Assembly: GCA_013416795.1 (NCBI GenBank)
Contig: RQSC01000518.1
Span: forward strand, 162,533-226,532
DNA length: 64,000 nt
DNA from: Prasinococcaceae sp. CCMP 1430
Lineage: Eukaryota; Prasinodermophyta; Palmophyllophyceae; Prasinococcales; Prasinococcaceae
Direction of reading: 5' to 3'
How positions within the stretch are numbered: the stretch's first letter is position 1; every line of letters begins with the position of its first letter. The position numbers and the translations under genes are program-made. A model generated the notes under the pieces. The model saw only the letters and a list, made by a program, of their open reading frames with translations. It was not told the origin of the DNA and made no database searches. Positions 1-64,000 of this stretch are shown here, in pieces.

Positions 1-1
1 C

Positions 2-3000
2 TACTGTGGTGCAGGTGTCACAACAGATGTACCGATCCTGAACAACTTCACGACCCCCCAGCCCTGCTTTGGCGGGTATCTCTGTGAGCCAGGCTCGTCG
101 ACGCCTCAGGGCAGTGGGCCATGCCCAAGTGGTCACTACTGCCCGCCTGGTCAAGTCGTGCCATGTCCACCTCGCACATATTGCCCGAACGTTGGCAATG
201 TTGAACCGAAGCCATGCGAGCCAGGTCAGTACAACCAGGAATACGGTCAAGCAAATTGCAAGCTCTGCCCGCGTGGTACGATCTGTCCCGGCTTCGCGCG
301 GCTCTTACCGGAGAAGTGCCCCGCTGGGTCGGTGTGCGACGTGGATGGCTTGCCGATTCCAAACAAGCGCTGCCCTGCGGGCCACTTCTGCCTGGGCAAC
401 ACGGTCACGCGTGACCCGCTCGCCCAGCTGGACGAGAGCTCACTGCAGCGTTCAAGCCCTATCGAGCTCGTCGCCTCCAACTTCCGCCCGCGCCCTTGCC
501 TGCCTGCAACGTACTGCATGGAGGGTGTCGCCACCAACATTACCAATAAGGGCGTCATCACAGCTCCGCAGCCGTGCAAGGAAGGCTCGTTGTGCGAATG
601 GGGCACAGGCGACACGACTACAGCACCAGATCGCAGCCTCTTCGGGCCAGACGATGTTTACTCAAACCCTATCACATCGTGCCCGCCTGGAACATTCTGC
701 CCCGAAGGCACGTACATTCCCGTCCCAGCGCCGCGTGGCTCGTTCGCGCGTGGCGTGGGCAACGCCGCGGCGGTGTACTGCCTGCCCGGCACTTACACGC
801 ACTATGAGGGGTTCGCTTCGTGTCTTCAGTGCCCAAGCGGTTACGAGTGCGTGAACGATGGCACGTTCATACCAGAAATCTGTGACAGTGGTGAGTATCG
901 CTCGCAGGCTGATTCAGTGACATGCAGGCAGTGCCCGCTCGGCACGTGGAATCCTTTCAAGGGCATGACTGCGCGCGTGTACTGCATTCCGTGCAATCCT
1001 GGCACTGTGTGTGGTATCGAGGGCATGTCCAACAATAAGCCTTTCGGCGACAATCGTGAGCAGAAGATCAATGATCACACCTTGGTGGAGCTTCAGCCGC
1101 TGGGGCAGGCGACGCTCTGTCCAGAGGGTTACGTGTGTGACGCCGGCACTAGCGTGGCGACTGTCAAATGCCCTGACAAGTTCTACTGCGGCTATGGCAC
1201 GACCCCGGAGACGCAGTTTAACAACCCGTGCCCTGAGGGCTACTACTGCCCTGAGGGCACTTCAGAGAGTGGCCGATTCCAGTTCTCCTGCCTTCCTTGC
1301 TTCTACTGCCCTGAGGGTACAGGCTTGATTCTGCCACGCTGCCCGACGGGCACGAAGTCTGAGTCGAAGTCAACCAGCCTGATGGACTGCGAGGCCGATG
1401 GTATTACTTTCTGGCGAGTGCAACCCCTTCTCGACGAGCTCATGTTATTCACGCAGATGAATCTCACTGAATACCAGGAAATGCTGGACGCCGAAGAAGC
1501 CGAGCTCGCGCTGCCTGATGGCGATGGCGCACTCCTGGGCGGTAGCTCCGATGCGCCTAGGCTCGACGATGGACAGAGCACTTTGAACCTCGAATCGCGC
1601 AGGCGACTCATGTCAAACGAAAGTGATGCACCTCGCGACATCGACATTGATGAGGAGTTTGGCCATTGTGTTGGCCAAGACTTCCACATGCTCGAGCCAG
1701 AAGTGGTCGTGCGCCCTGACGGCTCTGGGCCGTCCGTGGATGAGATGGGCAACAACATGACGTGGTATAAGCTGCCGCGCTACTACATGGCGAAGCTCTC
1801 CTTCGACTTTCGCAACCTCACCGACGATCTCGTATACGGTGAGCACTTTGGCATTTACGTCTTTGTCGGTGACCGTTCCACCAAGGTTGACTGTGACACC
1901 GCTGAGCTCAGAGAGGTGCCTTGCAAGCCGTATATCCCAGATCCTAATGGCCTTGTGGTCGGAAGAGACGATGAGACTCGCCGCTTTGAGCAGAAATGTC
2001 CCGCTTCCACGGACGCCGAGGAATTGCCCTTCTGGCTGGAGCAGGTGGTGGACGGCGAGTTCGTCTCAAAACGTGGCATCGTTGAGATCAACATCATGTC
2101 TAATGGTGACATCAATGTACCTAACACTGGCTACGTCAAGTTCCGCGTGGAGGTCCGGATGTTGCATGGTCAATACCAGCACTACAAGACGCAGATTTCA
2201 AATACGCTCTGCATTGACGTCCTGCGGCCGAAGCGCGTGAGCCCGGTGGTCGACCATGCCTTCCAAGTCATCATGCCGCGCGTCGATGGTCTCATGCTTC
2301 CACTCAATGCCCCGCAGCGTGATCCTTTGCATCGTGACGTCGGCCGCCAGTACTTCACGTGCAATGAGGCGCTCGGCGCGATTGGGCTTAGCGCGGGCTG
2401 CAGGCGGAAGGACCCGTCGATCACCATGTCATTTAATGTGACGCCGACGGCCCTCAGCTTGGGCTATGAGTACGTCAACGAGGACGAAAATGTGCTCAGC
2501 TTGCGGCGCATGCTCTCGTCGGGTGCCGGTGGCATGGCGTCGCCCGGCGTGGTGCCACCGATACCCACTGTCTCGTCCGGTCTCGTCGCGGCGCGGAGGC
2601 AGCTTGTTGAGGCTATTGGCTCCATCGGTGTCTTCAGCACCTCCACCAGCGAAGGCAAGGGCGACTACGGCGCCTCCGCGACGAGGCGGCGCCTATCGGA
2701 AGCTGCGGCGCCTGGCGCGGGCATCCCCATACCCTCGAAGGCTGACTTGGACGGTGTGGTCAACACCGTGCCGGACCTGCGTGAGGAGGAGGAAAGGGTG
2801 CTCGAGGATCCTTCCCTTTACTGGACCGGAACCGGCGACATCATCGCTATGAAGTACCTGCCTTACTTTTCGAACTGCCGCGGCACGGACTCGAACATCT
2901 TCCTTTATCAGCTGCTCGAGACCAACCCCAGTTGCTCGCTTGTGAGTCAGAACGAGACCATCTTCATCGACCAGTGGGACCCACAGGTTTTCGAGCCGGA

Positions 3001-6000
3001 AGCTGACTCGTGCGACATCGAATTCACGTGTTTCTACGAGGAGTACTACAAAGAGCAGGCGGCCGTGTTGCGATGGTTCGAAGTGGAGGCGGAGGTGCTC
3101 TTCTACCTGACGCCGGATGGCACCAGCCCTGACGAGCAGTTTGTGGCAGACATCCAGGCTTCTGAAACGACATCTCCGCAGCTTGCCCCGGGTGCCCTTC
3201 AGGGCAAGATCGCCACGCAGCAGCTGATTCCAGTAGAGTTCGCAGCCAGTGAAGTGGGCGAAGGCATTGTGCCGACCGAAGTCTCCCTGGCCATCGATTA
3301 TTACCAGATGACGCCGCAGGCGAAGCGCCTCATCACAGCTGGCGTCGAAATGGGCGAATATGTGAATGCCAAGAAGCATGACAGTGGCGACTACAAGCTC
3401 ACAGTCAGTTACAGCCCATTGAACTTCTTCAACCTGCTCAACTCCTTCGCCTTCGACTATGCCTTCTACGTGATTCTATTCCTTGGCATTGGCACGTTTG
3501 CTGTGCTCATCGTGCTCATGTTCTTTATCTTCAACCGCCTCTTCACCCGCTTGCGGGACCCGCCGCCGTTCCGCTTCTTCCCGTACCTGCGCATCGCGGC
3601 ATCGGGCCCGTTCGTGGGCGTCGGCCTGGCGCTGGTGCCCTTCATGGCTGGCTGTCTGGCCGTGCAATTTTTCGTGCAGGGCGTGCAGATCTTTAGCTTC
3701 GTGCCGCAAGACATTGACGACCCCACAGATGACCCGGTGCTACTCGAAGTGCGCGACAATGGCCGCATGGCGGTAGGCTTCCTCACGCTGGCGCTGTATA
3801 TGGTGTGGATTTCCGCCAAGATCCTGGTGCCCAAGCGCCAGTCCGAGGACGAGGAGGAGGACGAGGACTCGACGTGGGAGCCCGAGGCGTGGAGGCGTTC
3901 ACACTACATCGTCGCGGTGGTCGCCATCCAGATGGTCAATGTTGCGCTCATTGAGTTCTCCTTCACTGATCTCTATGGCGAGATGTTCTTCACGTGCTTC
4001 CTGATCATGAAGGTTTTCCACATCGTGCTCGACAAGTACATCGAAGGCTTCCTCAAGGAGGTGCTGCTGTGCACGCCAGTGTCCATCTCGCTGGCAATGA
4101 CTGCGGGTTTGGTGACCATTTCCGCAGATGACTTCACTGATTTCACTCTGGGTTTCTTCCTGGAGCTTCTGATCGGCCTCTCGGAGTATGTGTATCTCGA
4201 CGCTGCCATGGCCTCTGTGTCGGAACAGCTTCCCAAGATCAAGCGATTCATCGATCGCTTGTACTACCGCGTGCGCCGTCGCACCAACATGGAGGACCTG
4301 TTGGCTGGTGAGGTGGCCGAGGAGGACAGCGTGGTGGAGGACCTCATGGGCTTCCTGACGTCCTACGGAGCAAACAACGTCGTGCTGCTCCTCACCGTAC
4401 CATACATCTTCTTCTACTACTACTTCAACTCGCAGCTGCGCTTATCGTTCCTTTTCGGCATCCGCCAGCGTGACTTGCTCATCTACCTCATTTTCGCGGT
4501 AGTCATCATTTTCTTCCAGGTGATCTGCGACGTCTTCACGTTCAACATCCAGGAGCTTTTCCACGGGTGGAATCTGTACGAGTACATGAAGTACGCCCGG
4601 TACCGCTTCGTGCATCGCACGGCGCGCTGGAAGGGTCTCGAGACTCAATTTGATGAGTCCATCGAGGAGGGGCTGCGCTCTGTTGATCAGATGTGCTTCT
4701 CGAGCCAGTTTTACTTCGTGCTCGCGCTGGGCGGCGCGGGTGCGTTCCTGATCACGCTTGCGATCTCGATGATGCTGCGTGCACAGTACAACATGTTCGC
4801 CGACCCGGCCTTCCTTATGGTCATCGGGCTCATGTGCGCTTTCTGCGAGGCTGGCCAGAAGCTGGGCCTGGTGCTCGCGGACCTGGGAGGACTCTGGAAG
4901 CTCAAGGAGTTCGGTGTAGATGGGGCAGAGCGCCTCGCGCAGGAGTCCGACATGCCGGTGGAGTTCCAGCAATTCGTGGACGCGGGCTCGAAGGCCGCTG
5001 CGGTGGCGCAGCGCCGCGAGTGGGACGGCGACTACGACGGGCCGCTCACAACCGCGCGCATGACCAGTGACGCGTTCAGACACGAATTCCTGGACAAGAA
5101 TCGCCTGTGGCTCCTCGAGCAGATGGGTGACCTGCTCACGCCGCGCACTGCGGACAAGCTGAAGAGGATGGGCATCGGCGCTAAGATCTACGTGCGCGCT
5201 GACTCGGATGATAGCGACACTGAGGACCGTGGGCGCTTTGGACCGGTGACAGTTGAGCCCGCCGCAGCGCATCTGGCACGCATGTGGCTCACAGAAGCGC
5301 GTAGGCGCGCGCCCGGCCGCGGCCGCCTGCTCATCTCGTCGTCGGACTCCGAAGAGGATGGTGGCGGCCGCTTTGGCCGCGCGCAGATCAGCTATTCGAC
5401 CCACGCACTTCTGCGCGCGTGGCTTGCCAAGAGCCGCCAGGCCGCGGAGGGCGGCGGCGTGGCCCACGCGATCTCATCGGAGGACGACACCGATGCCGAG
5501 ACCTCGCGTTTCGGGGCGCCCGCGACCGTGAGCCGCGCGAGTCACGCGCTGCTGCGCACCTGGTTGGCCGCTGTGCGGGCCGACGTCCTGGCGATGGCAG
5601 CGAGGGCCGAGCCCCAGGGGCGAGTGCCCATACGGCGCGGTGGTGCGCTTGGCACGTCGAGCTCCGAGTCTGACTCGGACCTTGGCGGTGGCGGAGCTCC
5701 CGCGGCGCGCTTCGGCAGGGTCAGGCTTTCCCAGAGCACCCACGCGGTGCTGCGCACCTGGGTGCGCTCCATGCGCGCGCAGTCTACCGAGGGTGTCGCG
5801 AGGCCCAGTCGGGGACGCGCCGCGCTAGCTCTCAGCAGCGATGAGAGCGACGCAGAGACTGCCGTGGGCAGCGCGACCGCGCGCGGGGGCTCGCGCTTTG
5901 GCCCGCTGCGCCCCGTGGTCAGCCGCGGAAGCCACGCATTGCTGCGAGCGTGGGTAGCAGCTACAAGGGAGCAAATTCGGGAGGACACTGGAGCAAATGA

Positions 6001-6088
6001 GCTCGAAATGCGGGACGAAGCCGTCCCAGTCGACGAGGAGGAAGGAGAAGGATCTTATCAGGAGGGCGATAACGACTTTGAGTCCTAG
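2..6088 (+). CDS. Large Cys-rich multi-pass membrane protein, 5' end missing
   Basis: The reading frame is open to the left edge, so the start lies outside the window. The first ~450 residues are Cys-rich modules of the CPxGxxCPxG type (for example CPEGYYCPEG), as in GCC2/GCC3 or ephrin-receptor-like ectodomain repeats; this part should be extracellular or lumenal. A less Cys-rich ectodomain follows to about 3,420. Several hydrophobic segments lie between about 3,430 and 4,900, mixed with acidic and basic loops, giving a polytopic domain. The cytoplasmic-type tail (about 5,200-5,970) holds five copies of an acidic Ser/Asp patch followed by RFG and a HALLRxW motif. The stop is TAG at 6086-6088. 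The architecture suggests a surface receptor, channel or adhesion protein, but I cannot name an orthologue. The gene has no visible intron over 6 kb. Confidence 0.85.
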   Translation, partial: YCGAGVTTDVPILNNFTTPQPCFGGYLCEPGSSTPQGSGPCPSGHYCPPGQVVPCPPRTYCPNVGNVEPKPCEPGQYNQEYGQANCKLCPRGTICPGFARLLPEKCPAGSVCDVDGLPIPNKRCPAGHFCLGNTVTRDPLAQLDESSLQRSSPIELVASNFRPRPCLPATYCMEGVATNITNKGVITAPQPCKEGSLCEWGTGDTTTAPDRSLFGPDDVYSNPITSCPPGTFCPEGTYIPVPAPRGSFARGVGNAAAVYCLPGTYTHYEGFASCLQCPSGYECVNDGTFIPEICDSGEYRSQADSVTCRQCPLGTWNPFKGMTARVYCIPCNPGTVCGIEGMSNNKPFGDNREQKINDHTLVELQPLGQATLCPEGYVCDAGTSVATVKCPDKFYCGYGTTPETQFNNPCPEGYYCPEGTSESGRFQFSCLPCFYCPEGTGLILPRCPTGTKSESKSTSLMDCEADGITFWRVQPLLDELMLFTQMNLTEYQEMLDAEEAELALPDGDGALLGGSSDAPRLDDGQSTLNLESRRRLMSNESDAPRDIDIDEEFGHCVGQDFHMLEPEVVVRPDGSGPSVDEMGNNMTWYKLPRYYMAKLSFDFRNLTDDLVYGEHFGIYVFVGDRSTKVDCDTAELREVPCKPYIPDPNGLVVGRDDETRRFEQKCPASTDAEELPFWLEQVVDGEFVSKRGIVEINIMSNGDINVPNTGYVKFRVEVRMLHGQYQHYKTQISNTLCIDVLRPKRVSPVVDHAFQVIMPRVDGLMLPLNAPQRDPLHRDVGRQYFTCNEALGAIGLSAGCRRKDPSITMSFNVTPTALSLGYEYVNEDENVLSLRRMLSSGAGGMASPGVVPPIPTVSSGLVAARRQLVEAIGSIGVFSTSTSEGKGDYGASATRRRLSEAAAPGAGIPIPSKADLDGVVNTVPDLREEEERVLEDPSLYWTGTGDIIAMKYLPYFSNCRGTDSNIFLYQLLETNPSCSLVSQNETIFIDQWDPQVFEPEADSCDIEFTCFYEEYYKEQAAVLRWFEVEAEVLFYLTPDGTSPDEQFVADIQASETTSPQLAPGALQGKIATQQLIPVEFAASEVGEGIVPTEVSLAIDYYQMTPQAKRLITAGVEMGEYVNAKKHDSGDYKLTVSYSPLNFFNLLNSFAFDYAFYVILFLGIGTFAVLIVLMFFIFNRLFTRLRDPPPFRFFPYLRIAASGPFVGVGLALVPFMAGCLAVQFFVQGVQIFSFVPQDIDDPTDDPVLLEVRDNGRMAVGFLTLALYMVWISAKILVPKRQSEDEEEDEDSTWEPEAWRRSHYIVAVVAIQMVNVALIEFSFTDLYGEMFFTCFLIMKVFHIVLDKYIEGFLKEVLLCTPVSISLAMTAGLVTISADDFTDFTLGFFLELLIGLSEYVYLDAAMASVSEQLPKIKRFIDRLYYRVRRRTNMEDLLAGEVAEEDSVVEDLMGFLTSYGANNVVLLLTVPYIFFYYYFNSQLRLSFLFGIRQRDLLIYLIFAVVIIFFQVICDVFTFNIQELFHGWNLYEYMKYARYRFVHRTARWKGLETQFDESIEEGLRSVDQMCFSSQFYFVLALGGAGAFLITLAISMMLRAQYNMFADPAFLMVIGLMCAFCEAGQKLGLVLADLGGLWKLKEFGVDGAERLAQESDMPVEFQQFVDAGSKAAAVAQRREWDGDYDGPLTTARMTSDAFRHEFLDKNRLWLLEQMGDLLTPRTADKLKRMGIGAKIYVRADSDDSDTEDRGRFGPVTVEPAAAHLARMWLTEARRRAPGRGRLLISSSDSEEDGGGRFGRAQISYSTHALLRAWLAKSRQAAEGGGVAHAISSEDDTDAETSRFGAPATVSRASHALLRTWLAAVRADVLAMAARAEPQGRVPIRRGGALGTSSSESDSDLGGGGAPAARFGRVRLSQSTHAVLRTWVRSMRAQSTEGVARPSRGRAALALSSDESDAETAVGSATARGGSRFGPLRPVVSRGSHALLRAWVAATREQIREDTGANELEMRDEAVPVDEEEGEGSYQEGDNDFES
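5200..5970 (+). repeat. Five-copy protein repeat: acidic SD patch + RFG + HALLRxW
   Basis: Inside the C-terminal tail of the large membrane protein, five tandem units share an acidic run (SDDSDTED, SSDSEEDG, SSEDDTDAE, SSSESDSD, SSDESDAE), then RFG, then (S/T)HALLR(A/T)W or the variant AAHLARMW. Spacing is roughly 45-60 residues. The acidic patches look like casein kinase 2 sites. I know no named family for this unit. Confidence 0.8.
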
Positions 6089-6220
6089 TTATAGCTAGTG
6101 ACTAGTCCTAGAGAGAGAGTGAGCAAGCTCTGGAGCTGGCGCGGATTGTTGTAATTTCGCAAGCACTAGATACAGCATCGGTGCGGCGCCGCAATCGACA
6201 GTGTGCGAGCACGGGCGCCC

Positions 6221-7687
6221 TCAGTTGACGCCGAACCTGTCCTGAAGCGCATTGATGCTCCATCCGACGTCGCTTGTTGGTAACCTGCAGTCGGGCGCCT
6301 TGCCGCCAGTGAAATTCGCTCTGTAGTTGTTCTCCCTCTGCTCGCGCTCCGCGCGGAAATGCGTACACAGCCTGTAATCGAGCATCCGCGCGAGCTCCTT
6401 GAACCCGCCCCAGCACTCAAATACGTCCCCAGCGAGCGAGTGCTCCCCCTTGAGGTCCACCTCCCTCCTCTTGACGGGCAGGCCTGTGTCCTCGTCGATG
6501 CGCTGCAGGCGCTCGGGCAGCGGCATGCCTGACAGCAGCGCGTGCGCGTCGCATCCGCGCTTGGCACTACGGAGCGCCGCGCGCATGGCTCCAGCCGTGA
6601 CACCCGACACGAAGAAGTCGTCGGGCGTGCGGAAGCGATACACGGCATCCCCCTCCGCAGCGTCGGGATCCCTCTCGAGTGCGTGTGCGAGCAGCGGGGC
6701 GATCGCCTCGGGCGTTGTTGTGCGCGAAGAAGCTTCGTACAGAAACTGCGCGGCCTCCACGCGCGAGTTGAAGCGGGCCGCCTGCACGGGGCAATATCTG
6801 ACAACCGAGCTCGGTGCGTCCGGCTCGAACTCGACGAGCGCCACGGAGCGCACGCGCCCGCGTGCGAAGCCACCGCGTATGTCGCGGCGCGTCTGTTTTC
6901 CGGCGTAGGCCGCTGCTACGGCCGCGCCCAGTCCCACGCCGGCGACAGACCAGTGCGCCTGATAAATGGAAGATGCGTCCCGCAGCAGGTCATCCCTGAT
7001 GCCTCCGATGAGGCAGTACTGTCTGGTCTCTTCGCGGTCGGCGTTGAGCTCGAGGGCCTCCGCGAACGCCTCGAGGTCTTCTACGAGCTCGTCGATGTGT
7101 ACAGGCCCCTGCCTGCCACCTGTGGTGCCACCGTGGCCGCGCATGTCAATGGCAATGACATGGTACCAGCTCATGAGCAGGTGGTCAAGGTCCAGCGCGC
7201 GCTCGTCACCAGTGAGGTGCCAAGCCATCCGGCTCCATACCTGGCGGCACTCGCCCGCGCCATGCAGCAGCATAAGTGTCTGCTTCTCGCCAGGTCCACC
7301 ACGCCTGCGGTCGACTCGCAGTTCTCCCCACTCGCTGTAGGCCATGCGGATGCCCGTGCGTAGCTGCACGCTCTTTGCGAGACCCGCCGAATGGTCGCCG
7401 CGGCGTGAGCCGGGCCACGTGTTGGCGAGCTCGAGCGCGCGAAAGATGAAGGCCTCGTCGGCGCCACCGTCGTCGGGGGTGCCATTAGCCACGATCCCTT
7501 CGCCAAGGGGGGGGAGCTGCTCCACTCTGGCCGCCCTCGCACGCGCCATGCCCAGCAGCTGCCCATGCCTCAGCACCGGCCGCGGGCGCAGGCAGTGGCT
7601 GCCCGCGGCGATCTCTCCCGTTGCCGAGCCTCGCCTTGGTGCGCTGCATGATGCGCTCACAGAATGCCAGCGACGCGAGCTTGGCAT
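6221..7687 (-). CDS. Alpha/beta-hydrolase-fold protein lacking the nucleophile serine
   Basis: The protein shows the hydrolase-fold landmarks LMLLHGAG (oxyanion-loop region) and VIAIDMRGHG. The expected nucleophile elbow GxSxG reads GVGLG, so the serine position is glycine. A His near GEHSLAG could be the former catalytic His. It may therefore be a non-catalytic hydrolase fold. The N-terminal ~60 residues of this frame look poor. Reading the C8 run at 7507-7514 as C7 joins this frame to the CS-domain frame upstream, giving one continuous gene of about 673 residues (6221-8243). I consider a sequencing indel likely, so the start at 7687 is only the limit of the open frame. Confidence 0.7.
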   Translation of the reverse strand: MPSSRRWHSVSASCSAPRRGSATGEIAAGSHCLRPRPVLRHGQLLGMARARAARVEQLPPLGEGIVANGTPDDGGADEAFIFRALELANTWPGSRRGDHSAGLAKSVQLRTGIRMAYSEWGELRVDRRRGGPGEKQTLMLLHGAGECRQVWSRMAWHLTGDERALDLDHLLMSWYHVIAIDMRGHGGTTGGRQGPVHIDELVEDLEAFAEALELNADREETRQYCLIGGIRDDLLRDASSIYQAHWSVAGVGLGAAVAAAYAGKQTRRDIRGGFARGRVRSVALVEFEPDAPSSVVRYCPVQAARFNSRVEAAQFLYEASSRTTTPEAIAPLLAHALERDPDAAEGDAVYRFRTPDDFFVSGVTAGAMRAALRSAKRGCDAHALLSGMPLPERLQRIDEDTGLPVKRREVDLKGEHSLAGDVFECWGGFKELARMLDYRLCTHFRAEREQRENNYRANFTGGKAPDCRLPTSDVGWSINALQDRFGVN

Positions 7688-8243
7688 CGCGTGCGCTATT
7701 TATGAGCTCGCCCATCTGCGAAGGCCGGCGTTGTGTGTCGACGAGGCGAATTGCCGGTCGCTTGCCCGTCGGGTGAAAGCCGGGCGCTGCGAGGAAGTCG
7801 CCGGGCAAGGCGCTGGCTGGCGATTCCGAAGTGACCGACCCCACTTCGCTCGCGCGGTCGTCGAGGTCCGTGGTGGCCGCAAGTCGCTCCGCGCGCACTT
7901 CTTCACCGTCTAAGAGAGCCGCCCAGTGCGGTGTGGCGCTGCCACCCACGCGCGAGAAGTTCTTGGCGAGGCTGATCACCAATTTCTTGGGCGCGTGGCG
8001 TCCCACGTGCTCGACGCTCCAGCTGCTCTCGGCTGGGTCCACGCAGCCACCGGTTGCACCGTCGAGCACGACGCCGACGCCCTCGATCGCCAGGCGCAGC
8101 TCATGCGCGCCTATTAGGCAGCGCACGTCGCGCCCGCCGAGCCGCCTGCCCACTGGGCCACAGCCGCCGGTGGGCAAGTCGAGCTCGACCGTTACCTCGG
8201 CCTCCGTCTGTGACCACCTGTACGGCAGGCCCGACGCAGGCAT
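7485..8243 (-). CDS. CS (p23/NudC-like) domain protein, probably N-terminal half of the hydrolase gene
   Basis: Starting at MPASGLPYRWSQTEAEV, the first ~105 residues match the CS fold seen in NudC, p23 and Sgt1: the YxWxQTxxEVxVxxxLP opening, a central VVLDGATGG strand pair, a SSWSVE segment and a KKLVISLAKN ending. Such domains bind Hsp90 or act as chaperones. The later part is charged and ends at a stop just after a C8 homopolymer. Removing one C lets translation continue into the alpha/beta-hydrolase frame, so this is probably one CS-hydrolase fusion protein. An upstream exon could be hidden in the gap at 8360-8605. Confidence 0.6.
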   Translation of the reverse strand: MPASGLPYRWSQTEAEVTVELDLPTGGCGPVGRRLGGRDVRCLIGAHELRLAIEGVGVVLDGATGGCVDPAESSWSVEHVGRHAPKKLVISLAKNFSRVGGSATPHWAALLDGEEVRAERLAATTDLDDRASEVGSVTSESPASALPGDFLAAPGFHPTGKRPAIRLVDTQRRPSQMGELINSARDAKLASLAFCERIMQRTKARLGNGRDRRGQPLPAPAAGAEAWAAAGHGACEGGQSGAAPPPWRRDRG

Positions 8244-8359
8244 GGCTGCCCGCCCTCCCCACCCACCCGCGACGCACAGGAGCCGAGGCGGGCGTCTCCT
8301 TTTTCGGAATCTCGCCCGCGCGTGCCCGCCGGAGCAGCCCGGCAGGGGGGGGGGGGGGG

Positions 8360-8605
8360 NNNNNNNNNNNNNNNNNNNNNNNNNNNNNNNNNNNNNNNNN
8401 NNNNNNNNNNNNNNNNNNNNNNNNNNNNNNNNNNNNNNNNNNNNNNNNNNNNNNNNNNNNNNNNNNNNNNNNNNNNNNNNNNNNNNNNNNNNNNNNNNNN
8501 NNNNNNNNNNNNNNNNNNNNNNNNNNNNNNNNNNNNNNNNNNNNNNNNNNNNNNNNNNNNNNNNNNNNNNNNNNNNNNNNNNNNNNNNNNNNNNNNNNNN
8601 NNNNN
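8360..8605. other. Assembly gap (246 N)
   Basis: A run of N preceded by a G homopolymer of about 15 bases. The gap sits upstream of the CS-domain gene, so its promoter or a first exon could be hidden there. The flank 8606-9076 is very GC-rich and I see no gene in it. Confidence 0.99.
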
Positions 8606-9076
8606 CGGCGCACACGCGGGGCGGCACGCCGCGGGGCACGCGGGGGCGCGGGCGGGTAGGGAGGGGGAAATGAGGATGCCACAGCGCGCAGGGAGGGCGC
8701 GAGACGGCGGCGAGAGGAGGGCCAAGCCGCGGCTCGGAGTGCGTCTCGAAGGCGGGGGGTGGGGGGGCGCGTGCGGCTACGTGCGCGCCAGGCAGGACGG
8801 CAGGGGAGGGCCGCAGGCAGCGCGCCGCAGGCGGAGCGCTCGAGGAGCCGGCACCGCGCGTCGCCTGGTCCAGCCCAGGCTGGGGGCCTGGGCACGCCCC
8901 GCGGCGGGGGTGCGACTCGTCCGAGTTGCCTCCAGGGGCCGCGGCGTCCGCGCTTGAGCGGCAGTCCGCCGGCAGGGCCGGGGGCGCAGGCGGTGCGCGT
9001 GCCCGGGCGCCGGGCGCTCTCACCGGCGCGGCCCGCGCAGAGGAGCGAGAGGGGGGCGCCAGCGAGCCTGCACACC

Positions 9077-9499
9077 ATGCTCGACCCGCTGAGCATTGCA
9101 CTGATTTCGTTCGCGGCCGCGGGTGTGGGTGGCAGCATTGGCTTCGGTTGCGGCGCGGCCGCGCGGAAGCTTCGAGACGACAGGCAGTGGCGTGCTCTCA
9201 ACTCGCAGCTGTCGACGTATTTCGCGCGCCCGCGCGACTTCGAGCGACTGGCCATGGATGGCGACGGGTACGGACTTGACCTGTCCCACCTGTCCAAGGC
9301 GGACATGTGCGCGCCGCTAGGGGTGGAAGACAGCCTGCTGCCCGCATCGCACGGCAGCGCTTTCGTCGCGAGTAGCTCCAGTGCGACCGGTTGGAACTCG
9401 CGCAGCAACCCCTTGCGGGAGTCAGCTGAGGACCTCGCCTCGCAGGCGCACGTTGGGGGGGAGGACTTCGCCGTCGATGTGGGCGAGCGCCGCAGATAG
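9077..9499 (+). CDS. Small protein with N-terminal membrane anchor, unknown
   Basis: A 140-residue frame starts at ATG 9077 (MLDPLSIALISFAAAG) and stops at TAG. The first ~30 residues form one hydrophobic segment rich in Gly and Ala. The rest is soluble and Ser-rich, with no motif I recognise. The start was chosen because upstream in-frame sequence is low-complexity GC-rich DNA. A stop-transfer or plastid/mitochondrial membrane location is possible, but I cannot assign a function. Confidence 0.5.
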   Translation: MLDPLSIALISFAAAGVGGSIGFGCGAAARKLRDDRQWRALNSQLSTYFARPRDFERLAMDGDGYGLDLSHLSKADMCAPLGVEDSLLPASHGSAFVASSSSATGWNSRSNPLRESAEDLASQAHVGGEDFAVDVGERRR

Positions 9500-9841
9500 T
9501 GCACGCCAGCAGCAGCCGCACTCGCGAACGCACCGCCCTCGCACCTGCACTCTCTGCTGTACTGCGCGCCACCTATGTGTGCGTCCCCGCCCTTTTTTGT
9601 ATATGGCACTCCGTTCGAGCTGAGAGCGACCGCGTCGCTCGTCGTAAGCATGGGAGCGTTTCCACGATGGTTTCGTGTGCGGACCGCCGCACGCGCAGAT
9701 CTAGCTAGGGCCTGGGCGAACGTAGAGGACGGGTGAGGGGGGTAGCGCAGTCGCTCGGACATCTCTCTGCTGCCTTGTGTATTAACCTGGTGTGTGTGCG
9801 CGAGCGCGCGAGTTGCGCAAGTGGTGCGCGTACGCTCTCCC

Positions 9842-10189
9842 TCACCACGTATCGGCGTAGCCGCTGCTGTGCCAGAACGCGAGCCGTCCTACCAGAAAGA
9901 AGACAATCGCGACGACCACGAAGGCGCCGAAGCCAATAGCCTCGTCGTCGTCGAGCAGGTTCGCGACGCTGCCCTCCTCCTCTCGCTCCACCTGCCCCAA
10001 GCGTGCTTTCAGCAGGTCCATGTCCGCCGTCGCGCCGGCACCGTCCTTGTCGGCCTCTTCTTCGCGCACGCCATCACCCCCGTCGCCGGTCTCGCCGCGC
10101 ACGACCACCGCTGCCCGCCGCGCCGCCCATCCCGGCCTCCGCCGCGCCGCCGCCCCCGCTGCGGCAACCGCCCGCGCCGCTGCCGCCAT
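9842..10189 (-). CDS. Plastid-type targeted single-pass membrane protein, unknown
   Basis: The ATG at 10187-10189 opens a 115-residue protein. The first ~30 residues are Ala/Arg-rich without acids, like an organelle transit peptide. An acidic linker with a short coiled-coil-like stretch (MDLLKARLGQVEREEE) follows, then one strong transmembrane helix near the C-terminus (GAFVVVAIVFFLVGRLAF) and a short polar tail. This fits a small thylakoid or envelope membrane protein. No family was recognised. The neighbouring 9077 gene runs toward it, so the two are convergent. Confidence 0.5.
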   Translation of the reverse strand: MAAAARAVAAAGAAARRRPGWAARRAAVVVRGETGDGGDGVREEEADKDGAGATADMDLLKARLGQVEREEEGSVANLLDDDEAIGFGAFVVVAIVFFLVGRLAFWHSSGYADTW

Positions 10190-10892
10190 GAGCGACCGCC
10201 GCGCCGCGCGCCCTGCGCGCCCCGCCCCGGACCAGACGCTCCCGCCCTTTCTATGACCCGTCCCCCGAGGTCCCTCCCCTGCCGCTCGCGCGGGGCCCCG
10301 CCTTGTGGCGCCCCTCCCCGCCCACCCTCCCACTGACACAAGCGCTGGCGCTGGCGCTGGCGCTCCTGCTGCTGCGCTCTGCGCGCGCGCGCGCCGCGCC
10401 CCCAGGCGAGCGGATAAAACCCTTGCGGGCTCGTGCACCTGAGGAGGGTGCCGCGCTCGCCGCACGCGCGGAGTTGCGAACTGATGGTGATGACCGGGCT
10501 GGTCAACCAGAACTGCACCCGCGAGCTCCATTAGGGTTGCGATTGTAAGGGTTTGGATGGCGCCCTCATTTTTCGATCGCGATCGACGTGCGTGCCGATC
10601 GGATCGGGGGGGGGCGGTCGAGGCGCGCGGCGTGCGACACGGTGGCTGAGAGAGGGGCCTCGGGAGTGCGCTCAAGGGCTGCGTCGGTGACCGCGCGCAC
10701 TGTCTCTTCGTCGCTCCCGCGGCGTCGCGCGCGCGCGCGGACGAGAGGCGGCGACGGAGAGCAGCGGCGACGGTCTTGCTCTCGTGCTGGTGGTTTGCTT
10801 TAAATTTTCTGCTACAGTAAGTTCGGTCGTGTGGCATGCGTCTGCGCACACTCAGGGGCTGCGTGCTAGATGATGATGTGATGGCACTCTAT
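10190..10892. other. GC-rich spacer with AT-rich island
   Basis: No gene seen. It lies between the 5' end of the small membrane protein gene and the 3' end of the WRKY gene. At about 10,530-10,580 an island contains TTAGGGTT and AAGGGTTTGG, similar to plant telo-box elements, next to GATCGCGATC palindromes. It is a candidate promoter for the gene on its left. Confidence 0.4.
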
Positions 10893-12784
10893 CTACTCGT
10901 GGTTCTTGTGTGTATACGCCGTCCCCCTGTAGACGAACGAAGGCGCCTGTGTGGGCGCGCTAGCCCTGAAGGATGGGGGAGGCGTCAAAGTGGTAGGTGA
11001 AGGCACGCCAGCTGACCCCACCAGCTCAGCAGCAGGCACCGAAGGGTCGAGCATGGAAAGGGGAGCCAGTGGTTGTGGGTGGAGGTGGTGCGTCGCCGCT
11101 GTTGAGGGAAGCGTCTGAGGCCAGGCGGTGTGGATGTGGCCATGCACGGTGTTGGTGGTCGGTGACAGCTGCGGCGCGCCGATGGTGGGCGGCGCGCCCG
11201 CTGCAGCGATCGCTACTTGGTGCGGCGGGGCTGCAAGTGATAGGCCGCCATCTCCGAACGAGGCACCTGCGAGTGCCTGATCGAACGTCTGCGGTGGCGA
11301 GTGTCCGTATCGCTGTGGGGAATGGTTGTGCCCGATTGGGGACAAGCTCGGCGGCGTGTGGGCTTGCGCGTGCCCGAACGGCGCATGTGCCGCCACGTGC
11401 AGGCTGGTGCCGCCGAACGGCAGCACGCTGGCGGGTGTCGCCAGCGGTGACACGGGTGGCTTGTGCTGCATCGGCAGTGGTGGTGGTGGCATTTGCGCGA
11501 GCTGCTGGTGGTGGTGTGCCGCCTGCCCCTGCTGCTGGCGCACGGCGGCATGCTGCGCGGCCTGCGCGGCCTGCGCCGCGCGCTGCTGTGCCTGCGTAAT
11601 GGCTTCGGGCGCGATGGGGCTCGGCAAGGGCTCCACTACCGATGTGTTGGTGGGGAGGTGGTTGTGCTGGCCCTCGTAGACGGTGATGATCTGCGCAGGG
11701 TTGTTGGGGTGTCGCTCCATGTGCTTGCGCACGTTGCATCCCGGGTGGGTGCATTTGAAGTAGGAGCGCGGGTACTTGTTGTTCTTCAAAGACTTCTGGC
11801 CGTACTTCCTCCAGCGGTACCCGTCGCGTCCGATCTCGTGCGCGTCGAACGCGGGATGCGCGCCTGCGCGGCCCCCGGAGCTGTGGCCGCTGCTTCCGGG
11901 CGAGGTCGTCGAGTGGTCGCCCTTGCGGGCCTTTTTCGCTGGGGGCTCGCACTCAGTGGCGGTCGCGTCCTCCCCCGCGTTCGCGAGGCGCAGCTGGTCG
12001 TCGGCGGGCGTCCCAGCCGCCGTGGGCGAGACCGATGACTGCTTGCGCGCGCCTTGCGTGGCCTCGGGGGTGGGGGGTGGAGCATCGCTCATCGAGTACA
12101 CCGTGGTGATGGATTGCGCCTCCACGCGCGCGCGCAGCTGCTCCGGCGACGCACTGCTGGGCTCGTGGTTGTGCTTGCCCTCGTAGGTGACGCTCAGCAC
12201 CTCGGTGTCGGACTTCTCGACCTTGCGGCGCGCGGTGCACCCCTTGACGGTGCAGCGATAGTAGCTGCGCATGACCGGAATCTTCTCCGCGCCGTGGATG
12301 GGCTGGCCAAGCGCATCCCTCGGCAGCACGTAGCCGTGCTTCTGCCCGTACTTCCTCCACGAGTAGCCGTCAGTCACTACGATTAAACAGGCAGGTTGTT
12401 GGTGCGCCGTCAGCACTCGCAATAGCGTACGCCGATAGCGAGTGCGGGGGCGACCAAACCGAGCGCGGGCGCTCGCGCCGCACCCCTGAGCTTGAAGCCG
12501 TTGCTGTACACGGACGCGACCGTCCCCTGCCGCCCGATGAGCGTCCCAGCCGGCTGTAGCGTGCCGCCCGACTGCACGGGCTGGAAGTCGGCCGAGGGGC
12601 CTGGCAGCGAGCCAGTTGCGCCCGGAGCGGGCGCATCGGTGGCGGTGGCCCCGGAGCGCCCCTGCGTCACCGGCGTCGCCTGCGTCGCAGCCATGGCTAG
12701 CGCCTGTTGGCGATCAGGGTCGTCCACCAGCTGCATCGCCCGCGCGGGAACGTTTCCGGCGCCCCCCCCGGCGGACGCCATCAC
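10893..12784 (-). CDS. WRKY transcription factor, two WRKY domains (group I)
   Basis: Two exons: 12784-12484 and 12376-10893, with a 107-nt intron (donor GTGCGG, acceptor TCGTAG) that joins FKLR to VTDGYSW, for 594 residues. WRKYGQK occurs twice, at about residues 107-113 and 289-295. Each is followed by a C-x4-C ... HxH zinc ligand set ending HNH. That is the group I arrangement, which binds W-box DNA in the nucleus. The first domain has an insertion of about a dozen residues between WRKYGQK and its first Cys. A basic patch KKARK between the domains could be a nuclear signal. The tail is Gln/His/Pro-rich, as in activation regions. WRKY proteins are typical of the green lineage. Confidence 0.93.
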
Positions 12785-13705
12785 GCGCTGTCAGCTGCAC
12801 CAAATGTAGCAGTCGCCACCAGCCCACCCCTGCGGCCGGCGCTGGAGGAGCACAGCACGCGGCGACGCGGCGGCTGCCGGTCTCCGGGAGTTGGAGGCGG
12901 TGCCAGCAAAGCGGTGCGCGCGTGCTATGTGGCACGCCGCGCGCGACATGCCCCCCGCCCGCCCCTCCTGCCCGCAGCAAGAGCCGCTCTCGGGCGCCGG
13001 CGCTCGCGCGCTCGCCGCGCGCGGCCTCCGCGCGTTCGCGNTTGCAAGAGTCCCGCAGAGCGTACCAGGAGCGCGCCCGAGACTGCCAGCCAGCCAACGC
13101 GGTAGGCGGACACACAGGAGGGAGGGGGGGGGCATGCGCGCGCCTGCCGCCGCCACCGAGGACCGCACGCGCCGCCGCGGCCCCGCCGCCTGCGCACACC
13201 CCGGCTTTGTGTCTGCAATTGTGCGCGGCAGGACGTACAGTACCATCATGGCACAGTACTGTGCCATGATGGCACTGTACAGGATACCGTATCGGACAGT
13301 GACCATCGAGACTGACCGGCGCAGAGATCGCAGAGAGGTGCTGACGCCGAGGTCCGCCCATACCCCGGACGTGGCGACCACCCTCGATCGAGCCGGAAGC
13401 GCGGACAATGCTCGAATTGCAGATCGGAATGGGGGCGACGAAAAAAAAGGCAGTGGTCAAATCGTTTGGCATTAATGGGTTGGTCGCCGAGCTGCTTGGC
13501 GCAGCGTGTGTTTCGAGGCACAGCGGCAGCGCTGAATTTTTTTGGCGTGGTGGCGCAGCAGAGAGCCAGAGTGCGCGCCGTCAAGCCGCGGGGCCTCTCC
13601 TCCCACCCGGCCGGCGCCCCGCGGTCGTCGCGCCGGTCGCGCGGTCCCAGCCGGTGCCCACGCGCCGCCGCGGCATCTGGTAGCGCCCCCCAGCCAGCGG
13701 TGGCC
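12785..13705. promoter_or_regulatory. Divergent promoter region, WRKY gene and MSP-like gene
   Basis: This 0.9-kb stretch separates the WRKY start (minus) from the MSP-like gene start (plus). It has a single ambiguous base at 13,041 and a 46-bp near-perfect palindrome at 13,235-13,280 (listed separately). I see no coding region I trust. Confidence 0.4.
13235..13280. repeat. 46-bp near-perfect palindrome without loop
   Basis: The left arm (13,235-13,257) and right arm (13,258-13,280) are reverse complements except for one base (22 of 23 pairs). The centre is CACAGT/ACTGTG. The sequence is AT-richer than its surroundings. It could be a cruciform-forming site, an operator-like dimer site, or a fragment of an inverted-repeat mobile element. 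Confidence 0.9.
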
Positions 13706-14806
13706 ATGGCCACCGGCGATTCGGACGGACTCCCGGAGGAGAGGGCTGCCAAGAGGGCGCGCCAGTGGTACTCGTTGTGGAGCGAGGCGTGCGAGAAGGC
13801 GGGCCGGCCCGGCGCGGCGCGCGCGGGCGCCACGCTCGCTGCGCACGACGCAGCGTGCCGCAAGGGAGCGGCGCCCGCGGTCCCAGTCGCGGTGCGCTCG
13901 CCCGGCGGTGCCGTCACGGCCCTGGCGACGCCGGTCGCGGTTGTGGAGGCGAGCGCCGACGCTGGCGCGGTGGCCGTCGCGTCGTGCTGCTTCAACCAGG
14001 CCAACGACCCGTCACACGAGGTGCCGGCGCTGCACGCGGTGCCCGCCACGCACCTGGAGCTCGCGCTGCCACCCCCGAGCCCGCAGTGGGGTGCTTCGCG
14101 CTACTCGGAGGGCACGCTGCTCCTGCGCAACCCATCGAGCGACAGCGAGGTCGCCTTCGCGGCGACGGTCGAGGACGCACACGGAGGGCGCACGCCCGGC
14201 GCGATCGCGGTGCTGTCGCCGCAGGTTGGGCTAGTGCCGTGCTGCGCCACAGGTGCGGGCGTCGCGCCTGCCTTTGTGCCTTTATCATTTTCCCGCACTG
14301 CCCAGGGGGATGTACGAACTGACGGCGACTACTATCCCCCCCCCCCCTCCACACGCACGCACGCTTTCGGCACGCTTTCTTTGCTTCGCGCGGTCTGTGC
14401 CACACGCACGTGCGCGCGCTCTCGACGTTCACGCGTATCGTCGCCAACTCCTCGCACTGCCAACGCAGTCGCTGTGCGCGTGTCGGTCCGGGACGACGCG
14501 TTGCCGCGCGCACCCACGGGCGGGGCGGGCGGCTCGACCAGTGACTCCGCCGCCAGTCCCACGGGTGACACGACGGCCGTCACGCTGCGCGTGCTAAGCG
14601 CCTTCACGCCGAAGGAAGGGGAGCTCGCGGGAGTCGACCGCGGCCACATGGACGCGTTCGACAGGCTTTGGCAGTCGGGCGCGAGGGACGCCGCTGCGCA
14701 CGCGCGCCGACACTCGCTACCGGGAAGCGGCGACGCGGGCGGCAAGGACGCCAAGTACGCGCGCGTCGCGGTCCTGACCTTGCCGCTGCAGGCGCGTGTG
14801 CGCTGA
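13706..14806 (+). CDS. MSP/VAP-like domain protein, tentative
   Basis: Two exons: 13706-14252 and 14469-14806, joined across a 216-nt intron (donor AG/GTGCGG, acceptor CGCAG) so that PCCAT runs into VAVRVSVRD. The unspliced frame stays open through the intron but reads as low-quality sequence. After an Ala-rich N-terminus, the segment TLLLRNPSSDSEVAFAATV, then PQVGLVP, then VAVRVSVRD and TAVTLRVLSAF resembles the beta-sandwich order of major-sperm-protein domains (LxLxNPSxxxVAFKV, GxIxPG, VxV). VAP proteins tether the ER to other membranes through such domains. No C-terminal membrane anchor is seen, so the role is open. The start ATG 13706 was chosen over a longer upstream frame of poor quality. 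Confidence 0.5.
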   Translation: MATGDSDGLPEERAAKRARQWYSLWSEACEKAGRPGAARAGATLAAHDAACRKGAAPAVPVAVRSPGGAVTALATPVAVVEASADAGAVAVASCCFNQANDPSHEVPALHAVPATHLELALPPPSPQWGASRYSEGTLLLRNPSSDSEVAFAATVEDAHGGRTPGAIAVLSPQVGLVPCCATGAGVAPAFVPLSFSRTAQGDVRTDGDYYPPPPSTRTHAFGTLSLLRAVCATRTCARSRRSRVSSPTPRTANAVAVRVSVRDDALPRAPTGGAGGSTSDSAASPTGDTTAVTLRVLSAFTPKEGELAGVDRGHMDAFDRLWQSGARDAAAHARRHSLPGSGDAGGKDAKYARVAVLTLPLQARVR

Positions 14807-14929
14807 TCGAAGGGGCGACGAGAGCGTTCAAGCACTATATATACAGGTTTACGCCACACGCGATAAGACGACGAGCGGGTTCTCTCTCACCGGGCTAAAC
14901 GCGGTCCATTTAGCCCGAGTGTCAGCTCC

Positions 14930-17011
14930 TCAGTAGCTCGTACCGGTCTTGCGGTGGTGCACAGCCGTGAGCGCGTTCGGCTGGAGGACCTTCCCGTCCG
15001 TCACAGTGGCGTACACCACCCAGTGGTCGCCCGCCTCCATGCGCTTGACCACCTTGCACTCCACCACCGAAGCGGCCTTGGGCAGCACGACGCAGCCGTT
15101 GGCCGCCTCGGTCGTGCCTTCTATGGCCGCGAAGCGGTCCTCACCCGGCGCGAAGGGCTTGCTCATTGCCTTGATGTACTCCATCGCATGCTCCTCGCTG
15201 AGCACGTTGAGGGCAAAGTCCTGGCCCTTGGTGCAGAACGCCTCTACCGCGCGGTCTTTCTTGACGGCCACCGTGAGGCCCGGCGGCACGAAGGTCGCCT
15301 GGCTCACCCAGCTCGCGAGCATGCCGCTGGTGGCCCCGCCGTCCTTCGACTTCGTGGTGAGCACGCACAGCGAGCCCACCACGCGCCCCATCGCGCGCTC
15401 GACGTCACCCACGTTTGCGGCCGACTGCCGCTGCGAGAGCACCTGCTGGCGGTCCTGGCGGATGCGCCTCTTGCGCACCGCCTGGCCCATGTCAGTGCCG
15501 CTCTCCTCGCACACCTGCAGGTCCTTGTCCGCGGGTGTGAACTTGACGCGGATGGGGTCGAACGCCAGCTTGTACCCGCCGTCTCGGAGGCGACGCTCCA
15601 GCTCATCGACGGCCTCGCCCGACCAGCCGAAGGAGCCGAACACGCCGCAGGGCTTCTCGCGCGTCGTCGGATCCGACAGGATTGCACCCAGCGCCTCCTT
15701 GACGGGGGTGGGCATGTGGCCGCCGATCGTCGGGCTGCCAATGGCGAAGGCGTCGCACTCGCTCACAGCGGCCGCCACCTCGGTGCTGCTCATGAACTCG
15801 CAATTGAGACTCTCGACGCCCACGCCGGTCTTGATGGCACCGCGCGCGATGGCCTGCGCGAGCGACGATGTGTTTCCATACGCCGACGCGTAGAGCACCG
15901 CCACGCGGCCGCGCAACGCGTCCGCCGCGCGCCTCTCCGCCCACTTGCCGTAGTCGCGCACGAGCTCTGCCAGGCCGGCGTGCACGACCGGCCCGTGCAT
16001 CGGCGCGATGGTCACAATCTTGGCGGCCGCGGACTCGCCCTCTGCGCCTTCGCTGGACGCGCAGAGGCCGAGGCGCTGCAGCGCAGCCTTGGCCTGCCGC
16101 GCGGCCGGCGCGAGCATGCAGTCGAAGTAGTGACGCCAGTCCTCGCCGAACTCGTCGAACGCCGCGAGGCCATCGTCGGTGGGAGCGTCAGTCGCCACAT
16201 GCGCACTGAAGAACTTCGAGCTGAACAGCGTCCCCGACTGCGTCTCACGCACGCACATAAGGTCGGGCCAGCGCGGCGTCGCAGCGGCGTAGAACTGCAG
16301 CGCCCGCCCGCCGCCGAGGTCCAGCTCGTCGCCCGTCTTGACGCTCTCCAGGACGCACAACTCGAGCGCCTCCGCGTGCAATGACTCCTCGACCGTGCGC
16401 AGCGCCGCAGGGGAGCACAGCACGCGCACGCTGCCGGCCGGAGCACCCGCGTTGCGAAGCGCCGTCAGCACGCCCTCGAGCGTCTGGCACCGCTTGGGGT
16501 CGATGTGCGTCAGCACGATGGCGATGCCCGAACCCCCCTTCGCGATGACATCCACGTCCGCCGCGCCGAGCATCTCGACGAACGCTGCGACGAACGCGCG
16601 GTCGGGCACGTCCACCAGCACCTTGCGCGGCGCAGTGCCCTCGCCCTCGCCGTCGACGACGTAGGCGTTCTCCGTGGTGCCACGCTTGAGGTTGTACTCA
16701 ATCTCAAACTTGAAGCTGTCGCCCGCGCGTCCGCGCACGAGAGACACGCCCGGCGCGATCTCCGCGGCGGTCACGTCCGCCTCTGCCGGCGGGGGCTTCG
16801 ACGGCGGCGGGCCGCCCTGCGGCGGGCCGCCCTTGCCCTGCGCCTGCGCCTGCGCCGCCGGCACGGCGTACGAGCGGTGCGCTGCCGCACCGCGCGCCGC
16901 CCCAGCCCCGGCGGTGCGGTGCGGGCGGCCCGCGGTCGCGCGCCCAAATCGCCACATCACATCAATCAAGCGCCGCGCAACACTCCCCACCCTCGTCGTG
17001 CACCGCCGCAC
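14930..17011 (-). CDS. FLVA: Flavodiiron protein FLVA (Flv1-like)
   Basis: The 693-residue protein has an Arg/Ala-rich transit-like N-terminus, a metallo-beta-lactamase-like diiron domain, a flavodoxin-like domain (YASAYGNTSSLAQ) and a C-terminal flavin reductase domain (from about GRVVGSLCVLTT), the three-domain order of photosynthetic C-type FDPs. These reduce O2 at the acceptor side of photosystem I in the stroma. The diiron ligand motif HxExDH is HIDPKR here, and downstream ligand positions read TPRWPD and SSKFF instead of His- and Asp-containing motifs. Loss of ligands is typical of the Flv1/FLVA subunit, which pairs with FLVB. FLVB starts 585 bp away on the other strand. Confidence 0.93.
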   Translation of the reverse strand: MRRCTTRVGSVARRLIDVMWRFGRATAGRPHRTAGAGAARGAAAHRSYAVPAAQAQAQGKGGPPQGGPPPSKPPPAEADVTAAEIAPGVSLVRGRAGDSFKFEIEYNLKRGTTENAYVVDGEGEGTAPRKVLVDVPDRAFVAAFVEMLGAADVDVIAKGGSGIAIVLTHIDPKRCQTLEGVLTALRNAGAPAGSVRVLCSPAALRTVEESLHAEALELCVLESVKTGDELDLGGGRALQFYAAATPRWPDLMCVRETQSGTLFSSKFFSAHVATDAPTDDGLAAFDEFGEDWRHYFDCMLAPAARQAKAALQRLGLCASSEGAEGESAAAKIVTIAPMHGPVVHAGLAELVRDYGKWAERRAADALRGRVAVLYASAYGNTSSLAQAIARGAIKTGVGVESLNCEFMSSTEVAAAVSECDAFAIGSPTIGGHMPTPVKEALGAILSDPTTREKPCGVFGSFGWSGEAVDELERRLRDGGYKLAFDPIRVKFTPADKDLQVCEESGTDMGQAVRKRRIRQDRQQVLSQRQSAANVGDVERAMGRVVGSLCVLTTKSKDGGATSGMLASWVSQATFVPPGLTVAVKKDRAVEAFCTKGQDFALNVLSEEHAMEYIKAMSKPFAPGEDRFAAIEGTTEAANGCVVLPKAASVVECKVVKRMEAGDHWVVYATVTDGKVLQPNALTAVHHRKTGTSY

Positions 17012-17595
17012 CTCCCCGGCCGGACGGCATTTTCATCCCCAGCCAGATCCAGCCAGAGCGAGACGGACCGACCGATTGATCCATCGATCGGTGGATCTTT
17101 CGATCACTCCCGGCCGGGACGAAATGGGTCCTAGTGTTCATCGTGCACTCCGTCAGTCATTCGCCCAGTCATTCGGTCGGTCCCGCGGCCCCCCGCGGAT
17201 CCGACGCCCGGAGCGCAGATCCAGGAAGGGAACCATGGATTTGTGGATTGCATCAGTCGGTCGGACCACCGCCGCGCGCGCGCCGGCCGGATCCGGATCC
17301 GATCCTAAACCCTATCCGCTCCCGCGCGCGCGCGCGCGCGCGGCGTTCGAGTTGCTATGAGAGCTGCATGCAAGTGTTTGCGGTTTACGCCCCCGGGTGG
17401 CGAGCGCTGGCGCGTGTGGCTGGAAGCTGCTGTGGCGCGGCCCGGGTCCGGCAGGGGATGAACCCGTGCGCGCGCGGGAGCCCGGCGCGAGGTGGGGCTT
17501 GACCGTGGGATGTTTACCAGGGTGGAGCGTGCGTCGAGCAGCGGCAGGGCCAACCAAGGTGATTTCGTTTCGCCGGCGGGCGGCGGGGCGGAGGC
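17012..17595. promoter_or_regulatory. Shared FLVA/FLVB divergent promoter
   Basis: This 584-bp interval lies between the two start codons of the divergent flavodiiron genes. It has an AT-richer island around 17,080-17,120 with repeated GATCGAT-type words (CCATCGATCGGTGGATC) and CCTAAACCCTAT at about 17,304-17,315, which contains the plant telo-box core AAACCCTA, then a GC dinucleotide run. Such sites could coordinate the two subunits. Part of the right side may be FLVB leader or transit-peptide exon. Confidence 0.45.
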
Positions 17596-19458
17596 GTGCG
17601 GGCGCGCCACACGCGCGACGAGCGCGCGCGGGAGCCGGCGGCGACGCAGGGGGCGCGATGGCGGTCGCGTCGGACGGCGCCCCGTGCCGCGGAGGCGGCG
17701 GTGGCCGCGCCGGCGCCGTGCACGGGCACCATCTCCGAGCCGCTGCTGTGGGGCGAGGGCAACAAGCTGCAGACGCAGGTGGTGGAGATAGGCGAGAACA
17801 CCACCGCGATTCGCTGCCTCGACTGGGACCGCGCGCGCTTCGACATCGAGTTCGGCCTGGACAACGGCACGACGTACAACTCCTTCGTCATCAAGGGCGC
17901 GGACAAGATCGCGCTCGTGGACGCGTCGCACGAGAAGTTCGGCACGGACGACCTCTACATGCGCGCGCTTGAGTCGGTGGTCGACCCGGCGGACATCGAC
18001 TACCTCATCTGCTCGCACACCGAGCCCGACCACAGCTTCCTCATTCCGGCAGTGCTCGAGCGCGCACCCAACGCCACCGTGGTGGCCACCAAGGTGGCGC
18101 TCACCTTCCTGGACCAGCAGATCAACGGTGAGTACCCCAAGATGATGGCCAAGCCGGGTGGCAGCCTCGACCTCGGTGGGGGGCACATGCTCCAGTTCAC
18201 GGCGGCGCCCAACCTGCACTGGCCCGACACCATGTTCACCTTCGACGAGAAGACCCAGATCCTGTACACGTGCGATGCCTTCGGCCAGCACCTGTGCACG
18301 GAGGAGACCTTCGACGCCAACCTGCAGGAGATCCTGCCGCACTATCGATTCTACTACGACTGCCTGATGCGCCCCAACGCGCGCTCGGTGGTCACGGCAC
18401 TGCGCAAGAGCAAGGACATGGACTACCTGACCGTGGCCGTGGGCCACGGCCAGCTGCTGCGCCACAACCTGGCCGAGCTCAAGAGCAAGTACGAGACGTG
18501 GTCGGCGGAGGCGCTTGAGAAGGCCGCAGCGAGCGTGTGCGTGCTCTACTGCGCGGACTACGGCTTCTCGGACCGGCTGAGCCAGGCCGTCGCCCGCGGC
18601 ATCACCAAGACGGGCTGTGGCGTGGAGATGCACGACCTCATGAGCACCGAGACGCAGGAGCTCACGGAGGCGATCGCGGGCAGCGCGGGCGTGGTCGTCA
18701 TGGCGCCGCCGCACGACACCGCGGGCGCTGAGGCGCTCGGCACCGTGCTCGCCTCTGTCAACTCCAAGCAGAAGTTCCTCGTGGTAGAGAGTTACGGCGG
18801 CGATGACGAGCCCGTTGACATGATCTCCTCGTCCCTGGCTCAGGCGGGGCTCAGCGTGTCGCTCGACCCCGTCAAGGTGCGCGACGAGCCAACGCAGGCG
18901 ACCTACCAGGAGTGCGAGGAGACCGGCACCGACCTGGGCCAGCTGCTCACCAGCAAGTCGTCCTTGCTGGCGCGCAAGACAGCGATGAGCAATGACGTCG
19001 CAAAGGCCCTCGGCAAGGTGAGCGGCGGGCTGTACGTGGTGACCGCTGCTCAGGGCGACTCGCGCAGCGCCATGATCGCGAGCTGGGTCGCCCAGGCGTC
19101 GTTCGAGCCGCTTGGGCTCACCATCGCCGTCGCCAAGGACCGTGCCATCGAGTCCCTCATGCAGGAGGGCGACGCTTTCGTCCTCAACATGCTGCCGGAG
19201 GGCGACTACGGCGGGACTATGAAGCACTTCCTCAAGCGCTTCCCCCCCGGCGCCGACCGATTCGAGGGCGTGGGCTTCAGGGACGCCGAGTGCGGCTCCC
19301 CGGTGCTCGACGCCGCCAGCGCGCACGTCGAGCTGCGCGTGTCCGACCGCATGGAGACCAGCGACCACTGGATCGTGTACGCGGAGGCGACTGGTGGCGC
19401 CGTCTCCACGACCAAGCCGACCGCCACGCACCGGCGCGCGGTCGCCAGCTACTACTGA
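17596..19458 (+). CDS. FLVB: Flavodiiron protein FLVB (Flv3-like)
   Basis: The protein has the same three-domain order as FLVA. The diiron site keeps the canonical ligands: HTEPDH, then NLHWPD (His), YTCDAFG (Asp) and VGHGQLLRHN (His). The flavodoxin-like domain starts near VCVLYCADYGFSDRLSQ and the flavin reductase domain near GKVSGGLYVVTAA. FLVA-FLVB heteromers accept electrons downstream of PSI and reduce O2 to water, protecting PSI in changing light. The true N-terminus is uncertain: the stated start gives a short Arg/Ala-rich leader, and a longer transit peptide or an upstream exon in the shared promoter is possible. Confidence 0.93.
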   Translation: MRARHTRDERAREPAATQGARWRSRRTAPRAAEAAVAAPAPCTGTISEPLLWGEGNKLQTQVVEIGENTTAIRCLDWDRARFDIEFGLDNGTTYNSFVIKGADKIALVDASHEKFGTDDLYMRALESVVDPADIDYLICSHTEPDHSFLIPAVLERAPNATVVATKVALTFLDQQINGEYPKMMAKPGGSLDLGGGHMLQFTAAPNLHWPDTMFTFDEKTQILYTCDAFGQHLCTEETFDANLQEILPHYRFYYDCLMRPNARSVVTALRKSKDMDYLTVAVGHGQLLRHNLAELKSKYETWSAEALEKAAASVCVLYCADYGFSDRLSQAVARGITKTGCGVEMHDLMSTETQELTEAIAGSAGVVVMAPPHDTAGAEALGTVLASVNSKQKFLVVESYGGDDEPVDMISSSLAQAGLSVSLDPVKVRDEPTQATYQECEETGTDLGQLLTSKSSLLARKTAMSNDVAKALGKVSGGLYVVTAAQGDSRSAMIASWVAQASFEPLGLTIAVAKDRAIESLMQEGDAFVLNMLPEGDYGGTMKHFLKRFPPGADRFEGVGFRDAECGSPVLDAASAHVELRVSDRMETSDHWIVYAEATGGAVSTTKPTATHRRAVASYY

Positions 19459-19827
19459 GCTGTTTCCGAAGTTGCTTCGAGTGCTTTCACCCCGGGGCCG
19501 CGGCCGCGTTCGACCCCTCTCCCCGCGGGAGCATGCTCCACACGTTTGTAATTGTGATATTATATGAGCTCGCGTGGCATCAGTCGCGAGCGTGCAGGCG
19601 CGAATGGGACTGAGGCTCACGGAGCTGTCCCACGACGGCTCGATTGCGCGATTGAGCGCTCCGCAGGTGACAGCATCAGCTTACTCTGCTTGCCAGCTTG
19701 CTATGGTACACGGGTACATCGTGGGCGCGCGGCGCAACTTGCGCGCGCGTCGCACGCGCGCCGAGGCCAGCGCGTCCGTAGAATGGAGCGGCCACAGCCC
19801 GGCGACCTCTTCGCGTACGCAGGAGGC

Positions 19828-20401
19828 TCACCCCTCGCGCCATCTCGCGCCACACTTGACGCACTTGTAGAAGGTGCTCATTGGCTCGTCCGCAGAGCGG
19901 ATTTGAATCTGCGTTGCGCGTGCGCGCGGGCGCGAGCGCACGCGGCGAGCGCGGCACGCGCGAGGGAAGCATGGTTGGCCGCCATGAGCGCGTCAGCGCT
20001 AGGCGAGTCACGCGTGGCAGGCCCCTCCCCATGGGAGACCCCGCATGGGAGACCCCGCGCCGCGTCGCCCTCACAGCACGCACCTGCATGTAGTACGCCT
20101 CTGTGTGCCCGCAGGTGGGGCACTTGGTGAGCGTCTTGTCGACGTTTTCCCACGCGTCCTCCCCTCCGAGCACGTCGTCCACCTCCTTGCGTCGCAGGGC
20201 GACGTCCTGCGTGAGCGTGCCGCGCAGCGTGTAGCGGTACGTGCACGACGGCGACGTGCACGCGAACTGGAGGTACTGGCCGCTGCCGCCGGCAGTGGCC
20301 GCCGCGGCGCCGGCGGCGCCCCCACCTGCGAAGCCCGACTTGGGCGCGACGACGAGCAGATAGCCGTCGTACGGGCAGAACTGCAGCGGCGCGAGCGTCA
20401 T
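19828..20401 (-). CDS. RNA polymerase III subunit RPC10/POLR3K (RPC11, C11)
   Basis: Two exons: 20401-20084 and 19908-19828, with a 175-nt intron (donor GTGCGT, acceptor ACGCAG), giving 132 residues. The N-terminal zinc ribbon starts FCPYDGYLLV with CTSPSC as its second half. The hallmark KEVDDVLGGEDAWENVDKT precedes the TFIIS-like C-terminal ribbon: CPTCGHTEAYYMQ, then the second exon with RSADEPMSTFYKC and CGARWREG. The acidic pair DE in that ribbon is the RNA-cleavage hairpin. The protein acts in Pol III termination and reinitiation. A Gly/Ala insertion of about 20 residues in the first ribbon makes it longer than the usual ~108. Confidence 0.93.
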
Positions 20402-21290
20402 TGCGCCGCGCCGCGCCGCGCCGCGCCGTGACCGCGCAGGGGCGACGCGCTGTGTGGCGCGCAGCCGCCGCGTGCCGCCGCCCCGCCTCGCCTCGCGCAC
20501 GGAAAACGCAAAAAAAAAAAAAAAAGGGTCCCGCTCCCGGCGCACATCACTTTGCATGGCTCCCATACCATATCTAGGGTCTGTATTTCCTTTGCGCGTC
20601 TGACATCTAACATCTAACTTTCGGAAGGCGGCTCGGACTGAGTGTTCGGGTTTGACAACAAACCTAAATTCACCCCAAACCCCAAATGCCCCGTGCGAGT
20701 CCCGTTCCCGGCTGGTGGGCCCTCGCGGAGCCCGTCCGTCCGTCCCGCCCGTCTCGCTCGCGCGGCCGAGGGGCGCGGGCGATTTTGCAGTCGTGTTCTG
20801 GGTTCGCGCCGGGGCGCGCGCGCGGCGCGGCGCGTTGGCCCCCGTCCGTCCGTCCCATTCGCGCCCTGCCGGGCGGCCGCGGGCCGGCGGCGTTGGGGCG
20901 CCCATCAAAACGCACCCGGTCCCGAATCGCGTGCTCTTGGCCACTCGCTGGCTGGTGGCCGCTCGCTGCGCGCGCGCGCGTTTCGCGCGCGGATAAGAAT
21001 TGGTCGCGAGGATTTTCGCGCGCCGGCGGCGCTGTTTGGCGCGCTGGGGGAGAGGTCGGATCGCACAGGGGGAGCGCGCGCGCGAAATCGCGGGGGGAGA
21101 ATTTCGCGCGCGCGCTCAGCGGGAACGCGACCGAAGCGCGGGTGCGGGTGCGCGGCGGCGGCGGCGGCGGCGGCCAGGGCCGCGTGAGCGGCGGAGGAGG
21201 GAGGAGAGGAGGGAAGGAGTCCGAGGGAGCAGGCAGCAGCCACAAAGCACACCAATCGCCGCCGTACCCCACCTCCCCCCGCCGCTCGCC
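20402..21290. promoter_or_regulatory. Divergent promoter region, POLR3K and PetL-like gene
   Basis: It spans 0.9 kb. After a run of about 16 A at 20,511-20,526 there is an AT-rich island (20,560-20,700) with a repeated CATCTAAC word, CTAGGGT and AAACCTAAATTC. The rest is GC-rich with CG alternation. No gene seen. Confidence 0.4.
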
Positions 21291-22004
21291 ATGGCCGCCG
21301 TGCTCGCCCGCGCCGCCGTGCACACCTCGAACCTCTTCCTGACGGCCTCGGCACAGAACCTGCTGGACGCTCCCGCCGCGCGCCGCTCCGCGCCCCGCGC
21401 TGCTGCGCCCAAGGCCGACACCAAGGCTGCCGGTGCGTTGCGCCGCGCCGTGCAGGGCTGTGCGCGCGGCCTGCCGTGCAGGGGGGGTGTGCGGGGGAAA
21501 GATGTGAAGAGGCGAAGGCGCGACAGTGAAGAGGCGATCGCGCACGCGCGAAGGGCGGTGTGGTGTGAGGCGAGAGATGAGAGGCGCGCACAGGACGGCA
21601 TGCGCTCGGGTGCGCTTGTCTGTCGCAGTGTGTGTGCGGCGGGGGAGGGAGGGCTCGCTTGAGAGCCATGTCCTCCTGCCCCGCGTGAGGGGGGTCACGC
21701 GACACGCCTGGCGCGCGTGCTGTGCGCCGCGCATGTCGCTCGAGCCGAGATCGCGCGCGATGGCCCATCGTGCTGACTTGACTGGCCGTGGCGCGGTGGA
21801 CGCGCCTTGACCCATCTCGCCTCCGCAGTGCTGTCGACCACCGCGGTGACCACCGCGGCGGCCGCCGCGCCCGCGTTCGCTGTGCAGGATGCCGTGTTCG
21901 AGACCGCGAACGCCGCGCAGTGGTACCCGCTCGAGCTCGCGGGCCTGCTGGGCGCCACCGTCGGCATCTACCTGTTCCTCAACAAGGTCGTGAAGCTGAT
22001 CTAA
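21291..22004 (+). CDS. Nuclear-encoded thylakoid-type small membrane protein, PetL-like
   Basis: Two exons: 21291-21432 and 21829-22004, with a 396-nt intron (donor GTGCGT, acceptor CCGCAG), joining KAA to VLSTTAV for 105 residues. The N-terminus is a plastid-type transit peptide, followed by an Ala-rich thylakoid-transfer-like stretch ending APAFA. The mature end is about 35 residues with one membrane helix: YPLELAGLLGATVGIYLF then LNKVVKLI. The ending resembles cytochrome b6f subunit PetL, which ends LNKIRLI-like and is plastid-encoded in most green algae. The match is short, so another single-helix photosystem or b6f subunit is possible. Confidence 0.5.
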
Positions 22005-22213
22005 ACGCTTTCTGCTCGCGCGCGCTGGCGCGCAAGTGTCACATTTAACAGGTAGGACCAGAACCGCACAGTTTGACCACGCGCGAGCGAGGCACCAGAG
22101 GGTGGCTGCGGTGTTGGGGGGTGGGCACAGGATAGCATACAACGGGCTATTATTACATGGGGCACCGCTCGCGCCACGCACGTCCGTCGACTGGGCGGCC
22201 GCCGCCGCTCACG

Positions 22214-23746
22214 CTAGCATGCCCTGCCGACGCCCTTGGCGACCCCCTGGAGCATGCGCGAGTTCGACAGCGCAGACTCGATGTCCTCGGCGGGCACACG
22301 CAGCGCCACCTTCTGCTTGCGATACGCGCGAGAGTTTCCCGCAATGGCCACCAGCCCTTGGTCGCTGAGCACGCTGATGACGGTCGACATTTCGGGCTCC
22401 GCCAGTGGCGCCAGGCGGGCGGCCGCGCACAGCTGCACGTACGTGTCCCGCAGCTCGCTCACGAGGCACTGCGGCCCAGCCGCGTTGCGCTCCACGCGCC
22501 GCACGACCGCGGCGAGCAACAGCTGCTGCTGCGGCGGCAGCTTCTTGACGAGCGACGACGACTGGTCGCGCAGCACCGCCGACAGAGCAGCGGCCATGTG
22601 ACTCACGGTCACCGTGAGGCGCTTCTTGGGCGCCCCTGATCCGGAGGCCGCCGCCAACTGGGTCGCCTGCTGCGCCTGCGCTCGCTCGAGCGCCGCCGTG
22701 CACACCTGCAGCGCGCGGCGCATGTCACCGGTCGCGGCGGCCACGCGCCGCGCGCAGAGCTGGAGCGCTTGCGGCACGAATCGTGGCGCGTCGGGGTCCT
22801 CCTCCGTGCCCTCCGCCACTTCCTCGCCGAGCCTCGCGCCGAGCAGCGTGGTCAGTTCGGCCGCGGTGTATGCTGGCATCACAACCTCCGCCGGCTCGAT
22901 GCCCGCGGCGCGTAGCTCGTCCCGCGCGTGAATGGCAAAATCGAGCGCGTTCGCGACGCCGACGATGAGCCCGTGGGCGCCCGGCGCGGTCACCATCGCG
23001 AACAGCGCGCACAGCGACGCCAGGCCCTCGGCGCCGCGCAGCATGGCGTCCAGCTCGTCCAGCACGATGACCGGCATGCGCTGCGGGTGCTTGCCGCCGC
23101 GCCCGCCGCCGGCTCCCTTGCCCGCGACCGGCTTGAGCGGCTTCTCCTGGCCCGGTGGCCGATTGTTGAAGCGCTTGCGCACGCGCGCAGCGGCCACGTG
23201 GGGCTCGATCGGGCCCGCGCCCTGCTCGGGCTCCAGGCCCGCCAGCGCCTGCTCCCACACCGCCTCGGGCGCGCGCAGGGCCATGCAGTTCACCCACGCG
23301 ACTGCGGGTGCGGGCATGCGCTCGCTCCGCGCCCACGCCTCCGCCGCCGAGAGCGCGGCGGCCGTCGTCAGGCTCTTGCCCACCCCCGGCACGCCGCTCG
23401 TGAAGATCACGCCTGCTCGCCGCGTCCTGGACACGCGCTGCATTTCCTTGAGCATCGCCGCGTGCTCCGCCTCACGGCACGCTACCCCACAGCCTGCGGC
23501 ACCCGAGGCGCCCGCACGACCCCTGGGTCGCTCCGTCGCGAGGGCGGCGCCCGCAGCGAGGTCGAGCGCCTCAGACACGGCGCGCTGCCGCGCGGCCGTC
23601 TTCCTCCCCCTCCCTGCGCCCGCATCCGCGCCGCTGTCCTCCCTGCCGCGCTTGAGCGCGCCGGCGCCCGCGCCCGCGCCTGCATTCGCGCCCGCTCGCG
23701 TCGCGGGCGTGGCCGGTGGTGCACCGGCTGCAGTCGTTAGCGCCAT
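22214..23746 (-). CDS. CDC6: CDC6/ORC1-type AAA+ replication licensing factor
   Basis: The 510-residue protein begins at MALTTAAG. A low-complexity basic N-terminus (KRGRED, RGRKTAARQ) precedes an AAA+ ATPase: Walker A GVPGVGKS, Walker B VIVLDELDAML, sensor 1 GVANALDF and sensor 2 TGDMRRALQVC. A winged-helix region rich in helices follows (LLLAAVVRRVERN to the end). This order fits CDC6, which loads MCM helicase with ORC at origins in G1. It lacks the BAH domain of ORC1, hence the CDC6 choice. A Gly/Lys insertion lies between Walker A and B (GKGAGGGRGGKHPQR). Confidence 0.88.
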   Translation of the reverse strand: MALTTAAGAPPATPATRAGANAGAGAGAGALKRGREDSGADAGAGRGRKTAARQRAVSEALDLAAGAALATERPRGRAGASGAAGCGVACREAEHAAMLKEMQRVSRTRRAGVIFTSGVPGVGKSLTTAAALSAAEAWARSERMPAPAVAWVNCMALRAPEAVWEQALAGLEPEQGAGPIEPHVAAARVRKRFNNRPPGQEKPLKPVAGKGAGGGRGGKHPQRMPVIVLDELDAMLRGAEGLASLCALFAMVTAPGAHGLIVGVANALDFAIHARDELRAAGIEPAEVVMPAYTAAELTTLLGARLGEEVAEGTEEDPDAPRFVPQALQLCARRVAAATGDMRRALQVCTAALERAQAQQATQLAAASGSGAPKKRLTVTVSHMAAALSAVLRDQSSSLVKKLPPQQQLLLAAVVRRVERNAAGPQCLVSELRDTYVQLCAAARLAPLAEPEMSTVISVLSDQGLVAIAGNSRAYRKQKVALRVPAEDIESALSNSRMLQGVAKGVGRAC

Positions 23747-24961
23747 GCTCCCCCCTCTTCCCCTCCCCCCCTGCCCCGGCTGCCTGTCACCGGCCGACTT
23801 TTGCCGCCTCGCCGTGGCAGCGCGCTTCGGCACCGGCCTGCGCCCTGCACCTGCCCGTTCCCGGCCTCCGCCGCGGAGGACAAATGTGACGCGGCGCGCC
23901 CCTCGCAGCTTCCCCACCCCTCTCCCACCCCGTCCCTCTTCTTCCCCCACCCACCCCACCCCCCCCCACTCCAGCCTGCCTGCCCTGCCTTCGCCCACGC
24001 CCGCGCGCCCGCGCGCCCGCGGCGGGCGCGGCGCAATTCCAATGGTTTTCGGGTTTTAGGCGCCCGTGCTCGCGGCGGAACGGTGCGCGCCCCGGCGGCT
24101 GGCAGCCCCTGGCTGGCACCCCACAGCCGGCCCTCGCTGCCCGTCCGACCCCTATGTGCCGGCTAGGGTTCGCTTTCAATTACGGTATCTCACTCATCAG
24201 ACCAGGTAAAAGGACGATCCAGGGTCATCACATGTTCGGCGGCCAGGCCAGCGGCGGCCGGCGGCGGCTGTGGGATCACAGTGCGCGCGCCGCCCGCCCC
24301 CCCCCCCCCCCCCCTTTCGCTCTCCTCCCGGGCGTGGCATCGGCGCCGCGGCGGGAGGGGTGGGCTGGGATGGGGGGAGGGAGGGGCTTTGAGGCCAGGG
24401 GCGCAGGCGCGTGAGGGCACGAGGCACTGATGGCCGCGGGACGGTGCGTGCGCTCGCGGGTGCGCAGGGCGCGCAGGTGCTCGTTCTCGCTTAGGGCTGT
24501 GCGCACGGGCGCAGTGCAGTGGCGGCGGCGGCGGCGGCCGCGAGCGGCGGAAGCGTGTGGCAGCGGCGCGTCCCAATGACGATCAAACAATATTAGATGA
24601 CGAAGCTGAGCACGCCTTGCGTGGTGGCACCTACACGCGTTTTGCGTGGCCGCCCGCGTGCGTTGGTGAGACAACGAGGCATTTGTCCGAGGGGAGGCGC
24701 CCGAGCGGGCGCGCAAGTGTATGGCAAGCCGAGGCGCCGGGGCTGACTCGAGCGCTCTTCGCGCGGCGCACACAGCCCGGGCCCCAGGCCGCGTCTCAGG
24801 TGACGGAACGCACACAGCCGTCGGGTCGTCAAGGACTGCCAAGGTGAGCCGCGGCCCCCCACCAGGCCAGGAGGCTGGAAGCGCCGCTCGCCCCGTCGTT
24901 GTAAATCATGTACTTCCCCACCACACCCCAAATAGTTATTACAGTAGTTATGCGCCGCACG
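23747..24961. other. GC-rich intergenic stretch upstream of CDC6
   Basis: It spans 1.2 kb with no gene I can support. It holds CDC6 upstream sequence with CT-rich tracts, an AT-rich island at 24,035-24,190 with GGGTTTTAGG and CTAGGGTTCG words, a C homopolymer of about 18 (24,298-24,315), and (GGC)n near 24,520-24,540. The open frames on both strands here are long only because of GC content. Confidence 0.5.
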
Positions 24962-27097
24962 TCAAGGGGCCGCGCCGCGGACGGTGTCGTCGCTGGCCTC
25001 GCCCATGCTCGCCTCAGTTGGGTCGACGTTGCGGGTGGCCTCTGGCTCGACCGTGGCGCCGATGGGCTCGATGTAGCTCCACTCTCCGGTGCCCTTATCG
25101 AGGAACATATTGCACGAGACGTCAAACGACAGCTTGCGGCGAGCGTGCACCAGGCGCCCATTCGCCGTGCGCGTCCATCCGTCCTCACCCTGGGTGGGCA
25201 CCGCGACGCCATCCTCAACCGCGCGCACGAGCGCGGCGAGCGGCGCGGTGCCTTCGCGGCACGTCAACAGCACGCTGCCTGCGCCGGCAGCCGGCGCCAG
25301 CGTCAGACGCACGGACGCCTCGCTTCCTGGCATCGTCTCAATGCGCGCGATGTCCGCGAGCTTCAACTCGATCGCAGGCTTGCCAAAAAAACCATACAGG
25401 GCCAGCGCCGAACGCGTCAGGTACATGCGCCCGCGTGCGCGCGCGTGCGCGGCGGGCAGGTCCTCCAGCCCGAGTGCACCGCTAGCGTCAAACGTTGCCT
25501 CGGCGTCGGCGAGCAGCGCGCGTGCCCCTCCGAGCGAGGGGAACGAACGCCCGAACGCCGCGCCCGTTGCAACCGCCCTCCACTCGGACACCACCCGCCA
25601 GCAGGCGAGGATCACCAGGGCGGCGAGCGCTGCCTGCTCAAGCGGCGCTTTGTACGCCCATGGAAGCACGCACTTCACGCCCACCATGAGTGCCGCGAAC
25701 GCCAGCAGGCGCGCGACGACGTCCGCACGGCGAAGGGCGCTACTCATGGCGGCGAAGACCTGCGGCAGGCTCGCCGCGGCCTTATCCGATCGCGCCGATG
25801 CGGGCCGCGGCGCGCCGAGCGCATCGTCCTCCTTCGCTCGCGTTTTGCCCCGCCGCCGCTGTCGCGCCGCCGGCCGCGCCGCTACGCGGCTCTGCATGCC
25901 CCTGGCGGCGAACACGAGCGCGGCGACACCCACGCCGACGGTCGCCGCTGTGGCGACCAGCACTCGCAGAGTCGCGGGAAGCTTTGAGGGCAGCGCGGGC
26001 GTGGTGAGGGTCGCCGGGCGGGACCCACCCTCTGCAGCGGCCTCGAGCGCGCGATCGAAGTCATGGCCGCCCTCCCCGCGATGCGTGCGCGTGGCGAGGC
26101 GGTAGCGCGCGTGCACGGCCGCCAGGCTGTCGGGACGCGGTCCGGTGCTCTCGAGCTTCCGCTTTGGCTCGGCGCCCAAGTACAGAGAGTCAGCCCCCGC
26201 GCCGCCCGTCAGCGGCCGGGCACCCGGCGGCGGGGCCTCCGCAGCCCCCGTGACCCCAGCTCCGTCGAGGGCGTCGAGCGCCGCCGCCTCAGCCCTCGCC
26301 TCCGCCTCGAGCGCCTCGATGTCCACACCCATGCGCGCCGCCTCGCGGCGAAAGCGGTCGACTGCCGCGCTTTGTCCCTCTTCGACTCGTCGTATGGACT
26401 CGCGCAGCTGGGGCGACAGCTCGTTGAGCGCGGCATCCACCTCGCCGCCGCTGCCCATGATGTCCGCGCCCGCGCCGCGTCGCGCGCCGCCGCTGCGCTG
26501 CAGCGCCTCCTGACTCTGACGCAGCAACTCGCGCGCGGCGGCCTTCTCCTCCTCCGTCCAGCGCGTGACCACGCCGAGCTCGTTGTCCGCATCGTCGCCA
26601 CCAAACACGTAGCCCGCCGGGCGCCCATTGACATCGCTGTCAAAGTTGGCGTCGATGGGGTAGTCTGCAGGGAAGTCCTCCGTGCGCGGCACGTACGGCG
26701 CTGCGGCCGAGTCTGCGTCCGCGCCACCGCCGCCGCCACCGCCGCCGCCGCTCCCTCTGCCGCCACCGCCGACGCTGTCCCCAGGCGCACCAACGCCGCC
26801 GCTGGCACGCGAGCGCGTCAGCATGTCGTCTAGCTCCTTGAGCTGGCTCTCCAGTCCCGGCGCAGACTCCAGCGGGGACGCAGTGCGCAGCGGCGGCCTG
26901 CCTGCGCCGCCCACACCCGGCGGCCCGGCCTCGCAGCGGGCCGCAGCGCGTCGCAGCACCGAGGGGGAGCGGCGCGGGCCGCCGCGCCACAGAGCGCGGC
27001 GCGGGCGCGCGGGCGGGAGGGTGCGCACCCCTCCACCGCCCCCACCCAACCGAACAAACGCCCAGACACCCGGACACCTGCCGACCCACTTCACCAT
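24962..27097 (-). CDS. Two-helix membrane protein with C-terminal PH/GRAM-like region, unknown
   Basis: From ATG 27097 the protein is about 711 residues. The first ~80 are Arg/Pro-rich without acids, like a plastid transit peptide. Gly-rich and acidic regions with helical, coiled-coil-like parts follow (EEEKAAARELLRQSQEAL). Hydrophobic segments near the middle (TLRVLVATAATVGVGVAALV, then VVARLLAFAALMVGVKCV and AALAALVILACW) mark membrane spans. The C-terminal part (MYLTRSALALYGFFGK ... ADIARIETMPG ... VLLTCREGTAP) has the strand pattern of a PH/GRAM domain. The start is uncertain: the ATG shares CCATGG with the start of the opposite-strand gene; a later ATG at 26,824 would lose the transit-like leader. 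Confidence 0.6.
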   Translation of the reverse strand: MVKWVGRCPGVWAFVRLGGGGGGVRTLPPARPRRALWRGGPRRSPSVLRRAAARCEAGPPGVGGAGRPPLRTASPLESAPGLESQLKELDDMLTRSRASGGVGAPGDSVGGGGRGSGGGGGGGGGADADSAAAPYVPRTEDFPADYPIDANFDSDVNGRPAGYVFGGDDADNELGVVTRWTEEEKAAARELLRQSQEALQRSGGARRGAGADIMGSGGEVDAALNELSPQLRESIRRVEEGQSAAVDRFRREAARMGVDIEALEAEARAEAAALDALDGAGVTGAAEAPPPGARPLTGGAGADSLYLGAEPKRKLESTGPRPDSLAAVHARYRLATRTHRGEGGHDFDRALEAAAEGGSRPATLTTPALPSKLPATLRVLVATAATVGVGVAALVFAARGMQSRVAARPAARQRRRGKTRAKEDDALGAPRPASARSDKAAASLPQVFAAMSSALRRADVVARLLAFAALMVGVKCVLPWAYKAPLEQAALAALVILACWRVVSEWRAVATGAAFGRSFPSLGGARALLADAEATFDASGALGLEDLPAAHARARGRMYLTRSALALYGFFGKPAIELKLADIARIETMPGSEASVRLTLAPAAGAGSVLLTCREGTAPLAALVRAVEDGVAVPTQGEDGWTRTANGRLVHARRKLSFDVSCNMFLDKGTGEWSYIEPIGATVEPEATRNVDPTEASMGEASDDTVRGAAP

Positions 27098-27864
27098 GGG
27101 CAGGGGCGAGGGCAAGGGCGAGGGCATCGAGCCCGTGGCCGGCTCGACGTCCTCGATGACGGCGCTCAACCCGGGCAGCACAGACTCGGACCCGCCGACG
27201 CCGACGCTGGGCGGCGCGCCGCTCGACGCGGACGACGTCCAGGCGAAGCTCTCGGCGCGCTACAAGGTGCGGAGCGCGAGCGCGAGCGCGCGCGCGCAAA
27301 TCAGGCTGCGCTGCGTACTCTTCGAGGGCGCGCTGCCTCGCGCAGCTCGCGCCCCCCCGACGCTCGCTGCGGCGCCTCTGACGGGCGCGGCGGCGCGCGG
27401 CACCGCAGGTGGACAACGGCTTCCACGAGCGCTGGGGCTGGAGCGAGACTGTGTTCGCCGGCTGGCCGTACGTCGCCGCGGGCTTCGCCTTCTACAAGGT
27501 GCGACGGAGAGAGAGAGAGAGAGAGAGCCTGCGCGCCCTCGTGCGCTTTCCCCCCGTCGCCGCCCGCGCCCGCCCGCCCGCCCGCGCGTTGAGAGGGCGA
27601 GGGGCTGACGCGCGCACCCGCGCCGCGCTCGCTCGCTCGCCTGCTTCTAAAACCTAAAATGACAAACCTCAATAGAACCTAACCTCAACCCTCCCCTCCG
27701 CCCCCACCCAGGTCACCTCCCCCCCCACCGACCGACCTCTGCCCACGTGGTACCACGAGGGCGGCAGCTGCCCGGGGTCGCGGATCTCCATCCGATGTCG
27801 GTGCGGCTCCAGCCAGCCACGGCGCGCCTTCACCCGACCCAACGAACCAACCAACCGCATGTGA
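27096..27864 (+). CDS. Three-exon small membrane-associated protein, unknown
   Basis: The exons are 27096-27266, 27409-27498 and 27712-27864, all phase 0, giving 137 residues. Donors are GTGCGG and GTGCGA; acceptors are CCGCAG and ACCCAG. The first exon is polar and Thr/Pro-rich (TDSDPPTPTLGG). The second (VDNGFHERWGWSETVF then AGWPYVAAGFAFYK) has aromatic residues and a short hydrophobic stretch. The third is basic with TWYHEGGSCPGSR. Exon choice rests on phase and on donor sequences matching the other introns here. No family recognised. The start codon overlaps the divergent minus-strand start at a CCATGG. Confidence 0.5.
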
Positions 27865-28623
27865 GTTCGGTCGAGTGTATCTATTTACAATATGGATATG
27901 ATGGTACTTCCGACCAACCAACCAGTGCCCCGTCCGTGTGCCGTTCGTGCCACCGTCCGGATCCGGATCTGGATCGTGCTGCGCAGCCTCAGAGCACGCA
28001 GCGATTCTCCAGCCAGTCGAAAGTATCCGTCCGTCCGTCTGTCTGCTGCATTGTCACGATGGCCGACCGAAACCGACCGAACCGACCGAAACCGAACCGA
28101 CCCGACCCGAACGGCTCTCCGGATGGCTCTTTCCGGACCGGGCCCGCTCGCCTCTTTCCCTTTCGGCCTTTCCGCTCTTCTCCCGCGCTCGCGCGCGTGC
28201 CTGCCGGCTGGGTGGGTTGTGTGTGTGGGTGTCTCGTTGGCTTTGCTGCGCCCTCCGGCGGCCGCTTTCGGGGTTTGCGGAGCGGATTTCGCGCCGTCCG
28301 GCGGATGCGGCCGCCGCCCGCGCGCGCCCGCCACGCGCCCCCCTCCCGAAAGCGCGTTTCTGAGGGCGCCTCCGCACTGCGTTCGTCCCGCCTCCGCCCG
28401 AAACGCCCGCGTCCGAAATGCGCGCTCGCCGCAGATTGCTCCCGATCCAAAAATCTGAGGATCAGGCCGGCGGGCGCGCGCGCGCGCGGCGCGCGCGGAC
28501 GGGTCCGGGGTACGCTTCGGAGGATGCGCGTGTTTGAGGTTACATGGTATTAGGGTTCAACATACAGGGGCGACGAACTATCGGCGGCGCCGGCCGGCGG
28601 CGGGCGCGCGGGCGGGCGGGCCA
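27865..28623. other. Spacer with AT-rich islands, before second gap
   Basis: No gene supported. It holds tandem CCGAACCGACC-like words (28,060-28,110), GATCCGGATC-type palindromes, a (GC)n run near 28,470-28,495, and TATTAGGGTTCAACATA at 28,547-28,563, which again carries AGGGTT. It is probably the promoter of DAHP synthase. Confidence 0.4.
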
Positions 28624-28803
28624 NNNNNNNNNNNNNNNNNNNNNNNNNNNNNNNNNNNNNNNNNNNNNNNNNNNNNNNNNNNNNNNNNNNNNNNNNNNNN
28701 NNNNNNNNNNNNNNNNNNNNNNNNNNNNNNNNNNNNNNNNNNNNNNNNNNNNNNNNNNNNNNNNNNNNNNNNNNNNNNNNNNNNNNNNNNNNNNNNNNNN
28801 NNN
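28624..28803. other. Assembly gap (180 N)
   Basis: This run of N removes the 5' end of the DAHP synthase gene, including most of its transit peptide. Confidence 0.99.
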
Positions 28804-30295
28804 CGCGCGCGCCGTGCTGTCGCCCTCGCCAGGCGTGTCAGACGCGGCCGCGCCGAGCGCGGGCGCTTCGGCGTCGGGCGACGGCGAGGCCTTGGCGGGC
28901 GTGCCGTGGGAGCCTGACGCGGAGCATCTGTCCGACTGGCACCGCTACAGCTGGCGCGAGCGGCCCATCCTGCAGCAGCCCAACTACCCCGACCGCGCGG
29001 CGGTTGAGGGCGTGGTGGAGGAGCTGCAGCGCGTGCCGCCGCTCGTGTTCGCAGGCGAGGTGCGACGGCTGCAGCAGCGGCTGGCGGCGGCCGCCGAGGG
29101 CAACGGCTTCGTGCTCTTCGGCGGCGACTGTGCCGAGTCGTTTGACAACTTCTCCACCGATGGCATCCGCGACCTCTTCCGCGTCATCCTGCAGATGAGC
29201 GTCGTGCTCATGTACGGCGCCTCCACGCCCGTGGTCAAGGTGGGGCGCGTGGCGGGGCAGTTCGCCAAGCCGCGCTCCTCGGACACCGAGATGGTGGACG
29301 GCGTGGAGCTGCCTTCGTACCGCGGCGACATCATCAACGGCCCCGAGAACACGCCCGAGGCGCGCGTGCCCGACCCCAAGCGGCTCGTGCGCGCGTACAA
29401 CCAGAGCGCCGCCACGCTCAACCTGCTCCGCGCCTTCGCCAGCGGCGGCTACGCCAGCCTGCTGCGAATGGAGAACTGGGAGCTCGACTTCGTGCGCAAC
29501 TCGGAGCAGGGCGAGCGCTTCCACGAGCTCGCCGCCCAGATGCGCCAGGCGATCAAGTTCATGGAGGCCGCCGGCGTCACCGAGAACTCGCCGGCGTTTG
29601 CCGAGACTGAGTTCTACACGAGCCACGAGTGCCTGCTGATGGACTACGAGTCCACGCTCACCCGCGAGGACTCGACGACGGGGCTGTGGTACAACTGCAG
29701 CGCGCACCTCGTGTGGACGGGCGAGCGCACGCGCCAGCTGGACGGCGCGCACATCGAGTTCATGCGCGGTATCGCCAACCCGGTGGGCGTCAAGATCTCC
29801 GACAAGATGGCCACCGATGAGCTCATCGAGCTCGTGCGCGTGATGAACCCCAACAACACGCCGGGGCGGCTCACGCTCATCACCCGCATGGGAGCCGAGA
29901 AGCTGCGCGACCATCTGCCGCGCTTCATTCGCGCCATCAAGGAGGAGGGCGCGGTGGTCACGTGGGTGTGCGACCCCATGCACGGCAACACCATCACCAG
30001 CACGTGCGGTCGCTTCAAGACGCGCAACTACACGGCCATCAAGGAAGAGCTTGAGGCCTTCTTCGACGTGCACGAGACGGAGGGCTCGCACCCGGGCGGC
30101 ATGCACCTCGAGATGACTGGAGCGGACGTCACCGAGTGCGTGGGCGGCGCCAGCGGCGTCAGCATGGAGGACCTCGACAAGGCGTACGAGACGCACTGCG
30201 ACCCGCGCCTCAACTGCGAGCAGGCGCTCGAGGTGGCGTTCATGGTGGCCGACCGCCTGCAACGCCTCAACAAAGCCAAGGAGACGCAGGCCTGA
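28804..30295 (+). CDS. Class II DAHP synthase, 5' end in gap
   Basis: 3-deoxy-D-arabino-heptulosonate 7-phosphate synthase makes the first shikimate-pathway intermediate from phosphoenolpyruvate and erythrose 4-phosphate, in plant plastids. The frame begins in the gap; visible sequence starts with a Ser/Ala-rich remnant of a transit peptide. Conserved plant-type (class II) blocks follow: WRERPILQQPNYPD, LFGGDCAESFDNF (metal-binding Cys), VKVGRVAGQFAKPRS, YRGDIINGPENT, FYTSHECLLMDYE, HLVWTGERTRQLDGAH, WVCDPMHGNT and GSHPGGMHLEMTG. The C-terminus matches full-length enzymes. There is no intron in the visible part. Confidence 0.96.
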
Positions 30296-30582
30296 GCGCA
30301 GGCTTGGGGCGGGCCGAGCTAGCAAGAGGATCTGCGCCAATTTGGCATCGCCCTTGCCTCCTGTGGCTCGCTCGTCACAGTGCCCGTATTTGCGAGTGAT
30401 CTCGTAATTGGTAAAGGAGAGCTCGCAGATGGCCATTTTCTTGACAGGCATAGGCACGTGTCTTAGAATTGCATGGCGTTGCGTGGCGCGCACGGCGGCC
30501 TTCTTATTATTAGGCGGGGCGAGGAGACGCGGGGAGCAGCCGGCGTGGCTGGCGCGCCCATGCGCGCCCGTGACAGATCCGC

Positions 30583-32974
30583 TTACTCGATGCCGAAACC
30601 GCACGCCTCGGCATTGAGAGCGATCAGCACGTACTTCTTGAGGTCCTCCTTGGAGGAATACAGCGGTAGCTCCAACCGGTTGAAGCACGTGTGCGCGCGC
30701 GGTAGCAGACCGGTCGTGCACCCCTCGATGGTAAAGAGCTTGATGTTGCCGTCCGAGCCCTGCAGCGCCTTGAAGCCCTGCACGGGCACCCGGCTCGTGC
30801 CCGTGGCGAACTGCAGCAGCCGCGCGCGCTGCTCGGCGTTCATTTCGTTCTCGACGACCTCCCAGAACCACCGGATGTTCCGGTGGTTGTTCTTCTTGCC
30901 CTCGTACACGCCGCGATAGCGCGTGTGCGCGTGCCAGTCCGCGACATCGATGTCCGGCATGCCGCAAAGCAGCAGCTCGAGCTCGCGCGGGTCGAATACG
31001 GCCAGCAGCGGTGGCGGGATCACGTCGTAGAAGCCTCGCAAGAACCGCCCCAGTGGCCCCTCCACCGTGCTGAAGACGAGATGGCGCAGCATGAGCTCGG
31101 CGTACTCGGCGCGATTCTCGCGCGTGACGTCGACATTGCTGCCACCTGGCTTCAGCTCCTCCTCCACCTGCGCACCGAAGACCGTGCGACCCACCGTGAA
31201 GTCGAGGCAGAGCACCTCAGGGTCCTCCATTTTCATCACCTCCTCGAGCGAGTTGTAGACCGTCTGATCCACAAACTCAAGGTCCCGCTGCATGATAGGC
31301 CACGCGAGCAAATGCTTATAATAGGGCAGCACGAGGTGCGGTGCCACCAGCTGCCCGTCGAAGAGCGCCTTGCCCAGCAGACGTCCGGCAAAGTAGAAGT
31401 ACGCCGCCGCGTTTTCGTTCGCCACCTCCGCCGACGGGTTGATCTTGTACGCGAGGTTGTCCACCGCTCCGTACTCCCACAGCCCCATGTCGACGTTGAA
31501 CAGCTCTTTCGACACCAGCTCGAACCACTCGCGCGCAACGCCGCCCGCGTCTTGCGCGGGCTCGCCCGCGAACTGAAAGCGGAAGATGCGGCGCATGTCG
31601 TCGGCTCCGAGCCGCGCAAAGCACGCGAACGAGTCCTCCAAGAGGTTCGAGCGACGAACGGTGCAGCTGACGTGGCCGGCCTCCCACACGATGCGCAGGC
31701 GGCCGAGCATGCTACGGAACCAACCCACCTTTTGATCGAACGGCAGCGACGCGGCGTCCTTGAGGTCAGCCGCGGTGACATTGATCGGCGGGAAGCACGC
31801 GTCCATGGAGAAGTCCTGCGCGTCCACGAAGGAGAGCGTGAAGTCCGGCTTGACCACGCGCACGAACCCGCGCCCGCCGACGCCGCTGACGGCGATGTAC
31901 TGCAGGCGCTTCAGCAGGTCCCCCTTTTCGAGTACGCCCGCGTTCTTGACGTCCATGCCCATCGACTCAAGGCGTGCCTTGAGCTCTCGCACCGGGAGCT
32001 GACTGAGCTGCGTCGCCGACGTCGCCAGCGCCCGCACGAGATCTTTCTTCTCGATGCAGTTGCGCCCCGTCTCGATCTTCAGCAGCGACAACCGGTGCTT
32101 CAGCTCCTTCACGGGCAGCTCGTTGAGCGTCGACTCAAGGTCGACAGCGGCCTCGGCCTCGGCCTTGTTGTCTTCCTCGTGCTGGCGCATTGCCGCTTGG
32201 TCGTCCTTCGAAAGCACGCGCACCCAGCGCAGCCTGTTGTCCGACGGCCCGACGCGGCGCACCCAGCGCTCGTTGTTCGACGGACTGCTGTCCCACTGAA
32301 GCGCCTCGCCGTGGTTGCGTCTCCGGCCAGGCTCGGGCCCGGGCACGGCCAGGATAGCGTAGCAGTTGAAGCACTGGAACCGCGGCGCATTCGGCGGTAC
32401 CATGAGAAGTGCTTGGCAGCGCGGGCACTGTTGGCACCCCACGCAGGGCGGGCCAGTGGCGGGGAGGGCAGAGATGGGAAGAGGAGGGGGATGCGGTGGT
32501 GTGGGAGGTTAGAGCGGGGGAGCATTCAGCGCGGGTGCGCAAGAGCGTTGGCGGCACGCGAGCAATTGCATGCCTGTGATCACGAGTCGCACGCATTTGT
32601 TTGCGTTCGAGCGCTCCATCCCCGTAACGCGTCCGCATGCCCCCGGCCATGCGCGATTGGCGCGCTTGCGTGCGTGCGATCACACGCACCATAACCGTCC
32701 TGTTCGTCGGCGGCTGCTGCACCTGGGGCGTTGGCCCGCCCGGCATGCTCGGGTAGCTGTGCATCATGTGTTGCGCGCGCCCGCCGCCCCCGGCGACGCT
32801 GTAGTGTGCGTGCGGCGAGGACTGCGATCGGTGCGGAGCGGGTGGGCGCTGCTGCGGGGTGTTTTGCTGATGCTGGAGCGACGACGGACCCGCCGCCGCC
32901 GCCCATGATTGGCGCCGCTGCACCGATGCCCTCGACGACGATGACGACGACGGCGTCGACTGCGAGGAGCCCAT
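30583..32974 (-). CDS. HECT E3 ubiquitin ligase with LSD1-like zinc finger and paired SAP-like motifs
   Basis: Two exons: 32974-32690 and 32427-30583, with a 262-nt intron (donor GTGCGT, acceptor CAACAG), giving 709 residues. The protein starts MGSSQS, a good N-myristoylation context, then a Ser/Gln/Pro-rich segment. Exon 2 opens with CPRCQALLMVPPNAPRFQC FNC, which resembles the LSD1-type zinc finger. Two SAP/ARMET-like helical repeats follow (LNELPVKELKHRL, LSQLPVRELKARL). The C-terminal ~350 residues are a HECT domain ending with the catalytic Cys in HTCFNRLELP and an acidic-aromatic tail, FGIE. HECT enzymes carry ubiquitin on that Cys. No WW or C2 domain was seen. The exon boundary is inferred from the donor match. 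Confidence 0.88.
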
Positions 32975-33940
32975 GGCTGCGCGCCGCCGCAGCCACGCCC
33001 TCCTCGGCCCCCTTTTTCCCGCCCTGGCGGCGCGCGCAGCGGGGCCTGCTCGGCTCTTTCTCTCTCTACCTCTCGCCCTTGCCCCTTGCCCCTTGCCCCC
33101 CCCCCTCTCCCAAACACACACGCGCGCGCGCGCGCGCGCGCGCCTCACCCCCCCGCCCCCTTTTTCAGATTCTCGCCCGCCCCCTCCCCTCGTAGGCAGG
33201 CGCGCGACGGGCGCCCCCGCCCCCCGCGCCCGCCCCTGCGCGCCACACGCGCAGCACGCGCAGTGGCACTCGCGAGGACGCGCGGCCCTCTCGACCTCCT
33301 CGCGCCACCTGGGGACGACAAAAAAACAAAAACAGAACCACGCACGTCCACAACAAACAACGGGAAAAGAACGCTCAGGGGGGCGCCTGACGACATGCGC
33401 GGCGGGCCGGGCGCCGCGCGGCCTTTTCGGAACGCGCAGCGAAATCGCGTGGCACGCGCGCGCGCGAAAAAAAAAGGCGATGAGCGAGCGCGCGGCGTGG
33501 CGGTGGGCGGCGGTGGCGTCGCGTCGGGGCATCGGCGGCCAAAAAAAAAAAAAAAAGTTGTTTGCGTTTGTGTGGGTGATTAGGGGAAAACTGGGAGGGC
33601 CCGAGGGGGGGGCGAGGCGATGGATGGCAGCGGCGACGCCCGCTGAGCGCGCGGCGCGTGCAGGGGGATGTGCTGGAACGAATCCCGCCCGACGTTGCTC
33701 GCGCCAACCANCACCACCTCTGCGTACTCGGTTTGCAGGTGCGACACGCGCTCGTCGCACGCGGCCACGCAGCCACAACGCGCCGCGCGGGCGCTGGAGG
33801 GCGCGCCGAGGGCGGGCCGGGGCGGGAGGGTGAGCGAGGAGTCTCGGCAGAAAGCCTGTGTGTGTGCGCGCGCGCGTGTGTGTAGGTGCGGGAGTGGGGG
33901 GGGCGGCGATCGCGTGCGCGCGCACCGCAGCAGCGGCCCG
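32975..33940. promoter_or_regulatory. Divergent region between HECT ligase and PAP2 genes
   Basis: It includes pyrimidine-rich tracts, (GC/AC)n at 33,115-33,143, a run of about 16 A at 33,541-33,556, and one ambiguous base at 33,711. Around 33,600-33,770 the minus strand has a protein-like frame (DERVSHLQTEYAEVV, then GASNVGRDSFQHIPL) that might be an exon of an extra gene. Confidence 0.35.
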
Positions 33941-34687
33941 ATGATTGCGATGTCGGCGGCGCAGGCGCAGATGAGCGACACACGCGCGGCGATGGGCCTG
34001 CTCCACAGGCTGGGCAATCTCGACAAGACCCTCAGCGCGCGGCTCTTCCTCAATGCGCAGCCTGGCACGGCGGTGTACCGTGCTCTGCGGCTCGTCGAGC
34101 TCCTCGGCAACGGCTGGATCTGGCTGCCGCTGCCCGTGCTGGTGGTGCTGCTCACGCCCAAGGTGGCGATGAAGCACCGCTCGCTGCTGCTTTCGCTGGC
34201 CATCGGCTTCGTGTTTGACCTCGCGTGCATGGGCGTGCTCAAAGCCATCTTTCGCCGACCACGCCCGAAATACAACGCGGCCGATGGCCTGCAGCTGCTC
34301 AGCGACAAGTACAGCTTCCCGAGCGGGCACTCCAGCCGCGTGTTCCTTATCTTCGCGCTGGCGGTGGTGCACGAGGGGCGCGCGCTGGGGCTGTCAGGCG
34401 GCTTCCTGGTGTTCTTGTGGGCGTGCATGACAGCGGTGTGCAGGGTGATGCAGGGGCGGCACTACGTCGGCGACATCTTCGTCGGTGCGCTCTGCGGCCT
34501 TCTTGAGGCGGCGGCTGTCATGTACGCGCCGGCGACGGTGCAGCGCGCGCTGGAGCAGCCGCTCACGCAACGGCTGGGGACCGCCGCCGCCAACACGGTG
34601 GCCACGGGAGCCGCGGCGGGTGCGGCGGGAGGCTCGCGATTGAGCAGGCGATTGATGCGGGCCGTTGTCGACCCCCGTGCGGACTGA
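33941..34687 (+). CDS. PAP2-family phosphatase (PLPP6-like)
   Basis: The ATG at 33941 opens a 248-residue integral membrane phosphatase with about five hydrophobic helices. The three PAP2 signature motifs are present in order: KAIFRRPRP, PSGHSSR and, near the C-terminal helices, CRVMQGRHYVGD, whose His is the phospho-acceptor in the family. Length and motif spacing resemble PLPP6/presqualene or polyisoprenoid diphosphate phosphatases of the ER. The enzyme should dephosphorylate a lipid diphosphate or phosphate. The tail is Ala-rich and ends with basic residues. Upstream sequence in the same frame contains an ambiguous base and is not counted. Confidence 0.85.
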   Translation: MIAMSAAQAQMSDTRAAMGLLHRLGNLDKTLSARLFLNAQPGTAVYRALRLVELLGNGWIWLPLPVLVVLLTPKVAMKHRSLLLSLAIGFVFDLACMGVLKAIFRRPRPKYNAADGLQLLSDKYSFPSGHSSRVFLIFALAVVHEGRALGLSGGFLVFLWACMTAVCRVMQGRHYVGDIFVGALCGLLEAAAVMYAPATVQRALEQPLTQRLGTAAANTVATGAAAGAAGGSRLSRRLMRAVVDPRAD

Positions 34688-34907
34688 CGGGCGGCGAGGC
34701 AGCGGCGCTCCACGCTCCACTTAATAATAATTATCCGTGTCCACGGCGGCACCCCGGTGTGGCGGGAGTGACGCGGCCACAGAGCGTGCGCACACGCTGC
34801 GCGCGCTCGGCCCATCTTCATGGAGCGTTGGAGCGCGTATACTTACAGGGAATGGAAACAAGAACGGGCCCCGAGGGCGAGCTCGATCGAGCGCCAGCAC
34901 GAGCGTC

Positions 34908-35895
34908 TCAGTCCCTGTGCTCGGCCGCGAGCATTTGGCTGACGCGCCTGAGACCCTGCGACGCCAGCGCAGTGCCCGGCGCGCGCTCCACTGCAGCCTT
35001 GAAGTCGTCGCGCGCGCCGGCAATCTCGCCGAGCGTCTCGCGCGCGAGCCCACGGCGCATGTACGCCTTGACGCTCTCGGGATCGAGCTCGAGCGCAGCC
35101 GTGCAGTCCACCTTGGGAGCGCGGCAGCAATGTCAGCAGCGCGCCGTGGTCGCAGGCGATGGGGCGCGCACATGAAGGTTCTCAAAGAGTAGCATCTGCG
35201 CGGCAACGCACCACCACCAGGTCATGTAGCGCCTGCTGCCTGTAGGCCTCCGCTCGGTTGGTGAGCAAGGTCGCCTTGATGGCGGCGTCAGCGGCGTCGC
35301 AGGACTTGAGCAGGTCCATCGCATACGTGTACCACTTCGAGGCCTCCTCGTATTGCCCGACCTTATACGCTGCGTTGCCCATAGCCTTTGCGTCGGCAGC
35401 GGTCTTCGGGAGCGCTTCTGCCGCGGCGCTCGTGCGCTCGAGCCCCTCGCGCAATTGCGCGTTGGTTGGGTCCGCCTGCGGCAGCGTTTCCAAGCGAGAG
35501 CGCCGCGCAGCGCGCGTCAGCTCAGCCGTCGACGGGCGTGGCGCGACGTTCACGCACGCCTCGCGCGAACATGCGGCGTACGACTCAAGGTTCACCTTCA
35601 GTCCCAACTCGAAGGCCTCAACCGCCGCGGGCAACCTCTCGAGTTTCTCGAGGCACAGCCCGAGGCGATACCACCCCTTCACCCACTTTTCGTCGATGCC
35701 CACCGACGTCTTGGCGTCATCGGCGGCCTCAGAGTACTTGCCCGCGGCGTACAGCGCGGCCGCACGGTTGGTGTAGATCGACGCGACGCTAGGGTCCGCC
35801 TCGATCGCGCGAGTGTACCACTCGGTCGCCTGCGCGTACTGCTTGCGCATGTAGTGCGCATTGCCGCGCTCCTTCAGCTCGCGCGCCGAGCTCAT
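34908..35895 (-). CDS. TPR protein (Sti1/TTC-like co-chaperone type)
   Basis: Two exons: 35895-35212 and 35111-34908, with a 100-nt intron (donor GTGCGT, acceptor CCAAG), giving 295 residues. The first TPR block (KERGNAHYMRKQYAQATEWY, then YTNRAAALYAAGKYSEA, then KGWYRLGLCLEKLE) has the carboxylate-clamp-like pattern of Hsp70/Hsp90 co-chaperones. A Ser/Ala linker leads to a second block (AKAMGNAAYKVGQYEEAS, LLTNRAEAYRQ) that is completed by exon 2 (DCTAALELDPESVKAYMRRG). It probably binds chaperone C-termini in the cytosol. I cannot assign an exact orthologue. Confidence 0.8.
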
Positions 35896-36326
35896 CGCCC
35901 CTCAGTCGGATCACCTCCCAGCTAGCGCCGCGGGGCGCGCGCGGCCCCTCACGTGGACACCGGGCCGGCCGCTCAGGGGAGTGCAGCCGAGATCCGAGCC
36001 GTGCCCGGATTCGGCCAGCGGGCTGGGGGCCGGGGGCCAAGGGTGAGGAGATGGGGGAGGGCACATGCGCCGTGCGCTCTGTGCCGCACCAGCCGCCCGC
36101 GCCCGCGCTCGTAACGGCCGGCGGCGGTGATAAAACGTAGGGTCTGAAAATCCAAGAAGTGATTTGCTGTGCGTTTGGTTCGGGTTCAATCGCATTACCC
36201 TAAAACATCGCCGGTGGATCATACTGTACATGTAAAGTGATGCGTGAGTGCGCGCGAAGTGCCACTCCGCGCGCCCTGTGTGTGTTCGGTGGGTGGGGGT
36301 AGCTGGGGGGGAGGACGTGCTCAAGG
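35896..36326. promoter_or_regulatory. Divergent promoter, TPR gene and SETD6-like gene
   Basis: An AT-rich island at 36,130-36,245 in GC-rich flanks contains AAAACGTAGGGTCTG and CATTACCCTAAAACATC, two opposite-facing telo-box-like words about 55 bp apart. This layout suits two divergent starts. Confidence 0.45.
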
Positions 36327-37808
36327 GTGCGATGGGCATCGAGGACAGGGGCGGGCGCAGAACGTGCGTTTGGCGCATGGCTCGAGCGCGCGGGCGCGCG
36401 CGGCCACTGGGAGGTCGGCCGCGGCGCCAACGGCCGCGGCGCGTTCGCCACCAAGGCGCTGCGCCGCGATGAGGTGTGCATTGAGGTACCAGATGCGCTG
36501 GTGTTGACGGCCGAGGCCTCAGTGGCGGGCGGCGCGCTCGCGCGCGCCGGCATTGACGAGGGCGCGGACAACCGGCGCACGGACGCGCACGCGCTCGTGC
36601 TCGCGCTCATGGCGGAGCGGTGTGCGGGCGAGGCGAGCCGATGGGCGCCATACATTGCCATGCTGCCCGCGTGCGTCGATCATATGCCGCATGAGTGGCC
36701 CGCGGAAGATCTCAGGCTGCTCGAGGGCACGTCGACGATGCGCGGCCTCCGCGGCGCCGTCGCGCCCGGTGCGGGCGGCCAGTTGCCGTCCCGGGTTGGC
36801 GACGGCTTCGACACCTTCTGCGTGCCGTTCGCGGCAAAGCACGGGGCCAGCTTCGGCTTCCCCGCGGAGCGAGACGAGCTGTACGATCTCTTTTCGTGGG
36901 CAACTGGCGTGGTTGCCTCGTACTCGTTCTCGCTGGGCGACAAACACGAGAGCATGGTGCCCGTGTGGGACATGCTCAACCACGTCAGCGGTGCGGCGAA
37001 CGTGCGTCTCAACCACGACGCCGCGCGCGGCGTGCTGCAAATGCTCGCCACTCGTGAAATCGCGAAAGGGGAAGAGTTGGTCAACTCGTTCGGTGAGCTG
37101 CCGAACGGCGAGCTGCTGCGCAGGTATGGATTCGTCGAGGAGCCCCTGCCCGCCAGCGGGGGCGGCGGCCGTGTAAGCAGGCATCCGCACGAGCGCGCGC
37201 TGCTGCGCTCCAAGGCCGTGGTGAAAGCGGCGGCGCAGCTGGCGTCCTGGCAGAACAAACGTGAGGGCACGCGCAGGCGAAGACTGGTCGTGCGGCGGGG
37301 TCTCTTCAGACCATACTTTGAGGTGCGCCAGGCGCCTGGCGGTGCCGGTGGCGTCGAGCCCGAGCCCGCGCTAGCGGCCTTCCTGTATCTCCTGCTGTGC
37401 AGCCCGACCGAATTCGAGCGCATCGCACGCGGCGGCGCCGAGGGCGCGCGTGGCAAGACCTCGGAGGCGGGAACGTGGCATGCTGTGGCTGTGGCATTGG
37501 CGGGTGCGTGTGCACGTGAGGTGGAGGCACTGACTGACCTCGACCAGGGCTTCGATCCTATCAACGACAGGCAGAGAGCGGCGTCAGTTGTCGTCCGCGC
37601 AGAGCGTGGCTGCCTGTTGGAGCTCGCGCACGCGTGCGAGGCTGGCGAGGCTGCCGCCAGGCTCCAAGCGCGAGGGTGGTGCGCACGTCGCGCTCGCAAC
37701 TTTCTGAGCTTCCGCAGGTGGGCGCTCGTGCGCAACCCCGGCGGCGAGGGCATGAAGCTTGTCCACAGGACTGATGCCGTGCGGCATCTGCGGGCCTTTC
37801 TCAAGTGA
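36327..37808 (+). CDS. SET-domain lysine methyltransferase, SETD6/Rubisco-LSMT type
   Basis: The protein is about 490 residues. The SET core runs from GRGAFATKAL through the inserted iSET region to VPVWDMLNHVSGAANVRL and ELVNSFGELPNGELLRRYGF, the last giving the NxxG and catalytic-Tyr part of the fold. The C-terminal helical substrate-binding domain follows, as in SETD6 and plastid Rubisco large-subunit methyltransferases. It transfers methyl groups from S-adenosylmethionine to a protein lysine. The frame begins at a GTG; the true start is likely an upstream exon, since GGGTGCGATG at 36,326 looks like the donors used here and GCGCAG at 36,356-36,361 could be its acceptor. Confidence 0.85.
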   Translation: MRWASRTGAGAERAFGAWLERAGARGHWEVGRGANGRGAFATKALRRDEVCIEVPDALVLTAEASVAGGALARAGIDEGADNRRTDAHALVLALMAERCAGEASRWAPYIAMLPACVDHMPHEWPAEDLRLLEGTSTMRGLRGAVAPGAGGQLPSRVGDGFDTFCVPFAAKHGASFGFPAERDELYDLFSWATGVVASYSFSLGDKHESMVPVWDMLNHVSGAANVRLNHDAARGVLQMLATREIAKGEELVNSFGELPNGELLRRYGFVEEPLPASGGGGRVSRHPHERALLRSKAVVKAAAQLASWQNKREGTRRRRLVVRRGLFRPYFEVRQAPGGAGGVEPEPALAAFLYLLLCSPTEFERIARGGAEGARGKTSEAGTWHAVAVALAGACAREVEALTDLDQGFDPINDRQRAASVVVRAERGCLLELAHACEAGEAAARLQARGWCARRARNFLSFRRWALVRNPGGEGMKLVHRTDAVRHLRAFLK

Positions 37809-38029
37809 CTTGTCTGTGGCGCGCGCCGGCGCGCGCCTTTGCGCTCGCGCAGCGACACACGCGAGCGCTTGTGCTGCCACCCGCGCGAGCATCGACCTGC
37901 GCACGCTCTCTCCTAATATGATGCTCATCTGAGCGCTACGATAAACGGCACCGACCACACAGCGGCGCTTCGCGATGAGCGCACCGCGTGCTAGAGTACG
38001 GGCGTTGCCGCGCCTCCGAATTACAGGTT

Positions 38030-40415
38030 TTAGAGGACCGAGCTCCATGGCCCCTCGATGATCTCCTCAGTGGGCTCGCCGACGGGCTCCTCCATCGTAA
38101 TGGTCTCCACGGTGGTCGACAGCTCCTCGTCCGAGTCGTAGCCGCCGCGCAGCTCCATGCGCCGCGCCTTGGTCTGGGCCTTCTCCGCCTTGCGCTCGTC
38201 GAGAACCGCGTAATACTTGCGCATGAGCTCCACGCGGTCCTCCATGAGCTCCTGGTCCTGGCCGCGCTTGATGAGCTCGTCCTCCTCATCGTAGCGCTTG
38301 GCGTTGGCCTTGGCGAGCTTGTTGACCTTCTTCTCCTCCTCGGCGGGCAGCACCGAGGGCGGGCGCGGGCGCCACAGGAATTGGAAGAAGCGGTCCTTCT
38401 GCACCTTGTACAGCTGCTGGCCGGAGAAGCTCCACATAATGAGGCCGTTCTCCATCTGGTGCACGCTGGTAACCGAGGTCGCCACGAAGCGGCCGGTGGG
38501 GTCCCAGTCGATGTCCGTGCACATGAAGTGCTCGCCGGTCGCCATGGTGTCGAGCGTATCGGCGTCGAAGAACTCGAGCTGGCCGTTGAGGCCCTTGAGG
38601 CCCGCGATGACGAGGTGCCTCCCCGCGGGCGACCAGAAGAGCGCGTTGGCCTGCTTGTTGGGGAAGGTGCCCTTCTTGACGATCTTGGGCTGGCCCTTCT
38701 CGTCGCGCATCGAGTAGATCGACACAGAGGGGCGCGCGCCGTCGCCGTGGATGACGGCGAAGCGGTGGCCCTTGGGCTCCCACGCGAAGTCGAGCACCTT
38801 GTCAGTCTTGTTCTCCGGCGTGAGCACCTCGACGGGAACGTCACGCTCGCCGGTGCGGAACAGCTCGAAGCCGGTGAACAGGGTCTTCTTCGACTTGGTG
38901 TGGCGGGTGACCACGGCCGCGAAGTACTCACCCTGCGGATGCCAGAACATTCGCAGGTCCGACACCATGAAGAGGTTCTTCGAGCGCACGTCCTTTCGGG
39001 TGGTCACGTCGAGGATGGCCACGCGCGCCGGGGTGTTGCCGTTGCCGCTTTCCTCCAGGAACATCGACATCCAGGGCTTCTTCGGCGACCAGAGGAACTC
39101 CTTGAGGCCCTCGAGCTTGAACGACTTCTTGCCCACGAGCCCCATAGACGGCGCCTCGTAGCAGCTGATCACGTCCTTGCCCATGCGCGCGAAGTACTTG
39201 TCCTGCGCGCCCTCCTCTGTGCCCGCCCACTGGAAGAGCGGCCAGCTGATCTGGCCGTTCTCAGAGCCAGAGAACTCGGCGACTGTGCCCTCGAACGTGC
39301 GCATCTTGCGCCCCGACGCCGTGTCCCACACGTTGAGCAGCACGGACGGACTGTCGCCCGCCTTCTTCGCATCGTGGCTGCTGTAGGTAACGATGTAGCC
39401 CTCGTTGGGCGAGAAGTCGATGAGGCGCACGCCCGGGTGGTTGAAGCGAGTCACGCGCTGGAACGGCACGTGGCGGCCGCCCGGCCAGCCCCACAGCGCC
39501 GCGCCCTGCCGATGCATGGTCGCGAGGAAGTAGCCGTGCGAACTCCACTGCACGAACGACTCGGTCCAGAACTCGCGCGAGAACACGGCGTCCATCTTGC
39601 CCTGCTTGTGGTCGTTCCACCCGATCTCCGTCATGTCCTGGTACCGAATGGCGAACTGGTCGCGCGCGCGGTCGTCGATGAGCCAGGCGTGCAGCGTCTC
39701 CATCGGGTTGAACGACTTCTGAGCGGGAGCCTGATACTCGTCGGGCACGCCCATGAAGTGCGCGAACGCCGACATCGGCACCACGCGGAAGGTGTGCGCC
39801 TTGTCAAGCTTGTAGCCATCCGTCTGCTGCACCGCGACCTTCGCCTCGTCGGGGGTGGTGAACTCGATGAAGCAGTAGCCCTTCGTCGATCCGGTCTCGC
39901 TGTCCTTCGGCATCACCAGGTCGCGGATGGTGCCCACCTGCGAGAAAATCTTGCGCAGCACATTGCACAGCTGTTGGGCGCGCGAGGGGCGGCGGCGACG
40001 GCGAGGCAGGGCATCGCAGGCGGGCGGAAGCGATGCGGAGCGCGGATCGAGTCAGCGCGAGAGCGCGAGAAGCGCGGCCCGATCTCTCTCTCTCCCCCGG
40101 CGGCCACCGGCTCGTGCGCGCGGCGCGTCCTCGGCGCAGCGGCGCGACGCGCCGAGCGCCTGCGCGTACTTTGTCATACTTGGTCTCCGGAATTGCCGGC
40201 ACATTGTCCACACAGATCACGCTGTCGAGTCCCTGCTCCTCCTCGATGTCCTCCTCCTCGTCGGCGCCGTCGTCGCTCGCGTAGCCGTAGTCCTCGCCTG
40301 GCTCGAGGTGCAGGAGGTCGACGTCGAACGAGCCGTCCTCGAGCTGCAGCTGCTTGAGCACCTCACGCGGGTCCTTGCCCGCCGCGGGCACGCTTCCCAC
40401 CGCAGCGTCCGCCAT
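38030..40415 (-). CDS. EIF3B: Translation initiation factor eIF3 subunit b
   Basis: Two exons: 40415-40170 and 39970-38030, with a 199-nt intron (donor GTACGC, the only exception to GTGCG/GTGCC here; acceptor CAACAG), giving 728 residues. The acidic N-terminus (DDGADEEEDIEEEQG) leads into a non-canonical RRM split by the intron: DSVICVDNVP, then GYCFIEFTTPDEAKVAV. A beta-propeller of WD-type blades follows (WGWPGGRHVPFQRV, FSPNEGYIVTYSS, FWHPQGEYFAAVV, DWDPTGRFVATSV) with the eIF3b ending WSFSGQQLYKVQKDRFFQFL. The charged C-terminal helix would bind eIF3i/g. It is a core scaffold of eIF3 on the 40S subunit. The 3' end faces SETD6. Confidence 0.97.
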
Positions 40416-40823
40416 GGCTCGCCGCGGGCGCCACCGCCCCCCGCGCGCGCTGTGCCCCAGAGCCCACCCACCCACCCTCACCCACCTTACAAACACACAC
40501 ACACACGTGGCCTTCCTCCCCCGCCTTCCCTGCGGGCAGTCGCGCGCGCGTTCGCGCGATCGCAGCGCGGCCGCGGCCGCCGACCCGCTGCCCGCTGCGC
40601 GCTGCAGCGCAGGGCTCGAGGTGCAGCCAGGCTGACGCGCGCGACGCACGCCCACGCGCGCGCACACATGGCACATGTGCGTGCGCGCCCATGCTCGTGC
40701 CCACGAACCCGGACGGCATCTCGCACGTGCCAGACCAGCACACATCCCCGCCCGCCCACCCCTTTGCACACGCGCGCGCGCTCGCGCGCTCATACGCCAC
40801 AGGCCCCGCCCCGGCCCGCGGCG
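40416..40823. promoter_or_regulatory. Divergent promoter, eIF3b and ANTH adaptor genes
   Basis: This 408-bp GC-rich interval holds a short (AC)n at 40,492-40,505 and CACATGGCACATGTGC words. It has no strong AT island and no gene. Confidence 0.4.
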
Positions 40824-43395
40824 ATGTCATCTCACGACGCAGTGAGCGCGGTCGGCGCCGCGCGCGCTGCGTTCGGCGGCCTCACCGACCGCGTGCGCGT
40901 GGGCGCCAGCCGCCTCACCCTCAAGGGCGAGGCCAAGGACCTGGCCGTGGCCGTCACCAAGGCGACCAATCACGACGTGGTGCCGCCCAAGGAGAAGCAC
41001 GTCCAGGTGCGGGCGGGCGCCCTTGCGTGGATACGACGCACGCGCGCGCGCGCGTGCCCCAGCGAGCGCCCGTCTGCGCTCGCGTTCTGACGCGCGCGCA
41101 TCCTCGGAACCTCGCAGACGCTCGTCAAGTGCCTCGCGCAGACAGGCAGCGGCATGGGCGGCGGCCGCGACTCGCCGCAGTCCTTCGCCCTGCATGAGAT
41201 AGCGCAGCGCCTGGACGCGCGCAACGACTGGCTGGTGGCCGCCAAGGCGCTCACGCTGGTGCATCGGTGCATGAGCGAGGCGCCGCGCTTCGTGCTCGAC
41301 TTCGCACGCGCGGGGCCCATGGGCGTGGACAAGGGAGCGGGAGGGCTCGGCGCGGGCTTCGCGCCCACCCCCTTCGAGATGCTCAAGGCGCTCGAGGCGT
41401 ACAAGGACGACAGCTCGGCCGAAACGCAAGACTACGTGGCGTGGATCCGCTCGCACGCCGCCTATTTGTGCACGCGCGTTGCCACGGCGAAGTTGAACGG
41501 CTGGGACGTGGCGTCGGCCGTCGGCGCCAGCGGCGGTGCCGGGTCTGGGGCCCCGCCCAACGGTCCGTGGCGCGGCCCGCAGCGCGCGCGCACTCGCACA
41601 CGCGCCCTCACGCTGACGCGCGCACGCTCACCAACGCGCGCTCTTGAATCGCCCTCCTAACGATCGCATCCCCGCAAACCCACGCGTCGCATGCGCGCTG
41701 CGACGCCGCACGCACAGTGCGCACGCAGCCCTTCGAAAAGCTCGTCGATGACCTGCCGCGGTGCCACGCACTGGTCATCAAGGCGGGGATGTGCGCACCG
41801 TCCGGCAAGGCGAAAACATCCGGCGTCGTGGGATTCGCGCTGAGCCTGGTGCTGCGCGACACCTTCCGCGCGTACCGTGTCGTGCAGGACGGCCAGGCGA
41901 CTATCGCCGACAAGTACTTCGACCTTTCGCGCGCGCAGGCCCACTCGGGCCTTGAGTGCTACAAGTCGGGCGAGCGCGCTACCAGCGCGCTGCGCGAGCT
42001 CTACGAGCGCGCCAAGCGCGAGCGAATGGAGTACGTTGGTTCCATCTCGATGCCCGCCCTCGAAGAGGCGCCTGCGAGCTTCATTGCCACCATGGAGGAG
42101 TACGCCAGGGGCGCCGCACCCGCGGCGGGAGAAGCGGAGGAGGCGCAGGGTGCGGCCGCCGGCCCCTCCCCGGGGACAGCGGGCTTCGGCAATGGCGGCG
42201 TCAAGCTGCGTGCGGGCGCCCACGGGAAGTTCGGCGCGCTGCGAAGCACCCGCGGACGCAACCTCCTGTCGAGCGCCCCGCCGGCCGGCGGGGCCAAGTC
42301 GCCGCTCGCGTTCAAAGCTTCGCCGTCGCCGGCGGCCGCGCCCGCGGCGCCCGTCACGCCCATCACCGCCGTGCCGACCGACGCCTTCGCCGCGCTGTCG
42401 GTGGCCCCGGGAACGGCCGCCTCCGACCCGTTCGCGGCCGGCAGCGGCGGCTTCGGCGCGGCGGCCGGGGCGACGGGCTCAGTGACCTCGCCCACGGCGC
42501 CCAAGGGCGCCAACGCTGCCGCGGCATTCGCCGATCCGTCGCCGTTCGGCGACGACGCGTTTGGCGGCAGCGCCTTCGGAGGGAACGGCAGCGCCGCATG
42601 TGCGTCGGCGCCTGCGCCCGTACCCGCGACCGTGCCTGCGCGCTCCGTCGCGGGTGCGCGTGCGCGATCGCGAGCGTGATCGCGCGCGCACGTGGCCCGC
42701 CTGCGCGCGAGCGCCCCTTCGCTGACGCACGCGCGAGCGCCCACACCAAAATCTGGACGCGCGCGCGCACAGCGCCTGCTGCCGCTACCACCTCGGACCC
42801 CTTCGCCGCCGCGGCATCGCCGGCTGCGCCGACCGCCGCCGCCTCGGACCCTTTCGCGGCTGCGAGCGGCGGCGCCGACCCTTTCGGCGGCAGCGCCTTC
42901 GGCGGCGGCGCTCCGGCCGAGGCCACTCCCAAGGGGCCCGCGGCGCTCACGGGGTCGACGCTGGACGCGCTCTACAGCGCCGGCGCGCAGCAGCAGATGC
43001 AGGGCTCGGCCGGCAGCGCGGGCGCGCCCTCCCCCAGCCCCTTCGGGGCGTCGACGCCGCCGCGCGCGCCCAACCTCGACGCGGCCGCGCACGGCTCGCC
43101 CTTCGGCGCGGCCGCGCCGTCCCCCTACGGCGCCCCGACGGCCGGCGATCCCTTCGGTGACGCGCCCAGCCCGTTTGTGAACGGGAGCGCCGGCGGCTCG
43201 CCCGCGGTCGCGCTCGACTCGAGCAACCCTTTCGGCCCGACGTCCACGCCGATGCGCGTCCCCGCCGCCGCGGGCGGCGGCGCCGGCACGCCATCGCCGT
43301 CCAAGCTCGCCGAGGCGGCCGCCGGCGACCCGTTCGCCGCGCTCACGTCGCTGAGCCCCACGCGCTCTGCCATGGGCCCGGGCATGCGCCGGTAG
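40824..43395 (+). CDS. AP180/CALM-type clathrin assembly protein (ANTH domain)
   Basis: Four exons: 40824-41006, 41118-41535, 41718-42599 and 42773-43395, giving 701 residues. Donors are GTGCGG, GTGCCG and GTGCGT; phases match. Exons 1-3 form an ANTH domain: AVTKATNHDVVPPKEKHVQ carries the PIP2-binding K-x9-KxKH region, then RNDWLVAAKALTLVHRCM and DYVAWIRSHAAYLCTRV. The C-terminal half is disordered Ala/Gly/Pro-rich sequence with repeated DPF (at least six, such as SDPFAA, DPFGGSAF) and one NPF, the peptide ligands of AP2 appendage and EH domains. The protein should recruit clathrin and AP2 to PIP2 membranes in endocytosis. Confidence 0.93.
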
Positions 43396-43687
43396 AGAGG
43401 CCGCAGGTGGCCTCGCGGCGCACAGGGGAAGGGGAGGTCACGGCGCGCCAGCGTCCCTCGGACGGCACGTCTGCAGCACGCACGCACGCGCGCGCGCGCA
43501 TGCGCGCGAGCGGCACGCACGCACAAACACACACACACACACACACACACACGTCCCAACACATGCCCTCGGCCAACAGACTCGCACACATGCCACTTCC
43601 TCAGTAGACCACAACGTGTTACGCCCCGCCCCATCCCGCAGCGGAGACGCACGCGGAGCGGGACGCCCGATCGCCCCGCCCGCCCCC
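43396..43687. repeat. Nuclear downstream flank with (CA)n, up to the mitochondrial junction
   Basis: It holds alternating CG/CA tracts and a (CA)12-type microsatellite at about 43,527-43,551. GC-rich nuclear-type sequence stops abruptly after CCGCCCCC at 43,687. Confidence 0.7.
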
Positions 43688-43742
43688 GAAGATGAGAGAA
43701 GTCTCACTTTGATGGAGGATGTTTTTGAAGGACGGCTTTCTT
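43688..43742 (+). repeat. Left copy of exact 55-bp direct repeat at the mitochondrial junction
   Basis: It is identical to 63,946-64,000, where the window ends, so the repeat may be longer. In the right copy the sequence continues LSU rRNA, so the left copy is LSU sequence that lacks its upstream part. Distance between copies is 20,258 bp. Confidence 0.98.
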
Positions 43743-44110
43743 TCTTTGAGGTTTTTTCTTTGGGAAGAAAGGTCTGAGAAAAGAAGGTCCAGGAAAAGTT
43801 CAAAAACCCTGTATCCGTACCTAAACCGACACTGGTGCGCGGGTCGAACAGACTCAGGCGTCGAGAGACCCATGGTTAAGGAACTCGGCAAATTCACTCC
43901 GTACGTTCGCAAGAAGGAGGGCTCCAGTCTGACTGGAGTCGCAGAAAAATGTGGCCGGGGACTGGTTATTAAAACCACAGGTCTCTGCAAAGTCGAAAGA
44001 CGACGTATAGGGACTGACGTGTGCCCAATGCCCGTCGTTGTACAGGACCGGTGTTTGCCGGAAATCGAAAACCGGGCCAATGGCTGCTGTATCACTGACA
44101 GTACTAAGGT
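43688..44110 (+). rRNA. rnl: Mitochondrial LSU rRNA piece, domains III-IV, ending at U1931
   Basis: This matches E. coli 23S from about position 1500 to 1931: AAACCGACACTGG, AAGGAACTCGGCAAA, TTATTAAAACCACAG, CGACGTATAGGGACTGACG, then helix 69 ending TACTAAGGT. After U1931 group I intron sequence starts. The upstream LSU continues from the sequence at 63,255-63,945. A poorly conserved stretch at 43,688-43,790 is an expansion in domain III. Confidence 0.93.
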
Positions 44111-44285
44111 ACACCAAAGCTGCCTTCGAACAGACCACTCTATGCGGGAAAGAATCTTCACCCGCAGGACACCAACGACCCTTTAAGGTCTAGTAGGATC
44201 CTCAGAGACTCTATGTGGTCCACTCTGAATCTTTCTTTCTTCTCCGACCACAGGAGAAAAGAGAAAAAACCAGAAAAAAGAACTA
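44111..44285 (+). ncRNA. Group I intron 5' half at LSU site 1931
   Basis: It begins directly after the exon U1931. Conserved core elements appear in order: a P-like TATGCGGGAA (44,141), a Q-like CCCGCAGGA (44,161) and an R-like CTCAGAGACTCTATGTGG (44,201). No endonuclease frame is present. The 3' half lies beyond the SSU rRNA gene at 46,437. Confidence 0.8.
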
Positions 44286-44289
44286 TTCG

Positions 44290-45732
44290 TGAAAGGACGG
44301 GTTTGATCCTGGCCCAGATGGAACGCTGGCGGTGCGTCTAACACATGCAAGTCGACTGGGCAATGCTCAGGGCGTCCGGGTGAGTAATAGACAGGAAGAC
44401 TACCCAAAGGAAAAACCAAGGGAGAGAGTCCCCCGAATGTTTGGAAAGGAAGCATCCGCCTTTGGAGGGTCCTGTTTCGGATTAGGTCGTAGGTGGTTTG
44501 TGCCCATCCTAGCCGATGATCCGTCGCTGGTATGAGAGTATGATCAGCCACACTGGAACTGAAAAGGGCTCAGACCTGAAATCAGGGCAGCAGTGAAGAA
44601 TCTTGCACACTGGGGGAAACCCTGATGCAGCGACACCGCGTGAAGGAGGTTGACAGCGCACTGTTGTAAACTTCAAGACTTTCTCCTATGATGAAGGAAA
44701 AAAAGAGAAGCCCCGGCAAACTTCGTGCCAGCAGCCGCGGTAATACGAAGGGGGCGAGTGTTCATCGGAATGACTGGGCGTGAAGGGTGTCTAGGCGGAG
44801 GTGCACTCATCGGGTTAAAGCCCTGGAAGAATCGAGGAAAGGCTCGGTGAAAGGCACACTCATGGGTCTGGGAGAGGAAAACGGAAGGCTCGAGGAAGCG
44901 GTGCAATGCAGTGATCTCGAGTCGAAGGCCAATGGGCGAAGGCTGTTTTCTGGCCCAGCACCGACGCTGACGCACGAAAGCGTGGGGAGCGAAGAGGATT
45001 AGAGACCCTCGTAGTCCACAGCTGAAAACGTTGTGCTCCATCTAAGGGTTGAAAAATTCTTAGGGATCAAGGTGTACGCCGGAGAGCACCGCCTGGGGAG
45101 TACGGCGGCAGCGCTGAAACTCAAAGGAATTGACGGGGGTCCACACAAGCAGTGGAGCATGGGGCTTAATGCGATGATACGCGCAAAACCTTACCAACCC
45201 TTCCATCACACCAGTTCTGGTGATGAGGCGTACTGCATGGCTGTCGTCAGTTCGTGATTTGTGTCCTATGATTCATTTCAGAAACGAGCGAAACCCGCCT
45301 TTTCAGATTCTTTCTGACTGAAAAGACTGCCCTCGAGAAGGGGGAGGAAGGCGCGGATGACGTCAAGTCCTTATGGTCGTTATGGGTTGGGCTGCACCTG
45401 TGCTACAATGGAAGCTTCAATAGGTGATCGAAAGGGAAACCTTGAGAGAACCCTCAAAGGCTTCCTTAGTTCGGATCGGGGGCTGCAACTCGCCCTCGTG
45501 AAGGAGGAATTGCGAGTAATCGCGGATCAGAATGCCGCGGTGAACACGTACCTGGACCTTGTACACACCGCCCGTCACACTTTGGAAATTTTTCTCAGGT
45601 GAAGTACAGACATCCTTCTTTTTCTCTTTTCGAGGAAGAAAAGAACTCTGTCCCACCCTGTCAAAAGTAACTGAAGTGAAGTCGTAACAAGGTAAGGGTA
45701 GGGGAACCTGCCCTTGGAAGATGACCAGAAAG
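44290..45732 (+). rRNA. rns: Mitochondrial SSU rRNA
   Basis: Bacterial-like 16S with all major conserved blocks: GGGTTTGATCCTGGCCCAG at the start, GTGCCAGCAGCCGCGGTAAT (530 loop), AAACTCAAAGGAATTGACGG (about 910), TTGTACACACCGCCCGTCAC (1400 region), and GTCGTAACAAGGTAAGGGTA then GGGGAACCTGCCCTTGG at the 3' end. No canonical anti-Shine-Dalgarno CCTCC follows. Ends are approximate. It sits between the two halves of the LSU 1931 intron on the same strand. Confidence 0.95.
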
Positions 45733-46150
45733 AGAGGGAAAAAACCACCCTCCACTCGGAATGAGAAAGCAAAATGGTTTTGTTTGAATCTTCAAGGATT
45801 CGTAAAAAAAACACAAGAGTCTTTGAAAGAAAAAAAAGACTGAAAACCTTAAACCTTCAGTCTTCCATCATACATGCTAACGAAAGACAGCAGGTTTTTT
45901 ATAGTACTCTTATTAAAACCAAAGAAGAAGAGGGTTCAGGAGGTTTTTTCTTCTTTTGAGTGACCGCTTTCTTGGAGGGGGCGGATGCTTCTTTCCTTCT
46001 TTGGGTTCTCCGGTCTGGTTTCCCTTGTTTGCGAGCGAGAAAACATGTGTTTGTCATAAAGGAAAGGTTTTTTTTTTTGAATCATACACACCACAGAAAA
46101 AAGAGACTCAAGTCTTTGGTCAGACTTTTCTGACCCCTTAGAGATAAAAT
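45733..46150. other. AT-rich spacer
   Basis: It has A/T homopolymer runs and no conserved gene or tRNA that I can see. I looked for 5S rRNA here without success. Confidence 0.5.
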
Positions 46151-46164
46151 TTTTTATTTAAGAA

Positions 46165-46285
46165 AGGAGGTCCATACTTGAGCATATGGAAAAAAAGACA
46201 TAGACTTGACCCTATGGGAAAGGATAGACATGGTTGACCGTACGGGAAAGGATGAATATACCTGAGCTTCAGCGAAAGGGTGTGT
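46165..46285 (+). repeat. Dispersed mitochondrial ~28-nt repeats, cluster 1 (four units)
   Basis: Degenerate units of the type ATACTTGACCGTATGGGAAAGG occur in tandem at about 28-nt spacing: CATACTTGAGCATATGG, TAGACTTGACCCTATGGGAA, GGTTGACCGTACGGGAAAGG and ATACCTGAGCTTCAGCGAAA. The same family recurs at 50,993-51,081, 51,345-51,369, 51,546-51,601, 51,708-51,797 and 63,208-63,230. Confidence 0.85.
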
Positions 46286-46299
46286 GCTCAAGGATTTCT

Positions 46300-46437
46300 C
46301 AAGAAAAATCCGTTTTCAAGGGCGGTTTTTTTTTGAGACCGCCTTTATGGAATTGGCCCCTTTAGAAAATGAAGGAGGACAGTCTTTCGGTGGAAAAACT
46401 GTCGAGATTTCAGATGGAAAAGCGCGTCCATTCAACG
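46300..46437 (+). ncRNA. Group I intron 3' half at LSU site 1931
   Basis: It ends with a G at 46,437 (the usual terminal omega-G) directly before exon A1932. A possible S/P7 strand is GGACAGTC at about 46,377-46,384, complementary to GACT of the R element near 44,208. The left limit is a guess. Confidence 0.65.
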
Positions 46438-46728
46438 AGCGAAATTCCTTGTCGCATAAGTAGCGACCCGCATGAATCACGTCACCACCGGCCAGCTGTC
46501 TCAACCATGGACTCGGTGAAATTGAAGTCCCCGTGAAGATGCGGGGTACTCACGGTAAGGCGAGAAGACCCCGTGGACCTTTACTCAAGCCCTGCATTGA
46601 GTGTCGGGACCTGTGTGCGCAGACTAGGTAGGAGCGGTATCCATAGGTTGCGGCCTAGAGGACACGCATCAGTGAGAGACTACCCACACACACCGGCGCT
46701 CTCACCCTGTGGACAGTGCATGGTGGAG

Positions 46729-46768
<40 letters not shown>

Positions 46769-46990
46769 TGTATGCAAGGTAGGCTCACCCCGGACGGCAA
46801 CCGGGCGAGTGGGGAGAATGCCCTATGCCTGCTTGACTGTAAGATGGGCACATCGAGCAGAGACGAAAGTCGATCATACTGAACCGGAGTTTCCTTGTGG
46901 AAGGGGCTTCGCTCAACGGATCAAAGGTACCCCGGGGATAACAGGCTTATACTTCCCGAGAGCTCGAATCGACGGAAGTGTTTGGCACCT
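46438..46990 (+). rRNA. rnl: Mitochondrial LSU rRNA piece, domains IV-V, 1932 to U2500
   Basis: It matches E. coli 1932-2500: AGCGAAATTCCTTGTCG at the start, AAGACCCCGTGGACCTTTAC, TTTGACTGGGGCGGTCGCCT, GGTACCCCGGGGATAACAGG, and GTGTTTGGCACCT at the end, inside the peptidyl-transferase loop. The exon stops exactly after U2500, a known group I insertion site. Confidence 0.95.
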
Positions 46991-47115
46991 CACACATCGG
47001 GGCAAAGAAGAAACCTTCTTTGATGAAGGCAGAATGCGGGAACCTTCAGAACGAACAATCCGCAGGAAAGAGTGGTCTTTCCTCAACGACTCAACGCCTT
47101 CCTTTCTTTGAAGTG
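46991..47115 (+). ncRNA. Group I intron 5' half at LSU site 2500
   Basis: It starts after exon U2500. It carries P-like GAATGCGGGAACC (about 47,032), Q-like AATCCGCAGGAAA (about 47,057) and R-like CCTCAACGACTCAACGCC (47,081). The downstream exon lies on the opposite strand 2.2 kb away, so this intron can only work in trans. The spacer 47,116-47,289 to the cob 3' end shows nothing else. Confidence 0.85.
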
Positions 47116-47289
47116 GGGTGACCCACACACAAAGAGAGAAGAGAGAGTCTTTCTTTTCTTGAAAAAGAAAAACGGTCGTCGACCCAAAGACGAACGCACA
47201 CAGAAAAAACATCCTTTCAAAAAAAAGACTTTTTTCCCTGTCTTTTCCTTTGAAGGATAAATAAAAAATATATCTACTACCTTTCTTTT

Positions 47290-48447
47290 TCATTGAACCT
47301 TCCATCGAAGAAGGAGGTTTTCAAGGCGTCCAAGGACCGGGGTCAGCACAAGGAAGTAGAAAAAGAAGTAAAAGGTCAAAATTTGACCGATTTCAAGGTA
47401 GGGGGACTCGACAGGCATCGCACCAATCCATCCAAGAAGAAGGGCGGTGGCCACAAAGGACCAGTACGCCATTGCTGCCAATGGTCGGAAGGCGTTTGAT
47501 CGAACAGATGCTGTATGAAGCCAAGGCATGAGTCCGAGGCAGACAAAGGTTGCAATCATTGCCACAACCCCAAGAAGTTTGTCTGGAATAGACCGAAGAA
47601 CAGCGTAAAAAGGAAGGACGTAGAACTCTGGAACAATGTGTGCAGGGGTACTCAAAGGGTTTGCTGGAATGTAGTTATCCGCATGCCCCAAATAGTTGGG
47701 TGCATAATGGACAAAGCAAGAGAAAATAATTGCAAAGACCAACCAGGCCACAAGGTCTTTCACATAGAAAAGAGGGTACAAAGGATGCTTGTCTGTGTGT
47801 GAGGGAACTCCCACAGGGTTGTTTGACCCATACTGGTGAAGGGCTGCAATGTGAAGGATAGAAAGTCCAGCAATCACAAAGGGAAGAAGGTAGTGAAGGC
47901 TAAAGAATCGGTTCAAGGTTGCGTTATCCACGGAAAACCCTCCCCACAGCCAGACAACAACGTCATTTCCTACAATTGGAATAACGGATGCAAGGCTGGT
48001 AATCACCGTTGCTCCCCACAGAGACATCTGCCCCCAAGGCAAGACATACCCAATAAAGGCTGTCAAAATCATCAAAAGAAGGAGGACAACCCCAAGAACC
48101 CACACGAGTTCTCGTGGACTTGTGTAAGACCCATAATAGAGTCCTCGAAGAATATGAATATAGACGACGATGAAAAACATTCCGGCTCCATTTGCGTGAA
48201 GATACCGGAGGAACCACCCTCCTTCAACATCTCGCATAATATGCTCAACGCTCGAAAAGGCAAGGTCCACGTGGGGAGTATAATGCATTGCAAGGAAGAT
48301 TCCACTTGCAATTTGGATCCCAAGGCAGATTCCTGCAAGAGATCCGAATCCCCACATATAGGTCAAATTCGAAGGGGTCGGGTAATCACTCACGTGATCA
48401 TTCACCACACTCAAGACTGGTTGAGTGATCAAGGCTGATCGACGCAT
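47290..48447 (-). CDS. cob: Apocytochrome b
   Basis: Core subunit of complex III in the inner membrane. From [19 protein letters not shown] the protein is 385 residues, the usual length. It has eight to nine hydrophobic helices, four heme-ligand His in helices B and D ([43 protein letters not shown]), the quinol-site PEW variant PEF in [18 protein letters not shown], and the WGATVITSL segment. The stop is TGA. The frame stays open 57 codons further upstream (to 48,618) with another ATG, so an N-terminal extension cannot be excluded; the family start supports 48,447. Confidence 0.97.
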
Positions 48448-48756
48448 GAAAGGAGTCGGTCGGTGGTTTTCAGTCATCGGTCCGAAGGCTCCTTTTCCAA
48501 AGGCTTCTGTGTCTTGGATGGGTGCATCCCACAAAGGGGCCATTGAAAGGGGTGCGGTAGACGCAGGAAGAAGGGTTGTTTTGTTCCGTGTTCCTGAAAG
48601 TTTCACAAAGGTTGACATAAATCATGAAAAGAATGGAAAGATCATCCCAAGAGATCTCTTTTTTTCTTCTTTTTTTGAAAGATAGAGAGACTTTTTTTTT
48701 CCTGGGAAAAGAGAGTGAGAAAGGAAGAAAGAAAAAGAAAAGATACATTTTTGCTT

Positions 48757-49170
48757 AGGGTTAAAAACTCGTAGAGAGCCTTCTTAGTACAAACTCGCTT
48801 TTCGGTGTACCCGAGACACACGGTTTGCCTATTCTGCGGTGGTCTTCCGCCAGCGCTGATATGTCGTGTCAAAGCTGGTTTCGGGCTTCAGACGCACTCA
48901 GCCCTTCTCCTTTCCGGACGTAGATTCTCTGCCTTGCAGTGGGACTACAACAGACACCCCAGAGGTCCGTTCCACTCGGTCCTCTCGTACTAGAGTGAAA
49001 GCTTCTCACATATACGTCTGGACTCAGTCTGAGTCCAGGGTGTACCCTCACGGTAGGTAGAAACCAAACTGTCTTACGACGTTCTAAACCCATCCGCGTC
49101 CTGTATTAATCGGCGAACAGCCGAACCCTTCGCACCTTCTGCAGCACGAGGACACAGGGAGACGACATCG
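48757..49170 (-). rRNA. rnl: Mitochondrial LSU rRNA piece, 2501 to 3' end
   Basis: Minus-strand sequence starts CGATGTCGTCTCCC (C2501 onward), includes GGTTTAGAACGTCGTAAGACAG, the sarcin-ricin loop AGTACGAGAGGACC, and ends near GTACTAAGAAGGCTC ... TTTTTAACC. The 3' end is approximate. It is preceded by a terminal intron G at 49,171. Its orientation is opposite to the other LSU pieces. Confidence 0.93.
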
Positions 49171-49291
49171 CGTGTGTGTGCAAGAGAAAGACTGAACCTT
49201 GCGAGAAACCCTTCCTTTATGACAAAGAAAGAAAACCCTTTGCCTATGACAGACAAAGAAAGCCCTCCATCTTTCAGATAAAGAAGGACCC
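49171..49291 (-). ncRNA. Group I intron 3' half at LSU site 2500
   Basis: Minus strand, ending with G at 49,171 before exon C2501. GGTTCAGTC near 49,193-49,201 could supply the S strand of P7, complementary to the CGACT of the R element at 47,086-47,090. The length is limited by the rps12 stop at 49,292. Confidence 0.65.
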
Positions 49292-49678
49292 TCATTTCCG
49301 ATAATTCTTTGGGTGGGGACACCCATACTTCGACCGTCCTTTCCGCCGTTCAAAGACAGGAAGAAAGTCTTCCTTTGCTCGGACGCAATGGTATTTCACT
49401 CCTGGAAGGTCCTTGACTCGACCCCCTCGAAGAAGAACGTGGGAGTGTTCCTGAAGGGTATGAAAGATCCCTGGAATATAGGCCAACACAGTCTTTCCTG
49501 TGGAAAGTTTTACCTTGGTGATCTTTCGTTGGGCCGAGTTTGGTTTCTTTGGTTTGATCACGTACACCTTCAGACAGATTCCTTTCCGAAAGGGAGACCC
49601 TTCAAAGGCTGGAACGGTAGACTTTTTCTCGGCTTTCATTCGAGGAGCAGTCTTCAAAAGTTGACGAAGAGAGGGCAT
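49292..49678 (-). CDS. rps12: Mitochondrial ribosomal protein S12
   Basis: 128 residues, from MPSLRQLLK. Conserved S12 blocks: [51 protein letters not shown] and GRSKYG. S12 sits at the decoding centre; the PNSAxRK loop is the streptomycin region. The start was chosen by family length over an upstream ATG at 49,750. TGA stop. The 3' end abuts the LSU 2500 intron half, suggesting a shared minus-strand transcript. Confidence 0.96.
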
Positions 49679-49721
49679 AGATCGAAGAGAAGATATCTGA
49701 AGTATCCTTTCTGGAAAGAAA

Positions 49722-49793
49722 CTGGAGTAGAAGGGATCGAACCTTCGCATGTCGGTACCAAAAACCGATGCCTTACCACTTGGCTATACTCCA
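49722..49793 (-). tRNA. trnQ(uug): tRNA-Gln (UUG)
   Basis: Complete cloverleaf: acceptor TGGAGTA/TACTCCA, anticodon loop TTTTGGT, T-loop GGTTCGATCCC. Genes for rps12 and cob follow on the same strand. Confidence 0.95.
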
Positions 49794-49939
49794 GTCTTTG
49801 ATTTTCTTCTGCTTCAAATGGAAAAAAATCAAAGAAAGGGTTTCCTGTATACTCAAGTATGTGTATCCTTTCCCAAAGGGCGGTCGCTGGGCAACCTTCA
49901 TAGATAGGGTTAACCGGGTTTATAGAGGAAGTCTCCTGT

Positions 49940-50012
49940 GGTGGGTATAGCTCAGTGGTTAGAGCGTCTGTTTGTGGTATAGAAAGCGCGGGTTCGATTC
50001 CCGCTATCCGCC
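49940..50012 (+). tRNA. trnH(gug): tRNA-His (GUG)
   Basis: Acceptor GTGGGTA/TATCCGC, anticodon loop TTGTGGT, T-arm GGGTTCGATTCCC. The extra G-1 (49,940) is encoded opposite discriminator C. Confidence 0.95.
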
Positions 50013-50025
50013 CTTCCTTCAAGGT

Positions 50026-50096
50026 GGTCGTGTGGTCCAGGGGTAAGACAGGAGCCTGCAAAGCTCTTAACGGCGGTTCGACTCCGCCCACGGCCT
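50026..50096 (+). tRNA. trnC(gca): tRNA-Cys (GCA)
   Basis: Acceptor GGTCGTG/CACGGCC, anticodon loop CTGCAAA, T-arm GCGGTTCGACTCCGC. It lies 13 nt after tRNA-His. Confidence 0.95.
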
Positions 50097-50293
50097 TTCT
50101 TTCGATCACCCAAACCCTCTTTCAGAAAATCCTGGTGGTCGAGAGAAAGGGTCTTCTAAAAAAAAAACATACTTGACCGCCTTTTCGGAAGCCCTTTTTT
50201 CTTGGAAAAGGTTTTTGTTTTTTCTTTCTGACAAGGAAACCCTTCGTCTGACCAACAAAGAAAATCCTTCATCTTTGTTTTTCCTTTGTTTTT

Positions 50294-50929
50294 TTGTTTA
50301 TGCCATCTACTCTTCCAATCGCTGGATTCGACCGACTTCTTTCAAAACTTTCTCCTAAGGCAGCCCAAGAACTTGCGGGTGGACCTGGTCTTACCCTTGC
50401 CTATGCTCTTCCAACCTCAGTGGACGGAATCCTTCTTCAGGATACCCACCTTCAGATTCACCTTCGACCAAGTCAGTTGAAGGTTGTTCTTCGGTACCTT
50501 CGAGATGAGGAAAGTCTTCAGTACACAACGTTGACTGCGATAAACGTGGTTGATCGACCAACTGCAGCCCTCCGGTTTGGTGTGGTCTACCAACTCCTTT
50601 CCTATACCTTGGAACACCGCCTTCAAGTGATCTGTCTTGTGAATGACCATGAGTCTCTTCCGAGTGTGGTTGATTTGTATCCGAGTGCCCAATGGTCCGA
50701 GTGTGAGAACTGGGATATGTTTGGAATCCATACCTTGGATCACCCAAACCTGTATCGCCTTCTCACAGACTATGGGTTTGAGGGCCATCCCTTGCGAAAG
50801 GATTACCCTCTCTCTGGGTTTACTGAGGTTCGATACGACGAAGACCTTCAACAAGTTGTGAGCACTCCTGTCGAACTCGCTCAGGAATATCGAGTCTTTG
50901 ATTATGCTTCTCCTTGGAAAACCTTTTGA
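50294..50929 (+). CDS. nad9: NADH dehydrogenase subunit 9
   Basis: 211 residues (30-kDa subunit of complex I, peripheral arm, matrix side). Conserved features: LKVVLRYLRDEESLQYTTLT, VVDRPTAALRFGVVYQLLSY, the C-terminal signature SECENWDMFGIHTLDHPNL, RLLTDYGFEGHPLRKDYPLS and GFTEVRYDEDLQQVV. A second ATG at 50,300 is equally possible. TGA stop. Confidence 0.97.
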   Translation: MFMPSTLPIAGFDRLLSKLSPKAAQELAGGPGLTLAYALPTSVDGILLQDTHLQIHLRPSQLKVVLRYLRDEESLQYTTLTAINVVDRPTAALRFGVVYQLLSYTLEHRLQVICLVNDHESLPSVVDLYPSAQWSECENWDMFGIHTLDHPNLYRLLTDYGFEGHPLRKDYPLSGFTEVRYDEDLQQVVSTPVELAQEYRVFDYASPWKTF

Positions 50930-50992
50930 AAGAGAGAACCCTTCCTGAAAACAACCTTCTCAAAAAGAATTCTTGTATGGTTTTTTCCAAAA

Positions 50993-51081
50993 AAAAGACA
51001 CATACTTGAAAATACGCGAAAGGATAGATATACTTGACTGTATGGGAAAGGATGAACATACTTGAGAATAAGCGAAAGGGG
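50993..51081 (+). repeat. Dispersed ~28-nt repeats, cluster 2 (three units)
   Basis: Three tandem units (ACATACTTGAAAATACGCG, ATACTTGACTGTATGGGAA, ATACTTGAGAATAAGCGAA), each followed by AGGG or AGGA, end one base before tRNA-Ser(GCU). Confidence 0.9.
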
Positions 51082-51082
51082 T

Positions 51083-51171
51083 GGAAAAGTGGCTGAGTGG
51101 ACGATAGCGCTGGTTTGCTAAATCAGTATACCGAGTCTTCGGTATCATGGGTTCGAATCCCATCTTTTCCG
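51083..51171 (+). tRNA. trnS(gcu): tRNA-Ser (GCU)
   Basis: Class II tRNA with a long variable arm (TACCGAGTCTTCGGTA). Acceptor GGAAAAG/CTTTTCC, anticodon loop TTGCTAA, T-arm TGGGTTCGAATCCCA. Confidence 0.95.
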
Positions 51172-51198
51172 GCACCCTTTCTCTTTGACAGAGAAGGC

Positions 51199-51271
51199 GG
51201 GGGTATAACTCAGTTGGTAGAGTGTTTGCTTTGCACGCAAGAAGCCATCGGTTCGAATCCGGTTATCTCCA
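51199..51271 (+). tRNA. trnA(ugc): tRNA-Ala (UGC)
   Basis: Acceptor GGGGGTA/TATCTCC with two G-U pairs, anticodon loop TTTGCAC, T-arm TCGGTTCGAATCCGG. Confidence 0.93.
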
Positions 51272-51369
51272 CTTTGGTTTCTCGGAACCGAAGGGTTTGT
51301 TTCTGAGAGACTTTTTTCAACCAAGACCTTCTTTCTCAGGGTGTACACAGGTGAGCGTCTGCGAAAAAG

Positions 51370-51441
51370 GCCCTTATGGCTCAGTGGTAGAGCGCACCCA
51401 TGGTAAGGGTGAGGCCCCGAGTTCGATCCTCGGTAAGGGCT
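51370..51441 (+). tRNA. trnT(ggu): tRNA-Thr (GGU)
   Basis: Acceptor GCCCTTA/TAAGGGC is fully paired; anticodon loop ATGGTAA; T-arm CGAGTTCGATCCTCG. A repeat-family half unit (GAGCGTCTGCGAAAAAGG) abuts the 5' end. Confidence 0.94.
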
Positions 51442-51545
51442 CCCCCTTCTTGAAATCTTTTCTTGGGTTCAAAGGTGGATCAAAAAAGTCTTTTCTTTTA
51501 AAGACAGGGTGACTGACCTTTTCTTTGGTTTCTAAGAACCGAAAA

Positions 51546-51601
51546 AGACACAGACTTGAGGGTCTGCGCGAAGGATGGACATACTTGAGCGTCTGCGAAA
51601 A
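51546..51601 (+). repeat. Dispersed ~28-nt repeats, cluster 3 (two units)
   Basis: Units ACAGACTTGAGGGTCTGCG and ACATACTTGAGCGTCTGCG, each followed by (A)AAGG, end directly before tRNA-Val. Confidence 0.9.
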
Positions 51602-51674
51602 GGGTGCTTAGCTCAGTTGGTAGAGTGTGTCCCTTACAAGGATACTGTCAGCGGTTCGAGTCCGTTAGCACCTA
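51602..51674 (+). tRNA. trnV(uac): tRNA-Val (UAC)
   Basis: Acceptor GGGTGCT/AGCACCT, anticodon loop CTTACAA, T-arm GCGGTTCGAGTCCGT. Close to bacterial tRNA-Val in layout. Confidence 0.94.
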
Positions 51675-51707
51675 CAAAAAACCTTCTTTCTCGGGAAAAA
51701 AGAAAAA

Positions 51708-51797
51708 AGACAGATTTTTGACCCTCTGGGAAAGGATGGGTATACTTGAGGGTCTGCGAGAAGGGTATCCATCCTTGAGCGTTTGCGAGAAGGGAAG
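51708..51797 (+). repeat. Dispersed ~28-nt repeats, cluster 4 (three units)
   Basis: Units GATTTTTGACCCTCTGGGAA, ATACTTGAGGGTCTGCGAGA and ATCCTTGAGCGTTTGCGAGA, spaced about 30 nt, lie between tRNA-Val and nad3. Confidence 0.9.
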
Positions 51798-51854
51798 AAG
51801 GTGAAAGAGTCTTCCCTTTTGTTTTTTCCTCTCTCCTTTTTTTTCATCTTTTTT

Positions 51855-52205
51855 ATGGATTTTGGTTCTGTTTTTGTTCTTCTCTTGATTGCCGCTGTTC
51901 TTGCCCTTGCTATTCTTGCTGCCTCCCTTCTTGTGGGTCAACCTCGACGAGCAGACATTGATACCGAAGCTGCCTATGAGTGTGGGTTCGAGCCCTTTGA
52001 TGATGCTCGAGGCCGGTTTGATATTAAGTTTTACTTGGTCGCCATTCTTTTCATTATCTTTGATTTGGAGGTTTCCTTCCTTTTCCCTTGGGCTCTTTCT
52101 CTCAGTCACACAGGAATCTTTGGGTTTTATGTGATGATGGTCTTTCTCGGTGTGCTGACCGTGGGATTCGTCTACGAGTGGACCAAAGGTGCCCTTGATT
52201 GGTGA
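51855..52205 (+). CDS. nad3: NADH dehydrogenase subunit 3
   Basis: 116 residues, complex I membrane arm. From [18 protein letters not shown]; conserved loop [20 protein letters not shown] holds the Cys of the active/deactive switch, and [20 protein letters not shown] is the second helix. The start was chosen by family alignment; the open frame runs 24 codons further upstream. TGA stop. Confidence 0.97.
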
Positions 52206-52234
52206 AGATTCTTTTTCCTTTCTTTTTTTGCTCG

Positions 52235-52306
52235 GGAGACGTACTTCAGTGGTAGAAGGCCCGCCTGTCACGCGGGAGGCCGCCGGTTCGAATCCGGTCG
52301 TTTCCG
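52235..52306 (+). tRNA. trnD(guc): tRNA-Asp (GUC)
   Basis: Acceptor GGAGACG/CGTTTCC, anticodon loop CTGTCAC, T-arm CCGGTTCGAATCCGG. It begins 29 nt after the nad3 stop. Confidence 0.94.
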
Positions 52307-52338
52307 GATGCTATAAAAAATAGAATAAAATCAAAGAA

Positions 52339-52842
52339 TCACTTCTTTTTTCCTTTTGATTTTTTGGACCCATTTGACTTTCCACTCAGGCTCTGGGCTG
52401 CGGTTTGAAAGTAAAGACTTTCAGGAAAGGTCTGTACCCCTGCGTCTGACCCGTAGGCCCCAGAAACTGCAATCGATGCTTGAAGAGGAGCTTGTCCTGC
52501 TTGTTCGAAAATTTCCTTTTGGAAAGCCTTTTTCCAAACCGCATCAATGTCAACAATTTGAAGCTGGAAGGTGTCAAAAGCGGTTGCCAAAGCATGAACA
52601 GACTTTTGTGCATGATCCGTATGGGCTTCAAGGCTTTGTGTAAAGGTATTCATGCTGGTAAGGTCTGAACCAAGGGATTCAACTTCCAAAAGAGAAGAAT
52701 CAACCTCTTGGGCAGCTCGAGTTTTCAAAAGAGTTCCAGTTGTTGGAAGAAGAGAGTGGACAGAAAATACGTAGTAGGTTCCTACCACAAGGGTAAGCCA
52801 CATAAATTGGGCAGCGTACGACACAAGATCGAGTTGAGGCAT
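52339..52842 (-). CDS. atp8: ATP synthase subunit 8 (YMF19)
   Basis: 167 residues starting MPQLDLVSYAAQFMWLTLV, the conserved opening of plant/algal atp8. One N-terminal membrane helix is followed by a long hydrophilic, helical C-terminal part ending in Lys-rich sequence (KKSKGKKK). It belongs to the peripheral stalk of F1Fo. The upstream frame to 53,088 overlaps tRNA-Tyr and is not coding. TGA stop. Confidence 0.93.
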   Translation of the reverse strand: MPQLDLVSYAAQFMWLTLVVGTYYVFSVHSLLPTTGTLLKTRAAQEVDSSLLEVESLGSDLTSMNTFTQSLEAHTDHAQKSVHALATAFDTFQLQIVDIDAVWKKAFQKEIFEQAGQAPLQASIAVSGAYGSDAGVQTFPESLYFQTAAQSLSGKSNGSKKSKGKKK

Positions 52843-52978
52843 AAGAAAAACAAAGAAAAGGGAGAAAAAACACACAAGGGGTAAAACCAGGACCCTCTTG
52901 GTCTCTGCCTTCTCGAAAGGAAAGAAGGCGCCCTCCAACGAAGCCCATACACACGGTTTTCTTGGGCCGAAGGGTGTG

Positions 52979-53061
52979 TGAGAAGAGTAGGATTCGAACC
53001 TACGAAGACTTTCGTCCGCGGATTTACAATCAGCTCCAATTGACCACTCTGGCACCTTCTC
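52979..53061 (-). tRNA. trnY(gua): tRNA-Tyr (GUA)
   Basis: Class II tRNA with a long variable arm. Acceptor GAGAAGG/TCTTCTC, anticodon loop TTGTAAA, T-arm TAGGTTCGAATCCTA. One mismatch in the anticodon stem (T-C). Confidence 0.9.
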
Positions 53062-53084
53062 GGGTGGGAAAAAAGAAAACCTTC

Positions 53085-53390
53085 TCAATCTCGCAAAAGG
53101 TTCATGTACTCTCCTCCAATAGTTCCCATCAATCGATAGTACACCACAAGGATTGCAAGGCCAATCGCTGATTCTGCGGCAGCGACAGTCAAGACAAAGA
53201 AAGCAAAGACTTGACCTTCGACGTCATGAAGAAGGGAAGAAAGAGAAAGGAGTTGCAAATTGACTGCAAGAAGGATCAATTCAAGACAGAGAAGAACCAA
53301 AAGAATGGACTTTCGATTGAAAACAACCCCCATAACACCGATAACAAAAAAACAAAGGGCAAGGTTCAATGCAAAAACCGGATGAAGCAT
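53085..53390 (-). CDS. nad4L: NADH dehydrogenase subunit 4L
   Basis: 101 residues with three helices; conserved motifs LLVLLCLELILLAVNLQLL and FVLTVAAAESAIGLAILVVYY include the membrane Glu residues of the proton path. The start MLHPVFALNLAL fits the family. TGA stop. It lies 24 nt upstream of tRNA-Tyr on the same strand. Confidence 0.96.
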   Translation of the reverse strand: MLHPVFALNLALCFFVIGVMGVVFNRKSILLVLLCLELILLAVNLQLLSLSSLLHDVEGQVFAFFVLTVAAAESAIGLAILVVYYRLMGTIGGEYMNLLRD

Positions 53391-53418
53391 AGAAGAAAAA
53401 AATGGAAAAAGAAAGAAA

Positions 53419-54072
53419 TCAGACCAACGGAGAGGGTCCAGTGTACGCAGCCCAATCCATATACACACAAAGGCCCTCGACACTTGGGACGAGAAGGCCC
53501 AGCAAAAGAAGGCGAAAACACCAGGTCAATCCTTCTCGCAAAGGACGTTGTTGAATACTCATATAATCCAAAGCGATTCCTGTGAAGGATTGTTCCAAAT
53601 GAAGGGCCAAAAGAGGGTAGACCAAAAGAAAGAGCATTCCAACCAAAGGGCCAAACTTGAATCCAACAAGCCAATACAGTCCAAAAAAGAGAACCATCAA
53701 GGTCCACCCAACAAGGCCTGTCTTCGCTTGGGTATGCATCCGATCAATTTGGCGGATTTCCCCTGGGTGGGTTGAGAGAGAAGAAGAAACCAACACAAGA
53801 CCTTGGTGTGGAAGGGCCCACCAAAGAAGAAGGGCTTCAAGATAAGGAACAACCAGGGTTGGATCAAGGGTTTTGGGTTGGGCAAGAAAAAACATGTACA
53901 GGTTGACCAAGAAAATGGGAACGCTTGAGGCAACCACCGTTCGATGCGCAAGATTCCACCACTGGCTCCGAAGGTAGGACCCATACATAAAGAGAGGACG
54001 CCAAACACTCAGTTGAGAAGATGCAACACTCTCTCGATAGGGAAGAAAAACTGGACGTAGAAAATGAGACAT
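53419..54072 (-). CDS. sdh4: Succinate dehydrogenase membrane subunit 4 (SDHD)
   Basis: 217 residues from MSHFLRPVFLPYRES. It is strongly hydrophobic with several spans. A conserved-looking segment LALHLEQSFTGIALDYM matches the heme-b His and ubiquinone-side GxxxxxxDY pattern of Sdh4, and LREGLTWCFRLLLLGLL matches its last helix. It is longer than the usual ~90-150 residues, with two extra N-terminal hydrophobic segments. Position directly after sdh3 (22-nt spacing) supports the call. TGA stop. Confidence 0.75.
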   Translation of the reverse strand: MSHFLRPVFLPYRESVASSQLSVWRPLFMYGSYLRSQWWNLAHRTVVASSVPIFLVNLYMFFLAQPKTLDPTLVVPYLEALLLWWALPHQGLVLVSSSLSTHPGEIRQIDRMHTQAKTGLVGWTLMVLFFGLYWLVGFKFGPLVGMLFLLVYPLLALHLEQSFTGIALDYMSIQQRPLREGLTWCFRLLLLGLLVPSVEGLCVYMDWAAYTGPSPLV

Positions 54073-54094
54073 AGAAAAAAGAAAGAAAAAACCT

Positions 54095-54667
54095 TCAGTG
54101 AGACTTTCGATCAAAGGCTGGGCCAAGGTCGTCCTGAACCATACATCCAGCATAGTCTGCATAGGCGTCTGAAAGTTCAAGAAGAAAGTCCAACCAGGTT
54201 CCAATCCCCACACCAAGACCAAAAAGAAAAAGACCAACACAGAGAATATACTGGGTTTTCCAAAAGTCTGGACTAAACTGGTAGGGAGTATTGAGGTACC
54301 AGTCCTCCATAAGAGAGTCGACCAGTGGGTGAATACAATGGTAGACACAAAGGGTCCAGAGAAGGAAAACAAAGAAAGTCCCGCATACAAGACTCCCTTG
54401 GGTTGAAAGATCAAAGGAAGAAGAAAGGGTTTGAAGACTTGTACTCTCTCGAAGACTTTCCAACCCAAAAAGAAGAGGGTTCAAAGAGGATTGAAGAACA
54501 TTCGGAAGGGTCGCCCATCCAGTACTGAGAAAAAGAGGTGCCAATCCACCGTAAAGAAAGGGAAGAAGAAGAATCACTCCCGAAATACGCATGGAAATTG
54601 AAAGAACAGACCCACGTTGGGGACTGTACACAGTAAGGTGAGGAGACAAAGGTCGTTGAAGCTTCAT
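54095..54667 (-). CDS. sdh3: Succinate dehydrogenase cytochrome b560 subunit (SDHC)
   Basis: 190 residues. The N-terminal signature RPLSPHLTVYSPQRGSVLSI then MRISGVILLLP matches Sdh3 (SPHLxIY ... SIxHRxSG), with Met in place of the usual His of the HR pair. CVYHCIHPLVDSLMED carries the likely heme-ligand His region. Three spans. A soluble insertion of ~40 residues follows the first helix. TGA stop. Sdh3 and Sdh4 anchor complex II. Confidence 0.92.
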   Translation of the reverse strand: MKLQRPLSPHLTVYSPQRGSVLSISMRISGVILLLPFLYGGLAPLFLSTGWATLPNVLQSSLNPLLFGLESLRESTSLQTLSSSFDLSTQGSLVCGTFFVFLLWTLCVYHCIHPLVDSLMEDWYLNTPYQFSPDFWKTQYILCVGLFLFGLGVGIGTWLDFLLELSDAYADYAGCMVQDDLGPAFDRKSH

Positions 54668-54725
54668 ACAAAGAAAAAACGAAAAAAGGCTGACCGCCTA
54701 TAGGGAAAGAAAGGGTCTTCTGGGT

Positions 54726-54798
54726 TCAGAGTGACAGGACTCGAACCTGCGACCACTCGGTCCCAAACCGAGCACGCTACCAACTGCGCCACACTCTG
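54726..54798 (-). tRNA. trnP(ugg): tRNA-Pro (UGG)
   Basis: Acceptor CAGAGTG/CACTCTG, anticodon loop TTTGGGA, T-arm GCAGGTTCGAGTCCTGT. Confidence 0.94.
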
Positions 54799-54836
54799 AA
54801 AACACATTGGTTTCCCAAGAAGGAGGTAAGACATTC

Positions 54837-54908
54837 GCGGGCATAGATCAAGGGCTAGATTATCAGCCTTCCAAGCTGAAGATATGGGTTCGAATCCCAT
54901 TGCCCGTA
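54837..54908 (+). tRNA. trnG(ucc): tRNA-Gly (UCC)
   Basis: Acceptor GCGGGCA/TGCCCGT, anticodon loop CTTCCAA, T-arm TGGGTTCGAATCCCA. Confidence 0.94.
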
Positions 54909-54995
54909 GACTCCTTTCATTTTCACACCCACTCTTCTTTCTTTTTGAGTTTCTTTAAACACTCAAAAAAGGTCAAAAACTGAAGAAAAAACCTT

Positions 54996-55081
54996 GCTTT
55001 CCTGGTGGAATTGGTAGACACGGTAGATTCAAACTCTGCTCCCAAGTCTTTGGGGTATCGGTTCGACTCCGATGGGAAGCA
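54996..55081 (+). tRNA. trnL(caa): tRNA-Leu (CAA)
   Basis: Class II with variable arm CCCAAGTCTTTGGGG. Acceptor GCTTTCC/GGGAAGC, anticodon loop TTCAAAC, T-arm TCGGTTCGACTCCGA. Confidence 0.94.
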
Positions 55082-55175
55082 CTTCTCTCTCAAAAATCCT
55101 TCGATTCTTTTTTCTTGAAACCGAGTCAAAAGACTCTTTTTTTCTTTCTTTGGATCTTTACATTTTTTTTCTTCT

Positions 55176-56126
55176 ATGACTCTTCCTTACCCTCGTTTGC
55201 GAACCCTTCGATCTCGATCTGCTCCTGTCTTCCACACAAAAAAGCTTTCTGCAAAACTTGCACGGTTGGTTGAAAGTAAGCGTCTCGGTCGCCCACAACC
55301 ATCCTTTCGAAAGCTCTCTTGGTATAAAGAGCGACTTCAAGCACGTCAAAATGTTCGAGCCTTTTACGGGTGGATGCCAGCAACCTCTCTTGGTCGATTG
55401 ATGAAAAAGGCCCGAGCACATCGACCAACCGCAGGGCCTACCTTTCTTCAAAGTCTTGAACGAATGGCCTTCATGGTTGTATATCGAGCTGGGTTTGCTC
55501 CAACACCTCGAAGTGCGCGCACCCAAGTTCGTCAGGGGTGGTATACTTTGAATGGAAAGGTATTGACCGCTGCGACCCGTATGCTTGATCTTGGGGATAC
55601 CCTCCTTCTTCAGTCCTCCTATCATTCTGCAGCCCACGCCCACCTTCAGTGTACAAAGTATACACATACGACACAGTGGAAGGAGACCGAAAAGTCCGGC
55701 TTTCATACTGGGCTTCAACTCAGTCTTCTTGGAAATGGAGACGGAATGGTGGACCCTTCCTCTTTGGTGTGGCGTCTTCGAATGCTCAGTCTTCAAAAAA
55801 GTACACACCTTTCTTCCGGAAAGAAAGAAGGGTTTTCTCGTCTCCATACTGAAATTGGTCTTCATCAGACCTTTGTTTTGAAAGGAGATACAAGTCTTCT
55901 TCATGACAGCTGGGCTTCTCTCAAAAATCAGTCAAGCTTTTCTCCTCTTTGGTCAAAAAAAGATCGATCAACTGTTGAAAAAATCCTTCCAGGCCGATAC
56001 CTTTCAGGCCACTTGGAAACCAATCCTCGGATTTTTGGACTGACCTTGGTAAGTCCACCATCTCATTTGGTCTACCCAATGAAAGTAAACGAACGAACAT
56101 TGGATCGACTCTATCACAGAAAGTGA
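55176..56126 (+). CDS. rps4: Mitochondrial ribosomal protein S4
   Basis: 316 residues. The N-terminal half has basic helices (SAKLARLVESKRLG) and the S4 RNA-binding fold at LERMAFMVVYRAGFAPTPRS, VRQGWYTLNGKVLTAATRML and DLGDTLLL. The last ~160 residues are a lineage-specific extension, Ser/His/Lys-rich, ending with the S4-like VYPMKVNERTLDRLYHRK. S4 nucleates small-subunit assembly. TGA stop. Confidence 0.92.
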   Translation: MTLPYPRLRTLRSRSAPVFHTKKLSAKLARLVESKRLGRPQPSFRKLSWYKERLQARQNVRAFYGWMPATSLGRLMKKARAHRPTAGPTFLQSLERMAFMVVYRAGFAPTPRSARTQVRQGWYTLNGKVLTAATRMLDLGDTLLLQSSYHSAAHAHLQCTKYTHTTQWKETEKSGFHTGLQLSLLGNGDGMVDPSSLVWRLRMLSLQKSTHLSSGKKEGFSRLHTEIGLHQTFVLKGDTSLLHDSWASLKNQSSFSPLWSKKDRSTVEKILPGRYLSGHLETNPRIFGLTLVSPPSHLVYPMKVNERTLDRLYHRK

Positions 56127-56169
56127 AAGATTCTTCAGTTTTCTTTTTTCACACTTTCAAAACCATTCT

Positions 56170-57003
56170 TTGTCTATAAAAAAATCTTTTATGTCTTTGT
56201 CTCTTCTTCATGCGAAAGAGAGTTTTTCACGATTGGGATGGGCAGGGTGCACCTTTGGAACAAGTCTTTGGTGTGGAACCTTCTATGTGCATGACTTTGT
56301 TGACAGTCTTTTGCTCTTTCCTTCTTTGAGCGGGACTTCTTTTGGGTTTACTGCCCACGCACCAACTGACCTTTTTGAAGTTCTTTTCCGAGTCCTTTTT
56401 TTCTCAACTTTGTGCACCTGCCTTCCAACTCTGATCTGCTTTTTTCTTGAAGCCGCTCACCCTGGGTTGGATCAAAGTGAAACTTGGACTCTTCATTCCT
56501 TTCTTTTTTTCTTTGTTTTTGGGTTTCTTTTTCTTCTTTGGGTGGGAAAAATCCTTCTTTTGAGTACAATCTCTGGATTGGTTTTTTTGTATGGAGTGGA
56601 CCAGAACCATCAAGACATACATACAGGTCTCCTTCCCCTTCTTCGAGGACTTGGGTGGATCCGTTTTCTCACGCACACCCTTTCTTTGGGCTTTTTCATC
56701 TTTCTTCTTTGTGTGTGTCTTCCCTTTCTTTTGAAAAAAACAGGATACACAGTGATTGATGGAAAGAGTCTTCGAAAACTTTGGGCACTTGGAACCCTTG
56801 GATGTTTGAGTTTGGCTCTCCCAACCCCAGACGTTTTTCTCGGTCTTTTGGGAATCTGGATAGGCTTTCTCTTTCTCTTTGAAATCAGTCTGGGTTTTCT
56901 TTTGTACACACAGATCCGTCAGACTGTCCGAAAGACTTTCTCTTTCCAAGAAAGTAGTTTATTTATATATTTTTTATATAAGTGGGTTTCTTCTTTCGGA
57001 TGA
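56170..57003 (+). CDS. tatC: Sec-independent translocase TatC (YMF16/MttB)
   Basis: 277 residues, six hydrophobic spans, twin-arginine translocase receptor subunit in the inner membrane. Recognisable TatC elements: FTAHAPTDLFEVLFRVLFF (TAPxExF-like) and LRKLWALGTLGCLSLALPTP with PDVF. ATG 56,170 or 56,191 may be used. The TGA stop at 57,001-57,003 lies inside the 3' end of the opposite-strand tRNA-Ser(UGA), a 7-nt overlap. Confidence 0.88.
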   Translation: MSIKKSFMSLSLLHAKESFSRLGWAGCTFGTSLWCGTFYVHDFVDSLLLFPSLSGTSFGFTAHAPTDLFEVLFRVLFFSTLCTCLPTLICFFLEAAHPGLDQSETWTLHSFLFFFVFGFLFLLWVGKILLLSTISGLVFLYGVDQNHQDIHTGLLPLLRGLGWIRFLTHTLSLGFFIFLLCVCLPFLLKKTGYTVIDGKSLRKLWALGTLGCLSLALPTPDVFLGLLGIWIGFLFLFEISLGFLLYTQIRQTVRKTFSFQESSLFIYFLYKWVSSFG

Positions 57004-57079
57004 AGAGGGATTCGAACCCCCGATACTTCCGTATGTCAGTTTTCAAAACTGATGCCTTCGACCACTCGGCCATTCATCC
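56997..57079 (-). tRNA. trnS(uga): tRNA-Ser (UGA)
   Basis: Class II with a long variable arm. Acceptor GGATGAA/TTCATCC, anticodon loop TTTGAAA, T-arm GGGGGTTCGAATCCC. Its 3' end overlaps the tatC stop on the other strand. Confidence 0.94.
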
Positions 57080-57088
57080 AAATCAAGG

Positions 57089-57160
57089 TGGGTTCAGTAG
57101 GACTCGAACCTACGGCCTGTCGGTTAAAAGCCGATTGCTCTCCCACTGAGCTATGAACCC
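57089..57160 (-). tRNA. trnK(uuu): tRNA-Lys (UUU)
   Basis: Acceptor GGGTTCA/TGAACCC, anticodon loop CTTTTAA, T-arm GTAGGTTCGAGTCCTAC. It ends 10 nt before tRNA-Ser(UGA). Confidence 0.95.
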
Positions 57161-57235
57161 TCAATAAGAGTACAATCTTTCTTTGAAGAAAGGATGGTTT
57201 TGCTTGTATGTGTACAAAAAAGAAGGAAGAAAAAC

Positions 57236-57317
57236 TACGAATAGAGGGACTCGAACCCCCAAGGCGCAAGCCACTGGTTCCTAAAACCAGCGTGTCTACC
57301 GATTTCACCATATTCGC
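57236..57317 (-). tRNA. trnL(uag): tRNA-Leu (UAG)
   Basis: Class II. Acceptor GCGAATA/TATTCGT (one G-U), anticodon loop TTTAGGA, T-arm GGGGGTTCGAGTCCC. Confidence 0.94.
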
Positions 57318-57369
57318 ATCCGGAAACTCCGGTGTCTTTGTACAAAGACAGATCCATCTTCTGAAGAAA

Positions 57370-57600
<231 letters not shown>

Positions 57601-57787
57601 TCAAAAAAAAGGTCAAGAAAGTCTCCTTCCTTAGGAAACGCCGTACAGAAAGGGTAGAGGGTTTCTTTTCACACGAATACAAAAAAAAAGAAGAAAGACT
57701 TCTTTTCAAAAAATCATTTTTTCTCTATTAGGCGGTTACAAAAGAAAAAACCTTCTTTTCAAATCTTTCTGTTTTTTACCTTGGTTT

Positions 57788-58687
57788 TCACATTCCAAGT
57801 CGAAGAGGTCGAACCTTGGTTTTTCGCCGCTTTCGTCGTTGAGCGGGAAGACGACATCCATTATGGGGTGTTTTCTTGACAAAAAGGGTTCCAACCTTTT
57901 TAAAAGTCGGATGACTTCCTTCCTTTCGGGAAGCCTTCCAATGACGTTGAACAACCTTCATAATCCCTGCTTGGGCTGCAGACCCAGATCGACCCGAACC
58001 AGAGAGAACCAAAAGGAAGGATTTCATTCCACCTTGAAAGGCTTCCTTGGCCATTTTCATTCCAAGAGCAAAGGCTGGGTGTGTCAGTCGTTGTTTTTGG
58101 ATGAACCCAAGACTTCCAGTTGATGCATGGGAAAAGGATCGCCCCCAAATGTCGGTAATTCCAAGAAAACAGTTATTATAGACGGTTGTCACATGGAGAC
58201 ACCCATACGCAGGAAACCGGGTTTTTTGGTCCGGATAAAAGCGAGCGTGAAACCGGGCTTGTTCTTTATGCAAAAGATAGGTTTTTTTTCCTTCCTGTCC
58301 TTCCAAAGTAGGAAGGTTTTCTGAAAACTGAGGGTTTTGAACTCGAGCTTGTGCACTCAGAAGGATTGGAAAAACATCCTTCTTTCCCTCTGCCAAACTT
58401 TGGTTTTTCTCCGAAACAGAACCAAGAAGATTCACAGACTCTGTGTACAAGGTTTGAAGATTGGTTTGGTAGGAAGTATATGGTTTCTGGAAAGAAACCC
58501 CATACCAAGAATTCAAACGAGAGGAAGAAAGACTTCCTGAGGGTGACCATCGACGACGAAGCAAAAATCGGCGAGCCTTTTTCGCTCGGAGCCGGAGACT
58601 TTGAAAAGCAAAGAATCGAAGGTTTGCATGGTTCGAACCCTGGGCTTGGAATTTTTTTTGAAAGGATAGGTCTGAAGAAAAAGACAT
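57788..58687 (-). CDS. rps11: Mitochondrial ribosomal protein S11 with long N-terminal region
   Basis: The open frame has 299 residues. The C-terminal ~150 are S11: YGCLHVTTVYNNCFLGITDI, WGRSFSHASTGSLGF, FALGMKMAKEAFQGGMKSFL, LSGSGRSGSAAQAGIMKVV and the ending CRLPAQRRKRRKTKVRPL. The N-terminal half (Arg/Ser-rich, FRLRAKKARRFLLRRRW-like) is unmatched; it may be a genuine extension or an upstream open frame with a later start. TGA stop. It is the last gene of the minus-strand ribosomal cluster. Confidence 0.92.
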   Translation of the reverse strand: MSFSSDLSFQKKFQAQGSNHANLRFFAFQSLRLRAKKARRFLLRRRWSPSGSLSSSRLNSWYGVSFQKPYTSYQTNLQTLYTESVNLLGSVSEKNQSLAEGKKDVFPILLSAQARVQNPQFSENLPTLEGQEGKKTYLLHKEQARFHARFYPDQKTRFPAYGCLHVTTVYNNCFLGITDIWGRSFSHASTGSLGFIQKQRLTHPAFALGMKMAKEAFQGGMKSFLLVLSGSGRSGSAAQAGIMKVVQRHWKASRKEGSHPTFKKVGTLFVKKTPHNGCRLPAQRRKRRKTKVRPLRLGM

Positions 58688-58722
58688 GAAAGAAAAAAAT
58701 CAAAAACAAAGAGAAAAAACCT

Positions 58723-59103
58723 TTATTTACTCACTTTTTTTCGAAAAAGATTTGTTTTCCGAAAGGTTCGAGCATTTGATCGTGTTCGTTGACCACGACA
58801 GGGAAGCCCACTTCGGTGTCGAAATCCTCGATATGAGGAGGTTTCCACAAGAGTTTGAAGGTTTTTAAAATGGGCCCGCTTCAAAGCATAGGCCCCCGGA
58901 TAGAGTGCTTCTCCAAGGGCTGTCAATTGCATGGAATGTTCTTTGGAAAGTGCAGACAAAGGGAGGGTTGGAAGAACACCGAGAACTGCACAATATTTTT
59001 GTACACTTTGATGGCCGATCCCATAAAGAGATCGAAGGGCATGGTCAAGAGAGGTTGAAGAGGGAAAAGACTGGCCCAAAAGATTTGTTGTAGGTGTTGG
59101 CAT
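58723..59103 (-). CDS. rps13: Mitochondrial ribosomal protein S13
   Basis: 126 residues from MPTPTTNLLG. Conserved parts: ALRSLYGIGHQSVQKYCAVL (helix-two-turn-helix) and the C-terminal tail SYRGFRHRSGLPCRGQRTRS then NARTFRK. The usual start MxRIxG is replaced by a divergent N-terminus. TAA stop. Confidence 0.94.
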   Translation of the reverse strand: MPTPTTNLLGQSFPSSTSLDHALRSLYGIGHQSVQKYCAVLGVLPTLPLSALSKEHSMQLTALGEALYPGAYALKRAHFKNLQTLVETSSYRGFRHRSGLPCRGQRTRSNARTFRKTNLFRKKVSK

Positions 59104-59185
59104 ACAGCGAAAAAAGAAAGACTCACCTTTCCATAAAAGGAAAGAATTTTTTTGAAAGTTTTTTAAAGTGTAGAAAGAAAGAGAA

Positions 59186-59674
59186 TTATTTCTTTTTCCC
59201 TTCACGAAGGGTATACAAAACGCCTTCAACACGAACACCCTTTGCTTTATAAGGATCGGGTCGACGAAGGTCCCGAAGGTGAGCGCCCACAGATCCAACA
59301 ATACCTGGGTGAAGACCATACAAAACAAGGGTTGTTGGACTTTCAATATGAAGCATCCAATCTTCTCCATGGGGAAGAAGAGTATCGTGAGAGTATCCAA
59401 CCTTTACCCGAGTCGAACAAGGGGTTTGATCAGCTTTAAACCCAGTTCCAACAAGGTCAAAGGCTTTTCGACTTCCAACCTGAAGATGGTGAATGCTTGT
59501 TTCAAGAACACGAAGGCTTCGTGGATTGGTACACAAAAGGTTTCGCCCAGAAAGTGTAATCTCTCCTTCACAATCGACAAGAAGGGACCCGAGAGGTCCA
59601 GTGAGAAGACCATGGTGAGATCCAAACATATGAAGGCTTACATCAGGCGGAAGACTAAACACAAAGGGAGGCAT
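59186..59674 (-). CDS. rpl6: Mitochondrial ribosomal protein L6
   Basis: About 162 residues from MPPFVFSLPPDVSLHMFG; an earlier ATG at 59,710 adds 12 residues. The L6 C-terminal signature appears as VGTGFKADQTPCSTRVKVGYSH, then TLVLYGLHPGIVGSVGAHL and RDLRRPDPYKAKGVRVEG (family PDPYKGKGI). TAA stop. Confidence 0.93.
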   Translation of the reverse strand: MPPFVFSLPPDVSLHMFGSHHGLLTGPLGSLLVDCEGEITLSGRNLLCTNPRSLRVLETSIHHLQVGSRKAFDLVGTGFKADQTPCSTRVKVGYSHDTLLPHGEDWMLHIESPTTLVLYGLHPGIVGSVGAHLRDLRRPDPYKAKGVRVEGVLYTLREGKKK

Positions 59675-59828
59675 ACGAAAGACGAAGGGTTCTCTTTGTC
59701 GGTCAGACAAAGGAGGAAAAAGAGGTCTACAAAGAATGTGTAAAAGAAAGAAAGGTTTTTTCTCTCATGCAAAAAAACAAAAATATATGAAGGTCAGAAT
59801 CAAAGACCTTTCAAAGAAGAAAAGAATC

Positions 59829-60224
59829 TTATGATCCATTCACTTCAAGAAGGTGCTCCCCTCCTAGGTTCAAGATCCAAGCTTCTGTATGTGAAAGAAT
59901 CCCCTGGTCAGTCGAAAGAACCTTCAGATTCCAATAGGGTGTTCCCTGATCGAGTTGGCGTGCTCGAAGGTACACTCGTTTTTGGGATTTAGAGATCCGA
60001 CGAATAGTACGCAGAGCAGGTTTCCCATCCACATATCGAAGGGTTGCCACACAAAGGTTTTTTTCAAGGATCCACCCATGAAGAAGACCATGAGAGGAAA
60101 GAAGACTGAGGATTGCAGAATTTTGAGCAGTGTGCGGAAGAGAGACCTTTGTTTGTTTCAAGGTTGCTCCTGTGCTCAGTGCGGTGACAAGAGCATCCAA
60201 AGGTTGGTGTCCAAAGTACTTCAT
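59829..60224 (-). CDS. rps8: Mitochondrial ribosomal protein S8
   Basis: 131 residues from MKYFGHQPLDALVTALSTG. The S8 C-terminal end reads YWNLKVLSTDQGILSHTEA then LNLGGEHLLEV, matching (V)LST..GI(L/M)(S/T)xxEA...xGGExL. The N-terminal part is divergent. Position between rps14 and rpl6 agrees with the spc operon order. TAA stop. Confidence 0.9.
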   Translation of the reverse strand: MKYFGHQPLDALVTALSTGATLKQTKVSLPHTAQNSAILSLLSSHGLLHGWILEKNLCVATLRYVDGKPALRTIRRISKSQKRVYLRARQLDQGTPYWNLKVLSTDQGILSHTEAWILNLGGEHLLEVNGS

Positions 60225-60323
60225 AAAGAGAAAAGAGAGTCTGCTTCTTTGAGGGTTCAGACGAAAAAAAAAGAAAAATATGAAAAAGAAGAAAGAAAGA
60301 TCAACCCAAGAAAAAGGTCTCAC

Positions 60324-60665
60324 TCAGTTTCGCTTCAAGAACCCTGGAATCTGGCCACGATTGGCAAGGCGACGAAGGCTGTGTCGACTCAACCGAGTTT
60401 TTGAAAAAACTCCACGTCCTCGACCCGTGAGTGTACATCGGTTTCGCACACGGGTTGCTGAAGTGTTGCGATCCAGAGAAGCAAGGTAAAGGCCAACCCC
60501 GTATCGATAGTCCGCTGGAAGACGAAGGTTCTTCATCAAAGACCGGAGAAGTCGACGGAAGAACCCCTGTGTACGAACCTTTTCTCGACGAAGACGGTCA
60601 GTGGTGACCTTTCCTTTTCCCGGAAGTCGAGCAATTTCATAGAGATGAAAGCCTTTGAGTGCCAT
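60324..60665 (-). CDS. rps14: Mitochondrial ribosomal protein S14
   Basis: 113 residues. The C-terminal half [20 protein letters not shown] then [20 protein letters not shown] is classical S14. TGA stop. Its first ~43 codons overlap the end of rpl5 in another frame of the same strand. Confidence 0.96.
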
Positions 60666-61303
60666 AGTAGAAAAAATAAAGCCGGAGATTCTTTGAAGAT
60701 TTTTGAAGGCTTTCTTTGAATGTACCTTTGAACAGCCTTCTCAGGAAGGAGAGGAAATTGACGTTCCGTCAAATATCGATACCCCTCTTCCTTTGTTGTT
60801 GTTGGTGTGTGAATACACACTTGAAGGTAAAACCCTTCTTCCAAAAGAGGTTTCAAAGGCTCGAGTTCTGGACAAGAGTCCAAAGAATTCAAAGTAAAAG
60901 AAAGGTCGCCCTGAAGGTTCAATCCCGAAAGAGGAATTCCCTGAAAGGTTGGGTCCAAAGGGAAAAAAGTGTGGATGCATCGGGAAAGAAAGCTTTCAGC
61001 ATACTCCCCCTTCAAAGAAAGTGTAAATCCAAGAAGGTCGTTTTTTCGAAGATGGAAAGAAGCATGATGATTTTCTGCTTGCGCACTTTCAGGGTAGATT
61101 CCTGTAAGAAAACTCATGAGTTTCAAAAAACGAATCCCTTTTTTTGGATCAGATGCCAAGGTTTTTTCTGTACAATGAAGAGAAACCTGGAGAGGGCCGG
61201 TCACCTTTCCAGTATTCAAAAGACTGTCGTACACGCACACAGTTTTTCCATGTGCATGAAGGCGAGACATCAAGGGGTAGGGTGTGTAGGCGTAGGGTGT
61301 CAT
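60536..61303 (-). CDS. rpl5: Mitochondrial ribosomal protein L5 with long C-terminus
   Basis: 255 residues from [20 protein letters not shown]5 features: [40 protein letters not shown] (family (I)RxGxxLGxxVTLRGxxMY), [13 protein letters not shown] and GDLSFTL. Usual L5 is about 180 residues. The extra C-terminus runs 130 nt into rps14 in a different frame before a TGA. Either the extension is real or an indel hides an earlier stop. Confidence 0.85.
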
Positions 61304-61335
61304 AAAAAGCACAAAAAAAGAGAAGGTCAAATCTT

Positions 61336-61710
61336 TCACAAAATTCGGGGTGAAAGACTGAGAATTTTCGTATGTTCACGCCGAAGTTCAACTCCTGCTT
61401 GTGTATGAACTCGGGTGCCCAAAGGCCCGCCTTGAGCATTCAACAACACACAGGCGTTATACCCCTGGGTCACAGAACTTCCATCTGAACGTTGGGATGG
61501 TTTCAAAGTATTGACAATAACTGCCTTGTACATTGAACCAAGACGAACTTTAGGGTTCTGAATCTTTGGACTCAAAGACCGAACACTCACAAGAATGGTG
61601 GCACCCACGCTTCCATATCCCTTTGGTTGGACTCCATAGACTTTGAGACACCGAACCTTTCGGGCTCCAGAGTTATCAACAACGTGTAGTCGACTGCCTG
61701 TAATGATCAT
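61336..61710 (-). CDS. rpl14: Mitochondrial ribosomal protein L14
   Basis: 124 residues from MIITGSRLHVVDNSGARKVR. Conserved: VVDNSGA, VGATILVSVR, YKAVIVNT and the ending VLLNAQGGPLGTRVHTQAGV. TGA stop. 32 nt separate it from rpl5. Confidence 0.97.
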   Translation of the reverse strand: MIITGSRLHVVDNSGARKVRCLKVYGVQPKGYGSVGATILVSVRSLSPKIQNPKVRLGSMYKAVIVNTLKPSQRSDGSSVTQGYNACVLLNAQGGPLGTRVHTQAGVELRREHTKILSLSPRIL

Positions 61711-61751
61711 AAAGAGAAAAAAGAAAGGAAAAAAAGAAGGAAAAACCCAGG

Positions 61752-62192
61752 TCAGTTTTCCGTTCCCCACTCGGCTTTTTTCTGAGAACGATCAATAAAC
61801 CGAAGAGGGACTTTAAACTTTTCTGACAAAAGAGCACAGGCCTCCTGAGCTGCGGTCTTGGAAACCCGGCTCATTTCGAAAAGAACTTCTCCTTTTCGAA
61901 CACGAGCAATCCAATGATGAGGGTTCCCTTTTCCCTTTCCCATTCGTACTTCTTGGGGCTTTCGTGTGACAAGGACGTCTGGAAAGACTCGAATATAGAG
62001 TTTTCCTTGACGCTTCAAAGTTCGGGTAATCACACGACGGGCAGCTTCAAGGGAACGAGCTGGAAGTTTACAAGGGTGGAGTGCTTGAATCCCATAAATC
62101 CCAAACATCAAATCTCCTGTGGTTGCAGTTTTCTGAAAGCTTCCCTTCATTTTCTGATATTTTCGAAAGGGTGTTCGTTTTGGTTGAAGCAT
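61752..62192 (-). CDS. rpl16: Mitochondrial ribosomal protein L16
   Basis: 146 residues from MLQPKRTPFRKYQKMKG. L16 hallmarks: FGIYGIQALHPCKLPARSLE, AARRVITRTLKRQGKLYIRV, FPDVLVTRKPQEVRMGKGKG and RVRKGEVLFEMS. TGA stop. It follows rps3 by about 120 nt. Confidence 0.97.
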   Translation of the reverse strand: MLQPKRTPFRKYQKMKGSFQKTATTGDLMFGIYGIQALHPCKLPARSLEAARRVITRTLKRQGKLYIRVFPDVLVTRKPQEVRMGKGKGNPHHWIARVRKGEVLFEMSRVSKTAAQEACALLSEKFKVPLRFIDRSQKKAEWGTEN

Positions 62193-62310
62193 ACAAAAGA
62201 AAGAAAGGAAAAAGGAGGCAAAAGAAACCACACATACTTTCCCTCCATACGGGGAAAGGGTGAGAAAGGAAAAACCTTACGTACTAGAATGTTTCAAAAA
62301 AACCTTTCTT

Positions 62311-63206
62311 TCAAGAAAAAAATCTACAAAAGATTCTTTGGTGAGAAACAAAGTGGGAGGAAGGAAAGGAAGTCCAAAGAGAAGAGTCTACCTTTGATTC
62401 AAGGCTTTTTAAAAAGGGGTTTTTCTCTGTTGTATCCTTGGTTGGAGCAGTATGAATCCATACTTTTACCCCAATTGTTCCTCGTTTGGTATAGGCAAGA
62501 GACTGGCTATATCCAATCTGGGCAGACAAAGTACTCAAGGGTGTTGATCCAAACTTTTTGACAATGGTTTGTTTTTTCCCTCCACCCTGTTTTCCGAGGG
62601 GACCAGACACTCGAAGGCGGAGGCCAAGAATACGGTTTGAAAGAAGACTATCAGACCCGATCTGCCCTTTGAAACCTTCCTGAGAAAGGGAAGGTTGGGT
62701 TTTTGTGTACAAGGTCCCCAACCGACCTGTAATTGCACGAGGTGAAATTCGATGTTCAAAGGCAAGAGCGATTCCTTTCGAAAGAAGGTCAGGGTGGGCC
62801 AAAAGGTCTTTTGCTTTATGAAATCGAAGGTCCACACGTTGGCCACTATAGGCTTCCAACCCTTGAAGGAAGACCCGAAGAGAGGGACCCCCAGAAAGAC
62901 GACCAAAAGGTCGTCCAAGAACCCCACTTCCCTTTGTTTTTCGGACGGGGTTTTGAGAACTCTCCTTCTGAGGCGGGAAAAAAAAGGAAGTATGTTGAAG
63001 AAGGGTGGTTTTTTCAGAAAGGGAAGGGTTCAACCCTTTCCAAGTCGATCCAGAGAGAGTTTCAAGACCAGTGTTTTCCAAAGGTTTCAGACCATGGAAA
63101 ACCAAAGGTTTTTGAANAAAAAAAAACCAAGGCTTGAGCCCAAAGGTGGAGGCAGGAGGAAACCCGAGTTTACAAAGGCTTCTTTCTTGGTTTTCAAAGA
63201 AAGGAT
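62311..63206 (-). CDS. rps3: Mitochondrial ribosomal protein S3, C-terminal part certain, 5' end unclear
   Basis: The C-terminal domain is clear: RILGLRLRVSGPLG, then GSTPLSTLSAQIGYSQSLAY and TKRGTIGVKVWIH. Upstream FLQGLEAYSGQRVDLRFHK then SKGIALAFEHRISP fits the middle of S3. The N-terminal KH-domain start (GQKxHPxxxRLG) was not found. The frame contains an ambiguous base at 63,117 next to a poly-A, and further upstream it runs antisense to LSU rRNA (63,255 on), so the true start must lie between, or sequence is missing. The right limit given is arbitrary. TGA stop. Confidence 0.75.
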
Positions 63207-63207
63207 T

Positions 63208-63230
63208 TTCTCTTGAGCGTATGCGATAAG
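63208..63230 (+). repeat. Dispersed repeat, single unit before LSU piece
   Basis: CTCTTGAGCGTATGCGATAAGG belongs to the family seen before tRNA-Ser, tRNA-Thr, tRNA-Val and nad3. Confidence 0.8.
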
Positions 63231-63254
63231 GGTTTTTTCTTTCTTTTCTGTGTA

Positions 63255-64000
63255 TAGGGGGTGTACGACCCGAAGCCAGGCGAGCTTTCCATCTCCAGGT
63301 TGAAGTCGAAAGTCTTTCGATGGAGGACCGAACCGGTGAATGTGGCAAAATTCTCGGATGAGGGGTGGAAAGGAGTGAAAGGCTTACCAAGCCTGGTGAT
63401 AGCTGGTTCTCCGCGAAATCTATGTAGGTAGACTAGACCCAGACTCCTTTTCGGAGGTAGAGCACTTGTTGGATGACGGGAGCCCAAACCTTTACGAAGT
63501 CCAAGAAAACTCCGAAGGCCGACAAAGGGTGGGTATCTGTACAGACTCTGGGCGCGAAGGTCCAGGGTCGAGAGGGGAAGAGCCCAGACCGTCCGTTAAG
63601 GTCCCAAAGTGTGCCCTGAGTGCGCAAGGAAGTCAGAAAACAGAGACATTCAGGAGATGGGCTTGGAAGCAGCCGTTCTATGATGATCGCGTACCAGCGC
63701 ACTGAATGAGTTTTTTGGCGCCGACCATACTCGGGACTGAAGGGCACCACCGAAACGACGGAGAACGATTCGTTCTGGTAGCGGAGCGTCCTGTGTTCCT
63801 TTGAAGGAAAAAGGATACTTTTTCTGGAGGACTCGGGAGTGAGCATGCTGACATGAGTAACGAGGCTCGGGGAGCCAATCCCCGTCGCCGTATGCGCACG
63901 GGTTCCACAGCACTGTTGACCATCTGTGGAAGACACGGATCCTAAGAAGATGAGAGAAGTCTCACTTTGATGGAGGATGTTTTTGAAGGACGGCTTTCTT
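63255..64000 (+). rRNA. rnl: Mitochondrial LSU rRNA piece, domain II into III, runs off window
   Basis: Matches E. coli from about 660: GACCCGAAGCCAGGCGAGC, TGGAGGACCGAACCGGTGAA, GATAGCTGGTTCTCCGCGAAA, CCGTTAAGGTCCCAAAG (about 1000), GGCTTGGAAGCAGCC (about 1060, L11/GTPase region), and GCTGACATGAGTAACGAGGC then CACGGGTTCCACAGC (about 1250-1330). It continues into the 43,688 repeat. LSU positions 1 to about 650 are absent from the window, so a further break lies at the 5' side. Confidence 0.93.
63946..64000 (+). repeat. Right copy of the 55-bp direct repeat
   Basis: Exact match to 43,688-43,742 in the same orientation, cut by the window end. See the left copy. Confidence 0.98.

Follow-up and report, generated by a model that had tools for sequence, protein, structure and literature searches.

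The abrupt change from chromosomal to mitochondrial DNA within the window, the whole 64,000-nucleotide stretch analysed here (C98:162533-226532, from an assembly of 24,521,569 bases in 145 contigs), is almost certainly an assembly joining error, to judge from the sequence. We consider it very probable that the junction is a chimeric assembly, in which mitochondrial pieces of a k=55 graph were attached to nuclear contigs, and that it does not record nuclear transfer. The first-pass annotation had offered two readings, a chimeric assembly or a very recent insertion of organelle DNA. The former gained strong support from a 55-bp wrap-around, a false closure through a lone N, the fuller and differently arranged mitochondrial map in a second contig (C41), 11 small mitochondrial pieces in other contigs and a complemented block of DNA; nothing emerged that specifically favours the latter.

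The junction and the end of the contig

The boundary lies exactly where it had initially been placed, with 43,687 as the last nuclear base and 43,688 as the first base that matches mitochondrial LSU rRNA exactly (Table 1). At the join, nuclear ...GCCCGCCCCC stands directly before GAAGATGAGAG..., and in the mitochondrial molecule ...CGGATCCTAA precedes GAAGATGAGAG...; the number of bases common to both sides is zero, which rules out microhomology-mediated insertion. GC content per 1-kb bin is 0.64–0.77 over 36,001–43,000 versus 0.41–0.53 over 44,001–64,000, and the frame with an ANTH domain precedes the junction, in agreement with the earlier description of GC-rich nuclear sequence downstream of an ANTH gene. 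That the mitochondrial part begins in the middle of the LSU rRNA gene, also noted then, is confirmed by C41, where the gene runs uninterrupted through the same point.

The nuclear side of the window looks ordinary in its GC content, its ANTH frame and its lack of mitochondrial 31-mers: none is common to the nuclear part of the window and the mitochondrial DNA of the window and C41. The simple (CA)n repeat upstream of the junction is a likely place for a nuclear assembly to stop. Searching the other contigs with the nuclear tail (43,100–43,687) returned only the tail itself and simple-repeat-like stretches, and no right-hand neighbour was found. On the nuclear side of the window, two further lone Ns (13041 and 33711) and two longer N runs (8360-8605 and 28624-28803) probably mark more joins of this type.

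At its end, window position 64,000, C98 repeats the 55 bases of 43,688–43,742, a feature that the first-pass annotation had missed. The start and end of the mitochondrial stretch coincide on the mitochondrial map with an overlap of exactly 55 bp, and when overlap lengths of 1–399 were tried, the suffix equalled the prefix at 55 only. A circular contig from a k=55 de Bruijn graph carries a 55-bp suffix–prefix overlap by construction. An insertion would offer no reason for such a wrap.

The resulting 20,258-bp 'circle' closes solely through the lone N at 63,117. To the left of this N, rps3 is broken mid-gene; to its right lies the region just upstream of the LSU rRNA gene. At the same places in C41, the left side continues into the remainder of rps3 and then rps19- and cox1-like frames (named by eye), and the sequence preceding the right side differs from that of the window. 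Because the lone N truncates rps3 and fuses it to the sequence ahead of the LSU rRNA gene, the circle is wrongly closed. The earlier view that every mitochondrial frame is intact over 20 kb does not hold, as rps3, a frame of 550 aa in C41, is cut at this N, and the LSU rRNA gene is cut by the ends of the stretch.

Table 1 Features of the window (coordinates in window positions) and small mitochondrial pieces in other contigs
Feature	Location	Strand	Evidence or extent
Nuclear frame with ANTH domain, no further protein match found up to the junction	41717..42676	+	Pfam PF07651, E 9e-16
Simple (CA)n repeat, ~135 bp upstream of the junction	43514..43552	.	sequence; low-complexity matches
Nuclear/mitochondrial boundary	43687..43688	.	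sequence; without N, without microhomology
55-bp end repeat, first copy, within LSU rRNA	43688..43742	+	identical to 63946-64000
Mitochondrial SSU rRNA	44291..45729	+	RF00177, full model
LSU rRNA piece b	46529..47024	+	RF02541
Group I intron match, after LSU piece b	46938-47171		RF00028
cob	47290..48618	-	Pfam cytochrome b domains
LSU rRNA piece c (rnl c), between cob and rps12	48777..49170	-	RF02541, two matches; rps12 PF00164
Stretch with four tRNAs, present in C41:25566-26465 as plain complement	50945..51844	+	900/900 bases
rps3, truncated; complete in C41 with its own ATG	62311..63116	-	Ribosomal_S3_C 33.1 bits in the C41 frame, just under the 34.1 cut-off
Lone N, false join of rps3 to the region before LSU rRNA	63117..63117	.	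sequence; C41 comparison
LSU rRNA piece a, 5' part, resumes at 43743 past the 55-bp overlap	63118..64000	+	Rfam RF02541 63110-64000; continuous in C41
55-bp end repeat, second copy, terminal in contig	63946..64000	+	C98 end; identical to 43688-43742
Mitochondrial pieces	C68, C32, C43		55 bp each, exact
Mitochondrial piece	C144		80 bp exact; match 90 bp at 98%
Mitochondrial piece	C124		92 bp; adjoins lone N
Mitochondrial piece	C11		103 bp
Mitochondrial piece	C14		132 bp
Mitochondrial piece	C120		252 bp
Two mitochondrial pieces	C75		540 bp (adjoins lone N); 584 bp exact of 588
Mitochondrial piece	C76		~2,202 bp of 2,211; compared at both ends only

Gene content and the mitochondrial map in C41

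Pfam matches above cut-off in the window identify cob, nad9, nad3, nad4L, a Sdh_cyt protein, TatC, rps12, rpl16, rpl14, rpl5, rps14, rps8, rps13 and rps11. The S3 and S4 domains score just under the cut-off, and the frame at 59,189–59,710 has no Pfam match and is assigned to rpl6 by position. ARAGORN and Rfam agree on 15 tRNAs in the window, bearing out the initial mention of mitochondrial tRNAs. A repeat of 91 bp, 81% alike, is also present within the mitochondrial DNA (46190-46280 versus 50990-51080). Absent from the frame list of the window and present in C41 as look-alikes are cox1, cox2, cox3, atp6, nad1, nad2, nad4, nad5 and nad6; among these C41 names, the Pfam check covered atp6 and nad4, and cox1–3, nad1, nad2, nad5 and nad6 were given by eye. 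The Pfam domain of nad4 is also found in nad2 and nad5.

C41 comprises 72,584 bases, with mitochondrial DNA at approximately 8,420–47,867 and nuclear DNA on both flanks; neither of its nuclear/mitochondrial borders contains an N. The mitochondrial part of the window matches C41 exactly at 20,312 of 20,313 bases, the exception being the N at 63,117. Expressed in window terms, C41 runs from 49878 to 63116 forward, through the rest-of-rps3 DNA, from 52235 back to 43688 and then through 64000-63113 reversed, followed by frames like atp6, nad1, nad6, cox3, cox2, nad2, nad4 and nad5. The join at 63,117 is absent from this map. Two pairs of segments are repeated at the ends in C41 (8420-10775 versus 25175-27532, and 36645-37979 versus 46311-47645) and fit the arrangement published for Prasinoderma coloniale, in which two single-copy regions are separated by a large inverted repeat. 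The right nuclear border (C41:46311-47867) is reached through an inverted copy of 36645-37979 (1,335 bp) and then a second copy of 44552-44775 (224 bp), beyond which the DNA is nuclear.

Within C41, all 900 bases of 25566-26465 complement window 50945-51844 in the same direction, as a plain and not a reverse complement. Such a block cannot coexist in one molecule with its correctly oriented flanks, and since it is impossible in DNA, this part of C41 was mishandled in silico. Base-swap decodings of C41 and the window (plain complement, A/C with G/T, and A/G with C/T; eight comparisons) gave the 900-bp complement as the sole real finding, the rest being small repeats in or against the block and one 105-bp match, 77% alike, within C41.

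The published P. coloniale mitochondrial genome (KF387569) is a 54,546-bp circle with 14,364-bp repeats and a GC content of ~46%, although the A+T figures in text and table conflict (54.2 versus 45.8). Three pieces make up its LSU rRNA: rnl a, rns and rnl b share a strand, and rnl c lies on the opposite one between cob and rps12 (PMC3873408). The DNA examined here agrees with this description in the order of the three LSU pieces with rns, cob and rps12; in an sdh3-type gene, mttB/TatC and nad9, found through Sdh_cyt, TatC and Complex1_30kDa; in the series rps11-rps13-rpl6-rps8-rps14-rpl5-rpl14-rpl16-rps3-rps19, with S3 and S4 below cut-off, rpl6 lacking a Pfam match and rps19 assigned by eye; and in trnL(caa), trnR(ucg), a large inverted repeat and ~46% GC (PMC3873408). 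It differs from the published dimensions in that C41 suggests repeats of ~12.8 kb and a total of ~48 kb, both estimates, and, unlike the complete circle described, the window holds only ~20 kb, wrongly closed (PMC3873408). The mitochondrial DNA of the window fits a Prasinoderma-type genome, and its gene order suggests the species.

For P. coloniale CCMP 1413, the published nuclear genome has 69.8% GC and 25.3 Mb, assembled by PacBio/NextDenovo into 22 chromosomes including complete organelle genomes (PMC7455551). Against this genome, the present assembly is similarly high in nuclear GC and close in size (24.5 Mb versus 25.3 Mb), and unlike the 22 chromosomes it consists of 145 contigs with N runs (PMC7455551). 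It is therefore a different assembly, perhaps from a different strain or species.

Organelle DNA in other contigs

A genome search with the mitochondrial DNA returned, besides C98 and C41, at least 11 exact or near-exact mitochondrial pieces in 10 contigs (Table 1). Ten of the 11 were verified base by base over their exact length and the longest, in C76, at its ends only. The search covered the whole mitochondrial map except window 63,501-63,945, C41:25,000-25,174 and C41:34,556-34,999; its prefilter may disfavour short matches, and the piece counts are lower bounds, as older insertions may be missed. Among the matches listed, no piece is shorter than 55 bp and three are exactly 55. Shorter matches do appear in the searches (44 bp at 82% and 47 bp at 98%), and so the 55-bp floor is not simply a reporting limit. 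No diverged mitochondrial copy in nuclear DNA was found among the matches listed, the remainder of which are plastid-type rRNA and tRNA stretches in C136 and C84, repeats inside mitochondrial DNA, and simple repeats.

A lone N touches two of the 11 small pieces, on one side each; the other nine have no N at either checked side. The piece in C68 starts at window position 50945, the start base of the complemented block in C41, and a boundary shared by two independent oddities is what graph-node ends would give.

C84:441017-445376 is 4,360 bp of plastid DNA in GC-rich surroundings, identical to C136:284889-289248 and bounded on the right by a lone N. Among the 145 contigs, 14 or more contain organelle-type DNA: C98 and C41, the 10 with small mitochondrial pieces, and, with plastid-type sequence, C84 and C136.

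C136 itself contains, at ~236–475 kb, at least two and perhaps three different plastid-type gene sets in one contig. Its rbcL-like matches near 248, 397 and 467 kb are 77% alike, its two LSU rRNAs are 77–93% alike in pieces, and one gene set has ndhB- and ndhG-like frames (by eye); the mixture possibly reflects a concatenation or the plastid of a second alga. A separate stretch, C76:565853-566024, matches the last part of an LSU rRNA of plastid type at 72% over 172 bp and may represent either nuclear rRNA or an ancient organelle copy.

Origin of the junction

We propose that a de Bruijn assembly, its overlap length set at 55, made pieces of the mitochondrial genome of a Prasinoderma-like green alga, one of them a wrongly closed walk of 20,258 bp. 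This walk would have been opened within the LSU rRNA gene, which would leave the same 55 bases at both ends. Scaffolding or gap-filling then probably attached the piece to the end of nuclear C98, shortly past the (CA)n repeat, and other mitochondrial and plastid pieces were probably attached to or set into nuclear contigs likewise. We infer that the overlap length was a program setting, which step made the join, and that high organelle copy number was the cause; the program responsible may have been SPAdes, SOAPdenovo or a gap closer.

Circular contigs from de Bruijn assembly overlap at their ends by exactly k bases. The stretch in C98 resembles them in that its suffix equals its prefix at one fixed length, the sole fit among those tried, and pieces in other contigs pile up at that same length; unlike a plain de Bruijn circle, it is also wrongly closed and hung on a nuclear contig. 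Some observations speak against a misjoin. Scaffold joins usually leave an N, whereas there is none at 43,687/43,688, at nine of the 11 small pieces or at either C41 nuclear border; a lone N is found at 63,117, at the other two small pieces and on one side of the C84 plastid piece. The small-piece lengths of 80–2,202 bp would also suit real insertions.

A NUMT is a nuclear insertion of mitochondrial DNA, and a genuine, very recent one could begin at 43,688 in a contig that happens to end within it. Like a NUMT, the window has mitochondrial beside nuclear DNA on one contig; the seamless join, the undiverged mitochondrial sequence and the other mitochondrial pieces between nuclear flanks would suit a recent one. 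Unlike NUMTs in general, it has no divergence from C41 over 20,312 bases, though the same would be seen in a very fresh insertion. Yet C98 has a single nuclear flank and ends 55 bp past the start of the supposed insertion, an end that an insertion does not predict, and C41, which is flanked on both sides, contains the impossible block. Nor does the stretch resemble a plausible organelle copy, as it includes the lone N, a rearrangement absent from C41, and ends that coincide to 55 bp. Among the matches listed, the pieces elsewhere show no spread of age: all 11 are undiverged across their exact cores, and diverged copies are absent. We regard a NUMT at this site as very unlikely. The broader version of this idea, in which the nucleus is now taking up mitochondrial and plastid DNA through about a dozen fresh, undiverged insertions, one of them from 43,688, and the assembly mangled the far ends only, has a similarly small chance of being right.

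Joining of nuclear and mitochondrial fragments in the tube, with the library chimera then taken as real by the assembler, would explain the seamless N-free join and the mitochondrion-to-mitochondrion rearrangement beside the nuclear border of C41. Such chimeras may have been a contributing cause; as the sole cause they are extremely improbable, leaving unexplained the exact 55-bp wrap, the three 55-bp pieces, the lone Ns and the complemented block. To read the 20,258-bp stretch as a real mitochondrial minicircle or recombination isomer is hardly credible at all. Self-closure with a 55-bp overlap is in favour of this reading, and single-copy regions could change order through the inverted repeat of C41, but the closure requires a lone N that cuts rps3, on which ground a true minicircle is rejected, and the stretch is without the cox, atp6 and most nad frames of C41. 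Isomers cover two orders around the repeat and neither the join at 63,117 nor the attachment to a chromosome; inverted-repeat isomers are rejected as the whole explanation, with the 63,117 join left over.

Attachment of mitochondrial graph pieces during assembly is the reading we prefer. Among the titles listed in a literature search on misjoined organelle DNA, none concerned this genome. An exact-k end repeat, together with pieces piling up at equal length, provides a cheap, read-free test for organelle misjoins. For the biology of this alga, the junction is to be taken as an assembly artefact and a caution on this assembly, not as a biological discovery, and counts of NUMTs or gene transfers drawn from it would mislead.
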